From positions 67,631,534 through 67,695,533 of the forward strand of contig OX381719.1 of assembly GCA_947462335.1 (NCBI GenBank): a stretch of DNA of 64,000 nucleotides, read 5' to 3'. Positions 1 to 64,000 of this stretch are shown one piece after another. The notes beneath the pieces were generated by a model that was given only the letters and a program-made list of their open reading frames with translations, was not told the DNA's origin and did no database searches. This DNA is from Harmothoe impar (Eukaryota > Annelida > Polychaeta > Phyllodocida > Polynoidae). Numbering within the stretch: position 1 is the stretch's first letter; every line of letters begins with the position of its first letter. Both the position numbers and the translations under genes were made by a program.

Positions 1-1029
1 GACTGGCTACACGCTTATCTATGCAACAGATCACAGCGTGTTACATGTAATAAAGCCACTTCCCAGACCCTGCCAATCACCTTTGGGGTCCCTCAAGGGT
101 CGATCCTGGGCCCTCTCCTATTCATATGCTATGTTAATAGCCTACCTGATGTCTTAAAACACTGTAAAATTATAATGTACGCGGATGACGTGGTATTTTA
201 TACCACGTCCGCAAATATTCATATAGCTGAAAGCAAATTACAAGCCGACGCCACTAGGGTATACGACTGGTTTTGCCGTAGTGGATTATGTATCCACACC
301 GGTAAAACGCAGATTGAATTGTTTAACCCTTCAATAAACAATAACCATGTACCAAAGATTAATATTGGTAATACTACACTGAACACATGTACAAGCTATG
401 AATATTTAGGCATTATCTTAAACGACCAATTAACGTTGAAGTCCACAATAAGCAAAAATGTTAGCAATGCGTCAAATAGAGGGTACATGTTAGGAAATAT
501 GCGCCGTAGAGTGTCCCTGCAGACTGCGCTACTAGTCTATAAGCAAACCATCCTACCGGTATTGGAATATTGTGGTTATCTGTTTAACGGTGTCATCAGC
601 ACGCAACATAAGCGCCTGCAGTTAGTACAAAACAGGTGCTTGAAAACCTGCCTACTTGTCGAGCGACGCTTTCACACTGCCAAGCTTCATGAGGAGGCTA
701 AAATTGATTTGTTGTGTATTAGATATGATTTGCAACTGCTACTGTTACTGCATAAATATATGTACGATGGAACTCACTGCCCGGGAGAGCTAGGTCTATA
801 CTTCGATAAGCCCAATGTGAATGGCAGGGTTACCAGATCCACCAATACTGGATTGCTAGCATGCCCACCAAACGCCAGTACGGCCTATCGGAAGAGTCCC
901 CTATACCGAGGCATTACTCTCTGGAACTCACTGAATGTATCCTGTCGTCAAGCTAAAGACAGAGAGACATTCAAGTTAAAAGCGAAACCTACATTACTAA
1001 GGCTCTATGTAGCCAAGTGTAATTCCTGA
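1..1029 (+). CDS. LINE reverse transcriptase, C-terminal part (cut by window start)
   Basis: The frame is open from base 1 to a TGA at 1027-1029, so the gene starts left of the window. It is the later part of a non-LTR reverse transcriptase, which copies element RNA at a nicked target. The GVPQGSILGPLLF block (about residue 29) and the catalytic YADD (bases 178-189) are both present, followed by the thumb/connector region and a Cys-rich stretch with QNRCLKTC. The same stretch occurs in the LINE fragment at 1747-2244, so both belong to one superfamily (CR1/Jockey-like). No break is visible in this part. A methionine at 175 is inside the domain and is not a real start. The superfamily is secure; the clade is inferred. 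Confidence 0.9.
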   Translation, partial: DWLHAYLCNRSQRVTCNKATSQTLPITFGVPQGSILGPLLFICYVNSLPDVLKHCKIIMYADDVVFYTTSANIHIAESKLQADATRVYDWFCRSGLCIHTGKTQIELFNPSINNNHVPKINIGNTTLNTCTSYEYLGIILNDQLTLKSTISKNVSNASNRGYMLGNMRRRVSLQTALLVYKQTILPVLEYCGYLFNGVISTQHKRLQLVQNRCLKTCLLVERRFHTAKLHEEAKIDLLCIRYDLQLLLLLHKYMYDGTHCPGELGLYFDKPNVNGRVTRSTNTGLLACPPNASTAYRKSPLYRGITLWNSLNVSCRQAKDRETFKLKAKPTLLRLYVAKCNS

Positions 1030-1746
1030 CACCTAGTAGGGTTATTGATTGATTGATTTATTCTTTTGATATATAAATGTACATTTAGACTTAAGTAAGT
1101 ATTTATGTATATTATTGATACTATTGTTATCTCGTGAGCACTGATAACTCCCCCATACCACTGAAGCTACATGTACTGATCCACTGTCAATGGAAAAACT
1201 CAATTGTAACCTCCTTAACTTGCACCGCTGTATGTCTCTTGGAAGCTATACAAATAAGGAATTTTACTGCACACTATCAGTGTAAGCTAATATGGTGCAG
1301 TAATGTGCATGTCAGATAAGAGTGCTGCCATGTCACAACTATAGCAATTCTACATGATAGATGTATAATGACACCAATACGAGTCTACCTGTTTGTTGCT
1401 ACCTCCGAACTATTTCAATCCGATCATTACATAACATTTACTGGTTAAACAATTGCACGTTACAGAGTTAAATGCCATTTAACAGTGAAACTGCGATCCT
1501 CAATGCACATATGTTTGGCCAGCGGAACTGGATTTGATATGATAATAACAGAATATACTGCCTGATCCTATGTGATATTGTGATATCTCCCGATTACCTG
1601 TATGTACCCAGTTGAATGTATACCGCATACATTGCATGGCATTAAGCATCTATATTAGATATAGGGCACTGTCCCATTTGATTGTATCGTTTTCTTTGTA
1701 AAATCACTCTGTGGAATAAAGAAACGTATAAACTCATAACTCATAT
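1030..1746 (+). other. Probable LINE 3' untranslated region
   Basis: No gene is visible. A short ATTG repeat lies at 1043-1060, and an AATAAA signal at 1715-1720 is followed by a short run of ACTCATA repeats where the next fragment begins. I read this as the 3' UTR of the LINE ending at 1029, although the boundary with the next fragment is not certain. Confidence 0.45.
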
Positions 1747-2244
1747 ATGGTAAGGGACTATATGTCGGCAGCAATATTAAGGAAGGTTTATGTTACGTAT
1801 ATGCTACCTATTATTGATTATGCCGATATCTTGTACACAAATACAAACGCTGATGTATTAGCAGAATTGCAAAGATGTCAAAATAGATGTCTAAAAACAT
1901 GCTATGGTTTACATATGTTAACACCTACAGAAGTTGTTCACAAGAAGGCCTACCTTCCAACCCTTGAGGAAAGACGTAATTTTCATGTAAGTTTATATGC
2001 CTTTAAAAGGACAAAAAATGATGCTTACTTAAAAAAGCAGTTACGCCAAACCAGGTTAAATCAAGCTCCATTATTACATTATCCAATCATACACTGTGCA
2101 GCTTTTGAAAAATCTCCCCTTGTAGTATGTGCACGCAGATGGAATTCCTTAAAAGTTGAAGTAAGAAACATTCAAGTAGCAGAACAATTTAAGGAAGAGG
2201 TACGTCAAACCTTAATTGACACCATTCCTAAAGACAATGTGTAG
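1747..2244 (+). pseudogene. 5'-truncated LINE: reverse transcriptase C-terminus only
   Basis: This 165-residue frame lacks all reverse-transcriptase catalytic blocks. It has only the region after the thumb: a LPIIDYADILY stretch, the Cys-rich QNRCLKTC segment shared with the first LINE, and the RRWNSLK motif near the end that is usual in CR1/Jockey-like proteins. It looks like a 5'-truncated insertion, the common dead product of target-primed reverse transcription. The downstream 2245-2638 stretch has an AATAAA at 2609-2614 and a run of A at 2629-2637, as expected for its 3' end. Confidence 0.8.
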
Positions 2245-2638
2245 AAAAAATGGTCCTGTAAGTCGACTTATGTAGGGGTTTAAAAATTAAAGTTATTACG
2301 GTATATTTAAATATGTCTTTCTACTGTCATCTTGCCCAAGCAGAATTGTTATGTCAACTAGTTATCTATTTCAATAACCAATCTTATGTGGTATGGCTCA
2401 CACAACAGGTAGCTGACGAGCCTATCACAACTTTGTTGCTTGCATTTATTGACCATAATATGTCTCAGTGTAACGAGTCAACTTTTCCTACATTTCTATG
2501 TCAATCGAATTTAATATTGATGTATTGATCACATATGACAAACCTGTGATAAGTTGTATACTGAGTCATACAAGGAAACAACGTCAAACTTGTAAAAACT
2601 TTTCAAGCAATAAAGTTTAAAATTTGTTCAAAAAAAAG
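2245..2638 (+). other. LINE 3' UTR with poly(A) signal and A tail
   Basis: Non-coding 3' end of the truncated LINE. AATAAA at 2609-2614 is followed 15 bases later by eight or more A, then the satellite begins. Confidence 0.55.
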
Positions 2639-2639
2639 C

Positions 2640-3270
2640 ATGATATGTTATGATTAATCATGGCTAGATAGAATCATGATAAATCATGTTTTCACCTCAA
2701 TGGGTTTGGTCATGATAAATAATGCTTTATCATGATAAACCATGGTTAGGTAAAATCATGATAAACCACTTTTTCCTCTTATTGGGTAAAATTATGATAA
2801 ATCATGATATCTTATGATTTATCATGGTTGAGTAAAATCATGATAAATCATGTTTTCCTTCCCAATGGGTAAACTTAGTTGCAATCCATCATTATTGATT
2901 TTGGAAGATAACCCATGATAAATGATGATTGCCCCTCCAAGGAAATAAAAACCTGATAAAGTAGGATATATAATGAGATCATGATAAAGTATGATCTATC
3001 ATGATTAATATGGTAGCAAAAAACATGATTTATCATGATTTCCCTTCTCAGGGGGTAAGATCATAATAAAGCATGATTCATCATGATTTATCTTGATAGA
3101 AGAATACATGATTTATCATGGTATTTCCCCTTAGAAGGTAAGATCATAACAAATAATGATTAATTATGATTTATCATGGTAGGAGAAAACAGGATATATC
3201 ACGTTATATCATGATATATCATGATATATCATGGTTCAACATGATAAATCATGATACTTATCATGTTTTT
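2640..3270. repeat. Palindromic AT-rich satellite (ATCATGATAAATCATGAT type)
   Basis: About 630 bases are built from variants of ATCATGATAAATCATGATTT, often separated by C/T-rich spacers such as TTTTCCC and AATGGGTAA. The core is close to self-complementary, so either strand could fold. Unit spacing is irregular (about 55-70 bases between spacers). No reading frame is present. Confidence 0.85.
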
Positions 3271-3960
3271 TTTCTACCTTGGTAGATCCTAAGAAAAGAG
3301 CAATGCCTCTTGTTGATCCTAAGAAACGGGTCTTGTCCCTTGTCAATTTGAAGAAGTAGAAGGCTTGCCCCTTGTCCCCCCTTGTCCCTAGTCCTTAATG
3401 ACTACAACAGGGTCTTGTCACCTTGTCAAATTTACCTGTCTAGGACTCTAATAGAGTCACGACTCCATTTTCCCTGTCTTGAACCAAGCGTCAGAGCTCA
3501 TGTATATGTATACTAACTAGAATCTGTTTACTGATATAACAATAAGAAGTCGTCACAACTGTACAAGACGCCACTGTATTATTCATATCTCCATAGGTAA
3601 ACAGTATATAAGACCTCTAATCCCTCACCCGTTCCTGTATTGTTAAGACTATAACCACAGTCACTGCCATTCATCATAAATCACTCTACACACAGCCGCC
3701 GGATAACAGGCACCGGATAACCCACACCCGGCGACCGCGTCCGACGGTGTCTCCCACCAGTAACCAATCAGAACGCCGAACGCTGGATGCACCTCCACCG
3801 TGTGAGCCTCTAAGTAGGTCACACGAATCATAATAAGATGCCGAGAACTGCTAGAGGCCAGATCCCAATAGCCGCGAGGGATTACGCGCTATGGAAAATC
3901 ACTGCCGCCAATTGGCAGGAGGGTAGTCAATTACCCCTTACCGAATGAAATGGGGCCTGT
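3271..3960 (+). other. No clear gene; possible retroelement 5' end
   Basis: 3271-3470 holds irregular CCTTGTC-rich repeats. A TATATAAG box near 3605 is followed by sequence resembling an LTR R/U5 region, then a GC-rich leader. A short frame from 3838 (about 35 codons, starting MPRTARGQ) stops at once. This could be a decayed LTR plus leader, but I see no matching second LTR and no primer-binding site that I trust. Confidence 0.25.
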
Positions 3961-4119
3961 GCCAAAATGCATTTTTCGCTGTTTTAGATAAAAGAGATCC
4001 GGGGCTATCCGCTCGTTCGAGAATTATTTTTCTATCAGTCCTGGATCACGCTCAAATTAAGGCTCAAAGTCCAAAAAACCCAAATTTCTTCCCTATGGGG
4101 TTCCAAGCCTGAAGCGTTT

Positions 4120-4212
4120 CTGGCGGCAGTGGTGCTGCAAGGAGGAGCTCGCAGGTTCGAATCCTGACGCGGTAGGACGTTTTGACTAAGATTTCGGTGA
4201 GGGTTCGAACCG
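4120..4212 (+). repeat. tRNA-like / SINE-like Pol III promoter boxes
   Basis: TGGCGGCAGTGG at 4121-4132 fits the Pol III A box, and GGTTCGAATCC at 4154-4164 is an exact B box at normal spacing. A second B-box-like GGTTCGAACC lies at 4202-4211. I cannot fold a complete tRNA acceptor stem around them, so a tRNA-derived SINE or dead tRNA is more likely than a working tRNA gene. Confidence 0.4.
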
Positions 4213-4473
4213 GGAACGTTCATATTAGACGCATGATTTCTACTAGCCCCGAAAACGGGAGTACCGTGTCTATATAGGTCACTCATGTTAGCCTTTGTTT
4301 TAGAGTGTGCAAAACCGTGTATTATGCATTTATGCAGCATACAGATACGGAGACATGGTGCTATAGTGTCAAATTGATCGACATTGCATGTAACTGACCG
4401 TGTAGAAGGATATTTTCACTTAGTTTTTTTCAAAAGCATAGATCTCGGTACCCCTCCAGCAGCAACAGCGGTA

Positions 4474-4511
4474 GTGGTGGTGGTGGTGGTGGTGGTGGTG
4501 GTGGTGGTGGT
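4474..4511 (+). repeat. (GGT)n microsatellite
   Basis: About a dozen uninterrupted GGT units follow an imperfect GTAGTGG start. The valine-rich reading frame across it is a by-product of the repeat. Confidence 0.9.
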
Positions 4512-4800
4512 AGAGGGTTTGGTCAGGTACTCAGATGTATATATAGGGGAGATTCCCGCTGTTTTTTTATATAAAAAAAGAGGGTCGCGACAGACTTTTA
4601 AATGTTGTACTTATTGTTATGAGGTAACCCTTTTGTGGGCGGTGGTGGGTCTGCATGGGGACGATGTGGGAGGAGGGTGGTGTGGCAAGACAAGAGGAGT
4701 TTTCAGTGTGGAGACTATTAGGGGCTTTCTGATGTTGATTTTTTTTTTAATTGATAAAATAAAAAATTGCATATATTATATTGAGATCGATTAAACTTTT
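4512..4800. other. No recognisable feature
   Basis: Unique-looking sequence with G-rich stretches and a T-rich end. I see no gene, repeat or structured element here. Confidence 0.4.
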
Positions 4801-4813
4801 ATGAAAAATGGTT

Positions 4814-4829
4814 GGCCCTGAAAAGGGCC
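4814..4829 (-). terminator. Histone-type mRNA 3' stem-loop
   Basis: On the minus strand this reads GGCCCTTTTCAGGGCC, an exact fit to the metazoan replication-dependent histone stem-loop (6-bp stem, TTTC-type loop). It is preceded by AAC and followed by AACC, close to the usual flanks. It sits about 28 bases after the stop codon of the small broken frame at 4858-5115, the normal spacing for histone genes. No clear purine-rich downstream element follows. In histone genes this structure is bound by SLBP and replaces polyadenylation. Confidence 0.7.
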
Positions 4830-4857
4830 GTTAGTAAAGTGGGTGGGGCAGGGGAGT

Positions 4858-5115
4858 TCACACCAAGTACTCGTCAATCATCTGAAGGACTTCGGGCGGT
4901 AAGCCCTCCTAAAGACAGACGTCGATCTTGGTCTTCTCGACGGTCTCCCTGATGAGTGGATCCTTCAGCTCCCGAATCAACTCATCCACCACCTCCTCCT
5001 GCACCTGTTGTTGTGCCGCCACCTCCTCCTCTCACTGGTGATCTGCTGCAAACAGCTTCTCAACCATGTCAACGATTACCGCTCTCGAAACGGGAACGTA
5101 TCAGATCCCAGCCAT
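4858..5115 (-). pseudogene. Broken small acidic/helical reading frame ending at the stem-loop
   Basis: From an ATG at 5115-5113 the frame runs to a TGA at 4860-4858, with three internal stops (early, after about residue 27, and near residue 67). The rest looks like protein: Gln/Glu-rich helical stretches, then LPPEVLQMIDEYLV at the end. About 85 residues in all. It does not resemble any core histone that I can recognise. The tight coupling to the stem-loop suggests a once-transcribed gene with S-phase-type 3' processing. Function unknown. Confidence 0.45.
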
Positions 5116-5343
5116 TTTTACAAGTTGTCTGACTCCCCGGTTGAGATCAGCTGATGTCACACTAATTTCGATGATGTTGTGACGTCAGCAGTGTAGGTTA
5201 TTCTCCGGGTCAGTAAGACAACATCATTTTTACATCAAGGCCTATAGACCTATTTGAGGGTTGGGAACTAGACCACGCTAGACCTCATCCGACCAAGACC
5301 CTGCTTAACACACCTTTTATGTGGGTACTGTCTCACGTCTTAG

Positions 5344-5351
5344 TATATAAA
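5344..5351 (+). promoter_or_regulatory. TATA box (TATATAAA)
   Basis: A TATATAAA on the plus strand lies in 5116-5543, a stretch that otherwise holds no gene. About 140 bases downstream is a CCGCCATCATGC context, but its frame is very short. It may be a leftover promoter of the Polinton whose end lies at 5.5-6.2 kb. Confidence 0.35.
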
Positions 5352-5543
5352 GAGAGTTGCGTCAGAGTAGTAGCGGGGTGTCTCTGTTTCTATATGGAAA
5401 CTCAGCTGGTTGTTGAAGGTTACTTCTCAGTCCTCGCATAGATATACCGCAGACACTGACACCCTCCTTGTCTCATCTCATTACACCGCCATCATGCACC
5501 ATCATTCATTTTGATTTTAATATTAAATAATAGTAGTCAACCA

Positions 5544-5594
5544 TTAAGAGACCTATCTCCCCCCTCCTTGGGAGGGGGGAGATGGTTCTCTTAA
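5544..5594. repeat. 51-base near-perfect palindrome beside Polinton end
   Basis: Arms 5544-5567 and 5571-5594 pair except for about two positions. They run from TTAAGAGACC through a six-C block and back. It sits just inside the pyrimidine-rich tract of a Polinton end, the same relative place as the 42-base perfect palindrome of E1 at 17788-17829. The arm sequences differ except for an AGAGAC stretch. Confidence 0.8.
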
Positions 5595-5599
5595 ATTGA

Positions 5600-6194
5600 A
5601 ATGACTACTAGTACCCTAAGAGATCGCCCCCGCCACCTCTCTCCTCCTCCCCCTACCCCCCAGAGTGCCCCCCTTCCCCCCTCCCCTCCCCCAGAGTGCC
5701 CCCCTCCCCCCAAGAGTGCCCCCCTATGCATGCATGCACCCCCTTCCTTCCCCCCTCCCCCTGCTCTCCCCCTCCCCTCCCCCCTATCAAAAATGGAAGT
5801 CTCTGATTGGTTGATCTATAGGTCATGTGACCAAAGGGGTGTGTCCTATTTTCCGAATAAGGAGTGCTTCCGGTCACGTGACCAAAAGAGGGGCATGGTC
5901 TACTATGCAAATGAGAGGGTCGCGTGATCCAATGGAAGTCTCTGATTGGCTGGTACAGGTCATGTGACCAAAAGGGGGTGTGGTCTATTATGCAAATGAG
6001 GGGGTCACTTCCGGTCAAATGGAGGCCTCTAATTGGCTGGTACACCGGAAGTGACCTATTATGCAAATGAGGGGGTCACTTCCGGTCAAATGGAGCCCTC
6101 TGATTGGCTGGTACACCGGAAGTGACTTGGCTGCAAGTCCAATGAGTAAACCTAGTACTGTCTATAGTCCCGTTCCGATATAAACAATACTACT
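5600..6194 (-). mobile_element. Polinton terminal fragment (E0), one end only
   Basis: This is the left end of E1 seen in inverse. From inside to outside it has a C-rich tract with repeated AGAGTGCCCCCC (E1 has the complement at 17690-17740), then repeated blocks with ACTTCCGGT, CCAAT-type ATTGGCTGGT and octamer ATGCAAAT. It ends with CTATAGTCCCGTTCCGATA and a terminal ATACTACT at 6194, matching the outer tip of E1. The tip is degenerate compared with E1 and E2, so this is an older copy. I find no matching second end nearby and no target duplication. Confidence 0.7.
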
Positions 6195-6540
6195 GATGAT
6201 GCTAGGCAACCAGCTGTATTAGCAACAAACTGATAGAACCATTGACTTCTTTGGGTCCATTTTAGGGGGGGTAGGTGTGATTACAATCAACCTCAGGACC
6301 ATGGAAATGTGTGTTGCCAGGCAGTTAACCATAAGAACAGCTGTTGCTAGGCAACCAGCTGTATTACCAACAAAGCATTATTGCTTCATGCAGTATAGTA
6401 AATATAACCAACAGGCTAATTTCAATGAGTTGAACACAAGGGAGGTTTCTCCCCTGTGTGGATCCATGTTGGTATGTGTGTGTCTAATTAAAGGTCAGGC
6501 CACACCCCTTCCATGTAATCACCAATGCAAATAAGATAGC
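6195..6540. repeat. Fragment related to fold-back arms (GTTGCTAGGCAACC type)
   Basis: No gene. It contains GTTGCTAGGCAACC twice and a TTTAGGGGGGGTAGGTG stretch. Both also occur in the arms of the fold-back element at 43206-49548. Probably a decayed copy. Confidence 0.45.
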
Positions 6541-6556
6541 TGGCAAGTGGCAAGTG

Positions 6557-6604
6557 AGGGAATGGGCAGGGGAATGGGCAGGGGAATGGGCAGGGGAATG
6601 GACA
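6557..6604. repeat. 12-bp tandem repeat (GGGAATGGGCAG)
   Basis: Four adjacent near-identical 12-base units. Reading frames here are repeat artefacts. Confidence 0.85.
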
Positions 6605-6650
6605 GGACAGGCAGATCTCCATTCCCCGACCTGGTTTATATCTCCTCAAG

Positions 6651-6970
6651 TCCAACACCATCTGCTCACATCCAACACCATCTCCTCACGTCCACTACTA
6701 CCTCCTCACGTCCACTACTACCTCCTCACGTCCACTACTACCTCCTTACGTCCACTACTACCTCCTCACGTCCACTACTACCTCCTCACGTCCACTGCTA
6801 GCTCCTCATGTCCACTGCTACCTCCTCACGTCCACTACTACCTCCTCACGTCCACTGCTACCTCCTCATGTCCACTGCTACCTCATCACGTCCACTACTA
6901 CCTCCTCAAGTCCACTACTACCTCCTCACGTCTACTACTACCTCATCACATTCACCACCACCTCCTCACG
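6651..6970. repeat. 20-bp minisatellite, 16 units without indels
   Basis: Exactly sixteen 20-base units of the form TCCACTACTACCTCCTCACG, with scattered substitutions and no length change. The outer units are the most diverged. 20 is not a multiple of 3, so all three frames read through as similar Ser/Thr/Leu/His-rich products. These are not taken as genes. Confidence 0.95.
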
Positions 6971-6989
6971 CCCATTATCAACATGCAGA

Positions 6990-7470
6990 CCCTTTTTACA
7001 ACATACGGCCCTACATACGGCCCTTTTTCCACCATTTTCTCAATATATGCTGCCCCTAGACCTGCCACATTCAGGAGGAATTATACGGACCATATACAGA
7101 AATTGACAGGGCCATATTATGTGGTGAAATGGAAAAACGCCACATTTGAATATGGACCTCCACATGTGAATACGGCTCTCCACATACTATGTGGTGAAAC
7201 GGAAAAACGCCATATGTGACATACGGACCCCCAATATGACTGATACGGGGGGGTCCATATTATGTGGTGAAATGGCTCCCTGGAGGGTGTTTTTCCCCAT
7301 TGGTCCTATACAGACCCCATATAGAGGCAACATACGGACCATATACGGGATCCGTATTGAGCAGGACAAAAACCGTTTTTGTTCAACCTCCGTAACATGT
7401 CCGTATGTGCATACAGAAATCCGTATTGGTATGCTGCATACAGCTTTACAATATGGCACTCACCTGGCCT
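6990..7470. repeat. ATACGGACC-rich satellite, copy 1
   Basis: Repeated motifs such as ATACGGACCATATACGG and CCGTATGTGCATACAG, several of them palindromic. A related block in the same orientation lies at 11530-11775. No gene. Confidence 0.65.
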
Positions 7471-7576
7471 AATTGTAAAATATGCAGAAACCAGTCTACA
7501 TTCCAGGGAACCCCCAGGGACTTTCCCCTGTGACGTCATAATATAGAGACACATACGGAGGTAGGCTGGGGAGGTA

Positions 7577-10500
7577 GTGGGGTACCTTAGCAAAACCATC
7601 GTTCATTTTGTGATAGAAGCATATAAATTGGGTCAAACATGTTTTATAGGATACTTTATCAGATTAAGATGGGAGGCACCTCGAATTTTTTATTTAAATG
7701 TCATTTTTGGTGACGCAAAGAAGGTCAAATAAAATAGACCAACATTTTGCAAAATTCTTTAAAGGAGCCTAATAATTCCCTAATTATATCAATGTATACA
7801 GTAGCATGTAGCCCCAAACAAGCCTGACATTATCCAATTACCAGTTTAACATATTCTGACCAATATGATACTCATTAGCACAATTTCCATATTTGTGCTC
7901 CTAATCCAGGTCACATGTTAAAATTCAATTTAAAGTGACAAAATTTGGTTGACATATACTTTGAGATGTAGCATTTTGTGGAAAAATAAGAACTTGGTGA
8001 AATTTAGATTTTTCATGTGAGTTTTAATGACGCTAATTAGATATAATTAATTAGATAAAATCTGAAAACATTCACATGTATATTTGAAATAGGTTATTCT
8101 CCTTTTCCTGACATTCACTTCGGTTTTCAAATATGTTCCATGTATGGTTATCAAGCTTCCCCTGTCTATTTTATTATTTTTGACCTATTTATACCTAATT
8201 TGCTTACTTTCGTTTAAAATATTGCAATTTAAAATAAAACTTCATCAAAACACCAAGCAAAATAAAACTCAAATAGATAGTGCATTTTTTTATATTTCCT
8301 CATCGGTACCTGTGATTGGTATTATTGTATCAGAATATGTACTGAGAGAAGGGACCTCAGTGCCCCCTGCACTAATTATCCTGATTACCATACTGGCAGT
8401 CCGAATCTTGTCCATTTAAATTTTATGTTCACAGTGCCCAGCACAAGCACATAGTCTTGTGCACTTTAAGTTTGCCTTGAAGCACTTGCATAGCCCTCTG
8501 CAGGCTTTCTTACACCCACAGTGTACTAGAGCATGGCATACTTTGCTGGCCTGAGGAAGATCTGACCAGTTTGGGCTCCATCCATCTTTGCTTTGTACCT
8601 ATCCCCAGCTTGAAGGTGATGGCAGTTCTGGTCTGGCAATTAGTGCCTGACCCCACACATATCCAGCTTGATAAGCTGCTCTCTTGATGTGTTGTATCAA
8701 TGATACTTTGTCATGACCCTGCCTGCTTGTATGATGGGCATGAAGGATCAGCTGGGCATCAGCCTCTTCATGATGGCATGGATCAATTCCAAGTCTGTCC
8801 TCAACTTCGCTTTGGTGGCATGTCAGCACATGAGTCCCCTCAGTGGGATATAACTCCTTTTCAGCCGTGATTTTTGCTCCTGCAATTGTAGTAGACAGAA
8901 AGCTGAACAGATCCACTTTGTTGTCCACATTACATAGGAATCCAGGCCAGTTATTTGGTATGGCTGTCTGTTTGAGCACACGTCTCCTTGATCCTTGTCC
9001 CCGGGAAGTCCTTTCCTCAGTCTTCAGGCTGTTGTCTCCATATCAGTCCCAAACAACATCTACCCTCTGCACATCTTTAAGTTGATCTATGATGAATGGA
9101 ACAAATTCTCTGTCTGCATACTCTCCTAATGTTTTAGCCATTTTTGGTTTGAGCATGTGAACAATGGCAGGTGCATCAACAATTTTCACTGTTACTTTTG
9201 GAGCCACATCTTGTGGGGTCTGAGTATCAAGTGACTTTAAGCAGGGTAGAAGGTCTGCTTTTGTCCCTTTGCGCAACTTGCCCTGTGAGCTGATAGAGGG
9301 AGGTTCTGCATTGTTTTCATGTGTGAAGAACTGCTTTAAGTCACTGTCTCTTGACTGACATGCGGTGTACAACCTAGAGAATAACTGACAATCTCTCTTC
9401 AGTAATTCGGTCTGTACCTGCAGTCTAGACTTCAACCTTTTTGGGGGACTGCGAAACAACAGCAGATTGTTTTTGGGGATAATGTCTGTTATGGGCTGGT
9501 TAGCAGAAGCTGTTCCCTGCGACACATACGTATCATATTGTTCGTCTCCAAGTTCCTTAGCAGCATAGACATTGTCTACCACTTTACTGTCCATGACATC
9601 TTTTGTGTCAATATTGAACACGTCTTTGCATTGTTCTAGGAATGAGTTGCTAAAGTCCTCGAAGACTCTCACCAGCTCTTTTACATTCTTGGCAAATGAC
9701 TGTTGTACTGCAGGAGACTCCTCATGATTTTTGAAAGAGGACTCCTCTTATCAATGGATTCCTCCATTTCTGTCACCAACATGGCAATTTCTGGACCAGC
9801 CAGCATCCATTTCTCTAGTGTTGCAGGACTTTCTGTAAGACCAACAACTCCTCCATCTCCTTTGACCTCTTTGTTAGTCTGCTCATGTGACTGATCTAGT
9901 GCCAATGATGAGAATCTGTTGGATGCCCTCTGCACAACAAAGTGTCCCTTCATGAATTGTTCATAGACATCATGGATCATGTCCCGTATATGAACAGTTA
10001 ACCACCTTGCATAATGCAAATGATCCAACACAAAGACCCATGGCATGAGTGCATCCAGACCGCTGATGTACAGAAGGAAATTCCCTGTCCTCAAAGAATA
10101 GATGTACTGGTTCAGGAGAAGTTGGAGTTCCATTGTGATATACCATTATTAAAATAGGGTGTTCCTTTCTTGTTTCGACCCACTGCTCTTTGCTCTGTGG
10201 TTCCGAATTTTCCTCTACATAGGTGCTGTATGCAGATTGCTGCAGTAAGTTACCTGGTGAGTGTATTGTGTGCGCTTTACATGAGAGCCTGATAAGAGAG
10301 AGGCTGCTTTGCCAGAAGTAGTCACCTCTGCCTCATGTCACTGGAGTTCACTAAACTAACAACAGTTACTCCATTTTTTAATGTTTTACCACAATTATCA
10401 TACTGTTCAGAAGCAAAGGTTGAGGATTATATTCTCCATGTACTCATGAGGACTAATATCAGATTTCCTGGTCACAAAAGTTTATATTCTGAAGACATTT

Positions 10501-11165
10501 TTGGAATAGCAAACATTTTCGGAAAGTGTGACCTTGAAAATTGAATTTGACCTTCAATAATGTACATAAGCATGGATCAGTGCATTCATTTTTATGTTAT
10601 CAAAATGTATGTGAACATATAGATGCACATACTGCCTGTCTATAGTAATGACACTTGTCATAACAGGTTCTGCCTTATATATGAGAAACTTGAGTTTGTA
10701 AGGGGCCACTTGGCTCCTTGGTCATAGTTGGTGTGACAACCCCTTCCAATTATTTAAGTTATGTATGTTTCTATCTATAAACAAAGTTTATACTAATTTA
10801 CAAAATTTTTACCATGTAATCTAGACTTGGAGGACAAATATGCAATTTATGTAAATGAGGTTGAAATAGGTCACTATATCAAAATTTGCTAATGTGGGTA
10901 CGGAGGGTATGGATGGGGATATATTTTAAATAGGAGATGACTACTATACAACAAAGGATAATATGGTTTAAAAATTGGTTTAGAATTTAGAGATGTTGAA
11001 ATTGACCTATTTATATAGGTCAAAATTGACCTTAATATTCAGAATTCCAGGTGCCTCTCATCCTGAAATGAAAAAGTACACTCCAAAGTATATTTGGACC
11101 AAATTATATGCTTCTATCACAAAATGAACGATCATCTCCCTATTGGAAGCTAAGGTACCCCACTA
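7577..11165. mobile_element. Candidate DNA transposon with ~350-bp inverted arms
   Basis: Sequence near 7577-7690 (TTCATTTTGTGATAGAAGCA in the middle) recurs inverted at 11045-11165. Weaker inverted similarity continues inward to about 7930 and 10835. The arms enclose the broken gene at 8599-10133 and little else. 7931-8598 and 10134-10834 show no gene. ATACGG satellites flank both sides in direct orientation. I could not define target duplications, so the outer ends are approximate. Confidence 0.45.
8599..10133 (-). pseudogene. Broken gene of a multicopy invertebrate family (HEEAD motif)
   Basis: Three segments in order read as one protein. The N-part (10133-9681) has a DALMPWVFVLDHLHYARWL block, then SNRFSSLALDQSHEQ and VKGDGGVVGLTE. 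The middle (9672-9043) has a Lys/Arg-rich stretch and the RVDVVWD block. The C-part (8979-8599) has CHHEEADAQLILHAHHTSR. A frameshift near 9735 and an in-frame TGA at about 9043 break it, and the C-terminus is incomplete. I recall this architecture as a repeated, uncharacterised family in invertebrate genomes; that memory is not verified. Its place between inverted arms suggests a transposon gene, perhaps a transposase, but no catalytic triad can be assigned. Confidence 0.6.
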
Positions 11166-11289
11166 AGGGCGGGGAAAGCACTAGGGATGTCTGGGAAGGG
11201 AGAGGGGAGGTCGTGGACTACATTTTCTTATAATCATGACTTCACCGAATAGACACACACACACCCTGATATCAATATAGATCCTTTCT

Positions 11290-11775
11290 TGTGCCTAGAT
11301 TGTACACGTCCACCACCATCTCCACACGCCCACTACCATGTTCCACCTTTGCATGTCCACCACCATGTCCACACGTCAACCACACTTGTCCGACCTCCCC
11401 TGTCTCTTCCCTGTATTCCCCGACATTCCCAGTGCCTTCCCGACCTTCCCTGTCTCATGTTCAACCTCCCCTGTCTCTTCTATGCTATTCCCAGTGCCTC
11501 CCCTCTTCCTTCCCTAATACAACATGAGACATTTGAACAAATCTTTAAGGGCCGCATTCTACACTGTGCATATGGGAGAAATATATGTCCGTATGCTGCA
11601 TATATGGGCCTTTTTTCAAACTATCGCTGCTCCAACACCTCTGGGATTGACACCAAATATATGGACCACATACGGAAAACGTTTGCCATATAGGATGAGG
11701 AAAAACGCAATTTTGCCATATGTGCATACGGAATTCCGTATGTGCATATGGAATTCTGTATTGCTGACAAAATTC
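11290..11775. repeat. Pyrimidine-rich repeats then ATACGG satellite, copy 2
   Basis: 11290-11520 is C/T-rich with repeated CCCTGTCTC and CCACCATG-type motifs. 11530-11775 carries ATACGGAATTCCGTATGTGC, a palindromic unit like that at 6990-7470, in the same orientation. No gene. Confidence 0.6.
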
Positions 11776-11814
11776 CCGGCATCAAATAATTGTTGTTTTT
11801 AGGTTGAGGAAAAT

Positions 11815-11985
11815 TATGTTTTTCTCTGCACGTTTAATAAACGTTAAATAAACGTTAAATCAACGTTGAAAAAACGTTGGATTGAGTCCACGATTTTCAC
11901 TGCTATCAAACGTTATTTCCTTACTTCAATTTAACCTATTATCAACGTTAAATCAACGTTAGATTGACGTTTTCTTGTTAGCTGG
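11815..11985. mobile_element. AACGTT-type MITE, ends TTGTTAGCTGGG
   Basis: Many AACGTT hexamers (CAACGTTAAATCAACGTT and relatives), ending in TTGTTAGCTGGG. A second copy at 27811-27956 starts CCCAGTAAACA and ends TTGTTAGCTGAG, so the family has inverted CCCAGYWAACA-like ends. Non-coding, non-autonomous. The left end of this copy is not clear. Confidence 0.5.
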
Positions 11986-12519
11986 GAAGTCAGCGGTTTG
12001 ACCCAAATATGTGTGTCATGATGAATGAACTTTTGGCCTTTTTTGCAGGTACCATCTGAATTAGGTCTGGAGGTATACCCCTGCCCCTGGGGGTGGATCC
12101 TTGCACAGGAGCACCTACCTCTCTGAAGTGATGCTTCAATTGAGAATATAAAATAAAAGTGTCTCCAATTAATGAGCATACACAATCACCCCAATTGATG
12201 ATCCCACCAATTATTTCCGTGAGGCCTATGTTCCAAGTTCTCATAGGATTACAGCATTGTAATAATGGGGCTTGTAGGGGTTTGCACTGGTGAAAGATGA
12301 GAAATTACATGCATTTGTAACGTTTGGAATAAGGCCTCAATACAGCCATTACGTTCTTTGATGAGAGGGTAAAGCCTACATAAAGAACCATCCAGTTTTT
12401 ATAGTTTCATATTTATTTTCGTGTATGTAATGAAGGCTAGTGAGTTGTATCACTAAAAAGAAGTCTTAAAAAGTTTGCTTTTTTCACAAAAAAAAGAAAG
12501 AGAAAATAGTTAAAGACCC
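11986..12519. other. No recognisable feature
   Basis: Unique-looking AT-rich sequence. The short overlapping open frames on the minus strand around 11931-12244 show no protein-like composition. Confidence 0.4.
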
Positions 12520-12790
12520 AACAAACTGGGGTCATCTAGAGTCTGCTAGGGTCATCCATGCGTTGGGTCATAACACAGTGGGTTGGGCTGGGTCATCCAC
12601 TGTCACTCTGACCCAGCATAACACATTCTGACCCGTCTGACAATGGGGGTCATGATGCATCAGCCCTAACCCAGTATGGCACATTCTGACCCATCTCATT
12701 ATAGTGGTCAGTCTTGGTCAGGAAAAAATGGGTTGATAATAATGCCATAGTCATAAAAGTTGGGTTAACCTTGGTCATGTTCGGTAATGT
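12520..12790. repeat. GGGTCAT / TGACCC inverted-motif repeat, MITE-like
   Basis: Repeated GGGTCAT and ATTCTGACCC motifs in both orientations, with AACCCA/TGGGTT-type sequence at the ends. This suggests a MITE or fold-back remnant. 12791-13017 just before the LINE shows nothing certain. Confidence 0.4.
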
Positions 12791-13017
12791 TCGGTTGTCC
12801 CCAACCCCCCCCTCCTCACTACCCCAAATATGGTCGTCTTAAACCCAAGCAGTCAGGGGTGCCATAGGGTGCAGATCCCCTCTGCTTCTCAGTGTTTTGT
12901 GTTTTATGTTTATTATGTGTAGGATAAATGGTCTTGGGCTCGCCGACCCACTTTGTGTACATAGAATGAGCCATATAAAAATGGCCGTGGTTGTGAAAAC
13001 TGGCCAGATGATATCAA

Positions 13018-13310
13018 ATGGATGATATAAATTTGAAGTTTCATGGACAGGGACTCAGTGTTGTCCACCTTAATGCAAATAGTGTGAGAAATAAATTTGA
13101 GATATTAAAAGCTGATTTAGGTTCAAAATTAATAGATGTGATATTATTTTCGGAGACATGGCTTGAAGATAAAGACATGGAATCTGATTATCAAATGCAT
13201 GGGTATAATTTAACACGTCTTGATCGCCAAATTGAAAAGGTAGGAGGAGGCATATGTGCCTATACTGCCGAACACATAACCTGCTCGTCAAATTTATTTA
13301 TGCATACATT
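13018..13310 (+). pseudogene. LINE endonuclease, N-terminal part
   Basis: It starts at an ATG and within 20 residues has VVHLNANSVRNK, the usual first block of LINE APE-type endonucleases. LFSETWLEDKD follows with the catalytic Glu block, then GGGICAY. The enzyme nicks target DNA to prime reverse transcription. The frame is broken by the insertion at 13311. A true upstream ORF1 is not seen. Confidence 0.8.
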
Positions 13311-13650
13311 GATGCTACCGTTCTACTGTCGAGCACTAATATATAATAATAATAATATATAAACATAAGACATATATATAATGGAACACAAGTCAATATA
13401 TATAATGGTGCTTACGCGTATGGCTGGCTAAACTTGCCCTCTTTATTAACAACAACAGAAACTAAAGTTCAATAAGTAAGTTCAAAAAACCAACTGTGCG
13501 GGTGCCAAGAAGGCCTGCTGCGAGCTACCCACACCCTGGTGAGAACCAGGAACACTATACAACACAACTCCCCCTGCCAGTAGCAGCGGCCACTACAGGG
13601 AGGGGATTAACTAACCCAATATACGCATGTTAATGCCAACATTAACATAG
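13311..13650. mobile_element. 340-bp insertion in LINE with 5-bp duplication ACATT
   Basis: ACATT at 13306-13310 and again at 13651-13655 brackets 340 bases that split the endonuclease frame. Removing the insert and one ACATT makes the protein continuous in frame. The insert starts with TA-rich repeats (ATATATAAT) and has no coding capacity. Its class is not clear: no terminal inverted repeat, possibly a SINE or short LTR-like piece. Confidence 0.65.
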
Positions 13651-13659
13651 ACATTAAAT

Positions 13660-15513
13660 TTGAGTAATGCAGATATCGAAATTCAGTGGTTACAAGTTGA
13701 AAAGGGTAAAAATAAAAAATGTTTGATAGCAAATGTATATAGACCCCCTGATGGTACTGTAAATGGTTTCATAACTGCCTTGAGTGACAAATTAACTAGT
13801 GTGCATCAACTCGATGACTATGAAGTAATTGTTGTTGGAGATTTTAATATTGATGCTTTAATAAATAGTATTGATAAAGATAATTTGTACAACGCTATGG
13901 ATGATTGTCATTTGAAACAGTTAATTAAAAAACCTCCTCGTACTGCCGTCAGAGTTAATCAAGAAACAGGTAGAAGAACTTTAAGTTCTACATGTATTGA
14001 CTTAATGTTTACAAATAGCACCCGTGTTTTAAAATCAGGGGTTGGTTGCTTAAATGTAAGTGACCACATGCCGATATACATAGTGTTAAAACACAAAAGT
14101 TATAAGATTCCTGCAAGATTTTTCACAGGCAGATCTTATAAAAACTATGATCGTTTACTATTTGAACAAATGTTTGATGATAAAGACTGGTCAGAATTTG
14201 ACGATTGTATGAGTGTGCACAGATGTTGGGATATCTACTTAAGCTACATGATTGATGTATTAAATATTATGTGTCCAGTGAAAACATTTAAAATCGAAGG
14301 TAAAGAGGAACCCTGGATGAATCCGGATTTGCTAAGTAAAATTAGAGATAAGAATTATGCCATGAAAAGGGCAAAAAGGACAAATAGGATTGGAGATTGG
14401 CTAACAGTATTCGATTTAAAAAATGCAGTTTGTCTTGAGGTAAGAGAAGCCAAACGTTCATATATTTTAGACCAACTCCAATCTGACGGTTCTAATTCTA
14501 AAAAATGTTGGTCTGCTATGAAAGAGTTGGTGCCCTCAAATGGTTTGGCCTCGAAACAGATAAATCTAGTCAATGCTGCTGGAGAGTCTGTGAATACTGA
14601 TGATACAGCCACTTTCATTAATTCATATTTTGCTGAAATAGGCCCTAAATTAGCCGAAAACCAAAATGCTCCTTGGTCCTTTGATGGTGTAGAATGTCAA
14701 AATGAAATGCCTGAATTTAGAGTAGACACTCCTACTCTTGTAAAGGTGGTACAAAGTTTAGATTGCACTAAATCATCTTCTATTGAACATGTGTCTACCA
14801 AGGTGTTCCAACATGGTATTCTATGCAGACCTGACCGCTTTCTGAAAATGTTAAACTTGTCTTTAGAAACTAATAAAATCCCTTTGTCTTGGAAATCAGC
14901 AATGGTCACCCCCCTACCTAAGGGTGGAGACTCTAGCAATGTTACAAACTTAAGACCTATTAGTCAATTACCGGTTCCTGGGAAAATAGTCCACACAAAA
15001 TTAACTGAACACCTGGATTTAAACCATATTTTATTAGATGAACAGGGGGGCTACCGCAAATCACGCTCGACTATAGACACGATTTCAAAACTAACTAATG
15101 ATATTTTAAGAAATAGAAATGTAGGAAATATAACTTTAGCAGCCTTCATTGATATAAAAAAGGCTTTTGATTCTGTAAATTACTTAATATTATTTGAAAA
15201 ATTAAAATTAGCTGGAATTCGAGGAAATATTTTAAATTGGATAAAAAATTATTTTGACTCAAGAACTCAAAAAACTAAAGCAAATAATCAAATTTCACAA
15301 TCTGCTAGCCTTACTTGCGGTGTCCCCCAAGGTTCTATTCTGGGCCCCTTATTTTTCTTAATTTACATAAACGATATTAATACCCTGGATGATGGAGTAA
15401 AAACTTTATTATATGCGGATGATTCGGTTTTATATGTTTCTGGACGCCATTTGCCTGAATTGGAAAATAAATTGCAAAATTCAATGACAAATTTTATAAA
15501 TTGGACCGTATAA
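13660..15513 (+). CDS. LINE endonuclease C-terminal half plus reverse transcriptase
   Basis: 617 residues in one open frame. The endonuclease part has VYRPPDG, VVGDFNIDAL (about residue 64) and the catalytic SDHMP (about residue 133). The reverse transcriptase has LRPISQLPVPGKI, DIKKAFDSVN with the first catalytic Asp (about 497), GVPQGSILGPLFF (about 553) and YADD (about 585). The protein would nick and reverse transcribe at the target. It ends early because a frameshift near 15505 moves the thumb region into another frame. The annotated start is only the first Met after the insertion; the real protein began at 13018. Confidence 0.9.
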   Translation: MSNADIEIQWLQVEKGKNKKCLIANVYRPPDGTVNGFITALSDKLTSVHQLDDYEVIVVGDFNIDALINSIDKDNLYNAMDDCHLKQLIKKPPRTAVRVNQETGRRTLSSTCIDLMFTNSTRVLKSGVGCLNVSDHMPIYIVLKHKSYKIPARFFTGRSYKNYDRLLFEQMFDDKDWSEFDDCMSVHRCWDIYLSYMIDVLNIMCPVKTFKIEGKEEPWMNPDLLSKIRDKNYAMKRAKRTNRIGDWLTVFDLKNAVCLEVREAKRSYILDQLQSDGSNSKKCWSAMKELVPSNGLASKQINLVNAAGESVNTDDTATFINSYFAEIGPKLAENQNAPWSFDGVECQNEMPEFRVDTPTLVKVVQSLDCTKSSSIEHVSTKVFQHGILCRPDRFLKMLNLSLETNKIPLSWKSAMVTPLPKGGDSSNVTNLRPISQLPVPGKIVHTKLTEHLDLNHILLDEQGGYRKSRSTIDTISKLTNDILRNRNVGNITLAAFIDIKKAFDSVNYLILFEKLKLAGIRGNILNWIKNYFDSRTQKTKANNQISQSASLTCGVPQGSILGPLFFLIYINDINTLDDGVKTLLYADDSVLYVSGRHLPELENKLQNSMTNFINWTV

Positions 15514-15815
15514 AAAACAAACTAACATTAAATGAATCAAAGACTAAATTAATGATTTTTGCCTCATCCAGGAAACTGCCTCTGTTACACACTAACCACA
15601 TCAATATCCAGGCAAATGGTCAACGTCTTAAGTTTGTGGACAGTTTTAGATATTTAGGGGTCACGTTAGATTGTGAATTAAATATGATGGCACATTTAAA
15701 AGAACTAAAAAAGACTGCAGGTTATAAATCATATTTATTGAACAAGTTGAGAGGCTATCTCCCAACTAACACTTTGTTGTTTATTTACAAGGTATATACA
15801 CTGCCGACTAGGTAA
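15514..15815 (+). pseudogene. Frameshifted continuation of the LINE reverse transcriptase
   Basis: The segment contains LTLNESKTKLMIFAS and FRYLGVTLD, standard blocks after YADD in this superfamily, but in a frame offset from 13660-15513. It stops at VYTLPTR, where the element is truncated. Confidence 0.8.
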
Positions 15816-16499
15816 CCACGCTGGGTAAAGTAACCAGGCTGGGGTATTAACCAGGCAGGAACAGCAACCGGGTCAATTCAGGTCTGGACTGGGCCATGAA
15901 GTATGTAAGCATTTCTTTTCCTGTGTGGATTCGGGCCAGATTGTAGCTCTCTCTTTACAAAGGAATCACTGCATGGGCCGTCAACTTTCTAGTCCTTCAA
16001 TACATGCTTTTTGTTGCAGAAAAAGTGCCTAAAGTAGAACCCGCACCTTGTCAGCAGCTTTAAGCACTTACCTACCTTCCTGCAATTTTAATTGTGACCT
16101 TTAAGCTACTTTATTCATTTACATATTTTCTTGCAACTTTAATATTTCCCCGAAGCAAGTGAGGGGAGTCCGTGTCCAGTTGAGGGAAGGCTGTGTACAG
16201 GTGAGGGCAAGGTAGGAGGCAGTGTAGCCCCGGGAGTGCAGGTAGCTGTGGGACAGATGTGGCGGAGCCTGTGCCTACACTGATCCGCTCCAGTGCAAAT
16301 CAGAGGTCACGTGACACCCCTGGCCAGTCACGGGGAGGTCTCGTTGTGGTCCAGTCCCAAAATGATGACCCCCCTTGAATAAAAGACCCCTGTCCATGTT
16401 TAACAAAAAAAATATTGAAGTAAACCTTCTGGCAATATTTGAAAAAAATAGAAGCAGCTATAACCAAACCTTTTATTAATCCAATTTCTGAAACTTTAA
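15816..16499. other. No gene; non-coding sequence
   Basis: Near the start AACCACGCTGGG / AACCAGGCTGGG repeats briefly. The remainder has scattered AGCAACTTT-like motifs that lead into the next repeat. Nothing coding. Confidence 0.4.
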
Positions 16500-16790
16500 A
16501 CAAACCTCAATGTCACGGTTTAATCTAATTTCTGCAACTTTAGGCAAAGCTGCAAGCCCAAGTTTGATCATTTTTCACTAACTTTTATAACTGCCTCAAG
16601 TTGCTTAAGGTTGCAGGATACTCAGGGTTTTTGCTATTTTAATCATCGCTGAAAAGTTCGCTCAAAGTTGCTTAAAGCTCCTTAAACTTGCTTAATCTCA
16701 GACATTTAGCCACTTTAAGCAAAGCATAAATCTGTCACAATTAGGTGTCTTAAGCAGTGATTATGCAGTGTTGATGCGTGGACCCTACTG
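16500..16790 (+). repeat. AAGTTGCTTAAAG repeat, copy A
   Basis: Many AAGTTGCTTAAAG and GCAACTTTAAGCAA motifs in both orientations. A clearly related block in the same orientation lies at 41170-41450, sharing GTTGCAGGATACTC and the surrounding order. Probably one interspersed non-coding family. Confidence 0.6.
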
Positions 16791-16850
16791 TTGTAGGCTT
16801 TGGCAACATCTGATGCTAAACGTCCTAAGCAGGTGTGAGTTCAGCCTGAC

Positions 16851-16856
16851 AATCAA
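16851..16856. repeat. Target-site duplication AATCAA, left
   Basis: AATCAA directly precedes the E1 tip AGTAGTAG and is repeated directly after its other tip at 26037-26042. Six bases is the size reported for Polintons. Confidence 0.85.
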
Positions 16857-17330
16857 AGTAGTAGTATAGTATGTATCGGAACGGGACTATAGTTAAGTAC
16901 TGTTTATTACTCAATCGACATGCAGCCAATCAGAGGCCTCCATTTGGTCACGTGACCGGAAGTGACCTACTTAGGGGATTGGTGGTGACGTCACGTGCCC
17001 TAGTTAGCCAATCAGAGGCCGCCATTTGGTCACGTGACCGGAAGTGACGTCATATGACCTACTTATGGACTGGAAGTGACGTCATATGACCTACTTAGGG
17101 GACCGGAAGTGACGTCATATGACCTAATTTAGGATCACGTGACCGGAAGTGACCTGATGAGTCACGTGACCGGAAGTGACGTCACATGACCTAATGGCCA
17201 ACCGGAAGTGAGTGACCTCATTGAGGATCACGTGACCGGAAGTGACCTGATTGATCACGTGACCGGAAGAAGAAGTGACGTCACGCGACTTAATGAAGAG
17301 ATGAGCGTCTTTAAGGGGTCACGCGCTTTA
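16857..17330 (+). promoter_or_regulatory. E1 left terminal repeat: E-box/ETS/CRE array
   Basis: The outer ~85 bases match the right tip. The rest is an array of TCACGTGACCGGAAGTGAC units (five exact plus one interrupted), joining an E-box CACGTG, an ETS site CCGGAAGT and often a CRE TGACGTCA, plus CCAAT-type GCCAATCAGAGGC. The same array, about 98% alike by eye, forms the left end of E2 at 59544-60010. It would suit an enhancer/promoter and replication end. Factor binding is inferred from consensus only. Confidence 0.8.
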
Positions 17331-17352
17331 AAATGTGATATCTTTTTTTTTT

Positions 17353-17429
17353 GGAGGAGGAGGAGGAGGAGGAGGAGGAGGAGGATGAGGAGGAGGAGGA
17401 GGAGGAGGAGAAGGAGAGGAGGAGGAGGC
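17353..17429 (+). repeat. (GGA)n microsatellite
   Basis: Nearly pure GGA repeat with a GAT and a few AAG interruptions. Arg/Glu/Gly-rich frames over it are artefacts. Confidence 0.95.
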
Positions 17430-17555
17430 GAGTCTCTTATTTTTTTCGGTAAACTAATAAAAAACACTACGATATAAGTTGTTTTTTTTTTTTCATTTTT
17501 TATTGTTTTACGAGCGACTGGAAGTGACTTATTGAACTAGGTAGAAGCGTTCTTT

Positions 17556-17745
17556 AGAGTGTATAAGGAGGGGAGGGAAGGGAGGGGAGGGGAGGGAAGG
17601 GGAGGGGAGGGGAGGGGAGGGGGGGGGAGGGAGGGGGGCCCCTTTAAGATGCATGGGGAGGGGGGCGCTTTTAGGATGCATGGGGCGGGTGGGGGGGAGG
17701 GGGGCACTCTAGGGGGGTGGGGGGGCACTCTAAGGGGCGTTTGTT
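17556..17745 (+). repeat. G-rich tract of Polinton end
   Basis: Runs of GGGGA and GGGGGG with repeated GATGCATGGGG and GGGGGGCACTCTA. The complement of this tract occurs in E0 at 5640-5780, so it is a family feature of this Polinton end. It has G-quadruplex potential. Confidence 0.8.
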
Positions 17746-17787
17746 TTCTTTTTTAAGAAAAAAAAGAAAAGAAAAAGATTTCAATCG

Positions 17788-17829
17788 AGAGACACGCTTC
17801 TTCCTCTCGAGAGGAAGAAGCGTGTCTCT
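17788..17829. repeat. 42-base perfect palindrome, no spacer
   Basis: Centred between 17808 and 17809 on CTCGAG. Every base pairs outward to 17788/17829. Arms carry AGAGACACGCTTCTTCCTCTC and its complement. E2 lacks it at the matching point (GAAGAAGAAG repeat instead), the right end of E1 keeps only a half-like AAGAGACACATTTCTTC, and E0 has a different palindrome there. Possible cruciform, replication or packaging signal; function is inferred. Confidence 0.9.
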
Positions 17830-18521
17830 TCATTTTTTTTTGTTTAGGAAGTGAGGGTCTTTAGGATCACGTGACTGGAAGCGACTTGATGAAGCATGTG
17901 ACTAGAAGTGACGACGTCACATGCTTTAATGAGGCGATCAGCTGTGACTGGCGGCGGCGGCGGTAGCGGCGGCGGTGGTGCTGGTGGTGGTGGTAGTAGA
18001 CGTTACTGTGGTCAGAGGTGATATGGTTTTTTTCCAACAGAAATCAGAGCTTTTATACAGAGGGAGTTTAATCCTATTTCCAACAGCACCCCAGCTGTCC
18101 AGCAGCCGCTCCGCTCCGTAAGAGCTTCTTAAGAGCTTAGATGACGAGGGGTATGTCATCGCCATCTGTGGTGGCCAGCTGAAAATGGTGTTTTTTCCTT
18201 ATCCATTAGCCTTACCTCCTACCCCCTACCTGAGGACGACTCTCTCCCCCTTTGGCATTCATTGTAACAAACGTCAGAGGTCAGGTGAAAATCGGATTTT
18301 CATGCACAGCCTTAGTCAGCTGTCACCCCTATTGAACTAGCCGGCCGCCGCCGGCCGGTCTACTCACCACGGCAGGAGGCGGTGATTTTTTTTTGTTTTA
18401 CACTTAAGTCGCTCACCACATGCACACGACTCTACTCACAGACAGACACACCCGTCTTAGGGGGTCCTGCTTCACACTACACGCCTCCTGTAGTTTTTTG
18501 TATACACACTCTAAGCTCATG
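17830..18521. other. E1 interior: enhancer tail, GGC/GGT repeat, GC-rich hairpin
   Basis: Further CACGTGAC-type sites, then (GGC)/(GGT) repeats at 17950-18000. The repeats give a Thr/Ala-rich tail to a 75-residue minus-strand frame (18165-17938) that I do not accept as a gene without other support. A GGCCGCCGCCGGCCGG hairpin lies near 18340. The matching place in the remnant at 58390-58500 also has GGC/GGT-type repeats. Confidence 0.45.
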
Positions 18522-18872
18522 ACTGCTTAATCCTTTATACAGCTAATGCGCGTTGAATTAGCACAGTCGGTACACCGCCCGCTCATGGCAGTCGATCTCT
18601 CAAAAAAAAAGGGGGAAAGAGATTCAGCTGAAAACGTCATGACTTATGTCTTTTGTTTCTCTTTGTGAATGTCCGCCGGTCAGCCGGCGGCAGCAACTGC
18701 TTAATCCTTTATACAGCTAACGCACGTTGAATTGCTGAACAAGGCAGTAAGTAGCTTAGCTCATGTCAGTCGATCTCTCAAAGGGGAGGGGGAAAGGGCT
18801 CCAGCTGAAAACGTCATGCCTTATGTCTTTTTGTTTCTCTTTGTGAATGGCCGCCGGTCAGCCGGCGGCAGC
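18522..18872 (+). promoter_or_regulatory. Duplicated ~174-bp upstream segment
   Basis: 18522-18695 and 18696-18872 are tandem copies. Both share ACTGCTTAATCCTTTATACA, CAGTCGATCTCTCAAA, CAGCTGAAAACGTCATG and a terminal hairpin GCCGCCGGTCAGCCGGCGGC (clearest at 18850-18869). They lie directly upstream of the TATA box of the alanine-rich gene, so they probably act as a doubled enhancer or operator-like module. Confidence 0.75.
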
Positions 18873-18915
18873 TGAACAGAGCCGTAAGTAGCTTAGCTCT
18901 AGAAGCGAGAAGGAG

Positions 18916-18922
18916 TATATAA
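18916..18922 (+). promoter_or_regulatory. TATA box of the alanine-rich gene
   Basis: TATATAA lies 63 bases before the ATG at 18979. Initiator-like TCACTCACTCAGTC follows at about +25 to +35. This supports 18979 rather than the in-frame ATG at 18958, which would fall close to the expected transcription start. Confidence 0.65.
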
Positions 18923-18978
18923 GGGGGCTAGAAACACCCATTCACTCACTCAGTCTTTTGCTGCTCTCTACAGTCACC

Positions 18979-19291
18979 ACCATGAGCAAAACACAACAAC
19001 TAGTGTCGTCCAAGGATCTAATCGAGTTCAAGAACAAGAAGAGTACGCAGAACGGTGATCGTTTACCGTCAGCGTCTCCTCTTGCTACTGAAATTGAGAC
19101 TACCGCCGCAACCGCTTGGTCTTATCACCCTCCCCCTGTAGCGAGCGCACACAGCAGTAGTAGTGGTAGTAGTAGTCGTCGTGGTAGCGACGTTGTTACA
19201 CTCGCGACGGTTGTTGCTGCTAAGCACGCTGCTGCTGCTACTGCTGCGCCTGCTGCGGCTGCTGGTGATCCTCGTGCTGCTAGTGCTGCTG

Positions 19292-19322
<31 letters not shown>

Positions 19323-19432
19323 GCCTGCTACTGCTGCGCCTGTTACTGCTGCGCCTGCTGAGGCTGCTGCGCCTGCTGCTGCTGTGCCTGCTACTGCTGC
19401 GCCTGCTACTGCTGCACCTGCTAGCGCTGTGC

Positions 19433-19464
<32 letters not shown>

Positions 19465-19803
19465 ACACCTCTTGCTGGGACTGCCGCTACTAGTACTGAC
19501 ACTCAGCAAGTTGCACAGAACCTCTCCACCGCTACATCAACCGACGCCATCAACGCCGCTCGCGCTGAGACTTACAGCTATTCGGACACTCAGCCCCAGC
19601 AGCGCGTAGTAGACATACATGCCCTAAAGCAACAGGGTGAGACAGAGAACGACGCTGACGACGAGGCGTACGAGGAACCCGAAGGGTTACGGGCGCACAG
19701 TCCGTTTTTCGACCTCATTTCCACTGGTAGCGCGTCCGGTCCGTGGCGACTGCCCTCACCACCACCTTACGAAGTTGTGTGGTTCCGACAACGAGTCTTC
19801 TGA
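18979..19803 (+). CDS. Alanine-rich protein with PPPY motif (N-part of Death-domain gene)
   Basis: Start chosen at ATG 18979 (CACCACCATGA context, MSKTQQLV). The ~270 residues have a basic N-terminal 40, a Ser/His linker, about 130 residues that are mostly Ala with Pro/Thr (GCT/GCG codon runs), an acidic stretch (NDADDEAYEEPEG) and a PPPY motif near the end. PPPY-type motifs bind WW domains and serve as late-budding or trafficking signals in several viruses; a role here is inferred. The frame ends at 19803. The protein-like sequence goes on in the +1 frame from about 19785, so a one-base lesion or a programmed frameshift lies there. Confidence 0.65.
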
Positions 19804-20176
19804 TACCAGCGCAGACGCTGCTCCTGTTATTGGTTCTGCTGCAGTAGTACCTGTATCATCATACTTCAAAGCAGAGCCGTTAGGATACTTGTCAGACGCT
19901 ATGCTACTGAAAATAAGTAGTAAGTTGCCGACATCAGATTACATACGGTTAGGTTCATACCTTGAAGTGAACTTGAAGGATATGGGATATCTCAGTTGTG
20001 AGACAAGTGTCATAACTCAAGCTAGAGAAATGTTCACTACTTGGTACCAGAAAAGTTGTACTACTAGGTGGAAGGACCTAGCCGCCGCCTTGGAAGAAGC
20101 TTACCGTATGGACCTCATCAAATTCTCACGTGAGTACATGGACAAGCATGACATGTGGGATGGCTTAGAGAGTTGA
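19786..20176 (+). pseudogene. Death-domain-like segment 1 (frame +1 of the alanine-rich gene)
   Basis: After a Ser/Asp-rich linker (SDNESSDTSADAAP) comes about 95 residues with a six-helix Death-fold pattern: LSDAMLLKISSKLP, then DYIRLGSYL, an Asp/Gly turn, a FTTWYQKS helix where Death domains carry their conserved Trp, and WKDLAAALEEAYRMDL. It ends with a TGA at 20174-20176, in the same frame as the next Death-domain segment. No ATG at its start suits independent translation. The domain call rests on helix and Trp spacing, so it is less sure than segment 2. Confidence 0.55.
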
Positions 20177-20179
20177 GAC

Positions 20180-20512
20180 ATGGAGTGGAAAGTGCAGAAA
20201 TATTTCTCTCTTTTAGCTGAGCTCTGCCCTAGAGACTGGAAGACCATAGGGATCTACTTAGGGTTGACTTCTCATGAAGTAGCTTTCATCTCTCAACCTG
20301 TGCCTTCTGACAGGACTGTGAAGAACCCTGTCTATGAAGTGCTGAGAGCTTGGAAGTACAACGAGACGTCTGAGCCTATGGCTCTGATGAAAGTGTTGCA
20401 AGACGACATGGGTCGCAGCGACGTCGCAATGTATGTTCAAGGGTTGTATGCAGCTGTACCCAAAGACATAAAAGTGAGCTGTGACACTCCAGTGTTGACC
20501 ACTCTCGTCTGA
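20180..20512 (+). CDS. Death-domain protein, segment 2
   Basis: 110 residues from ATG 20180, one codon after the TGA that closes segment 1 and in the same frame. The pattern fits the Death domain well: PRDWKTIGIYLGLTSHEV, then VYEVLRAWKYNE with the conserved Trp, then LMKVLQDDMGRSDVAMYV. Death domains join receptor and adaptor proteins in apoptosis and NF-kB/Toll-type signalling by self-association. A mobile-element copy could interfere with host cell death, but this is inference. Either it is a small separate protein or the second half of a tandem protein with a stop between. Confidence 0.72.
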   Translation: MEWKVQKYFSLLAELCPRDWKTIGIYLGLTSHEVAFISQPVPSDRTVKNPVYEVLRAWKYNETSEPMALMKVLQDDMGRSDVAMYVQGLYAAVPKDIKVSCDTPVLTTLV

Positions 20513-20678
20513 TCCCTGCAGTAAGATGGACATCTGTTGAATTCGATCCTAGACTACAGTCGCCTTTCACTATGCTAATAGTATCGTGTGGTAAGAGGCG
20601 TCTAGTATTCGAAGTGATAAATAACGTTTATTTTTTTAATAATTGGTAAATAAGTGAAAAAACAAAAAAAACAAAAAC
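20513..20678 (+). other. Short intergenic stretch, A/T-rich
   Basis: Separates the Death-domain gene from the polymerase. AT-rich with ATAAATAACG and A runs, suited to 3' processing of the first gene and the start of the second. No canonical AATAAA noted. Confidence 0.4.
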
Positions 20679-22590
20679 ATGACGCAGGACGTTTGCGAAA
20701 AGTGTTTCAAAATTTTTAAAAGACCGTACAATCACGAGTGACCCGTAGAAAAATGAAGAACAATACCTAAGTTTTGCCCTCTATGCGGCGATGTCGATTG
20801 CTGAAAAGATCACCTGTCGACGCGAATCTCTGGACGAGGTGACTATCCCTCTACGTACATGCGCTGTACCGAACGGTGAGGAAACGTTCACGGCGAATTG
20901 GCCTGCAATACGAACGAGTGTCAGGATGCACGGGACTCGCGTGAGTGTAACAAACGTCAAACTACCAACCGGCGAGTTGAGTGACGCTGTAGATACTATG
21001 CGTCGCAATCTGCTTCACACAATGATAAAAGTGGGTTTCTCGGTAGGCTTACTCTTACAACACAGAGAAGACAAGAGCATACTGCGCTACTTTCACGTCT
21101 CCCAGAACAACGCAACTCTCATTACAACCGCTCCCTACTATAACTAATTCAGAAACTTTAGAAGAGCTCCTCTCAAACATGGAAAACACCGTCGCTTGCG
21201 AGGAAGTACGGAAACTTTGCGACGCTGACACCAAGCGGTGCGCTCTTTTTCCTACTAATTTTGAACATTTGCGTTTACATGGGACCGGGGGGTTTTCCCA
21301 TAGGCGGTAGGAACAGTCAGGACGGTCGAGTTGGAAAGAGAAGCCGTGTGTTAGATTTTCCCAACAAGGACAACCTCTGTGTCTTCCGCCACATTTCCTT
21401 TCACTTATACAACACCAGCAAGTGCGCTTCAAATTTGTTACGTCAGTTCTGTCCCGCTGCCACACGTGAAACTTTTCCTCCCGACGGACATTCCAGAATC
21501 TACCCTTACAACATTACCTTCGATTTCGAGGCTTTCTTCAGACCGTGCAGATGACCGTCGACCGAACACGTGTCCCTGCTGTGGGATCACGTCCCTTTGT
21601 CGGCTAGCGTCGCATACGACTTTCCGGGGTAGGAGGGGCAGTGTACGTCAGAGAATCCGACGCAGATTCCAACCCCTTGTTAGACCGAGTTTAAAATCAC
21701 ATAAACGAGAACGCCAAAGTCATCGAGAAAGCTGTGCTAGAAGTTTACCGACCAACGTTAGCGAAGTTACATGTGGCGATAGGTGAAGCTCTCCTGCTAG
21801 AGGAAGCGACATTCACCCCTTCTCCAGGCGGCTTCGCTGCAGCTCACACCAGACAACCGTTAGTTTAACTGAAGAAGCGGCTTCTGAGATACATCCGTCA
21901 AGCTCCAGTCGTAGGCTTCAACTCGGAGAGTTACGACTTGAACCTGATCAAAAATACGCCTTCACTCGTTCTTTGCCTCCGGAGACCGAAGAAACCAACA
22001 ATTCAGCGTCATAAAGAGAAGCAATCAATAGTTGACGGTTTACACACAGTTTTCTTGGACGTAGTAGTCAACTATTTGGCACTTGGTTACAGCTACGCGA
22101 ATTATTTGCGAGCTTTCACCAGAAACGAAGAGAAAGGTTGCTTTACTTACGAATGGATGACGTATACCAAGAAACAGGTAAACAGAACCCTGCCACCGAG
22201 ATCGGCTTTTGACAGCGAACTAACGGGCGTCAAAATGGCCGAAATCCGACTACGCCACATGTCAGAAAGTTTAGTATGACAAGTAGAAACAAACTATGAC
22301 AGATTTCTTGATCCACTACAACAACGAAGACGTCAAACCTTTCATAGAAGCTTTTGAAAAAATCACGCTAATTTTTTCCAAGATAGCAGCATTGTCATGT
22401 TGAAAGACGAGATCTCTCTCGCCAGTTTGACTTTACAGGTCCTCTTCCAAAAACCTATAAGCTGTGTTCACAACGTTCCCTCCGTTCGACGCCGTCCTCC
22501 ACGCTCTGATCAAAGAAAATCTAGTCAGTGGTCCTTCCATCATCTTCCATAGATTTCACGAGAAAGAGTGTATAGGTGTCTTATAAGTCG
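20679..22590 (+). pseudogene. Protein-primed DNA polymerase B, N-terminal half, broken
   Basis: Likely start at ATG 20679 (MTQDVCEKCFKIFKRPYNHE, a C2H2-like zinc finger), then frameshifts. Recognisable pieces match the E2 polymerase in order: VGFSVGLLLQHREDKS, FPTNxNICVYMGPG-like, FPNKDNLCVFR, the exonuclease block TFDFEAFFR, GFNSESYDLNLI, and LPPRSAFDSELTGVKM. About 330 bp present in E2 are missing near 21472. Several frameshifts and stops occur, one in a TAACTAA near 21145. The polymerase would replicate the linear element from a terminal protein. This copy ends at IFHRFHEKE, before the catalytic palm, and cannot work. Confidence 0.85.
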
Positions 22591-22851
22591 GCAGAGGGTG
22601 AATACTAGTGAAAAGGGAAGGCAAGTGTGCAAGTAGCTTTTTCTAACAGACACGTGTGTGAACTAAGCTGCTTAAGTCTAAACCCACCTGCGGTAGAAGC
22701 TCTGTACTGAGAGAGTCTTTTCAGCCGTTTAAGAGGCTTATCTAGGACAGGGTACATAAGGAGTGAAACGCCGCTCTCACCAGTCACACTTTCTCCACCC
22801 GCCCTTCATCTTCGTAGCATCGTCCACTCTACGCTCGCTCAGCACGTTACA
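22591..22851 (+). promoter_or_regulatory. Upstream region of the 283-residue gene
   Basis: No similarity to E2 is seen from 22591 on. A TACATAAGG box at about 22753 lies 100 bases before the ATG, with a pyrimidine-rich TCACACTTTCTCC stretch between, resembling the TATA-plus-initiator layout of the alanine-rich gene. Confidence 0.4.
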
Positions 22852-23703
22852 ATGATTAGTTCTGCTATTTTCTTTATTTATGAAAGTGTTGACGCTACAG
22901 AGCATCGAAACCCTCTCGAAATGAGTCCAAGAAAGAAAAAGCAACTCCCACTTGAAGCAAGAAGAGAAACAGTGCCCTATGATGCATGTGAGGTAAAGAA
23001 ACATTGGAAGGACGTCACCAAGGAGCAATGGATAGAAGCATGCTTCAACTTCATCGGAACAGTAGTTTCATTTGGACAGAGGGAGAAGATTTTGTTAGAG
23101 CTATTTTTTTTAGCTCCGTATACTTGGCCTGACTGTGGTGAAATTCCTTCAAGTTTGTCAGTCTTCGCCATACAAGTTATCAACTCCATGAAGGAGCTTC
23201 GATATATGCAAGGCACTCAGGAGGAGATTGTCAAGAAAATGACGGAATTCGAAACAGGCGAAGACACAATATGGTGCGAGGAGACGACATATGCGGACGA
23301 TGATCTGGAGTCCATCATTTGTAGCCCGTTGGAACATTATGTTAAAGACTTTGAGGACATGCTAGACAGCACTGAGATGAACCCGAAAGAGAGATCCCTT
23401 ACTGCACAGAAAGAGGCCAAAGCTGTGTTGGAAAAGCACAAGTTTGGTCAAGGATTCACTCTTCAAAGCAGCTGTGTGAGTGTGATAAAAAGTCTTGTGT
23501 TAAAACATTCAGACATGAAGTTTTCGCGTGCTGTCGACACACTTCCTTTGCCTGAACTGATGATGAACATGATCGACCCCATCGTACCAACACGTTTCGA
23601 CTCTGCCAATTGTCCCATGTATAAAATGGTTTCAAGTTTTGCCCGTGGCCGATGGCTAAACGATCCACTGAAGTCAGAAAACCTCCTTGATTTAATCAAC
23701 TGA
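22852..23703 (+). CDS. Unrecognised 283-residue protein in place of the polymerase core
   Basis: One open frame from ATG 22852 (ACAATGA context). A second Met at 22921 (MSPRKKKQL) is a possible start and would give a basic N-terminus. Composition is balanced, mostly helical, with no signal peptide or membrane segment. Landmarks: KHWKDVTKEQWIEACFNFIG, FLAPYTWPDC, an acidic WCEETTYADDDLE centre, a Lys/Glu helix around residue 190, and FARGRWLNDPL near the C-end. YADD here is not a reverse-transcriptase motif. The frame is intact among dead neighbours, which hints at recent arrival or selection. Function unknown. Confidence 0.6.
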   Translation: MISSAIFFIYESVDATEHRNPLEMSPRKKKQLPLEARRETVPYDACEVKKHWKDVTKEQWIEACFNFIGTVVSFGQREKILLELFFLAPYTWPDCGEIPSSLSVFAIQVINSMKELRYMQGTQEEIVKKMTEFETGEDTIWCEETTYADDDLESIICSPLEHYVKDFEDMLDSTEMNPKERSLTAQKEAKAVLEKHKFGQGFTLQSSCVSVIKSLVLKHSDMKFSRAVDTLPLPELMMNMIDPIVPTRFDSANCPMYKMVSSFARGRWLNDPLKSENLLDLIN

Positions 23704-23759
23704 CTAAATGTATTTTCTCATACTAGTATTAGTAGCATTAGTAATAGCGGCTACTCAGT

Positions 23760-24110
23760 CTCGTGCAGCACAAGCAGCAGCATCTGTCAGCAGCATCCGT
23801 GACATCGTCAGCAGCAGCAGCAGCTGCACAAGCAGCACAAGCAGCCACATCTGTCAACAGTATCCGTGACATCGTCAGCAGCTGCAGCAGCTGCACGAGC
23901 AGCGCAAGCAGCACAAGCAGTAGCATCTGTCAGCGGAATCCGTGACAACCTCAGCAGCCGCAGCAGCGGCTGCACGAGCAGCACAAGCAGCAGCATCTGT
24001 CAACAGCATCCGTGACAGCGTCAGCAACTACAGCAGCTGCAGCTGTCAGCAGCTGCAACAGCTGCACGAGCTGCACAAGCAGCAGCAGCAGCAGCGGTAG
24101 TGTAGACCGC
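23760..24110 (+). repeat. ~72-bp tandem repeat rich in GCA/AGC
   Basis: Four imperfect units. Each has ATCTGTCARCAGYATCCGTG, then a run of AGCAGC/TGCAGC and ACAAGCAGCACAAGC. In one frame it reads Ala/Gln/Ser with SVNSIRDIV. It could be the residue of an alanine-rich coding region like those at 18979 and 58601, but no long frame survives. Confidence 0.75.
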
Positions 24111-24387
24111 TAAATTCGAGATGACGTCATGTCTGTTTCTTAGCATCAACATTCAACCTGAGACCTAGTGACATTTGACATGAAGCTTAAAAAACATAGT
24201 GACAGGTGACATGAGCAATTCTTAAAATCGCCATGAGATATGAGCATAATTAAGCGACATCGACATGTGCCATGGCTATTTTTTTTTAAGACAAACGCCG
24301 TAGTCTCCTCATCCAGACCTCCGCTAGTAGCGCTCTATAAGCGCAAGCTGTGGCTGTGAACCCCCTCCTCCCACCGTACACACGGGT
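24111..24387. other. No recognisable feature
   Basis: Non-coding stretch with repeated GTGACATG/ACATGAG motifs. No gene or element is evident. Confidence 0.4.
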
Positions 24388-24778
24388 AAATATCAGAGTC
24401 GGCCAATGTCGCCAATACTACTCTCATACAAGGGTCAGGCGCTGCTGGACTATAATAGATGGGTCAAGGACTATTCTACTGAGGGTCAGGCTACGCCGGA
24501 CATTCAATAACAAGCTGGACTTTGGCAAATTTGCTTGAAAGTCTGGCCAGCAAGAGTCCAGCATACTCTCCCAAGAGTTCAGCATTGCCAGACTATGGCA
24601 TGAGGATCCCGCATGGTCAGACTTTCAAGCAAGTTTGCCAAACTCCGGCTTGTTATTGAATGTCCGGCGTAGCCTGACCCTCACTAGAATAGCCCTTGAC
24701 CCATCTATTATAGTCCAGCAGTGCCTGACCTTTGTCTGAGAGTAGAACTAGCGCTATTGGGTGCCTCTGATATTTGCC
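24388..24778. mobile_element. Fold-back MITE at the polymerase deletion junction
   Basis: Arms 24388-24545 and 24618-24778 are inverted copies, about 90% alike by eye, sharing CTGGACTATAATAGATGGGT and GGACATTCAATAACAAGC. The ends read AAATATCAGAG and CTCTGATATTT. The right end abuts the return of polymerase homology (near 24788), so this element may have taken part in the deletion. Confidence 0.8.
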
Positions 24779-25172
24779 TCTGTGTAGTCAAACCTCGCCT
24801 GAGAGAGACATACTTCAGAAAGAAACGAAAGCGGATTCCGACATCGGTGTGTGACGATCACTTAGAGCTTTTCGTGAAGATAAAAACTGAAAAAAAGTGC
24901 GAAAATAGTGTCCGCCGCCCGGCGGATGTTGTGAAAGACGTTACCTTCACGATCTGAGAACTTCGAGGCTTATGAAAGCGGCGTGAGAAGGTGACGGGAT
25001 CCTAAGTCTCAACCCTAAGACTTACATTTGCTACGATCGAGTCAGCGGCACCGGTGAAAGAAAATCCCAAAAAAAAAGATAGCGTGCAAAAAGTGTACAG
25101 AAGTAACAAAACCCTAAAGAACCAGTCGTCTTCTTAGATGTTTTCGAAAACGAAAAACTCTCCTTGCGGTAA
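24779..25172 (+). pseudogene. DNA polymerase B, C-terminal end, broken
   Basis: Homology to E2 resumes at VKPRLRETYFRKKRK, continues through DDHLELFVK and RRPADVV, and reaches the C-terminal NEKLSLR before the TAA at 25170-25172, with frameshifts between. The palm (about 450 residues in E2, holding DANSLY, the NATYG block and DTDS) is absent from E1. Confidence 0.8.
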
Positions 25173-25500
25173 ATAGAAATTTCAAAGTGGTACGAACCAA
25201 AAATGGACACTTACACCATAGAGAAAGATGACGTGCGCTACTTGTATTATAAGCGTCGCGTGCATTCTAACGGTGTGACAACGAGTCCTTTAAAATATGA
25301 AAAAAAGTGTGTTATTGATTGATTGAGCACATCTTTTCAAAAATAGCGTGTTTATTAGAATTGAAAAAAATAAAATAAAAAAATAAATAAAATTATTGTT
25401 GTGTTTTATTTTCATACGTCTTCTTTTATTAGTAAGTAAAAAAAATTATAACAATTAACTAGCGTGTCCTCTTAAAGTGACACTTCCTCCGGTCGCTGCT
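25173..25500. other. AT-rich spacer after polymerase
   Basis: AT-rich with repeated AATAAA-type hexamers at 25365-25400 that could serve as poly(A) signals. It is the inverse of 60060-60310 in E2. Confidence 0.6.
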
Positions 25501-26036
25501 GATCGCCTAATTAAGGCATGTGTCGTCGTCACTTCTAGTCACGTGACTCATCAGGTCACTTCCGGTCACGTGATCCTAAAGTCGATCACTTCCTAAACAA
25601 AATTAAATTAAGAGACACATTTCTTCATGACCCAACCAATCAGAGGTCTCCATTTGACCAGAAGTAGTCCCCTCATTTGCATAATGGGTCACTTCCGGTG
25701 TACCAGCCAATCAGAAGCCTCTAACTAAGTCAAGGTCACGTGACGTCACTTCCGGTATGCCCTTATATGGACATGTGAAGGTCACATGACGTCACTTCCG
25801 GTATGCCCTTATATGGGCATGTGACGTCACTTCCGGTCAAATGGAAGCCTCTGATTGGCTGAGTCATGACCTTGACCTCTAACTAGGTCAAGGTCACGTG
25901 ACGTCACTTCCGGTATGCCCTTATATGGGCATGTGACGTCACTTCCGGTCAAATGGAGGCTTCTGATTGGCTGCAGGTCGATTGAGTAATAAACAGTAGT
26001 TAACTATAGTCCCGTTCCGATACATACTATACTACT
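25501..26036 (-). promoter_or_regulatory. E1 right terminal repeat with CArG, ETS, CRE and TCAAGGTCA sites
   Basis: The outer ~85 bases are the inverse of the left tip. Further in, the motif content differs from the left end: three CCTTATATGG boxes (25761-25770, 25807-25816, 25919-25928; CArG/SRF consensus), ACTTCCGGT ETS sites next to TGACGTCA, two TCAAGGTCA half-sites, and CCAAT-type sequence. CArG plus ETS is the layout of animal serum-response elements. Binding is inferred from consensus. Confidence 0.72.
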
Positions 26037-26042
26037 AATCAA
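26037..26042. repeat. Target-site duplication AATCAA, right
   Basis: Second copy of the 6-bp duplication; see 16851-16856. Confidence 0.85.
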
Positions 26043-26384
26043 CATACAGTTCAAGCCCTCCACCTACCCATATTTTTGGGGCCAGGACCGATTTGTCCAG
26101 TTCCTTGAACCTCAACTCAAACTCAGGACGTTGATCCCAGTGCATCAAAGGTGCCCAAAATATGAAAACACAGCTTTTCACTAAGGCTTCTCACCTGGTG
26201 GACCCGCATCAGGGAATACTTGAATGAATTTCGTGAAATAGTCCTTGACAACAATTATACTTGTCATTCTTTAGTGTAGTCATGAAGCCAGAAATGATAT
26301 TAATTAAACCTCACTCGGAAGAACATATCTGGCAAGTAGTAGAGTCAGTTTACCTTCTCCAGCGTGCGCTTCCTCTGAAAGTGA
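26043..26384. other. No recognisable feature
   Basis: Flank of E1. No frame, repeat or element identified. Confidence 0.35.
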
Positions 26385-26742
26385 CTGTGGAAGTACTTAA
26401 GGACTCTCAGCACCCAAATTGTAATAAAACAGTTTGAGGGGTATATTTCCATGGAAATGTGTTAAACCTGTACATATTATTCATCAATTGAACCATCTAT
26501 AATAGCTTTATCAAATTCCTTCGATTATCCTCATTTTAGTAGCCATGGAATGTGGACGGAACAAAAACGTTCCATTTTTAGCCTCTTTCTTTCCAAACAG
26601 CATTATGTGCTGGAAATTGGACAAAATTCTTGAATTTCTCAATTGAAAACTAAAATTCGTGTCAACACTTGGGTCCTTTTTTCTATTTTCCTGATATTCC
26701 TATTATTAAGGCCTACACAGCTCTTCAAAGTTGCATAGTTAG
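26385..26742 (+). repeat. Dispersed repeat, inverted partner of 40689-41052
   Basis: It shares GGACTCTCAGCACCC, AAACGTTCC-type and GGCCTACACAGCTCTTCAAA with the inverse of 40689-41052. Moderately diverged and non-coding. The solo LTR follows it directly. Confidence 0.65.
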
Positions 26743-27201
26743 TGTAGGGGCACTAGGTGGCAACACATACGCCATGTCCTTTCGATTATCCGGTAGCGGA
26801 GCCAGGCAGGGCACTCCAGACGGCGCTCCGGTGGAGTGCCGCGGCGACACTGCTTGGTCCGCGCTCAGGGTATATTAGAGAACGAGGTTGGCTACCTCAG
26901 GGAGTTTGTCCCAGGACGAGCTCTGACCCACACCTTTCGATACCTTTGTTACCTTTTCAATTAAGGGGCACCTACACCCCTCCCACTCTTCTGCACCAGC
27001 CATACTGGCTCAAGACCCGATCATCCAGCTTTGCTGACTTTGAGCTGAAGGTAGAACGATGTACATCTTCGAGTTGGTTATCTAACTGAACTGAGCAAAC
27101 CTCCGTGTTACTTTGAGGCTGTGATCGTGACTGAATAAAACCTGTTGCATTCAAACCGAATTTGGAACCTGAGTTCACGTGATACTTCCACAACCCCTAC
27201 A
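26743..27201 (+). mobile_element. Solo LTR, 459 bp (TGTAGGGG...CCCCTACA)
   Basis: 8-bp inverted ends TGTAGGGG/CCCCTACA, a TATATTAGAG promoter-like stretch at about 26870 and AATAAA near 27134 give LTR character. The start TGTAGGGGC matches the gypsy LTRs here, but the body differs. No clear target duplication (GTTAG against ATTAC). Confidence 0.65.
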
Positions 27202-27203
27202 TT

Positions 27204-27245
27204 ACCGATCCTACCATAGCATGACTGAGGGAGCTGGTCCTACAT
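27204..27245 (+). pseudogene. 42-bp scrap of gypsy pol beside the solo LTR
   Basis: CCGATCCTACCATAGCA and GGAGCTGGTCC match gypsy 2 at about 54950-54990 with about three differences. Too short to code. Confidence 0.6.
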
Positions 27246-27289
27246 TACCTTACACTGCACGAAAATAAATTCTACTTATTTCTCATGAC

Positions 27290-27480
27290 AACCCCATGCA
27301 ACCTCAGTATATCCCATGACAACTTAGGTCTCGAAGTTGCCAAGGAATATACTGGAATTTTATATCATGGCAACTTAGGTCTTAAAGTTGCCATGGAATA
27401 TATTGGAGCTTATTACCACGGCAACTTAGGTCTGGAATATATTGGGATTTAATACCTAGGCAACTTAGGTCTGGGAAATA
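27290..27480 (+). repeat. ~70-bp tandem repeat (GGCAACTTAGGTCT)
   Basis: About four units with GGCAACTTAGGTCT and GTTGCCATGGAATATATTGG, themselves partly palindromic. Confidence 0.8.
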
Positions 27481-27810
27481 ATTTAAAGTTATTGTAGCAA
27501 ATTGTCCAAAATACTTCTGTGGTTCTAATCTGATATAAAATAGGATACTAGTATTTATGAAGACTAATTTTCATTTATCTAATAAAAGTATGATTTACAG
27601 TATGGTGGATTAACACCTCCCACAACTGCATCCTAACACCTCTCGCTCGCACCTTCAGCTTATCCCCTGTTACACCCACACATGAGCATTGTATAACAAA
27701 AGCCACAGCTATGTAGGTCAGAGGTTATGATGCACATATACTTAACAGTCACTAGAGGAAGCCACAGTGTAATATTTCTATGACACCTCACTGCTTTCTA
27801 CCCGGCCCTA
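27481..27810. other. No recognisable feature
   Basis: Unique-looking AT-rich sequence with no gene. Confidence 0.35.
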
Positions 27811-27956
27811 TCTCCCAGTAAACATATATACAGCATTTTATAACGTTATACAACGTTATATGTCAACGTTTTTCTAAGGCTCTTTAATATGAAATAACAT
27901 TATGTAAAATTTAAAACGTTATTTTGATGTAAAATAACATTTCTTTGTTAGCTGAG
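27811..27956. mobile_element. AACGTT-type MITE, second copy
   Basis: Starts CCCAGTAAACA, contains AACGTTATACAACGTTATAT, and ends TTGTTAGCTGAG. Same family as 11815-11985. Confidence 0.6.
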
Positions 27957-28115
27957 CTCCCCCAGGACCGGCTACAAACCACCCCACTGCTTCCTACCCA
28001 GCTCTAACTGCCCCAGGGCCGGCTACAACCCACCCTACTGCTTCCTACCCGGCCCTACCTGCCCCAGGGCCGGCTACAAGCCTCCCCACTGCTTCCTGCC
28101 CGGCCCTACCTACCC
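27957..28115 (+). repeat. ~55-bp tandem repeat (CCCCAGGGCCGGCTACAA)
   Basis: Three units joining CCCCAGGGCCGGCTACAA and CCCACTGCTTCCTACCCGGC. Confidence 0.85.
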
Positions 28116-28440
28116 CAAGTTAGCATGGGGTTTAATGGGATTTGATTAGAGTATAATATCCCTGCCTACCCATGTACACTCCATGGTGGTCAAGGCAATA
28201 CTGATCCCTCAGCCAATCAAAAGCAAGTCTCGTTCTGGTCAGGTGACCAGTACTGCATCCCCTATATAATGGGGGTGCAGTGTGAGCTCCCCAGTCTACT
28301 GCTGCTTGACCATGGGAACACACCTCCTGCCTGCCTACTGCCTGCTCCATCTCCTGCCTGCTGAAGAGATGCCTGACTACTAAGCATCAATTTTAATAAT
28401 GTATCTTCAAATGATGGAATCCCAACCCCCTGAATGAAAA
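28116..28440. other. No recognisable feature
   Basis: No gene. A TATATAATGG at about 28262 is the only promoter-like motif. Confidence 0.35.
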
Positions 28441-28454
28441 AAAGATTGAAGTCA

Positions 28455-28747
28455 AACCATCCCAGGTTGTCCTAGGGTTTAATGACATTTAAACGTGGAA
28501 AAAGTCCCTGGTTGTCCTGGGATTTAATGTGGTTTAAATGGAAAATACCCCTGGTTGTCCTCATGTTGGATGAAATTTTAATGGAAAATACCTCTGGTTG
28601 TCCTGAGGTTTAATGAAATTTAAGTGGAAAATATCCCTGGTTGTCATGGGGTTTAATCAGATTTAAGTTGAAATATCCCTGATTGTCCTGAGGTTTAATG
28701 AAATTTAAGTGGAAAATACCCCTGGTTGTCCTGGGGTTTAACAAGAT
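28455..28747 (+). repeat. ~60-bp minisatellite (CCCTGGTTGTCCTGGGGTTT), left block
   Basis: Units of CCCTGGTTGTCCTGGGGTTT, TAATGAAATTTAAGTGG and AAAATAC. The array is cut by gypsy 1 and resumes at 40285-40500. Confidence 0.9.
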
Positions 28748-29184
28748 TGTAATAAACGATACTTTGTTTCTCTATGATATTGGTAGAGTATCAATTAAAG
28801 AACAAAGTTGACACAGTTCGGATCAAGTGTTACAGGTTGCAAATCAGGTTTATTCAGATAACCTAGACAAGCAGTATCTATGTGTGAGAACTCCCTATAG
28901 AGTTCGGAACGGGTCAGTAGGCTAATCAGCCGTAATGATCACGGGGTCTCCTCACCAGGGTGGCTCAGAGTAACTGACGAGTACCGTCAGATGCTGGGTA
29001 TATATAGGCAGCCAGCCTGCGCACGCACACGCAGACCGGAAGCCTATAGCGACCTCTGTCCATACGCCAAGCCCGGGGTAGGTGTCGCCACCTACCGTCG
29101 GACTGAAGGGTTCGGACTGAGCTCGCAACACAGCATCCAACAGCACTCGTCAAATAACAAACCCGTATAACCCTAGCCCCTACA
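28748..29184 (-). repeat. Gypsy 1 3' LTR (437 bp)
   Basis: In element orientation it runs TGTAGGGGCTAGGG to TTATTACA. TATATATA box at 28999-29006, AATAAA at 28854-28849. Nearly identical to the 5' LTR; the differences noticed are scattered substitutions. Confidence 0.93.
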
Positions 29185-30071
29185 CTACCCCCTACCAGAT
29201 AATAACCGGGAGGTAAAAAATTAAGGTTAAAGTCCGAAAACACTTCAGACTGGCATTATCTTATAAATACCACCTTAGGGGTTTATTAGAGTTATACCTT
29301 ACAAACAATATGACGTATACTGCTGAACACAAAAAGGTATTAATTACACACATTTCTATATATTTAGACCGTAATAACAATTACGCCCCATTCCCTAGGA
29401 TAGATGGAGTTAACCTATACATATAGTATACAAACACTTGAAAAAGTACAATATCACAGTAACAAATTTCGTCCCTCCAGGACCCCGAGCTAATTACACT
29501 CGTAATGCATAATACTTATAAGTGATAAACAATATCACTTTTCTTTAAGGTTTAAAGACATAGACACATATTAAAGTATTATTATAAAAAGACATCATAC
29601 GTGGTCTTGTAACAAGGATCCGGATCTTCTGTTGATAGTGTATCATTCCGCCCGGCTTTCAGAACCTACTTCGTTCAGCTCCTACTCACCGGAACGAGAA
29701 AGTTCATAGCTCATGCTCGGGAGCCTAAGGTAATAATAAATAAAAAAAATATATATATATAGTCCTGCCTCCAGGCGATCTTCGGACTTATAAATAGGAG
29801 CACTCGGTCCTGATATCCATAGTTTATAAAAAAACATCACGTATCGGATCCATGTTGGTATCGTGCTCCGGTCCCGAGTTCAGCTCTCTTTCCGGATCCC
29901 CTCGTCCTCCTCCGTCAGTGCTATCCTGCAGACTGGATCCTTGCGTAGCCAGCCTGCCGCGTTCCTCTGTCCGGACACTCCTAAACCCTGTCCAAGGGTG
30001 TTTTGCTTGTAGGGTTGGTATACTTAGAATACCCCCCCCCTCTCCTAATCGGATCCTAGGATAGGATAATC
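29185..30071 (-). other. Gypsy 1 3' non-coding region with polypurine tract
   Basis: The purine-rich GGTAGGGGGTAG abuts the 3' LTR (29185-29197), as needed for plus-strand priming. The remainder up to the ORF3 stop has no gene. Confidence 0.65.
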
Positions 30072-32442
30072 CTATCCGGAGTCCGAATCGTCTTTGGAGC
30101 CGGGTTTAGCCGGCTCCTCCTCCTCATCAGAGTCCGACGCAGCTTCCGCCAGAGTCAACTCCTGGAGCCAGAGCTCGATTTGAGCCCGAGTTCCATCCCA
30201 CTCGTGCATTTCATGCGCGAAGCAGTCTCTGAACCGACGACGTTCGTGGTCCAGCTTCTCCTCGGCGTTCTTAACTGCCAACTTCTGCTTCTTCCTTTCG
30301 GTTTTAGCAGCACTTCGTTCAGTCCGAGCGTTCTCACGCTCTTCCTGCACAGACTCCGCAGCCGCTGCCTTCTGAGTAGCGACTTCCCTCTGATGGAGAT
30401 GGTGTACCGTATTAAGGGACAACATTGCCACCTCCTGACTCAGGCCAGCAAGCAACCGGTGAAAGTTGTCCTGCCATTGATCGAAGGCCTCCTGTCCGGT
30501 TTCATATGAAGTGAAGTCGGCGGGAGGGAACGAAGGAGGGCCCCTTAGTCGCAAGACTAAACGCCCCTCTTCCGGAGTCTCTGGTGGGAGATCCGGGGTC
30601 TGAGTCGGCTTCAGCGTTTTCTTTGCTGTAGCCTTCGTCTTACCGGTCTGAGTCAGAGTCTGCGACTCCTCACCCGGAACCATATCATTTTCGGGGAACT
30701 CGTCCGCGAAGGACCCCACCGTGCTGGTGTTCGGATCCTCCGGAACAGACCGAGGTGGCCTGCCCTGGGGACCCGTCTTCCAGTCCGTCGTCTGAGAAGT
30801 GAATGCCGGCCCTTTATAGCCCGGATCCGCCTTCTCCATAACGGATTTCCTCTCATCCGTTTTGGCCTTTTTAGGATCGGCCTGCTCCTAAGACCCGCTG
30901 GGTCTCTTCTGAGCGCGCCGCACCTTTCTCGTACTGGTACGTTTCTGGTACTCCTCGAATTCATCGAAGAGCTCACCTTCCGGAATCCGGATGTAGTTGC
31001 CGTCCAGCCCCCGGAAGGTTCTCATTTGTATCAGGTCGAAGGACCTGACCTCTGTTTGGCTCATCTGATCGATGATGGCACCTCTGAGCAGGGGTGGGAC
31101 GTCGGCGTCCTCCTTTTCCCATGCATCATGCTGGTATGGAGCAAGGATGTGCACCCCCGATCCAGATGGACCACCGCCTGCAGCATGGTCCAGCTTTCCG
31201 GCTTCCTCCGAAATATCCAGGTTGGATGGTTCCAGAGTAGGCTCGGTAGGCTGTAGAGGAGTATCCACTCGGACGGGTACCTCTCTCTGAGGAGGTAACT
31301 CCACCCGAACGGGTACCTCTTGTCGCGGCTCCAGTGGAGCCGGGAGATTGAATGTGATGTTAGACAGCACATCCTGCACGACCTTGACCGTATGGGCTGC
31401 GGATGAAGTATCCATAGTCTCCTCGGTCCGAGGTTCCTTGGGAGGAACTGTCGTTTTAGGACGACCTCCCCCATGTCCGGTCTTACCAGCCATCGCAGCG
31501 GCTGTAGCAGCTACTGCTGAGCTGTTGTCCAACCCTCGCGAGAAGGACAACACGTCGATGGCTGGGGTCGGAGCAGCTGAGGTTTCAACTGCCTTCCCGC
31601 TATCCTTCACCTTGCTAGAGATCGGGATACTGGACTTATTGGGGCCCGGAGTCTTGACAGCTTGAGTGCTGCCGGACGTCTGCCCCTTCCTCGGCTGGTC
31701 CTTAGCGCCGGGCTTCGGATCAGCTTTCTTCTGACCCTTCGGCACCTTCGTAGTAGGAGCCTTGGGATCGACCGTCTTCGGATCCTTGGATGCCGTTGCA
31801 GTGGCAGCCTTAGAATCCGGCTTCTTTGTACTTGCAGTACTACCTTTCTTCGGATCGGGCTTTTTAGGCTCGTCCTTTCCTGGTGGCTTCTTCCCAACAC
31901 CAGTGTGTTTGGTAGCCTTGGTACAAGCCTTAGTATCGGCCGACTTGGACCGATCTCGGGTAGCACCCTTTCCACCGCGCGTCCTCGGACGTGAAGTGTC
32001 GGAATCACTCCCACTCCCCATACAGTTTACGGGAAACTGTCTTCTGGAGGCTTAGTGATATACTCAGACTGCACATCCGGGAGGGACGCACAGTCGTCTC
32101 GGAGGGATCCGGCGCTACTTCGGTGTAGGCGATTCCTCGCAGCATTCCGGAGTCCTCGCTGCCGTCGGGCGATGGAGACTTTCGGATCGGAGACACGGCC
32201 GGATCTACACGTAGTTCCGCCAGCGTCTGGCTTAACTCATCACCACTTGGGCTCTGAGCATCCATAGGTTCCTCGGTGGCGGAGGCCACCTCGGAGTGTC
32301 CGGTGAGTTCGGAGTGACGGAGCTGTTGCTCGGCCATCCTCACTACGGCAGTGTCTTTTGACGGGAGTTTGACGGGGAAACCACTAGTTCCCTGCCTCCC
32401 TCTTTGTCTCAGACGAACCAGGAAAGAGTACTCACTGCTCAC
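30072..32442 (-). pseudogene. Gypsy 1 ORF3, downstream of integrase; unknown function
   Basis: Three frames join into one ~780-residue product: 32442-32005, 32021-30888 (after a one-base slip) and 30839-30072 (same frame, after a TAG at 30890-30888). The N-part is Ser/Glu-rich. The middle is Lys/Pro-rich with repeated KKPDPKK-type motifs and PVRVELPPQREVPVRV repeats. Then comes a folded-looking part (MRTFRGLDGNYIRIPEG), and a long charged coiled coil (about 110 residues) ends in an acidic DSDEEEEP tail. There is no signal peptide or membrane span, so it is not a typical env. Gypsy 2 keeps the beginning. A nucleic-acid-binding or capsid-accessory role is a guess. Confidence 0.65.
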
Positions 32443-32920
32443 AACTCTTTTACTGACTTTTCTCCTCTTCTAACCGTCCAAATCACCAACTTCCCCGCTG
32501 CCGACCAACACCGCTATTGACTGGGGCGAGCCCAAAATCAATATGGGGGTTCCCTCGCTTTTGTTTTTAAAACAAAGCGCATGCGCAGCGTCTCGCGTGA
32601 TTGGACGCGATCCCGTTACCCGGTGTGACCCAATTACTGTTTAATCAGGTCACAACCTTTCCCGCCCGCAGCTCGGGCTCGAGGGATCACACTGCTACGT
32701 AGGCGGCTCACAAAAGTCAAAATATACTTCGAATAAAGAGCTCATCAGGAGTATTAGTGGATATTTATGGGACATCGAAGATTACCCCACCGGATTATCC
32801 GTCCACCACCCTCGGGGAGCACTCTTACATTCTTTTCCTCTTGACTCTGAGCGCCCCTGTCGGTAACATACATATAACATATAGAACAACACAGGACACC
32901 ACACTCGTTGTGTAAACAAG
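32443..32920 (-). other. Gypsy 1 spacer between integrase and ORF3
   Basis: No frame. It may contain the ORF3 leader or a splice/subgenomic signal. The same spacer exists in gypsy 2 (about 56520-56950). Confidence 0.5.
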
Positions 32921-34177
32921 CTAGGTTACAGCCCCTCTAGCCACCAGCCTTGGGCTTCGCCGAACGGATTTACCGTCCGCCTCTCGTAACCTGGCCGAAG
33001 GACACTCGTTCTTAACTAAAACTCCAGCCTTGATTTTAGTTTTCCGTGCCCTTCTTCCTTCGCCTGCCAAGCCTTTCTTTTTCACGGTCTTTCGGAGCTT
33101 CTTTCGTACCACTCTTTTAGGGGGATCCACTGACACCCCTTCCAAAGGTACAAATTTAGCCTCCGAATTTCCCTTCTCCACCTCCGTTTCCGGGGTGAGC
33201 TCGCTTCCAGCCCAAGCACGCAACCGAGCCACATGGCTCGTCCGGATGCGTCCTGCTTCGGACTGAATCAACACAGTCGTTTGACTGATACATTTAACCA
33301 CGGTATGTGGTCCATCCCAGTTATTCACCAGTTTGACGTTGCAGAGCGGTTCGTGTAGGCGGATCACTCTATCCCCCACTACGAATCGTCGCAACTTCAA
33401 TCCGGTGTCGTAACCCACCTTCTGCCAATGAGCAGCTTTGAGCAAATGAGCCCTAACTGTTTCGTAGGCAAATTTGAACCTCTCTCGTAGAGATTCCACA
33501 AACAGCACAGTACATGGTGCTTCCGGACTGATCCCTACCACCCCGAATACTAAATCCGCCGGCATGATCAAGTCCTCTCCGAACACCAGGAGGTTCGGAG
33601 TGCAATTCGTCGAAGTGTGGACCGTATTATTATACGCATGAACCACAAATTCGCACTGATCATCCCAATCATCCATATGGGAGTTCACTAATGGCTTCAA
33701 AACCTGGATCAAGGTCCGATTGAACCGCTCCACCTGCCCGTCGGACTGTGGTCGGTACGGATTGGTCCGAGTTTTGCATATAGCCAACTGATGGCACATA
33801 GCTGTCCATAGTTTGGACTCAAATTCTCTTCCTTGATCGCTATGTGACATCAAGGGAGCCCCCAGATGGAGGATCCACCCCTTTACCAATGCTTCCGCAC
33901 AAGTAGCAGCAGTGTGATCCTCGAGTGGGTACACTCGGGTGTATTTCGTATAGTAGTCCGAGACCACCATCATACACGTATTACCTTTTGGAGTGGGTTT
34001 AACTCCACTGATAATGTCCACGGCTATTCGAGCAAAACTCACCCCGAATAGCTCTTGTTGCAGTGGCAATTTCCCTAGTCCAGGACCAGGTTTGCCTAAA
34101 CAACAGGCCGGACATGTCTCGATCCACCTTAAAAGGTCGCCCGACATGCCGGCCAATAATATCTCCGACTCAGCCAT
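32921..34177 (-). pseudogene. Gypsy 1 integrase
   Basis: 418-residue frame. The zinc-finger Cys pair (CPACC) is at the start; its His partners lie in the upstream frame. The core has the DD35E triad: Asp in IAVDIISG (about 55), Asp in SDQGREFES (about 114) and Glu in GQVERFNRT with 35 residues between. A chromodomain-free, basic C-terminus carries DRVIRLHEPL and GPHTVVK. The enzyme inserts element DNA. A one-base deletion near 34150 separates it from the rest of Pol, so it has no proper start. Confidence 0.9.
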
Positions 34178-34737
34178 TCCAACGAGCGTTTCTTTCCAAA
34201 ATGCCCACTAGTGGAATGGCCGTGGCAGTAGTACAGGATGTCTTTCCTCATAGCAGCAGGGATCACCATTTGTAATACCCTCCGCTTCCCGGGACAAGTC
34301 TTCCACCTGCACAACAACGAATCCCGGACCTCCAGTTCATGGAACTGAGCCAGGAAACGTCGCATTTCACGGTTTTCCAGTGATATTTCGGGTCTCACTG
34401 GACAGACCCCAGTAGGGACAAGCTCCCTCAGTCGTGCTATGGTAGGATCGGCCATCTGGTACGTCCTTATAGTGTCGGTGGACCAATCCAACAGGTTTTG
34501 CAACAACCCATCATAAGGCAAACGCACACTCGCTACCACAGCATTGTGAGCACCACAATCCCCACACTCCAGACGCACACAACAGCGTACCGGACGTCTA
34601 CTCAGACAGTCAGCATTAATATGCTTTGTGCCCGCTCGGTGCTGGATATGAGAGTTCTCCAGTCCGAACTCGCTGAGGTGATTCAACCACCGACCAATCA
34701 TTCCCTCTGCGTCCTTAAAATTAAGGAGCCACCTCAA
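34129..34737 (-). pseudogene. Gypsy 1 RNase H end and integrase zinc-finger half
   Basis: The frame follows a ~27-bp deletion, compared with gypsy 2, that removed the RNase H segment before LLNFKDAEG. It has HRAGTKHINADCLSRRP (RNase H end) and CHGHSTSGHFG with the His pair of the integrase zinc finger. It ends by frameshift at YYWP. Confidence 0.85.
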
Positions 34738-35816
34738 GGCCGAATGATCGGTAAGAAGTGCCGAAACTTCTTCGTGTACACCACTACTGCGAGCAGCTCT
34801 CGCTTTGTATTACAATAATTTCTCTGTGCCTTGTTCATACTGTTACTAGCGAACGCCAGCGGGACCTCTAATTTGTCCTGGATTTGGGACAATGCAGCCC
34901 CGATGCTCTCATTGCTGGCATCAGTGTCAAGGATGAAATGCCCCTTCTCCGTAGGGTATCTCAGCACCGGGGTGGTTCGGAACAACGCCTTAATCTCTTT
35001 GAAGGCTTCATTCTGCTCCATCCCCCATGCGAAGGGTACTTTTTTCCTCCCCGGAGTCCAATGGCTCAACCGTTGCAATTGCTGAGACACCCTAGAGAAT
35101 CCGGGGATAAAGTCCCTGTAATAGGAACAGAACCCTAAAAAGGATCTGACATCCTTTGGTCCCTTTGGAACTTCCCAAGTCTCCACAGTCTCCAATTTAG
35201 CCGGATCAGCCTGCACACCCTCGGTGGAGATGATCCGGCCCAAATAGACCATGGACTTCCGAAAAAGTTCACATTTCTTTGGCTTTAATGTCAAGCCATT
35301 GGACCGAATTCGCTCCAACACCTCTCCGAGGTTCAACGCACACTCTTCAAACGTCTTGCCGAAAACAATGACATCATCCAAGTACACCAAGCACTTGCGC
35401 CACAACAGATCACTCAACAGAGTTTCCATCATAGCCTCAAAAGTGGCCGGAGCGTTGCACAACCCGAAGGGCATCAGCTCAAACTGATACAGTCCAATGT
35501 GACTTGTAAAAGCCGTTTTCTCTTTATCCTCCTCCTTCATCCAGATCTGCCAATATCCGGACTGCAAATCAAGGGTGCAGAACCATTGGTTCCCACCCAA
35601 AGAGTCCAGGGTCTCATCGATCCGGGGGAGAGGATATGCATTCTTCTTGGTTACCCCTTTCAGGCGCCTATAATCGATACAAAATCGGATAGACCCGTCC
35701 TTCTTAGTAACCATCTGGACCGGACTGGACAAGGGGCTAGTGCTAGGCACGATCACCTTCTGTTCCAACATGGTCTTCACTTGTTCCTCAACCACTGCTT
35801 TCTTACCCAAAGGCAA
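34734..35816 (-). pseudogene. Gypsy 1 reverse transcriptase and RNase H
   Basis: 360-residue frame with FCIDYRRL, LDLQSGYWQI, the catalytic YLDDVIVF (about 145), FLGFCSYYRDFI and the RNase H start LDTDASNESIGAALSQ. Polymerase and RNase H convert the genomic RNA to DNA. Upstream Pol (36341-35820) joins by frameshift, and the end is lost with the deletion at 34734. All polymerase catalytic residues are present. Confidence 0.92.
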
Positions 35817-35819
35817 GCG

Positions 35820-36341
35820 TCAGTAAGGCATTTTGAACGGCTGTGCATCACCCGTATTGATAGAATGCAACACTTTGTCGGTTCGGCCCAAAGGCTCCCC
35901 CTCCACCTGCCATGCATCCTGATACTTCACTACCAGCCTCCTTAGGGAGTCGAGATCCCTCCGATCCGTCAGATCCGTTTCGGAGATCATTTTCTCGAGT
36001 CCCGCACTCAAAGCGGTCGGAGAAGGGTCACCCTTCATGCTCACCTGCCCAGCAGGCATCACTGCCTCACTGGTGAACACCTTCCCCAGTACTGTATCTT
36101 TCTTTAGATACTTCGGTTCTAACCCGGGGTTAGAAACCGGAACCACGGTCCAAGCACCATCACCCACCAGGGTGTCCATGCCTGTCAAACCGATACTACC
36201 CAACATGGCCACATCCGGCTCCACAACTGCCTCTTCCTCTCTCCTAAGCCCCTTGCTTCGGACCAGCACGTCACACGTCTGTCCGGGAGGAATCTTTACA
36301 GTTTGGACCACCGTTGCCACTGTTGACACTTGTCGGAGCAC
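35820..36341 (-). pseudogene. Gypsy 1 protease-RT linker
   Basis: It continues Pol after the protease stop (VLRQVSTVATVVQTVKIPPG through LGRTDKVLHSINTGDA), with no catalytic motif. Gypsy 2 has the same segment, there split by a 332-bp insert. Confidence 0.75.
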
Positions 36342-36419
36342 ACATTGCTCTACCGCACGGTACGCGTGCTCTATCAGGAGTACCCCTGTACCAGGATTCA
36401 GGACCGCGTCATATAACGC

Positions 36420-37060
36420 CTAAAAGTCCAATCCCAGTATACCGTCGTCTGCAATATCCGCAATGGTGGGAGAAGCCACATACTCCTTCCCTCCAATTCG
36501 GAGCGGTATGAACGCGCCCCCATACGTCTGCATACTTGACCCATCGGCCGAACAGGCGTTTACCCTCGTTTTGAAGTTTTCACGACTGTCCGGCATAAGA
36601 GCATAGAAGTTAGAGGAGATAAAGGAGTGGCTAGCTCCCGTATCTACTAAAAATTCGCCCGCTCTACCGGCCACAGTAACAGACACATACCACCCCCTCC
36701 CCCCACGCGGAGACGGGTTTACAGTGAAGCGTTTAAAATCCTTCGGAGCAGCCAAATCAAGGCCATGTTTCTTCAAATGGTCGAAACATGGATGATCCGG
36801 GGAAAGCTGGGTACTCCCTACCCACACGGTGTCTGTGACAGCCACAACTTCCTCGTTCCTATCCGTAATGGGCCTCCCTGCCTCATTGCCGGGCAATTGT
36901 TGGACTGGAATGTTAACCAGGCCGGCATCCGGGCCCCTCAAGCTCGAAGCCACCCCTGATTCCCTTCCTGCCTTCGGAATTTCACTAGGCTCTACCTCTC
37001 TGGTATGTTGGCGTACTTCATCTCCAGGGGTCGTCCGCTCGCCTTCTCGGACTACCCCCT
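36420..37060 (-). pseudogene. Gypsy 1 aspartic protease
   Basis: The frame is open from the gag end (slippage point 37064-37070) through the retroviral-type active site FLVDTGASHSFIS and the ILGLDF block, where a TAG at 36420-36422 stops it. Gypsy 2 has no stop there. The protease cleaves Gag and Pol. Start by -1 frameshift from gag is more likely than an independent start. Confidence 0.85.
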
Positions 37061-39760
37061 CTAATTTCCCTCCTTACCGGGAACTTTCGGACTCGGAGCC
37101 GTACACTCCGCAGCAAAGTGACCGATCTCCAGGCACCTATAGCACTTGGCGGTCCTCCGATTGATCTTCCTTCTGTTAGGCTGTGTAGCCCCCTGAATGG
37201 AAGTCGTCATCTTCTCAAACAGCGCTGTGAAAAACGCTGCGTCCATTATCGGAGCTTTTGGATCCGACGATTCCTTCTTCAGAGGAGGGTTTCCACCCCC
37301 TTCCGGCTTCTTATTCTTCCACGGCGGTTTAGAGGAATTCCCATTCCTCTTAAACTGGGCCGCAGAAGCTATCGCCCCCTCTTCCTCACTGCCCGAACCA
37401 TCAGACTGCTCCGGGGAACATTCTATAATGGCCAAGGCCCGGGTAGGCATCCGGTCCCCCAAAAGTGACTTTTTGAGAGCATGTATGTCGATGGCCTTAA
37501 AAAGGTCATCTAATGACGTATCTGCTCTCCACGTATCATACACTACTTGTTGTATTTCTAGATCTCTCAGTCCAGCGACGAACTGAGAGAACAATTCCTT
37601 AGAGAATAAGGCATCATGGATTCCTGAAGCAGGATGTACCTTCTTCAGGAGTCTCATCAGTGCAAGTCCGAAAACCCTCGGGGCTTCGTTCTTGCCTTGC
37701 ACTCGCTTCTTAAAAGCGACCATCGGATCAATCCGAGCGGAGTCTCCGTACAGGATAGTTCCGATCTCCACAAGCTGTTTGAAAGTGCCGCGGGGTCCGC
37801 ATTCATCTTTCCACTGCTCCACTGCCATCAGGCCATCTCCCATGCGCAATCCCTTACAGACGTACATGATTGCATCTTGTTGATCCCACCCACTGAGGTT
37901 GATATCCTCAACAGTGGCTCCCAACCAATCTTCCCAAGAGTTTTTCTGCCAGTAGGGAAAAGGCTCGCTAGCTATACGTCTAGCAGCGTTGGACGACCCC
38001 CTAATTTTAGAGGTTATCGCCAGACATTTAGAAATGGAAGCCGACGCGTCCTTTTCTGTACCCACATTGTGCAATCCGATCCCAGCAATTGCTGGGTTTG
38101 TATCGTACAATTCTTGCAATTCTGTACTCAGAATTGTTCTTCTCGGAGCCCTCTTAGGACTCTTTGTGCCAGGAGTCGCCCCCGGAGTAGCGCCCATGGT
38201 AGGCAAGCTATTCTGTCTGTCCAGGTAGGCCTGGTAGGTACCATACAACACCAAATCCTTAGTGGGGTCCACACCTTGACTGAACCACCAATTTTTCTCC
38301 TGATCAGTCATATACTGACACTGCTGGGCCAGAGCAAGCAATCGCTGATGCGCCGCCTTCTCTTTTTCCAATTCCTTGGCCTGTCTCTCAGCCTCCTCCT
38401 CCTGCTGAGCCTCCGCCAATTTAGCTTTTGCAGCTTACCCGGCCGCTCGGAGTCCTTCTTTCCGAGCTCTCAGAACCGCCGCCTCCTGCTCCGCTAATTC
38501 TTCAGCGAGGGCTGCATTTTCCTTCATGCGTTTCTGCTGCTGCTCAAGAGCAGCCTGCTGTTTGCGATACACATCTCGCCTTTCAAATTCCAAGTTTTTC
38601 TGTTCATGGAACAGTATGTTTGCTTGGCATTCTCGCCATTGCGACAAACTCGAGGGAGTTAAGTCGGTCTTGGCCGCCTTCTCTTGTTCGGCTGCTTTCT
38701 TCAAGCGTTCCGAATCCAGTTGTTGCTCATCCAGTTTCAACTGAGATTGTGGACTCCGGACCAACTCCGACAACGACCTTCCCCTGCCAGCCGGGTTTAC
38801 ACCTGTCGGAGCTGAAAAGACCTGCCTCGGAATTGGACGGATACCACTGATACCCACCCTCGGTGAGTAATCACTCGCCCTACCTCTACCTCTTGCCCGG
38901 CCCACATGTAGTGGTCGTCCTGGCGTTGAAGTAGACAAGGCACCTTCTACGGTTACCCCAAGTCCCATAGGAAGATTCGGGGTGTCCGTAAAACTCATGT
39001 AATGAGGACCTTTCGGACTGTCACTATCAGCGGAAGCGTATGAGGTACTGCTGTCCTGCATACTCTCCCGAGTCTCGGATAAGAACTGCTGTAAAGCACT
39101 TCTTTTTGCATTAAGAATGTCGCACTCTGTCACCAGGCTTCAGCGAACCTCCTGTAAGTCCTCTGTGTCCCGAATAAGCTCTGATCGGGCCCCTTCTGCT
39201 TCATGGATTACGGCATCTCGGGCCGCACAAATCTGGTTCAGATCCGTGTTTGCCTGGGCAAATTCGGAACGGATTCCCTGCAGATCAGCCTGTTTCTGAT
39301 CGAACTCCAAGCGGACCATGCTAAGGGATTGCACCAGCTTTTCGTTCTCCTCTAACAAAGTCGAAAGCCTTGCATCTTTCTCCTTGATTTTGGAAGCTCT
39401 ATGTGTGACTGCACCTTCCAATGCAATCAGACTGTTTTTCCATTCATTCGACTGTTTCTGAATGGACAACAACTCCATTTGAGCCATTTGCACACGTTCC
39501 TGTACCCTGGCCTCTCTCATGTCATCGAAACGACGCTCCTCTAAGATGGTAACCCTCCGTGGATTCGGAGCGGCTGCTCATGACCCACCAATGTTGAACA
39601 TTGACAGGCTCATTTCCTCTAATGAGCGACTCATTACTTCGGGACCTCCGGATCCCATTGATGCGCTTGTTCCGGATGGAACATTCGCACTCCTGGGGGT
39701 TTCTGCCTCATTGGCGGCACATAATCCCTCCGGTGATAAGGCTGGCGCCTCATCGGGAGA
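37061..39760 (-). pseudogene. Gypsy 1 gag (large, coiled coil plus CCHC zinc knuckle)
   Basis: About 890 codons in one frame with at least three stops: TGA near 39580, TGA near 39139, TAA near 38433. From the N-end: a short Met-rich leader (SRSLEEMSLSM), a ~125-residue coiled coil, an Arg/Gly linker (GRARGRGRASDYSPR), a long Glu/Gln/Lys coiled coil, the globular capsid-like part (WFSQGVDPTKDL to DRMPTRALAI), and the knuckle CYRCLEIGHFAAEC (C-x2-C-x4-H-x4-C). Gag forms the particle and binds RNA. It is much longer than usual gypsy gag (300-500). Gypsy 2 is open across two of these stops, so they are private lesions. Confidence 0.85.
37064..37070 (-). promoter_or_regulatory. Candidate -1 frameshift heptamer GGGAAAT before the gag stop
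   Basis: On the minus strand G GGA AAT precedes the gag TAG directly, in the X XXY YYZ phase. Slipping back one base opens the protease frame without a stop. Gypsy 2 reads GGGAAGC here, so the site is not preserved in that copy. Confidence 0.5.
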
Positions 39761-39843
39761 CCTCGCTGCTCAGTCCAGAGCAGGAGGTCTGCGCTACTGC
39801 ACAGGCTAACCTGCGTTTCACTCAGAACTGGTCACGGCACCAG

Positions 39844-40280
39844 TGTAATAAACGATACTTTGTTTCTCTATGATATTGGTAGAGTATCAATTAAATAACA
39901 AAGTCGACACAGTTCGGATCAAGTGTTACAGGTTGCAAATCAGGTTTATTCAGATAACCTAGACAAGCAGTATCTATGTGTGCGAACTCCCTATAGAGTT
40001 CGGAACGGTTCAGTAGGCTAATCAGCCGTAATGATCACGGGGTCTCCTCACCAGCGTGGCTCAGAGTAACCGACAAGTACCGTCAGATGCTGGGTATATA
40101 TAGGCAGCCAGCCTGCGCGCGCACACGCAGACCGGAAGCCTATAGCGACCTCTGTCCATACCCCAAGCCCGGGGTAGGTCTCCCCACCTACCGTCGGACT
40201 GAAGGGTTCGGACTGAGCTCGCAACACAGCATCCAACAGCACTCGTCATATAACAAACCCGTATAACCCTAGCCCCTACA
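39844..40280 (-). repeat. Gypsy 1 5' LTR (437 bp)
   Basis: Same length and ends as the 3' LTR. TATATATA at 40095-40102. Directly inside is the primer-binding-site candidate TGGTGCCGTGACC (complement at about 39830-39843). Confidence 0.93.
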
Positions 40281-40500
40281 CTATTTAAGTGGAAAATACC
40301 CTGGTTGTCCTTGGGTTTAATAAGATTTAAGTGGAAAATACCCCTGGTTGTCATGTGATTTAATAAGATTTAAGTAGAAATATCCCTGGTTGTCCAGAGG
40401 TTTAATGAAATTTAAATGGAAAATACCCCTGGTTGTCATGGGGTTTAATGAGATTTAAGTGGAAATATCCCTTGGTTGTCATGAGGTCTAAAGCGTACCT
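40281..40500 (+). repeat. ~60-bp minisatellite, right block
   Basis: The array interrupted at 28747 resumes here with ATTTAAGTGGAAAATACC and CCTGGTTGTC units. Confidence 0.9.
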
Positions 40501-40688
40501 TTAAGAGAAATAAATTTGTGTTAAATCCCATCCTACCCGAGGTTGACAGGGATCATTAAACTCCATTATATTGGTTGCAACCAGAGATTTACATGAGATA
40601 TATTGGGCTTTAAGTTACACTTAAACCCCCATTCTTGTTCAGTGTAAAAAGTGGGTGATAATAGTGGTAAATAGCCATTTTTGCCATT
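40501..40688. other. No recognisable feature
   Basis: Transition from the minisatellite to the dispersed repeat. No gene. Confidence 0.35.
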
Positions 40689-41052
40689 TTTTAGTAAGTA
40701 TACAACTTTGAAGAGCTCTGTAGGCCTTAACAATTGGAATATCAAGAAAAGAAAAAAAAACACAACAGGTATTTACATCAATATCAGTTTAAAATAGTTA
40801 AACCTAAGAATTATGTCCATTTTCCATCCCATAATGATGTTTAAATGAAAAGAAGATAAAAAGGAACGTCTTTTGTTCCGTTCACGTTTCACAGTGATGA
40901 AAATTCCAAATAATTGAAGCTATTTGATAAAAGTATTATTGATGGTTCAAATGATGTATAATATGTAGAGGTGTAACACATGTACTTGGAATTGAACCCT
41001 CATGACCGTTTTAGTGCAATATGGGTGCTGAGAGTCCTTAAAGAACTCTAGC
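40689..41052 (-). repeat. Dispersed repeat, inverted partner of 26385-26742
   Basis: The inverse of the 26.4-kb block, sharing GGGTGCTGAGAGTCCTTAA and TTTGAAGAGCTCTGTAGGCC. Because gypsy 1 and the minisatellite lie between, these may be arms of one older fold-back element. Confidence 0.65.
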
Positions 41053-41169
41053 CTGAGGCATCTCCTGGATCTTCCATCTGCAGACAGCTGCCTGATTTCT
41101 AGTGCTTCTTTGGATAATGCAGCACAAACATTTTTTTGAGAACAATTTAACTTTATTTGGCATTTTTTG

Positions 41170-41450
41170 CGACTTTAAGCAAAACTCCGAGTCAATATTA
41201 ATCATAATTCTGCAACTTTAAGCAACTTCAAAGTCAGGGTTTAATAAAATTTCTGCAGCTTTACGCAACTTTTATAACGGCCATTTAGCGAGCCATAAGC
41301 TGCTTAAAGTTGCAGGATACTCTGAGATTTTCCTACTTTAATCGTTGCTGACAACGTAAAGATGCTTAAAGTTGCTTTAAGTTAATGTCAGACATTAAGC
41401 AAGATTGAGCAATGCGTAAAGCTGTCAAAACAAGAAGACTTATGCAGTGC
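41170..41450 (+). repeat. AAGTTGCTTAAAG repeat, copy B
   Basis: Direct-orientation relative of 16500-16790, sharing GTTGCAGGATACTC and AAGCAACTTTAAG-type words. Confidence 0.6.
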
Positions 41451-41457
41451 CTCCCAT

Positions 41458-42771
41458 TTGATTTTACATTTGAGACCCGACGATTGTGTTCCAGTAAGTG
41501 TTGGGGAGTCTCAATGTCTACCAGAAGCAAACTGAACAGCTGATCGGTTGCGACAGCAGACATAAGTTCACGTTCCGACTATCCTCCTTGAGCTTGTTGA
41601 CTTTCCAGTGAGACTTAGAGTTTAAAACTTTTGGGTCTTTTTCTCGCATGCTCCGCCATTCACACTCCCACACCTCAATCAGGGTGTAACCTAGATTTTT
41701 CAGATACAAATGTGCTCTCTTTGTTCTCGAGAGTCTGCGCTCTCTCTCCTCGGAGCAGGGGTATCGGTGTGGCGATATGCAAGTGTGAGCATGGAACCAG
41801 CACCCATGGAACTGAAAGACGGTTTGGGAACCCGGGTGAAAGCCGTCAACACGCTCGCGTCGGGAGCCTAATGCAACATCACCACCATTGAACGCATGAA
41901 GCAATTTTACTGAGTGGGTGTGTTTTACGTAGTGTAACCACTGCAAAGCCACTCTCAAATGTTTTTAACGAAAAGACATGCTAGGTCGACTGACCGGAAG
42001 CCCGAGCCTTAAAGAACGCCTCTAAATCGAACGTCATCTTGTAAGGGTAGATTTTTAGACCGGCCTTCGGGGGGAAGATGGCCCCTTCCGCCAACTCATC
42101 AAACACATACTTTGTATTCTGGTAAATGCTCCTTTGTAGTCGAGCCTGACCTGTGTTCAGGGGGAGAGTTAACTAGTGTGATGAGCCAGAAGGAACTTGG
42201 TGCCGAACGCCGCTTTGCAAGAGGGGCACTCATGGATGCCGGCGTATGCCTTGAAGTCTGTTATGAGAGAAACTTTACGTTGCCGTGTGTGACCAACACG
42301 ACAGATGGGGGTCGGATCAGTGAAACCGGTGTTTTACGACCCACCGCTCTCCTTGCGTCTCGCTTGTAGACTGCAAACAGGACCTCGCATGTTGAAAAAT
42401 GACTGAGGTGCACACCTTGGAAGAGGCGAGGAACCGCGGTAGGGTCGTATTTTTTTAAGTAGCTTCACACACCTGGCTTGAGTGAAAGTGAAAGGCTATA
42501 CATCTGAATACACATAGGTGATCTTTGCGAGGGAAATTGCGCAAACCAACATTTTTCTTCAGACACACACCCTTTCCACCTTTTGGAAACTCCACAGGTC
42601 CTCTGTAAATACACACATTCAGGTTAGTGGGAAAAAACACCTTCCACTTTGTGTCCGAGTTGGAAAGCTCTTTAACCTCCTCAGAGGTGACACAGTTCTT
42701 CATGTAGGATAGCAGGTTCTCCCCCAACGATTCAGAGTTGCTCCCTGTGGCGAGAGGGTCTAAGAAACAAG
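41458..42771 (-). pseudogene. Polinton DNA polymerase remnant, N-half only
   Basis: Broken frames match the E2 polymerase. 42727-42455 has FPTNLNVCIYRGPV and the DHLCVFRCIAFH block. The middle is unreadable in one frame. 41958-41518 has VFQFHGCWFHAH and VWECEW. Similarity ends near 41460 around VDIETPQHL. More diverged than E1 and E2. The 5' LTR of gypsy 2 begins exactly at its other edge, so gypsy 2 jumped into this polymerase gene. Many stops; dead. Confidence 0.8.
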
Positions 42772-43099
42772 TGTAGGGGCTCAGGTTAGGCAGGGTTTAT
42801 ATGACGGGTTCTGTTGGATGCTGTGTTGCGAACTCCGTCAGAACCCTTCAGCCCGACAGCAGGTGGCAGCATCTGCTTCGGGCTTGGGGTATGGACAGAG
42901 GTCACTATAGGCTTCCGGTCTGCGTGTGCGGGCGCAGGCTGTTCCGAACTCTATAGGGATTTCGCACTGCTAGAGCTTTGCCTGCCTGAATAAACCTATT
43001 GATTCGCAACCTGTAACACTTGATCTTAACTGTGTCGGCTTTATTCCTTTACTTAATACTATAACAATACTATAGAGGACCAAAGTATCGTTTATTACA
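42772..43099 (+). repeat. Gypsy 2 5' LTR, 328 bp, promoter segment deleted
   Basis: Starts TGTAGGGGCTCAGG, ends TTTATTACA. Compared with gypsy 1 it lacks about 105 bases after GCGCAGGCTG, the segment that holds the TATATATA box, and rejoins at TTCCGAACTCTATAGGG. Confidence 0.88.
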
Positions 43100-43115
43100 C
43101 TGGTGCCGTGACCAG
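43100..43115 (+). promoter_or_regulatory. Primer-binding-site candidate (TGGTGCCGTGACC)
   Basis: CTGGTGCCGTGACCAG follows the LTR directly and is identical in gypsy 1. The tRNA used is not identified. Confidence 0.6.
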
Positions 43116-43202
43116 TTCTGAGTGAGAAGCAGGTTAGCCTGTGCGAAGCACAGACCTAGTGCTCTGGCCCGAGCAGCGAGGTCTTCGCATGAGGCATTAG
43201 CC

Positions 43203-43205
43203 TTA
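43203..43205. repeat. TTA target duplication of fold-back element, left
   Basis: TTA here and at 49549-49551 flank TAGACC...GGTCTA. The uninterrupted site in gypsy 1 reads CCTTATCACCGG, as expected for one copy of TTA. Confidence 0.65.
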
Positions 43206-44170
43206 TAGACCACAATGCACAACCCCAAAATATGAAGTTGAACTCATCATGTTTTTAGACTAAGATATTATGTTTTTTTCTTATAGTACATGACTTCCTC
43301 TCTTCCCAAAAAAAAGTTCCAGACGGGGTACGGCCTCGTTTGGGCGTAACGGCCGTTTCCATGGCAACCGCCTTAAAATTGTATATATGCCTGTAAAAAG
43401 TGCACTTTGACTTTCCATATGTCAATTTGAAGTTTACCTTCCCCCCCCTAAATCAATGATGAGCTTTTCACTGGTGTCACTATTGGGTTGCTAGGGAAAG
43501 TAGTTGTCTAGCAACGGGCATTCTAAATGAGAATTCCCTAGAAACCAGAGCAAATATCAACCAAATAGATATTCTACCCATACCTACTCCATCTAAATTG
43601 ACCTCTAAGGGAAAATGGTGATATTTCCTTGTTGCTATGGTCCATGGTTACCTGGCAAAAGCATATATCTACCTAGCAACCAGCGTTAACTACCAATTTA
43701 GCTGTAAAAAGTATATATCGGCTTGTCATAAGACATTTTAAAGTGCACCTACCCCCCCTAAATCAACATTAAGGTTTCCAATGGCATCGCTTTTCTGTTG
43801 CTATGGTCTGTGGTTGCCTAGCAACAGACATTCTATGTCAAAATACCCTAGAAACCATAAGAAATATCCATCTTAGAGGTTATCAACCAGTACCTATTTC
43901 ATTTAAATTGACCCCCAAGTAAAAGCTATGATATATTCATTTTACTATTGTCCATGGTTGCCTAGCAACAGTAGCTATGTGCCTAGCAACCAAGGAGAAA
44001 TGAGTTATTTCACCAGAATTGATGCTATTTACCCTCATTCCTGCTGTCTGACAGTATCTAAGGGGTAGCTGAGGTTGTTCTGCCATATCTAGGCAGTATG
44101 TGAGGCTGGCTTGGCATATCAAGCAGGTTGTCTGACAATGTCGACCAAGGATTAAAGGGTTCCAGGCTGT
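43206..44170 (+). repeat. Fold-back left arm with X-box-like motifs
   Basis: It contains repeated GTTGCTAGG, CCTAGCAACC and GTTGCCTAGCAAC (43813-43825), similar to the RFX X-box, and TAAATCAA with CCCCCCCTAAATC stretches. Mirrored in the right arm. Confidence 0.8.
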
Positions 44171-44229
44171 ACCCACAGAGTAGCTGTTATGCCTGGCAAT
44201 ATATAGAGGATCACTGAGATGATCTGACT

Positions 44230-44375
44230 AAATTTATTTGATATGCAACCTGCCCGTGTATAAGCCTGGGCAAAGGGTGACCTAATGTTGTATAAGCCTG
44301 CCCTATGTATAAGATTGGGCAAAGGGTGACCTAGTGTTGTATAAGCCAGGCCCCCTGTATAAGCCTGGGGCTGCG
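44230..44375 (+). repeat. ~55-bp repeat TGTATAAGCCTGGGCAAAGG
   Basis: Three units with TATAAGCCTGGGCAAAGGGT and GACCTAGTGTTG. 44376-44883 holds no gene. Confidence 0.75.
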
Positions 44376-44883
44376 ATGTCCGTTCAATAAAAATCTCATT
44401 TTAGGCCAAAATTCAAATACTACTAGGGATATTCACATAATTCTTTCGGCCCTCGAATCCTATTGATCTCTTCTATGTCCACAACCATCAAACGAGGTAT
44501 AATGATTAAATTGGTAAGTGAATTATTAGGAAAAATCAAATAAATTTGTCTGAATAGTAGTGTATAATTCTGTGAATTTCGAGAAGGTGCCAGGATGTTT
44601 CTTCAGGTATTTAAAAATAACCATGCTTAGTGTGTAAGCCTGATCAATTTGCCACTTAGTACTTGTATAAGCCAAGGCATACGAGGAAATATGGTATCTA
44701 ACAAGGAGAAATGAGATACTTTTCCAGAACAGATCATATACCCTTTGAATACCACTATCCAGCAGCACCTAACATTGTATATGGGATGTACATATCTGAA
44801 ATGTTGCCTGATAATATGAAGTAGGTATTAAAGGCTTGATGACTGTACCTGATGTGTAACTGTTGAACGGTATCTAGGAGGAT

Positions 44884-45150
44884 ATATGTGATGTGTTTTC
44901 ACAAAACCAGTTGGAAGATGCACATCGTAAACCAAAGATAATCAGGGTATTAGGTCGGAAATTTTGGTTTTTATCAATTTACGTATATCAGTGTTTTTTT
45001 TGTTTAAAAAAAATAAATTTACTTTACTATAGTAAAATCATTGATGCAAGGAAATTAGAAGAGATGATGATGTAGTCTCTATGAGAGCACTATGATCCTG
45101 AAATCCATTTTTGCGACTTCAGACTGGTTTTGTGAAAACACATCACATAT
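44884..45150. mobile_element. MITE with 28-bp terminal inverted repeats
   Basis: ATATGTGATGTGTTTTCACA continuing to CCAGT at 44884-44911 is perfectly inverted at 45123-45150. The interior is AT-rich and non-coding. 45151-45916 shows no gene. Confidence 0.85.
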
Positions 45151-45916
45151 GAAGTTGTTTAACTGTGTCTAGCTTAACTGTATTTAATTATATCAAGGTG
45201 TACCTAGAAGGTGTTGGATTTTGTCTGATTTTGTCTGATATTGTATGAAGTTGTTTGACAGTAACTAGGGGCACCTGAGGCTTCTTAAAATATAAAATGT
45301 CAAGGTATGTAGGGTTAGCCAAGAATATCTAGGTACTACCTATTGAAGTCGAACATATGTATGCTACAAAAGGGCACTTAACTTCCAAACTCAATTTTGG
45401 CTTTAATAAGGGTCACAGCAGCATGCGAAGTTTGATAGAGTATGCAGGCCTAATATTGATAGTTGATGTTTCTTCAGATATTGCAATGCCTCATGCCAGG
45501 CTTATAGTTTTAAATAACTAACTGGCTAGTCTTAGATATATTATTGGGAGAATATTTTACCCTCCCGTTATCAATTCGAAGGTTTCTGATGGCATAATAT
45601 TTGAGGCAATGGAGAGTGTTTGCCTAGCAACCGACATCCTACAATTCTCTAGAAACCAGAAGAAACATCAGTCATACAGGTAATCAACCTCAGCCAGGGC
45701 ACAATTTTACCCCCAAGCCCCACTCCACCCCCCCATCATGACCAGGAACCCATCAATTATTGCCCTTCTTCCTTAAGAACTTAAGATTTTCACCTCATTC
45801 AATTCTTTTTTCTCCATTTTTCTACTTTATCAACTATAAACTATGCTTCATCGGCATAAGAGGTATAGCAAAGTCTCATCTATTTTTTACCAGCTAAATC
45901 ACCAGTTTACCGCTTA

Positions 45917-46268
45917 CAGTAAAACCTCTCCTATAAGTTACCCTCACTTATGGGTTGAATTGGAATTTTGAGGAAAAAATTGACCAAATACCTCAAATAC
46001 AAAATACATTGAACTTTTGAAAAACCTCACTTTAAGTCAAATTGGAGTTTGAGATTTTTTGGGGGAATAGACCCCACCCCAGACCCCCCTAAAACATGTT
46101 ATCCCAGGCCAATTTGAGTATTATTTATGACATTTTGTCCTTATTACAATGACCCCCTACTTGTAGAGAAACAAGTAGGTCTTGTAGGGAGAAAGAATCC
46201 TCAAAAAAGGTGTATTTTACAGTATATAGATTTGAATAAAAATTTACATTACAAGCGAGGTTTTACTG
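45917..46268. mobile_element. Tc1/mariner-like MITE (CAGTAAAACCTC ends, TA duplication)
   Basis: CAGTAAAACCTC at the left, GAGGTTTTACTG at the right, and TA on both sides (45915-45916, 46269-46270). 352 bases, no transposase. 46269-46630 shows no gene. Confidence 0.8.
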
Positions 46269-46630
46269 TACTCATATTACTACTTCATTATATTTGAACT
46301 AATCACTAATAGAAAAACCAATGAAGCAATCATTATTGGTGTGGTCCATTGTAGCATAGCCATCATATTCACTCTTTTCAGATCAGATGAGGTGGTGTAA
46401 AAGAGGTTTTCCTTCAACGACCTTTCTCCTGTGAAAGATATCCTCTCAGCCACTCATGAAACCTTTACTCCCATTGGATTCTCCTTGGGTTAGTGGGGAC
46501 CTTCATGATGGGGGCATGAAGCAGTAAAATGACTTCATTGGGAGCCTTCCGTAATGCCGATGGACATACCAGAATTGTAAAAGGCAACAAAACTTGAGGC
46601 GTTACTTGGTAAACTGCTGTTTACGTAACC

Positions 46631-46831
46631 ACTGTAAAACCTTGTGTATAAGCCTAACTCGCAAATAAGCTGCACCTAGAGTTTGGGCTGAGCTATCTGA
46701 TTATGGTAACTTTAATACTCCGCCATAAACTTGCATATAAGCCACACCCTGACCCTGGGCCGATCCTATAAGCCACACTGGCGATCTAACCTGTGTACTA
46801 GCCATGGCTTATACGTAAGGTTTTACAGTAA
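46631..46831. mobile_element. Second mariner-like MITE (ACTGTAAAACCTT ends)
   Basis: ACTGTAAAACCTTGTGTATAAGCC-like start (first 13 bases exact) and the inverse GGCTTATACGTAAGGTTTTACAGT-like end. The interior has TATAAGCC words like those at 44230. Confidence 0.7.
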
Positions 46832-46978
46832 TAAAGCTATTGGCAGTTACTGCCCACATACATTTGCAGGCCCGGCCTAGTCGTCTACCTTGTGATCTCT
46901 CCTCAGTGAATTGGTCTGAGATATCAAAGTGTTGGTGGTGTTAGGGGGCCCTCAGCTAACCTTGGCTATATTTCAGGA

Positions 46979-47720
46979 GCAGTTGGGCCGATGTTCAGCT
47001 TTCTGTGCACCTGAGATACACTTCCAGTAGTCTACCTCAGATACACAACAATCTGACCAATCAGGAGCCAGCACCTGATGCAGCAGATGCATCTGCTGCT
47101 TCCCAAGATGGCTGACCGGAAGTGTATCTGGGATACACTAGGGGAGGAACTGTATCTGGGATACACTAGAAGAAAGAAGTGTATCTCAGATACACAAGAG
47201 GACAGAAGTGTATCTGGGATACACTAGAGGATGAGAGTATCAAATTCTTTATTGATGGCTCATAACATAACGTAAATACATATTGCCATGATCTACCCAT
47301 GATCGTACAGTACTAGGTAGACAACACATAAAATGATCACCTTTTGTTTCAGGACTCCACTACCCTCTTAGTATATCAGATACATATCAGTCTGTGTATT
47401 CTTAATGAGTATATCCCAGATACACTATTGTCCTCTAGTGTATCCCAGATACACTTCTTTCCCCTCGTGTACATGTGTATCTGGGATATACTTCAGTCTC
47501 CAAGTGTATCCCAGATACACTCCATCCCCTAGTGTATCCCAGATACACTTCCTCTCCATGTGTATCCCAGATACACTTCCAGGCCAGCCACCTTGGAAAG
47601 CAGCAGATGCATCTGCTGCAGCAGCTGCCAGCTTCCTATTGGTCAGTTTCTTCTGTATCTCAGATACACTTCTACAAGTGTATCTCAGATGAACATAAAG
47701 CTGAACATCGGCCCCACTGC
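46979..47720. mobile_element. Mutator-like MITE with 9-bp duplication and palindrome array
   Basis: Starts GCAGTTGGGCCGATGTTCAG, ends with the inverse ...ATCGGCCCCACTGC. ATTTCAGGA at 46970-46978 and 47721-47729 is the target duplication, a size typical of Mutator-like elements. Both arms carry GTGTATCTGGGATACAC-type palindromes (ten or more). A non-palindromic centre is at about 47240-47400. No coding capacity. Confidence 0.85.
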
Positions 47721-47729
47721 ATTTCAGGA

Positions 47730-48400
47730 GCTTATATGAGGTGGTACAGTACTAACTTGCATTATCCACTGCCCCGCCTCCCCAATCTATGGACCTTTCC
47801 CACCTATCCACTGGTCCTCCTCCTGTATCCAAGGCTGCTACTACTGTATCCACAGACCCTCATCATCTGTTCACAGCCTGTTCTAACCTATTGTTGGCTC
47901 CACACGGCTCCACCTCACATATCCTAAGATCCTCCTAACGGATCCCAGGACCCTGCTAACCTATCCACAGCCTGCCTATTCTATCCTAGGACCCTCCTAA
48001 CCTATGTACGGCCCCTCCTAACCCATCCCAGTACCCTCCTTATCTAATCACGGCCAGCCTTATCTATCCTAGGACCCTCCTAACCTATCCTTGACCCCTC
48101 CTCACCTATCCACTGGCCCTACTCCTATATCCACGGCTCATCTGAAATCTATCCTAGTACCCTCTTCGAAAATCCACTGTCATCTCTCCTATGACGTGGG
48201 CCCCTCCTTATCTAGACCCCCCCTGCCATCATATATCCTAGGACCCCTCATTTATCCAAGGCCCCTCCTAACCTATCCTCCTCTGCTATCCATGGTCAAG
48301 TCTGGTAAGATAAGGCATTTCTCCTGGGTGCCTAGGCAACTATAGGCTGTTGCTAGGAAACTATTGATACAAATTATACGTCACTAATATACTGCCAGCC
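47730..48400 (+). repeat. CCTCCTAACCTATCC-type repeat, no gene
   Basis: Irregular tandem words CCTAGGACCCTCCTAACCTA with TATCCACGGC. Pyrimidine-rich frames across it are artefacts. Confidence 0.65.
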
Positions 48401-48589
48401 AACCTCAGCTATCCTTAAGATACAGCCTAGTAATGTGACATACCCTAAAGATATAGCCAGATTGTCTCAGTTACCCTCTAGGTACATCAGCCACTTCTTA
48501 GGTTCAGGTAGGTAGCCTTTAATACTTCTTTGACATTGCCAAGCAAGCCTCACATGTTGGCTAGGTACTGCCAAACAATCTGGTAGCCT

Positions 48590-49548
48590 TTAATCCTTGG
48601 TTGACATTGTCAGACAACCTGTTAGATATGCCAAGCAAACCTCACATACTGCCTAGATATGGCAAAACAACCTCAGCTACCCCTTAGATACTGTCAGACA
48701 GCAGGAATGAGGGTAAATAGCATCAATTCTGGTGAAATAACTCATTTCTCCTTGGTTGCTAGGCACATAGCTACTGTTGCTAGGCAACCATGGACAATAG
48801 TAAAATGAATATATCATAGCTTTTACTTATGGGTCGATTTAAATGAAATAGGTACTGGTTGAATTCCTCTAGGATGGATATTTCTTATGGTTTCTAAGGT
48901 AATTTGACATAGAATGTCTGTTGCTAGGCAACCACAGACCATAGCAACAGAAAAGCGATGCCATCAGAAACTTTAGAGTTGATTTAGGTGGGATAGGTGC
49001 ACTTTAAAATGTCTTATGACAAGCCAATATATACTTTTTACAGCTAAATTGGTAGTTAACGCTGGTTGCTAGGTAGGTATATGCTGTTGCTAGGTAACCA
49101 TGGACCATAGCAACAAGGAAATATCACCATTTTCCCTTAGAGGTCAATTTAGATGGAGTAGGTATGGGTAGAATATCTATTTGGTTGATATTTGCTCTGG
49201 TTTCTAGGGAATTCTCATTTAGAATGCCCGTTGCTAGGCAACCACTTTCCCTAGCAACCCAATAGTGACACCAGTGAAAAGCTCATCATTGATTTAGGGG
49301 GGGTAGGTAAACTTCAAATTGACCTATGGAAAGTCAAAGTGCACTTTTTACAGGCATATATACAATTTTGAGGCGGTTGCCATGGAAACGGCCGTTACGC
49401 CCAAACGAGGCCGTACCCCGTCTGGAACTTTTTTTTGGGAAGAGAGGAAGTCCTGTACTATAAGAAAAAAATATAATATCTTAGTCAGAAAAGATGATGA
49501 GTACTACCTTTTTTCTAGGCCTCTTTTGAGGTAGCGCATTGCGGTCTA
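48590..49548 (-). repeat. Fold-back right arm
   Basis: Inverse of 43206-44170, with GTTGCTAGGCAACC at several points and GGCGGTTGCCATGGAAACGG near the outer end. Confidence 0.82.
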
Positions 49549-49551
49549 TTA
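49549..49551. repeat. TTA target duplication of fold-back element, right
   Basis: See 43203-43205. Confidence 0.65.
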
Positions 49552-51984
49552 TCCTCGGAGGGGTCATGTGCCATCAAAGAGGCAGATACCCCAACACAAA
49601 GCGCGGATGTTCTACAAGGAACAGTCGAGATAATGAGTTGCTCATTAGAAGAAATGAATCTGTCGATGTTTAACGTCAGCGGATCACTAGCAGCCGCTCC
49701 AACACCCCGGAGGTATGGCAATCCATGGGAGAAGCCAGGGTGCAGGAACGCCTGCAGGTAGCCCAAAGAAAATTGCTGACCATTCAAGCAAGGTCAATGG
49801 AATGGACAGACAATTTGATTGCTTTGGAGGGTGCAATCACCCACCGAACTTCCAAAATCAAGGAAAAGGATGCAAGGCTGTCAACCTTGCTTGAAGAGAA
49901 TGAAAGGCTTGCACAGTCCCAGGGCACCATGGTAGCCAAAACGGAGGGATTGCGTTCCGAACTCCTTCGAGATACGGAACACCTAAACGAGACACATCAT
50001 AGTTTGAGCACGGAGTGTGATATATTAAGAACCAAGAAAACTGCTATACAGGCATTTTTGTTGGAAGCACGACAGAGTCTGCAGGACAGAAGCACCTCTT
50101 TCGCTTCAGCAGACAATGGGAGCCTGCCGGGTGGCCATTTCATGAGTTTTCTAGACACTCCGAACCTGCCAGGTGGGCGCGGAGTGACTATAGAACCGGC
50201 TTTGTCAGCCTCAACGCCAGGTCGACCACTTAGATTCGGCAAAGCAAGGGGTAGAGGGATGGCTAGTGAATACTCTCCGAGGGTGGGTATGACTGGCATG
50301 TGTCCAATCCCAAAGGAGATAGTTCCGGTGGCAACGGGGACTGCTACTTCGGAGAGACTGAAACCGTTGTTGAAATGGGTAATTACCCAACAAGAGAAGT
50401 TGCATAAGGAGGAGCAACGACTCGACGCTGAACGCCAGAAAAGGCATCCGTTCAGGAGGCGGCGGCCAAGAGCTACCTAACCCCTGGAAGCCTGTGCGAT
50501 TGGCATGCTTGTCAAGCAGACAAGATGTTTCAGGAGCAGAGAGCCCTGGAAACCGAGAGAAGGCAGGTGTTCCGCCAGCAGGAAGCTGTTCTGGAACAGC
50601 AAAATAAATGTATGCGAGAAAACGCTGTGATGGCTGAGGAGCTAGCAGAGCAGGAGGCGGCAGTATTGAGAGCCCGGAAGGAGGGACTGAAGACTGCCGG
50701 CGAGGCTGCTAAGGCCAAGCTGGAGCAAGCCCAACAAGAACAGGAGGCAAAGAGACAAGCCAGTACATGACAGATCTGGAAAAGAATTGGTGCTTCAGTC
50801 AAGGTATTGACCCCATGAAGGATCTGGTGGCGTATGGTACTTACCAAACCTATCTAGAAATACAGAAAGACATACCGAAACCGGGGGAGACTCCGGGGAC
50901 GAAAAGTCTGAAGAAGGCTCCGAGGTGGTCAATTCTGAGTTCGGAGTTGCAGGAGTTGTACGATACTAACCCCGCTATCGCAGGGGTAGGGTTGCACAAC
51001 ATAGGTGTGGAACAGGACGCCTCAACGGAAATCTCCAAATGCTTGTCGATCACCTCCAAGATTAGGGGATCGTCCAACGCAGCCCGGCAGATCACTAGTG
51101 TACCTAGTCTGTACTGGCAGAGAAACTCTTGGGAAGAATGGCTAGGAGCCACTGTTGAAGATATCAACCTCAGTGGTTGGGATCAACAAGATGCTATTCT
51201 TTATATCTGTAAGGGATTGCGCTTGGGAGACGGCTTGATGGCAGTTGAACAGTGGAAAGAGGAATGCGGGGCGCAGGGTTCTTTCAAACAGCTGGTTGAG
51301 ATCTGTACGGTATTGTTTGGGGGCTCCGCCTGGATGGATCCGATGGTCGCTTTCAAGAAGCAGGTGCAAGGCAAGAACGAGGCTCCGAGGTTTTCAGACT
51401 TGCACTGATGAGACTCCTGAAGAAGGTACATCCTACTTCACGGATACATGATGCCTTATTTTCTAAGGAATTATTCTCTCAATTCGTCGCCGGATTTAGA
51501 GACCCCGACATACAACAAACAGTGTATGACACGTGGAGGGCGGATACGTCGCTGGATGACCTTTTTAAGGCCATCATTATACACACCCTCAAAAAGTCGC
51601 TGCTGGGAGACCTCCGCCATCATAGAGCGTTCTCGGGAGTAGTCTGAAGGTGAGAGCAGCAAGGAGGAGGCGACGGCTTTTGCGGCTCAGTTTAAGAGGA
51701 GTCAGAAACCCTCTAAACCACCGTGGAAGAATAAGAAGTTGGAGGGGGGTGGAGACCCTTCTCCGAAGAAGGAATCGTTGGAGAAAAAGGCTCCGGTGAT
51801 GGATGCCGCTTTCTTCACGGCACTGTTTGAGAAGATGACGACTACCATTCAGGGGGCTACACAGCCCAACAGGAGGAAGATCAACTGGAGGACCGCCAAG
51901 TGCTATAGATGCTTGGAGATCGGTCATTTTGCTGCGGAGTGTACGGCTCCGAGTCCAAAAGTTCCCAGAAAGGAGGGAAGCTAG
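49552..51984 (+). pseudogene. Gypsy 2 gag
   Basis: Same domain order as gypsy 1 gag. The leader has SCSLEEMNLSMF, then a coiled coil (from 49725), an Arg-rich linker, a second coiled coil (50525-50770, shifted frame), the capsid-like part (50767-51647, with a one-base slip at about 51408) and the zinc knuckle CYRCLEIGHFAAEC. Stop at 51982-51984. It is open at the positions of two gypsy 1 stops but has at least four of its own frameshifts. Confidence 0.85.
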
Positions 51985-52643
51985 AGGGGGTGGTCCGAGC
52001 TGGCGAGCGGACGGCCCCTGGTGATGAAGTACGCCAACCTACCAGAGAGGTAGAGCCTAGTGGAGTTCTAAGGACAGAAAGGGAACCAGGGATGGCTTTG
52101 AACTTAGGAAGTTCGGATGCTGGCCCAGTTAACATCCCAGTCCAACAGTTGCCCGGCAATGAGGCAGGGAGGCCCATTGCGGACGGGGACGAGAAAGTCG
52201 CGGCTGTCACTGACATCGTTTGGGTAGGGAGTACCCAGCTTTCCCCGGATCATCCATGTTTCAACCATTTGAAGAAACATGGCTTCGATTTGGCTGCTCC
52301 GAAGGACTTTAAATGCTTCACTGTAAACCCGTCTCCACTGGGGGGGCAATGGTGGTATGTGTCTGTTACTGTGGCAGGTACGGCAGGCGAGTTTTTAGTA
52401 GATACGGGAGCGAGCCACTCCTTTATCTCCTCAAACTTCTTTGCTCTTATGCCGGGTAGTCGTGGTAACTTCAAAAAGAAGGTAAGCGACTGTTCAGCCG
52501 ATGGGTCAAGTATGCTTATGGGCGCGCGTTCATACCGCTCCGGATTGGAGGGAAGGAGTATGTGGCTTCTCCCACCATCGGGGAAATTGCTGATGACAGT
52601 ATACTGGGGTTGGACTTTGCGGCGTTATATGGCACGGTCCTGA
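51960..52643 (+). pseudogene. Gypsy 2 protease
   Basis: Pol lies in the -1 frame relative to gag and overlaps its end. Active site FLVDTGASHSFIS is kept. A frameshift near 52520 moves the end (ILGLDFAALYG) to the frame that runs on from 52562. Confidence 0.82.
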
Positions 52644-52966
52644 ATCCTGGTACAGGGGTACTCCAGATAGAGCACCCGTACCGTGCGGTGGAGCAGTGTG
52701 TGCTCCGACAGGTGTCAACAGTGGCAACGGTGGTCCAAACTGTGAAAATTCCTCCCGGAAAGACGTGTGACCTGCTGGTCCGAAGCAAGGGGCTTAGGAG
52801 AGAGGAAGAAGCAGTTGTGGAGCCGGATGTGGCCATGTTGGGAAGTATTGGTCTGGTGGGCATGAACACCCTAGCCGGTGATGGTGCTTTGACCGGGGTG
52901 CCGGTTTCTAACCCTGGGTTAGAGGCTAAGTATCTGAAAAAGGATACTGTGTTGGGGGAGGTGTTC
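52562..52966 (+). pseudogene. Gypsy 2 protease end and protease-RT linker
   Basis: Contains ILGLDFAALYG, the VLRQVSTVATVVQTVKIPPG linker and KKDTVLGEVF, where the 332-bp insert interrupts it. Confidence 0.75.
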
Positions 52967-53298
52967 TGGTGTACAGAGGGGAGACTACCAAGCCCCTTGT
53001 CCTGTAGTAGTAGGTGCCTGTGGTAGAGGACAGAGGGGAGACTACCCAGCCCCTTGTCCTGTAGTAGTAGGTGCCTGTGGTAGAGGACAGAGGGGAGACT
53101 ACCCAGCCCCTTGTCCTGTAGTAGTAGGTGCCTGTGGTAGAGTAGAGGTGTGTAGGGAGCAGGTCTGGGTAAGGAGGAGGGGCCCTCCCTGAGACTACAC
53201 CAAACTAGTAGTGTAAGGCCCTGTGTGGAGCAGAGACAGGTAGTCAGACAGACACCCCCCTCCCACCTCCCCACTCCTCCTCCTCCTACAGTTCTACT
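52967..53298 (+). mobile_element. 332-bp insert in pol, 57-bp tandem units, TGTTC duplication
   Basis: TGTTC at 52962-52966 recurs at 53299-53303. Inside are three 57-bp units (ACAGAGGGGAGACTACC through GGTGCCTGTGGTAGAGG). The 3' end is a long pyrimidine tract ending in ACAG. Gypsy 1 lacks it. The class is unknown. Confidence 0.75.
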
Positions 53299-54240
53299 TG
53301 TTCTCCAGCAAGGCAGTGATGCCTGCTGGTCATGTGAGCATGAAGGTTGATCCTTCTCCGACTATTTTGAGTGATGGACTTGAGAAAATGATCTCCGAGA
53401 TGGATCTTACGGATTGGAGGGATCTCAATTCCTTGAGAAGGCTGGTAGAGAAGTATCAGGATGCATGGCAAGTGGAGGGGGAGCCTTTGGGCCGAACCGA
53501 CAAGGTGCTGCATTCTATCAATACTGGAGATGCCCAGCCATTTAAAATGCCTTACCGACGCTTGCTGTTGGAAAAGAGTTGTGGAAGAGCAAGTGAAAAC
53601 CATGCTGGAACAGAAGGTGATTGTGCCTAGCACTAGCCCCTGGTCTAGTCCGGTTCAGATGGTCACTAAGAAGGACGGGTCTATCCGATATTGTATCAAT
53701 TATAGACGTCTGAATGGAGTAACGAAGAAGAATGCGTATCCTCTACCCCAAATTGATGAGACCCTGGACTCGTTGGGTGGGAACCAATGGTTCTGCACCC
53801 TGGATTTGCAGTCCGGATATTGGCAAATCGGCATGAAGGAGGATGATAAGGAGAAGACGGCTTTTACTAGCCATATTGGACTGTATCAGTTTGAGCTGAT
53901 GCCTTTCGGGTTATGCAACGCCCCAGCGACTTTCGAGGCCATGATGGAAACTCTATTGAGCGATCTATTATGGCGAAAGTGCCTGGTATATCTGGACGAC
54001 GTCATTGTTTTTGGCAAGACGTTCGAAGAACTTGTGCATTGAACCTCGGAGAGGTGTTAGAGCAAATTTGGTCCAATGGGTTAACTCTGAGGCCGAAGAA
54101 ATGTGAACTTTTTCAGAAGTCCATGGTCTATTTGGGCCGGATCATCTCCACCGAGGGTGTGCAGGCTGATCCGGCGAAATTGGAGACTGTGGAGACTTGG
54201 GAAGTTCCAAAATGGCAGAAGGATGTGAGATCCTTCTAAG
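53299..54240 (+). pseudogene. Gypsy 2 reverse transcriptase
   Basis: Frames 53298-53630, 53461-54042 and 53913-54239 overlap by slips. Motifs YCINYRRL, LDLQSGYWQIG, YLDDVIVFG and KKCELFQKSMVYLG are present. A TAA at 54237-54239 interrupts before FCSYYRD. Confidence 0.88.
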
Positions 54241-55358
54241 GGTTCTGTTCCTATTATAGGGACGTCATTCCCGGATTCTCTAGAGTGTCTCAACCTCTGC
54301 AAAAGTTGAGTCATTGGACTCCGGGGAGGAAGAAAGAACCTTTCCCCTGGGGGAGGGAACAGAACAATGCTTTCAAAGAGATTAAGGCATTTTTCCGAAC
54401 CACCCCCGTATTGAGATACCCTACGGAGAAGGGGCATTTCATCCTTGACACTGATGCGAGCAATGAGAGCATCGGGGCCACATTGTCCCAAATCCAGGAC
54501 GGAGTAGAGGTCCTGCTTGTGTTTGCTAGTAACAGTATGAACAAGGCACAGAGAAATTATTGCACTACCAAGCGGAAGCTGCTCGCTCTGGTGGTGTACA
54601 CTAAGAAGTTTAGGCACTTCTTGTATGGAGGTAATTTCACATTACGGACGGATCTTTCAGCCTTGAAGTGGCTCCTTAATTTTAAGGACGCGGAGGGGAT
54701 GATTGGTCGGTGGTTGAATCACTTCAGGGAGTTCGGGTTGGAGAACTCTCATATCCAACACCGAGCGGGCACGAAGCATATCAATGCTGACTGCCTAAGT
54801 AGACGTCCGGTTAACCGTTGTGTGCGTCCGGAGTGTGGGGATTGTGGTGCTCACAATGCCGTGGTAGCGAGTGTGCGTTTGCCTTATGATGGGTTGTTGC
54901 AGAACCTGTTGGATTGGTCCACCAACACTATAAGGATGTACCAGATGGCCGATCCTACCATAGCAAGACTGTGGGAGCTGGTCCCTACAGGGGTCTGTCC
55001 AGTGAGACCTGAAATATCATTGGAAAACCATGAAATGCGATGTTTACTGGCTCAGTTCCATGAACTAGAGATGCGGGATGCGTTGCTGTGCAGGTGGAAG
55101 TCTTGTCCAGGAAAGCAGAGGGTATTACAAATGGTAATCCCGGCCGCTATGCGGAAGGACATCCTGTACTATTGCCACGGCTATTCCACAAGTGGGCATT
55201 TCGGAAAGAAACGCTCGTTGGAACGGCTGAGTAGGAGATATTATTGGCCGGGAATGTCTGGTGACCTTTTGAGGTGGATCAAGACATGTCCGGCCTGTTG
55301 TTTGGGCAAGCCTGGTCCGGGATTGGGAAAATTGCCATTACAACAGGAGCTATTCTGA
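54241..55358 (+). pseudogene. Gypsy 2 RNase H and integrase zinc finger
   Basis: RNase H has LDTDASNESIGATLSQ and TLRTDLSALKWLLNF (the segment deleted in gypsy 1). The integrase zinc finger has CHGYSTSGHFG with CPACC. A TGA after QQELF (55356-55358) stops it, where gypsy 1 reads on. Confidence 0.87.
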
Positions 55359-56519
55359 GTAAGGTTTGCTCGGATAGCTGTAGACATTATTAGTGTGGTA
55401 AAACCCACTCCGAGAGGGAATATGTGTATGATGGTGGTCTTGGACTACTATACAAAATACACGAGAGTGTACCCACTGGAGGATCATACTGCTGCTACCT
55501 GTGCGGAAGCACTGGTTAAGGGGTGGATTCTCCATCTGGGGGCTCCCTTGATGTTACATAGCGATCAAGGGAGAGAATTTGAGTCCAAACTATGGACAGC
55601 TATGTGCCATCAGTTGGCTATATGCAAAACTCGGACCAATCCGTACCGACCCCAGTCCGATGGACAGGTGGAGCGGTTTAATCGGACCTTGATCCAGGTT
55701 CTGAAGCCATTAGTGAACTCCCATATGGATGATTGGGATGATCAGTGTGAATTTGTGGTGCATGCGTATAATAATACGGTCCATACTTCGACAAATTGCA
55801 CTCCGAACCTATTGGTGTTCGGGGAGGATCTAATCGTGCCAGCGGACTTGGTGTTCGGAGTGGTAGGGATTAGTCCGGAGGCACCTTGTACGGTGCTATT
55901 TGTAGAATCTCTCCAGGAGAGGTTTAAGTTTGCCTATGAAACAGTTAGGGCTCATCTGCTCAAAGCTGCTAATTGGCAGAAGGTGGGTTATGACACCGCA
56001 TTGAAGTTACGGCGGGGGATAAAGTGATCCGACTGCATGAACCACTCTGTAATGTCAAGCTGGCGAATAACTGTGTTGATCCAGTGTGCAGCAGGGCGCA
56101 TCCGGACAAGCCATGTGGCTTGGTTGCGTGCTTGAGCTGGGAGGGAGCTCACCCCGGAAATGGAAGTGGAGGAGGAGAGTTCGGAGGCGAAATTTATACC
56201 CTTGGAAGGGGTGTCAGGGGATACCCCCAAGGGACGGGTACGAAGGAAACTCCGAAAGACCGTGATAAATAAAGTCTCAGCAGGCGAAGGAAGAAGGGCA
56301 CGGAAAGCTAAAATCAAGGCTGGATTATCAGTTAAGAACGAGTGTCCTTCGGCCAGGTGGCTAGGGGGGCCGCAACCTAGCTTGTTTACACAACGAGTGT
56401 GGTGTCCTGTATTGTCCTTGTATGTTGTATGTGTGCTACCACCAGTGGTGCTCAGGGTCAGTGGAAAAGAATATAAGAGTGATCCCAGGGGGTGGTGGAC
56501 GGATAATCTGGTGGGATAA
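55359..56519 (+). pseudogene. Gypsy 2 integrase core and C-terminus
   Basis: Asp in RIAVDIIS, Asp in SDQGREFES and Glu in GQVERFNRT are all present. Frameshifts near 56025 and 56160 break the basic C-terminus (KLRRG, IRLHEPLCNVKL, then KGRVRRKLRKTV). Confidence 0.87.
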
Positions 56520-56954
56520 TCTTCGATTTCCCATACATATTCACTAATACTCCCGATGAGCTCTTTATTCGAAGTAAATTTGACTTTTGGGAGCCGCCCG
56601 AGTGGCATGTTGATCCCTAAAGCCTGAGCTGCGGGCGGGACAGGTAGTGACCTGATTAATCTGATAATTGGGTTATGCCGGATAACGGGATGGCATCCAA
56701 TCACGTGAGACGCCGCGCATGCGCTTTGTTTTAAAAACAAAAGCCAGGGAACCTCCATATTGATTTAGGCTCATACCAAAGTCAATCATGGCGGCAGTTG
56801 GCAGCGGAAGATCGAGTTTTTGGGCGGTTTGGAGAAGAAGAAATCAGTTAAAAGAGTCGTGAATAGTGAGTACTCTTTCTAGTGGTCTGTGAGACAAGAG
56901 AGGGCGGTGGGAAACTTCGTGTATCCCGTCTAACTCCCCCGTTGAAAAACACCC
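56520..56954 (+). other. Gypsy 2 spacer before ORF3
   Basis: No gene. Corresponds to 32443-32920 in gypsy 1. Confidence 0.55.
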
Positions 56955-57535
56955 GTGAGAACAGTGAGGGTGGCAGAGCAGCAGCTCAGTCAGTCCGAAC
57001 TAAACGTGGACCCCGAGACAGCTTCGGCTGTCAAGGGACTGGTTGGAGCCCAGCACCATGACGGTGACAAGCTCAGTGAGAGTTTAGCGGAGATGTCTGT
57101 CAATCCCGCTGTCTCGCTGATCCGGAAGACCCCATCGCCAACGGGCAGTGAGGATTCCGGTCTACTCGAGGGAATCATGCACTCCGAACAGGAGCCCAAA
57201 CCATCTGGAGGTACATTCCGATCATCCCGATTGGTCAACCTAAGCATTTCGCCGACTGTCAAGGAGGCGGTGAGTCGCAGGCTGTCGATGCAGGACAGCA
57301 GCGAAGAGAGTGACATCTCGAGTGCGACGACCCGTGGTGGACAGAAGACTAGTAGGGTCGGTCGAAGTTGTCTGATTCTTGGACTAGTACTAGGGTGACG
57401 AAGCAGTCAAGTGCCGGCAAGAAGCCTCAACCTAAGGTTGAGCCTAAGAAGCCGGATCCCAAGAAAAGTAGTACTCCCACGTCTCCCGCTATAGACTCTT
57501 TGCTAGGAAGATCTTCTATGAATTCCACCCGTACT
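56955..57535 (+). pseudogene. Gypsy 2 ORF3, N-terminal part, truncated
   Basis: RVAEQQLSQSEL, IRKTPSPTGSEDSGLL and VSRRLSMQDSS match the start of gypsy 1 ORF3. A frameshift near 57380 leads to KKPQPKVEPKKPDPKK. Similarity ends near 57480, so the rest of ORF3 and the 3' LTR are gone. Confidence 0.78.
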
Positions 57536-57765
57536 GATTTTGCATTTTTTCAAACAAAGGTTGCCACTTGCCGTAATGGTAAAAGATCTTTTCCACCAGC
57601 GGCGTGACCAAATTCTTCACGTTGCTCAGAAATTGATTCACCAAGCGTGATTTTCCACAACCCGATGGACCGCTGATGATACAACTGAAGGGTCCTTGTA
57701 GCCAAGGGTCAAAATGTATTTCTGTGAAGGGTGCGATTTTACCACTAGACTTTTTTTTTCAGCAC
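57536..57765 (-). pseudogene. Polinton packaging ATPase fragment (FtsK/HerA type)
   Basis: On the minus strand the frame has a Walker A GPSGCGKS after GPFSCIIS and, about 40 residues on, FYHYGKWQPLFEK, the aromatic block that follows in Polinton/adintovirus ATPases. These ATPases pump DNA into capsids. The piece is about 75 residues; Walker B and the C-part are missing because the gypsy 2 end abuts at about 57535. No start Met is visible. Confidence 0.7.
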
Positions 57766-57886
57766 GCGTTATGTAGTCTCAATTCGGTTGCAATGTAATA
57801 CGCGGGATAACAAGTGATGACGTTGAAACGTTTCCAGATCGTGTTCAGGTCGACAACCACGCCCACCCACCGAGTTGGAGCCGCGG

Positions 57887-58293
57887 TCACCCCCAAATAA
57901 CCAATGTGTTGTCGAATCGTTTCATAGCGCTTATTCGCACCATATCATAGGAGGAGGAAGAAGAGGAGCGCTCTTTGTTTTCATGAAATGCCCAACGAGT
58001 GGGCGCGCTGAGGGTGGCTATCAAGCATTGACGGACTAAAGACTCTTCTTTGAAACATCTCTCATCCATTTCACTATGTTTTCCTTTTTTGCTCTTCTAT
58101 CATCGCAACTTCTTGTGCCTGCGCTAAAGACATTCCCATGTTTGCTTTCAATGAAAATATCATACGCTTCAAGACAAGTGTGATTCTGAAGTACGTGACG
58201 TTCACTACTTTCAGATGAAAAAATAGCTGGGGAGCCGAGGGATGATGGAGGAGAGGTGGTGGTTGAGGAGGAGACATGTCTGTCTTTTAACAA
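57887..58293 (-). pseudogene. Small overlapping minus-strand frames upstream of the ATPase
   Basis: Frame 58293-58036 (85 residues, Ser/Thr-rich start, CLEAYDIFIESKHG, then ENIVKWMRDVSKKSL) and frame 58069-57887 (60 residues) overlap by 34 bases. An alternative frame starts at 58277. Position next to the ATPase on the same strand suggests Polinton genes, but I do not recognise them. Confidence 0.35.
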
Positions 58294-58379
58294 CTCACCT
58301 CCTATAGAGTGAAAATAAAATAAAAAAGCTCAAAAGAAAAATAAGAAAATAGGTGGACTCGGCTCGAATTTTCTCCTGG

Positions 58380-58510
58380 AGTGTAAGTGTAGCAGTAGTA
58401 GTAGCGACGGCGGTGGCGGCGGTGGCTGCGGTGGCAGTGGTGACGGCTGTAGTGGTGGGGTTGGTGGGTGTAGTAGTGGTGAAAGTGGTAGTTGTAGTAG
58501 TGTCTGTCGA
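58380..58510. repeat. GGC/GTA-rich repeat
   Basis: Imperfect (GTA)n/(GGC)n/(GGT)n tract like that at 17950-18000 in E1, in the same place between the end region and the alanine-rich gene. Confidence 0.6.
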
Positions 58511-58600
58511 GAGAAAGTTAATCCAGGCCTTTTATATGAGTGATGAGAGCGCTATCTAATCCTGTTTTCACCTGGTGTATGATGATGAAAGAGAAACAAA

Positions 58601-59258
58601 ACCCTAATCACACTCCTCCACCAGCTTCATCATCGAACACACCGATCGCTCTACTACAGACTATCAACTCTTACAGCCGCGAAAGAGCAATCAATTTGCA
58701 GATCAGTTCACAGGTAACGGGGACATGGGGTTTTATGATGAAGCGTGCGAATGTCAAGCTACTGCTGCTGCTGCTGCTGCTGCTAGTGCTGCGGGTCGTG
58801 CTACTTCTGCATTTGCTGCAGCTATTAGTGATGCTCGTTCTGATGGGGATGTTGTTGTTGCTGCTGCTGCTGTGACTGCTGCTACTGCTGCTGCTGATGC
58901 CACTACTACTGCCGCTGTTGCCGATGCTACTGCTGCTGATGCTGTTGCTGCTGCCGATGCTGCCGCTGATGCTGCTGCTAGTGTATGCACTGTTGCTGTT
59001 GCTACTGCTGCTGTTGCTGTTGTTGCTGCTGCTTATGCTTCTGCGGCAGCTGCTGCTGCTACTGCTGCTGCTGATGCTGTTGCTGCTGATGCTGCTGCTG
59101 CTGTCACTGATATTACTTCTTCTGCTGCTGCTGCTGCTGGTGTCGACAAAGAACCATCATTTGTCACACTTAAGCCTCTAGTTGAACGCGACGACTACCC
59201 AGCCGGCGCCTCTTGCTGTTGCCCCTACTGCTGCTGCTACTGCTGCTGGTGCTGCTGA
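58601..59258 (+). CDS. Alanine-rich protein of the Polinton remnant
   Basis: Open from about 58601; the first good Met is 58725 (MGFYDEACECQ). About 150 residues are dominated by Ala with Thr/Asp/Val (GCT codon runs), then VDKEPSFVTLKPLVERDDY. After 59215 the frame reads Cys-rich (a shifted GCT run), while another frame continues as Ala/Pro to YLAEMVLDLFK and a stop at 59409. It corresponds to the alanine-rich gene of E1 in type and position, but I see no PPPY and no Death domain. Frames in the other phases are repeat artefacts. Confidence 0.5.
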
Positions 59259-59409
59259 GATAAAGATTCTCTACCTTGCTGAAATGGTGTTGGATTTATT
59301 TAAAGTGGTGCAATGTAGGGAAGCAGCAGACCCTCCAAAAGGGTCATATTTCAGGAGTTTAATTCAAGGAATTACTAAAAGCTATGACATTTTTTTTTAT
59401 GTTCTTTAA

Positions 59410-59543
59410 GGCCTCTGGATGGAGAAAAGTGATGTTGTGGTGATGAAAGCTTGTACAGGCACCAACAATTCTAAGATGGCCGCAAAAATGCTATAAATTC
59501 TTGAAAATGATGTATCTTTGGTTGTTATTAACATAGAAACATG
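59410..59543. other. Short spacer before E2
   Basis: No feature. AACATG at 59538-59543 precedes the E2 tip and should be its target duplication, but the other end is outside the window. Confidence 0.4.
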
Positions 59544-60010
59544 AGTAGTATAGTATGTATCGGAACGGGACTATAGTTAACTACTGTTTATTACTCAATC
59601 GACATGCAGCCAATCAGACGCCTCCATTTGGTCACGTGACCGGAAGTGACCTACTTAGGGGATTAGTGGTGACGTCACGTGACCTAGTTAGCCAATCAGA
59701 GTCCACCATTTGGTCACGTGACCGGAAGTGACGTCATATGACCTACTTATGGACCGGAAGTGACATCATATGACCTACTTAGGGGACCGGAAGTGACGTC
59801 ATATGACCTAATTTAGGATCACGTGACCGGAAGTGACCTGATGAGTCACGTGACCGGAAGTGACGTCACATGACCTAATGGCCAACCGGAAGTGAGTGAC
59901 CTCATTGAGGATCACGTGACCGGAAGTGACCTGATTGATCACGTGACCGGAAGAAGAAGAAGAAGAAGAAGAAGTTTTTTGTTTAGGAAGTGAGGGTCTT
60001 TAGGATCACG
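59544..60010 (+). promoter_or_regulatory. E2 terminal repeat: E-box/ETS/CRE array
   Basis: Nearly identical to 16857-17330 (about eight differences seen over ~420 bases), including the TCACGTGACCGGAAGTGAC series. It ends in a GAAGAAGAAG repeat where E1 has its long G-rich tract and palindrome. Confidence 0.82.
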
Positions 60011-60059
60011 TGACTTGAAGCGACGTCGTCACATGAGTGATGCTTTAAGAGACTGCGCG

Positions 60060-60314
60060 ACTTACTAGTAAAAGAAGACGTATGAAAATAAAAACACAAC
60101 AATATTTTATTTTATTTTTTTATTTCTTTTTTTTTCAATCTTGATAAACATTTTTGAAATGATGCACACGCTTATTTTTTTTTTTTTCATATCTCTAAAG
60201 GACTTGTTGTCACACCGTCAGAATGCACGCGACGCTTATAATACAAGTAGCGCACGCCGTCTTTCTCTATGGTGTAGGTGACCATTTTGTTTCGCACCAC
60301 TTTGAAATTTCTAT
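60060..60314 (-). other. AT-rich 3' region of the E2 polymerase
   Basis: T-rich on the plus strand, giving AATAAA-type words on the minus strand just after the polymerase stop; likely poly(A) region. Confidence 0.6.
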
Positions 60315-63300
60315 TTACAGCAATGAGAGTTTTTCGTTGGCGAAGAACATCCAAGAAGTCGTCTGGCCCTTAGGGTTTTGTTTCTTCTGTACGCCTTTTG
60401 CACTCCATTTTTTGGATTTTCTTTCACCGGTGTCGCTGACTGGATCGTAGCAAATGTTAGTCTTAGGGTTGAGACTTAGGATCCCGTCACCTTCCCACTC
60501 CGCTTTCATAAGCCCCGAAGTTCTCAGATCGTGAAGGTACCGTCTCTCACAACATCCGCCGGGCGGCGGACACCATTCTCGCACTCTTTCCGTTTTTGTC
60601 TTCACAAAAAGCTCTAAGTGATCGTCGCACACCGCTGTCGGAAGCCACTTTCGTTTCTCTCTGAAGTACGTCTCTCTCAGGCGAGGTTTGACTAGGTCAT
60701 CCAACGTGTCACCGCTGAGAGCCATGTAAAGACTGTCGGTGTCCATTTGACAAAGGGCATAATCGCGCCGATCGACGAATCTATCCAAGAAGTCGTATGT
60801 GAACTCTAACATTTTCAACTTCGCGTACTGGTATACCATGAACCCTATTTGAATAGGGAGGTTGTTCTTGACTGTTTTCGGTTGTAGTTCGACTTCAAAC
60901 AGATCGGAACTCAACTCGGACGCCTTTTTGAAGCGCCACGAATTGGCCAATAGTTCGAACTTCCGACTGTCAGTGTATCTCACCGCCGTGTGTTTTTCTT
61001 TGTTGCAGATTGTTTTACCGTATGTAGCGTTTCCCATTAACTTGTAACAGTCTGACAGAATTTTCTCGTTCTCGTTCACGTCGCCACGTCTTCGCGCCGC
61101 CGTTACTTCGTCCGCGAAACCGGCAAAGGAGCGTTTAGGTAGGTATTCTACGACCAGCTGCACTTTGGTGACTATCAAACCGTGCTCTAAATACCACTTG
61201 AGAAGCGGCGTTCCCAAGAGAATATTTTTTCCGTGGTAACTCCCTATCAGACATCTCTGAGGCGTGTTCAACAGCTTTTCTTCCTGCGCAAAGTCTGACA
61301 TGTGAGGTCCTATGTCCGATTTTGAAACGGTCGCGTTCTTGAAAACGGGGGTCATTTCTTCGAAGTAGTCTCGTAGGTGAGGCGGCGTAGTGATGTCCAC
61401 TTGAACTAAACCGAACATTTTCTCCTCTTTCACAGCGGAAAGGATGTCGCTCTCGCTCATCGCGTTTCGAGACACTTTCAAAGCGTCAACCTTCCAGCGT
61501 TGTTGGGAGACCTTGACCCGCTCATCTCGACGCTTCATCTCTAGCCATTCGCACTCCCACACGACGACCAGCTTGTGACCTAGCGCTTTCAAGTAAGCGC
61601 TTACTCTAGTCGTTCTGTCGCGTCTCTCCTCTCTCAGTGAAGCGCACTGATATCGGTGTGACGGTATGCACTCGTGAGCGTGGAACCAACACCCGTGAAA
61701 CTGGAAAACCGTATTAGAGGCCGCGTGAAACCCGTCCACGCAAATTCTCCGACAGCCTACAACCATCTCGCCGCCGTTCAAAGCGTGGCGCAGTTTCACG
61801 TCGCGGTCGTGCTCTACGAAGCGTAACCACTCCAAAGCGCTGTGAGAGTTTCTTTGCCTAATTTCGGGCTTGAACTCGGTCTCAGGCCGTCTCACCGCGT
61901 AATAGCCCGTGCAGTGCGCTTCGCTCATGCAGCGCAAGTACAGAGAGTTAGCGTCTAGTCCTAGGATGTGTTGGCACGGTCTCGCTTCTTCGCCGTACTT
62001 GTGCTCCCTTATCCGCGTGGTGCCCTTCTCGTGAAATCTATGGAAGATGATGGAAGGACCGCCGACTAGATTTTCTTTGATCAGAGCGTGGAGGACGGCG
62101 TCGAACTGGGGGAACATTGTGAATGCGTCTTCTAGGTTTTGGAAGAGGAACCGTAAAGTCAAACCAGCGAGAGAAACTCCGTCTTTCAACATGTCAATGC
62201 CGCGATCTTGGAAAAATTTAGAGTGATTTTTCAGAGCTTCTATGAAAGGTTTGACGTCTTTGTTGTTGTAGTGGATCAAGTAATCTTCCATAGTTTGCAT
62301 CTTCTCGTCGGACCAAACTTTCTGACATGCGGCGTAGTCGGATTCGGACATTTTGACGCCCGTCAGCTCGCTGTCAAAAGCCGATCTCGGTGGCAGCGTT
62401 CTGTTTGCCAGTTTCCTGGTAGACGTCATCCATTCGTAAGGAAAGTGACCTTTCTCTTCTTTCCTGGTGAAAGCTCGCAAATAGGTCGCGTAGTTGTAAC
62501 CGGGTGCCAAATAGTTGACTACGTCCAAGAAAACCGTGTGCTGTGTGTAAACCGCCAAGTATTGATTGCTTCTCTTTATGACGCTGAATTCTTGGTTTCT
62601 TCGGTCTCCGGAGGCAAAGAACGAGTGAAGGCGTATTTTGATCAGGTTCAAGTCGTAACGCCCCGAGTTGAAGCCCACGACTGGAGCTTGACGGATGTAT
62701 CTCAGAAGACGCTTCTTCAGTTGAACTAACGGGTGTCTGGTCTGAGCCGCAGCGAAGCCGCCTGGAGAAGGGGTGAATGTCGCCTCCTCCAGCAGGAGAG
62801 CTTCACCTATCGCCGCATCTTACTTCGCTAAGGTCGGTCGGTAAAGTTCTAGCACAGCTTCCCCGATGACTTTGGCGTTCTCGTTTATGTGATTTAAAAC
62901 TCGGTCCAACAAGGGGTCGGAATCTGCGTCGGATTCTCTGACGAAGCAGACGGGCCCCTCCCACCCCGGAAAGTCGGATGCGACGCTAGCCGACAAAGGG
63001 ACGTGATCCCACAGCAGGGACACGTGTTCAGTCGACGGTTCTTTGCACGGTCTGAAGAAAGCCTCGAAATCGAAGGCGATCTTGTAAGGGTAGATTCCGG
63101 AATGTCCGTCGGGGGGAAAAATGAAGAAGTCTGCTAGCGCTTCGAAAATCGTTCTCGAATTTTGGTAGATGCCACCTACGTAGCGCAACTTGACTTGTTG
63201 GCAAGAGGAAAGCTGGTTCCTGTGTCTCTTCAGCAAGAACTCGGTGGTGAACGCAGCCTTACACTTGCAACATTCGTATATGCCCGCGTACGCGTTGAAA

Positions 63301-64000
63301 TCTGTGACGAGAGAGACGTGCAAACCGCCTTTCGCCGTCAGGTGTAGGTTGACTTTACCTTGGGCGGCCAGAGTTCTGGAAGGCGGTCTGATCAGAGTAA
63401 CGCGTCTTCTCAACTTCCGCCCCGGCACTTGACGCGACGCGGTGTAAACCGCTATTTGTACGTCAAACAAGCTCTCTAACGCGGGTAAGTCGCGGATGTT
63501 CAGACCCGGAAAGGATTCAGGTGTGGCAGCGGGACAGAACTGACGTAACAAATCTGAAGCGCGCTTGCTGGTGTTGTATAAGTGAAAGGAAATGCAGCGG
63601 AAGATGCAGAGGTTGTCCTTGTTGGGAAAATCTAACACGCAGCTTCTCTTTCCAACTCGACCGGCCTGAGTGATCCTACCGCCTATGGGGAATTCCCCCG
63701 GTCCCATGTAAACGCAAATGTTCAAATTGGTAGGAAAAAGAAAGTGCCACTTGGTGTCAGCGTCGCAAAGTTTCCGTACTTCCTCGCAAGCGACGGTGTT
63801 TTCCATCTTTGAGAGGAGCTCTTCCAAAGTTTCTGAATTAGTTATAGTAGGGAGCGGTTGTATGAGAGTTGCGTTGTTCTGGGAGGCGTGAAAGTAGCAC
63901 AGTTTGCTCTTGTCTTCTCTGTGTTGTAAGAGTAAGCCTACCGAGAAACCCACTTTGTATCTGAATCTTTGTGTCAAGTGAATGCAACGCATAGTATCTA
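60315..64000 (-). pseudogene. E2 protein-primed DNA polymerase B, one nonsense codon
   Basis: One frame covers 64000 to 60315 (about 1228 codons, N-terminus outside the window), broken only by a TAA at 62822-62820, where E1 has TTA. N-part: a Cys-rich FPNKDNLCIFRC block with OTU-protease-like spacing, a CCKCKAAF...KRHRN zinc finger, exonuclease FDFEAFF (about 63060-63080) and GFNSGRYDLNL. C-part: LGLDANSLYL (about 61930-61958), KLMGNATYGKT (about 61018-61047) and CQMDTDSLYM (about 60724-60750), the three palm motifs of family B. The type fits Polinton/adintovirus polymerases that copy linear DNA from a terminal protein. Catalytic residues are intact. Confidence 0.9.

What the first reader, a model, noticed from the sequence alone, without database searches (positions are those of the whole stretch)
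18979..20512. Tandem Death-domain gene carried by a Polinton-type element
Within the sharply bounded E1 element, an alanine-rich frame with a PPPY motif is followed by two adjacent Death-domain-like segments (19786-20176 and 20180-20512). The second fits the family well (DWKTIGIYLGL, VLRAWKYNE, GRSDVAMYV). Death domains act in apoptosis and Toll/NF-kB signalling. A virus-like element with such a gene would plausibly tamper with host cell death. The two segments share one frame with a single TGA between, and the alanine-rich part is offset by one frame.
Basis: partly seen in the sequence, partly recalled or inferred. Interest (0 to 1): 0.87.

Follow-up and report, generated by a model that had tools for sequence, protein, structure and literature searches.

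The report
Polinton family carrying tandem Death-domain genes
A virus-like mobile element that has spread to many places in an animal's genome carries a gene with two Death domains, the modules cells use to relay death and alarm signals, and other elements of the same kind in that genome carry relatives of this gene.

Summary
The finding holds and is larger than claimed. E1 (window 16857-26036) has Maverick ends (AGT and ACT repeats), inverted repeats and a 6-bp duplication, AATCAA. Both segments match Pfam Death (cut-off 22.6 bits): second 32.1, first 21.2, or 22.8 trimmed from another copy. The stop and frame break belong to this copy; two other copies read in full have alanine-rich/PPPY region, DD1 and DD2 in one frame (46 bits). 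In the host genome 150 of 2693 candidates were scored: all 99-100% identical to DD2, 105 of 150 in frames of at least 490 aa. Of 12 full-length copies, 11 have exact 6-bp duplications. Tandem-DD relatives sit in four other element types, beside Polinton polymerase or an adenovirus-type protease; two of these also have SOCS-box genes, and E1 has a SOCS-like ORF. E1 is a chimera whose polymerase is broken in every copy examined. Best mechanism (inferred): a decoy that jams host FADD/RIPK1-type Death-domain assemblies, plus a Cullin-5 adaptor. Binding and expression were not tested. Library searches found no paper joining Polintons or Mavericks with Death domains.

The parts
16851..16856 (.). left target-site duplication AATCAA
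   Evidence: (shift of 3 for an extra AGT), sequence
16857..17954 (+). left terminal region with inverted-repeat stretches; begins AGTAGTAGTATAG
   Evidence: 17814-17954 pairs with 25486-25626 (85%), 16859-17125 with 25733-26037 (71%)
18982..19803 (+). alanine-rich frame from ATG, PPPY near its end, TATA-like site at 18916; ends early in this copy
   Evidence: homologous to the alanine-rich protein of E2 (57% over 346 columns, E 3e-100)
19895..20140 (+). Death domain 1 (frame 19628-20176)
   Evidence: PF00531 21.2 bits; 22.8 trimmed, from another copy
20177..20512 (+). Death domain 2 and stop
   Evidence: PF00531 32.1 bits
20673..22564 (+). PolB relic, N-terminal part, with a gap and frame breaks
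22852..23703 (+). open frame of 283 aa, SOCS-box-like, inside the former PolB gene
   Evidence: no Pfam hit of its own
24785..25437 (+). PolB relic, C-terminal part
25486..26036 (-). right terminal region with inverted-repeat stretches; ends ...CTATACTACT
26037..26042 (.). right target-site duplication AATCAA
59544..64000 (-). part of E2, a related element (PolB in two offset frames); its own tandem-DD gene lies beyond the window (L029 7690-8493)

Best explanation
Shown: E1 is a high-copy Polinton derivative with a broken polymerase. It encodes a chimeric protein (alanine-rich/PPPY N-terminus homologous to that of an alanine-rich, PC4-like protein of related elements, followed by two Death domains) and a SOCS-box-like protein. 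Shown: the tandem-DD gene has relatives in other Polinton-type elements of this genome. Inferred: the tandem-DD protein is a decoy. Its Death domains are of the FADD/RIPK1 kind and Pfam finds no effector domain, so it would enter host Death-domain assemblies and stop them from recruiting a caspase or kinase. Inferred: the SOCS-like protein recruits Elongin BC-Cullin 5 to remove a host protein. Inferred: E1 is copied and integrated by enzymes of related elements acting on the shared ends.
For: Mobile unit: ends and duplications in 11 of 12 full-length copies. Death domains: 6 of 6 DD1s; 7 of 7 DD2s. Kind: the tandem profile finds FADD first in the PDB (2.8e-10), then RIPK1 (4.8e-8). No other Pfam family at E <= 0.1 in two uninterrupted copies. 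Recurrence in other element types. SOCS box over the cut-off beside the gene in L032 and L033; motif pair in E1's ORF. 105 of 150 scored copies lie in long frames while PolB is broken in all copies compared (22, 20 and 17 for three pieces). Few indels in DD1 (0 of 21), DD2 (0 of 22) and the SOCS-like ORF (1 of 19).
Against: No expression, binding or phenotype data. pN/pS for DD1 is 1.10 with a very wide interval, for the N-terminal 60 codons 1.63 (0.53-5.25); DD2's zero is biased because the copies were ranked by DD2 identity. The SOCS-like ORF's 0.35 (0.18-0.71) overlaps the PolB relics' intervals. E1's ORF has no Pfam SOCS hit. No helper enzyme was shown to act on E1.
Confidence: 0.58

Rival explanations
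1. Passenger: the Death-domain and SOCS-like genes were caught when a Polinton recombined and spread only because the ends are efficient; they do nothing.
For: Copies differ little (about 1-2% in relics), so a recent burst could keep frames open; pN/pS for DD1 is not distinguishable from 1.
Against: The tandem-DD gene recurs in other element types, some with polymerase, protease or SOCS genes. DD1 and the SOCS-like ORF have fewer differences and indels than the PolB relics of the same copies.
Confidence: 0.17
2. Structural or replication role: the Death domains serve to multimerise an element protein whose N-terminus comes from a PC4-like (ssDNA-binding) protein.
For: E1's N-terminus is homologous to that of E2's alanine-rich protein; E3's version ends in a PC4-like domain (23.7 bits, cut-off 25); PPPY is a motif known from late domains (recalled).
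Against: In E2, E3, L032, L033 and L034 the tandem-DD gene is a separate frame without that N-terminus. The PC4-like half is what E1 lost.
Confidence: 0.12
3. Activator: the protein seeds host Death-domain assemblies and kills or inflames the cell.
For: Death domains polymerise, and a tandem pair could nucleate (recalled).
Against: An endogenous element at very many sites would be harmful if it killed its host cells; no effector domain was found.
Confidence: 0.07
4. Host benefit: the copies are kept because the protein defends the host, for example by signalling against other viruses.
For: Many copies keep long frames; Death domains also act in defence.
Against: The gene sits in mobile elements at many sites with different duplications and in elements with their own polymerase.
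Confidence: 0.06

Closest known systems
Polinton/Maverick elements (Polintoviricetes; adintoviruses)
   Same: AGT/ACT ends, inverted repeats, 6-bp duplication (ends as in passages of PMC8097293); PolB homologous to that of related elements
   Different: E1's PolB is broken; no integrase, capsid, ATPase or protease hit in the 8 plus-strand frames scanned; 9.2 kb against 12.7-24.6 kb for intact vertebrate Mavericks; carries Death-domain and SOCS-like genes
FADD and RIPK1 Death domains
   Same: best PDB matches of the tandem profile and of DD2
   Different: two Death domains; no DED and no kinase found; whole-gene ancestry not shown
v-FLIPs (tandem DED) and viral pyrin-domain proteins (recalled)
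   Same: viral proteins made of Death-fold modules without effector domain
   Different: the domains here are Death domains, not DEDs or pyrin domains; mechanism untested
SOCS-box adaptors of Elongin BC-Cullin 5 (viral examples such as Vif and adenovirus E4orf6 are recalled)
   Same: Pfam SOCS_box over the cut-off in L032 and L033; both motifs in E1's ORF
   Different: N-terminal part has no known family; E1's ORF has no Pfam SOCS hit
TRADD-N genes fused to or near retrotransposons and Mutator-type transposons (PMC8195603, passages)
   Same: cell-death adaptor domains associated with transposons in invertebrates
   Different: different domain and different transposon classes

Membership tests
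Death domain (PF00531) | profile score over the curated cut-off | tested here: met
   DD2 32.1 bits; DD1 21.2 as a long frame (under 22.6), 22.8 trimmed from another copy; uninterrupted copies 46.0 and 46.1 with two stretches
Death domain (PF00531) | six-helix Death fold | tested here: inconclusive
   DD2 model has six helices but pLDDT 54.7; no Foldseek match is significant; DD1 model pLDDT 43.8
Polinton/Maverick | AGT/ACT ends, inverted repeats, 6-bp target-site duplication | tested here: met
   11 of 12 full-length copies exact; inverted repeats; E2 AACATG
Polinton/Maverick (autonomous) | intact protein-primed PolB | tested here: not met
   E1's PolB pieces have stops and indels in 22 of 22, 20 of 20 and 17 of 17 copies; E3 has one 1380-aa frame
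Polinton/Maverick (autonomous) | integrase, capsid proteins, ATPase, protease | tested here: not met
   none among Pfam hits of 8 plus-strand frames of E1; minus-strand and shorter frames not scanned
SOCS-box protein (PF07525) | SOCS-box profile | tested here: inconclusive
   E1 ORF: no hit, but aligned at 20-24% to neighbours that score 23.9 and 24.9 (cut-off 23.5; two further ORFs 18.0 and 21.5) and has both motifs, a pair seen in 1 of 20000 shuffles
FADD | DED followed by Death domain | tested here: not met
   DD1 profile matches Death domains (ankyrin-2, RIPK1, FADD's Death domain); DED matched by 1 of 6 DD1s, at E 0.051
v-FLIP-like inhibitors | tandem DEDs | tested here: not met
   both domains are Death domains by profile
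v-FLIP-like inhibitors | blocks caspase-8 assembly | not testable with these tools
   needs biochemistry

The most novel reading that the evidence does not exclude
Polintons of this animal share an old accessory gene, a tandem Death-domain protein whose two domains were already paired before the element lineages split. E1 is a satellite that gave up its polymerase for a tandem-DD gene from another lineage and a SOCS-box gene, and spread by supplying host-cell control while borrowing replication from relatives.
Probability: 0.35. Interest if true: 0.92.

Novelty: new variant of a known kind. Interest (0 to 1): 0.85.

Why it matters
It would add Death-domain mimicry to what Polintons, relatives of adenoviruses, are known to carry, and hints that these elements face host death or alarm signalling as viruses do. 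It also suggests that large Death-domain repertoires of invertebrate genomes may be partly viral: 9 of 18 hand-picked Death hits of this genome (from the 150 scored) carried the elements' DD1- or DD2-type sequence. A polymerase-dead element that keeps only host-directed genes would be a testable case of a satellite inside one genome.

Tried and rejected
DED reading of DD1: suggested by the FADD match of the whole profile, which runs across FADD's DED-Death boundary; rejected because DD1 alone matches Death domains. Host-gene reading: rejected by the duplications. Homologues outside this genome: none found. DD2: no candidate shared three 5-residue words, but only proteins of similar short length were eligible. 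With an uninterrupted copy, residues 230-505, none of 1520 candidates had E <= 1. Viral contigs gave 4, 21 and 5 pattern matches for Death-domain queries and 1 for PolB, none confirmed. DD1 against DD2 by BLASTP: nothing meaningful. Copy number: only a lower bound; after no further genome search was answered. Host species: not identified; named PolB relatives are in Littorina, Nucella, Holothuria, Branchiostoma and Lytechinus. Papers: 'Polinton' with 'death domain', 0 papers; 'Maverick' with 'death domain', 4 papers, unrelated by title; other searches, listings only. Word search in main text: PMC11071296, 0 for death, SOCS, apoptosis, caspase, Bcl; PMC11071308, 0 for death, SOCS, apoptosis. 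No paper was read whole.

Full report
What was claimed and what is there. The frames are as described. The second segment passes the Pfam Death cut-off (32.1 against 22.6 bits). The first, as a 182-aa frame, falls just under it (21.2); trimmed to the 82-aa domain, taken from another copy, it reaches 22.8. The element runs from 16857 to 26036 and is flanked by AATCAA on both sides. Its ends, repeated AGT and repeated ACT, and the 6-bp duplication are those reported for vertebrate Mavericks (passages of PMC8097293).

Copies. The window lies in a 1.51-Gb genome of an unnamed animal. A search with DD2 gave 2693 candidates, of which 150 were scored: all 150 are 99-100% identical, and 105 of 150 lie in an open frame of at least 490 aa, 8 in frames of 400-489, 37 in shorter ones. 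Two copies were read in full: each is one frame of 531 or 535 aa, stop to stop, with the alanine-rich/PPPY region, DD1 and DD2, and Death is the only Pfam family found at E <= 0.1 (46.0 and 46.1 bits, two stretches). So the stop and frame break are lesions of the window's copy. Of 20 fetched loci plus the window, 12 hold both ends; 10 of those have an exact 6-bp duplication at the expected place, the window's is exact after allowing one extra AGT, and one matches 5 of 6. The copy count is a lower bound.

E1 is a chimera with a broken polymerase. Element E2 starts in the window at 59544 and is complete in L029 (duplication AACATG). It has a PolB gene (in two offset frames), an alanine-rich/PPPY protein, and a separate tandem-DD gene (Death 34.1 bits). 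Its near relative E3 (L030-L031) has PolB in one frame of 1380 aa with DNA_pol_B_2 over the cut-off, and its alanine-rich protein ends in a PC4-like domain (23.7 bits, cut-off 25; in E2 the match is only E 0.14). Mapping E1 on E2: E1 lacks the stretch with E2's own tandem-DD gene; the C-terminal half of the alanine-rich gene is replaced by a tandem-DD segment; the PolB centre is replaced by 2.2 kb that hold the SOCS-like ORF; the rest of PolB has lost its frame. Nine frame-breaking indels in three PolB pieces (4, 3 and 2, in 22, 20 and 17 copies) are shared by at least 80% of copies, so the founder was probably polymerase-dead before it spread.

The gene family. Tandem-DD relatives sit in other elements of the same genome: L032 (52.4 bits) and L033 (52.2), which are close relatives of each other, each with an adenovirus-type protease over the cut-off, a weak double-jelly-roll match (E 0.04 and 0.024) and a DUF5662 gene; and L034 (61.8), with a PolB frame downstream on the same strand, open as far as read. 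No inverted repeats were found within the roughly 9-kb stretches read for these three, so their ends are not shown. L048 holds another uninterrupted tandem pair, without known context, and decayed relatives are present. The six proteins aligned share 23-31% identity with E1. In a tree of 26 Death domains the elements' DD1s fall together (82/73) and the DD2s together (93/88); of nine sampled non-element domains, seven group apart, one (L046) sits next to the DD1s and one (L038) is unplaced. Only 5 of 23 inner branches are strongly supported and the rows are short, but the pattern fits one old tandem pair. E1's pair is nearer to those of L032-L034 (28-31%) than to E2's and E3's (23%), so it was probably acquired from another lineage.

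What kind of Death domains. The tandem profile finds FADD first in the PDB (2.8e-10), then RIPK1 (4.8e-8). DD2 alone finds FADD (5.3e-9); DD1 alone finds Death domains of ankyrin-2, RIPK1 and FADD, with modest E-values (1.7e-4 to 0.006). Some DD1s also match bDLD3, a bacterial Death-like domain, under its cut-off.

The partner gene. ORFs beside the tandem-DD genes of L032 and L033 are SOCS-box proteins (23.9 and 24.9 bits, cut-off 23.5; two further ORFs of L033 at 18.0 and 21.5). E1's 283-aa ORF aligns with them at 20-24% and has the two C-terminal motifs (BC box and LPLP; consensus recalled), a pair seen in 1 of 20000 shuffles. It has no Pfam SOCS hit itself, and 2 of 19 copies have a stop in it.

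Selection. At non-CpG sites DD1 and the SOCS-like ORF differ at 0.0037 and 0.0038 per site among copies, DD2 at 0.0009; PolB relics and the DD-PolB spacer at 0.0079-0.0154. Other stretches blur the contrast: upstream 0.0093, SOCS upstream 0.0065, 24120-24370 0.0053, a 57-base stretch after the SOCS-like ORF 0.0019, and the coding N-terminus and PPPY linker 0.0077 and 0.0076. Indels against the window's copy: DD1 0 of 21, DD2 0 of 22, SOCS-like ORF 1 of 19; PolB relics 11 of 22, 10 of 19 and 8 of 17, spacer 20 of 21 (which may include a change private to the window's copy). pN/pS: SOCS-like ORF 0.35 (0.18-0.71), linker 0.30 (0.15-0.89), DD1 1.10 with a very wide interval, N-terminus 1.63 (0.53-5.25), PolB relics 0.84, 0.64 and 0.49 with overlapping intervals. 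Copies had been ranked by DD2 protein identity, so DD2 values are biased. This is suggestive, not proof.

Mechanism. The most likely reading is a Death-domain decoy plus a Cullin-5 adaptor, used by Polintons against host death or alarm signalling, with E1 a derivative moved in trans. Mobility, the domains and the chimera are shown; function and the helper are inferred.

Literature. The library searches found no paper joining Polintons or Mavericks with Death domains. That library lacks most subscription papers, so priority is not settled.

Noticed in passing
window 16857-17275, 25733-26036, 59544-59959: The terminal repeats of E1 and E2 are arrays of CACGTG, GGAAGTGA and TGACGTCA motifs (E-box, ETS and CRE types; names recalled): GGAAGTGA occurs 10, 8 and 9 times in E1's left and right terminal regions and E2's, 0 times between E1's.
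   Followed up: partly
window 18522-18872: A 178-base tandem duplication (84%) lies just upstream of the TATA-like site of the Death-domain gene.
   Followed up: no
L028 (G000:C7:53806000-53815900): Tandem array of pieces of E1 with a period of about 2.9 kb, each with the Death-domain gene region.
   Followed up: no
window 57516-57758, minus strand: An 80-aa frame with GPFSCIISGPSGCGKSRLVNQF, which looks like a Polinton packaging ATPase (by eye), next to the second LTR element.
   Followed up: no
window 32921-39139 and 49674-56027: Two related LTR-type retroelements in inverted orientation, 79-91% complementary over long arms.
   Followed up: no
L032 3225-3887, L033 5195-5800: A DUF5662 gene (76.7 and 79.8 bits) lies near the tandem-DD gene in both elements.
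   Followed up: no
window 24377-24786: A fold-back sequence of about 410 bases (83% self-complementary) sits inside E1 between the SOCS-like ORF and the PolB tail.
   Followed up: no
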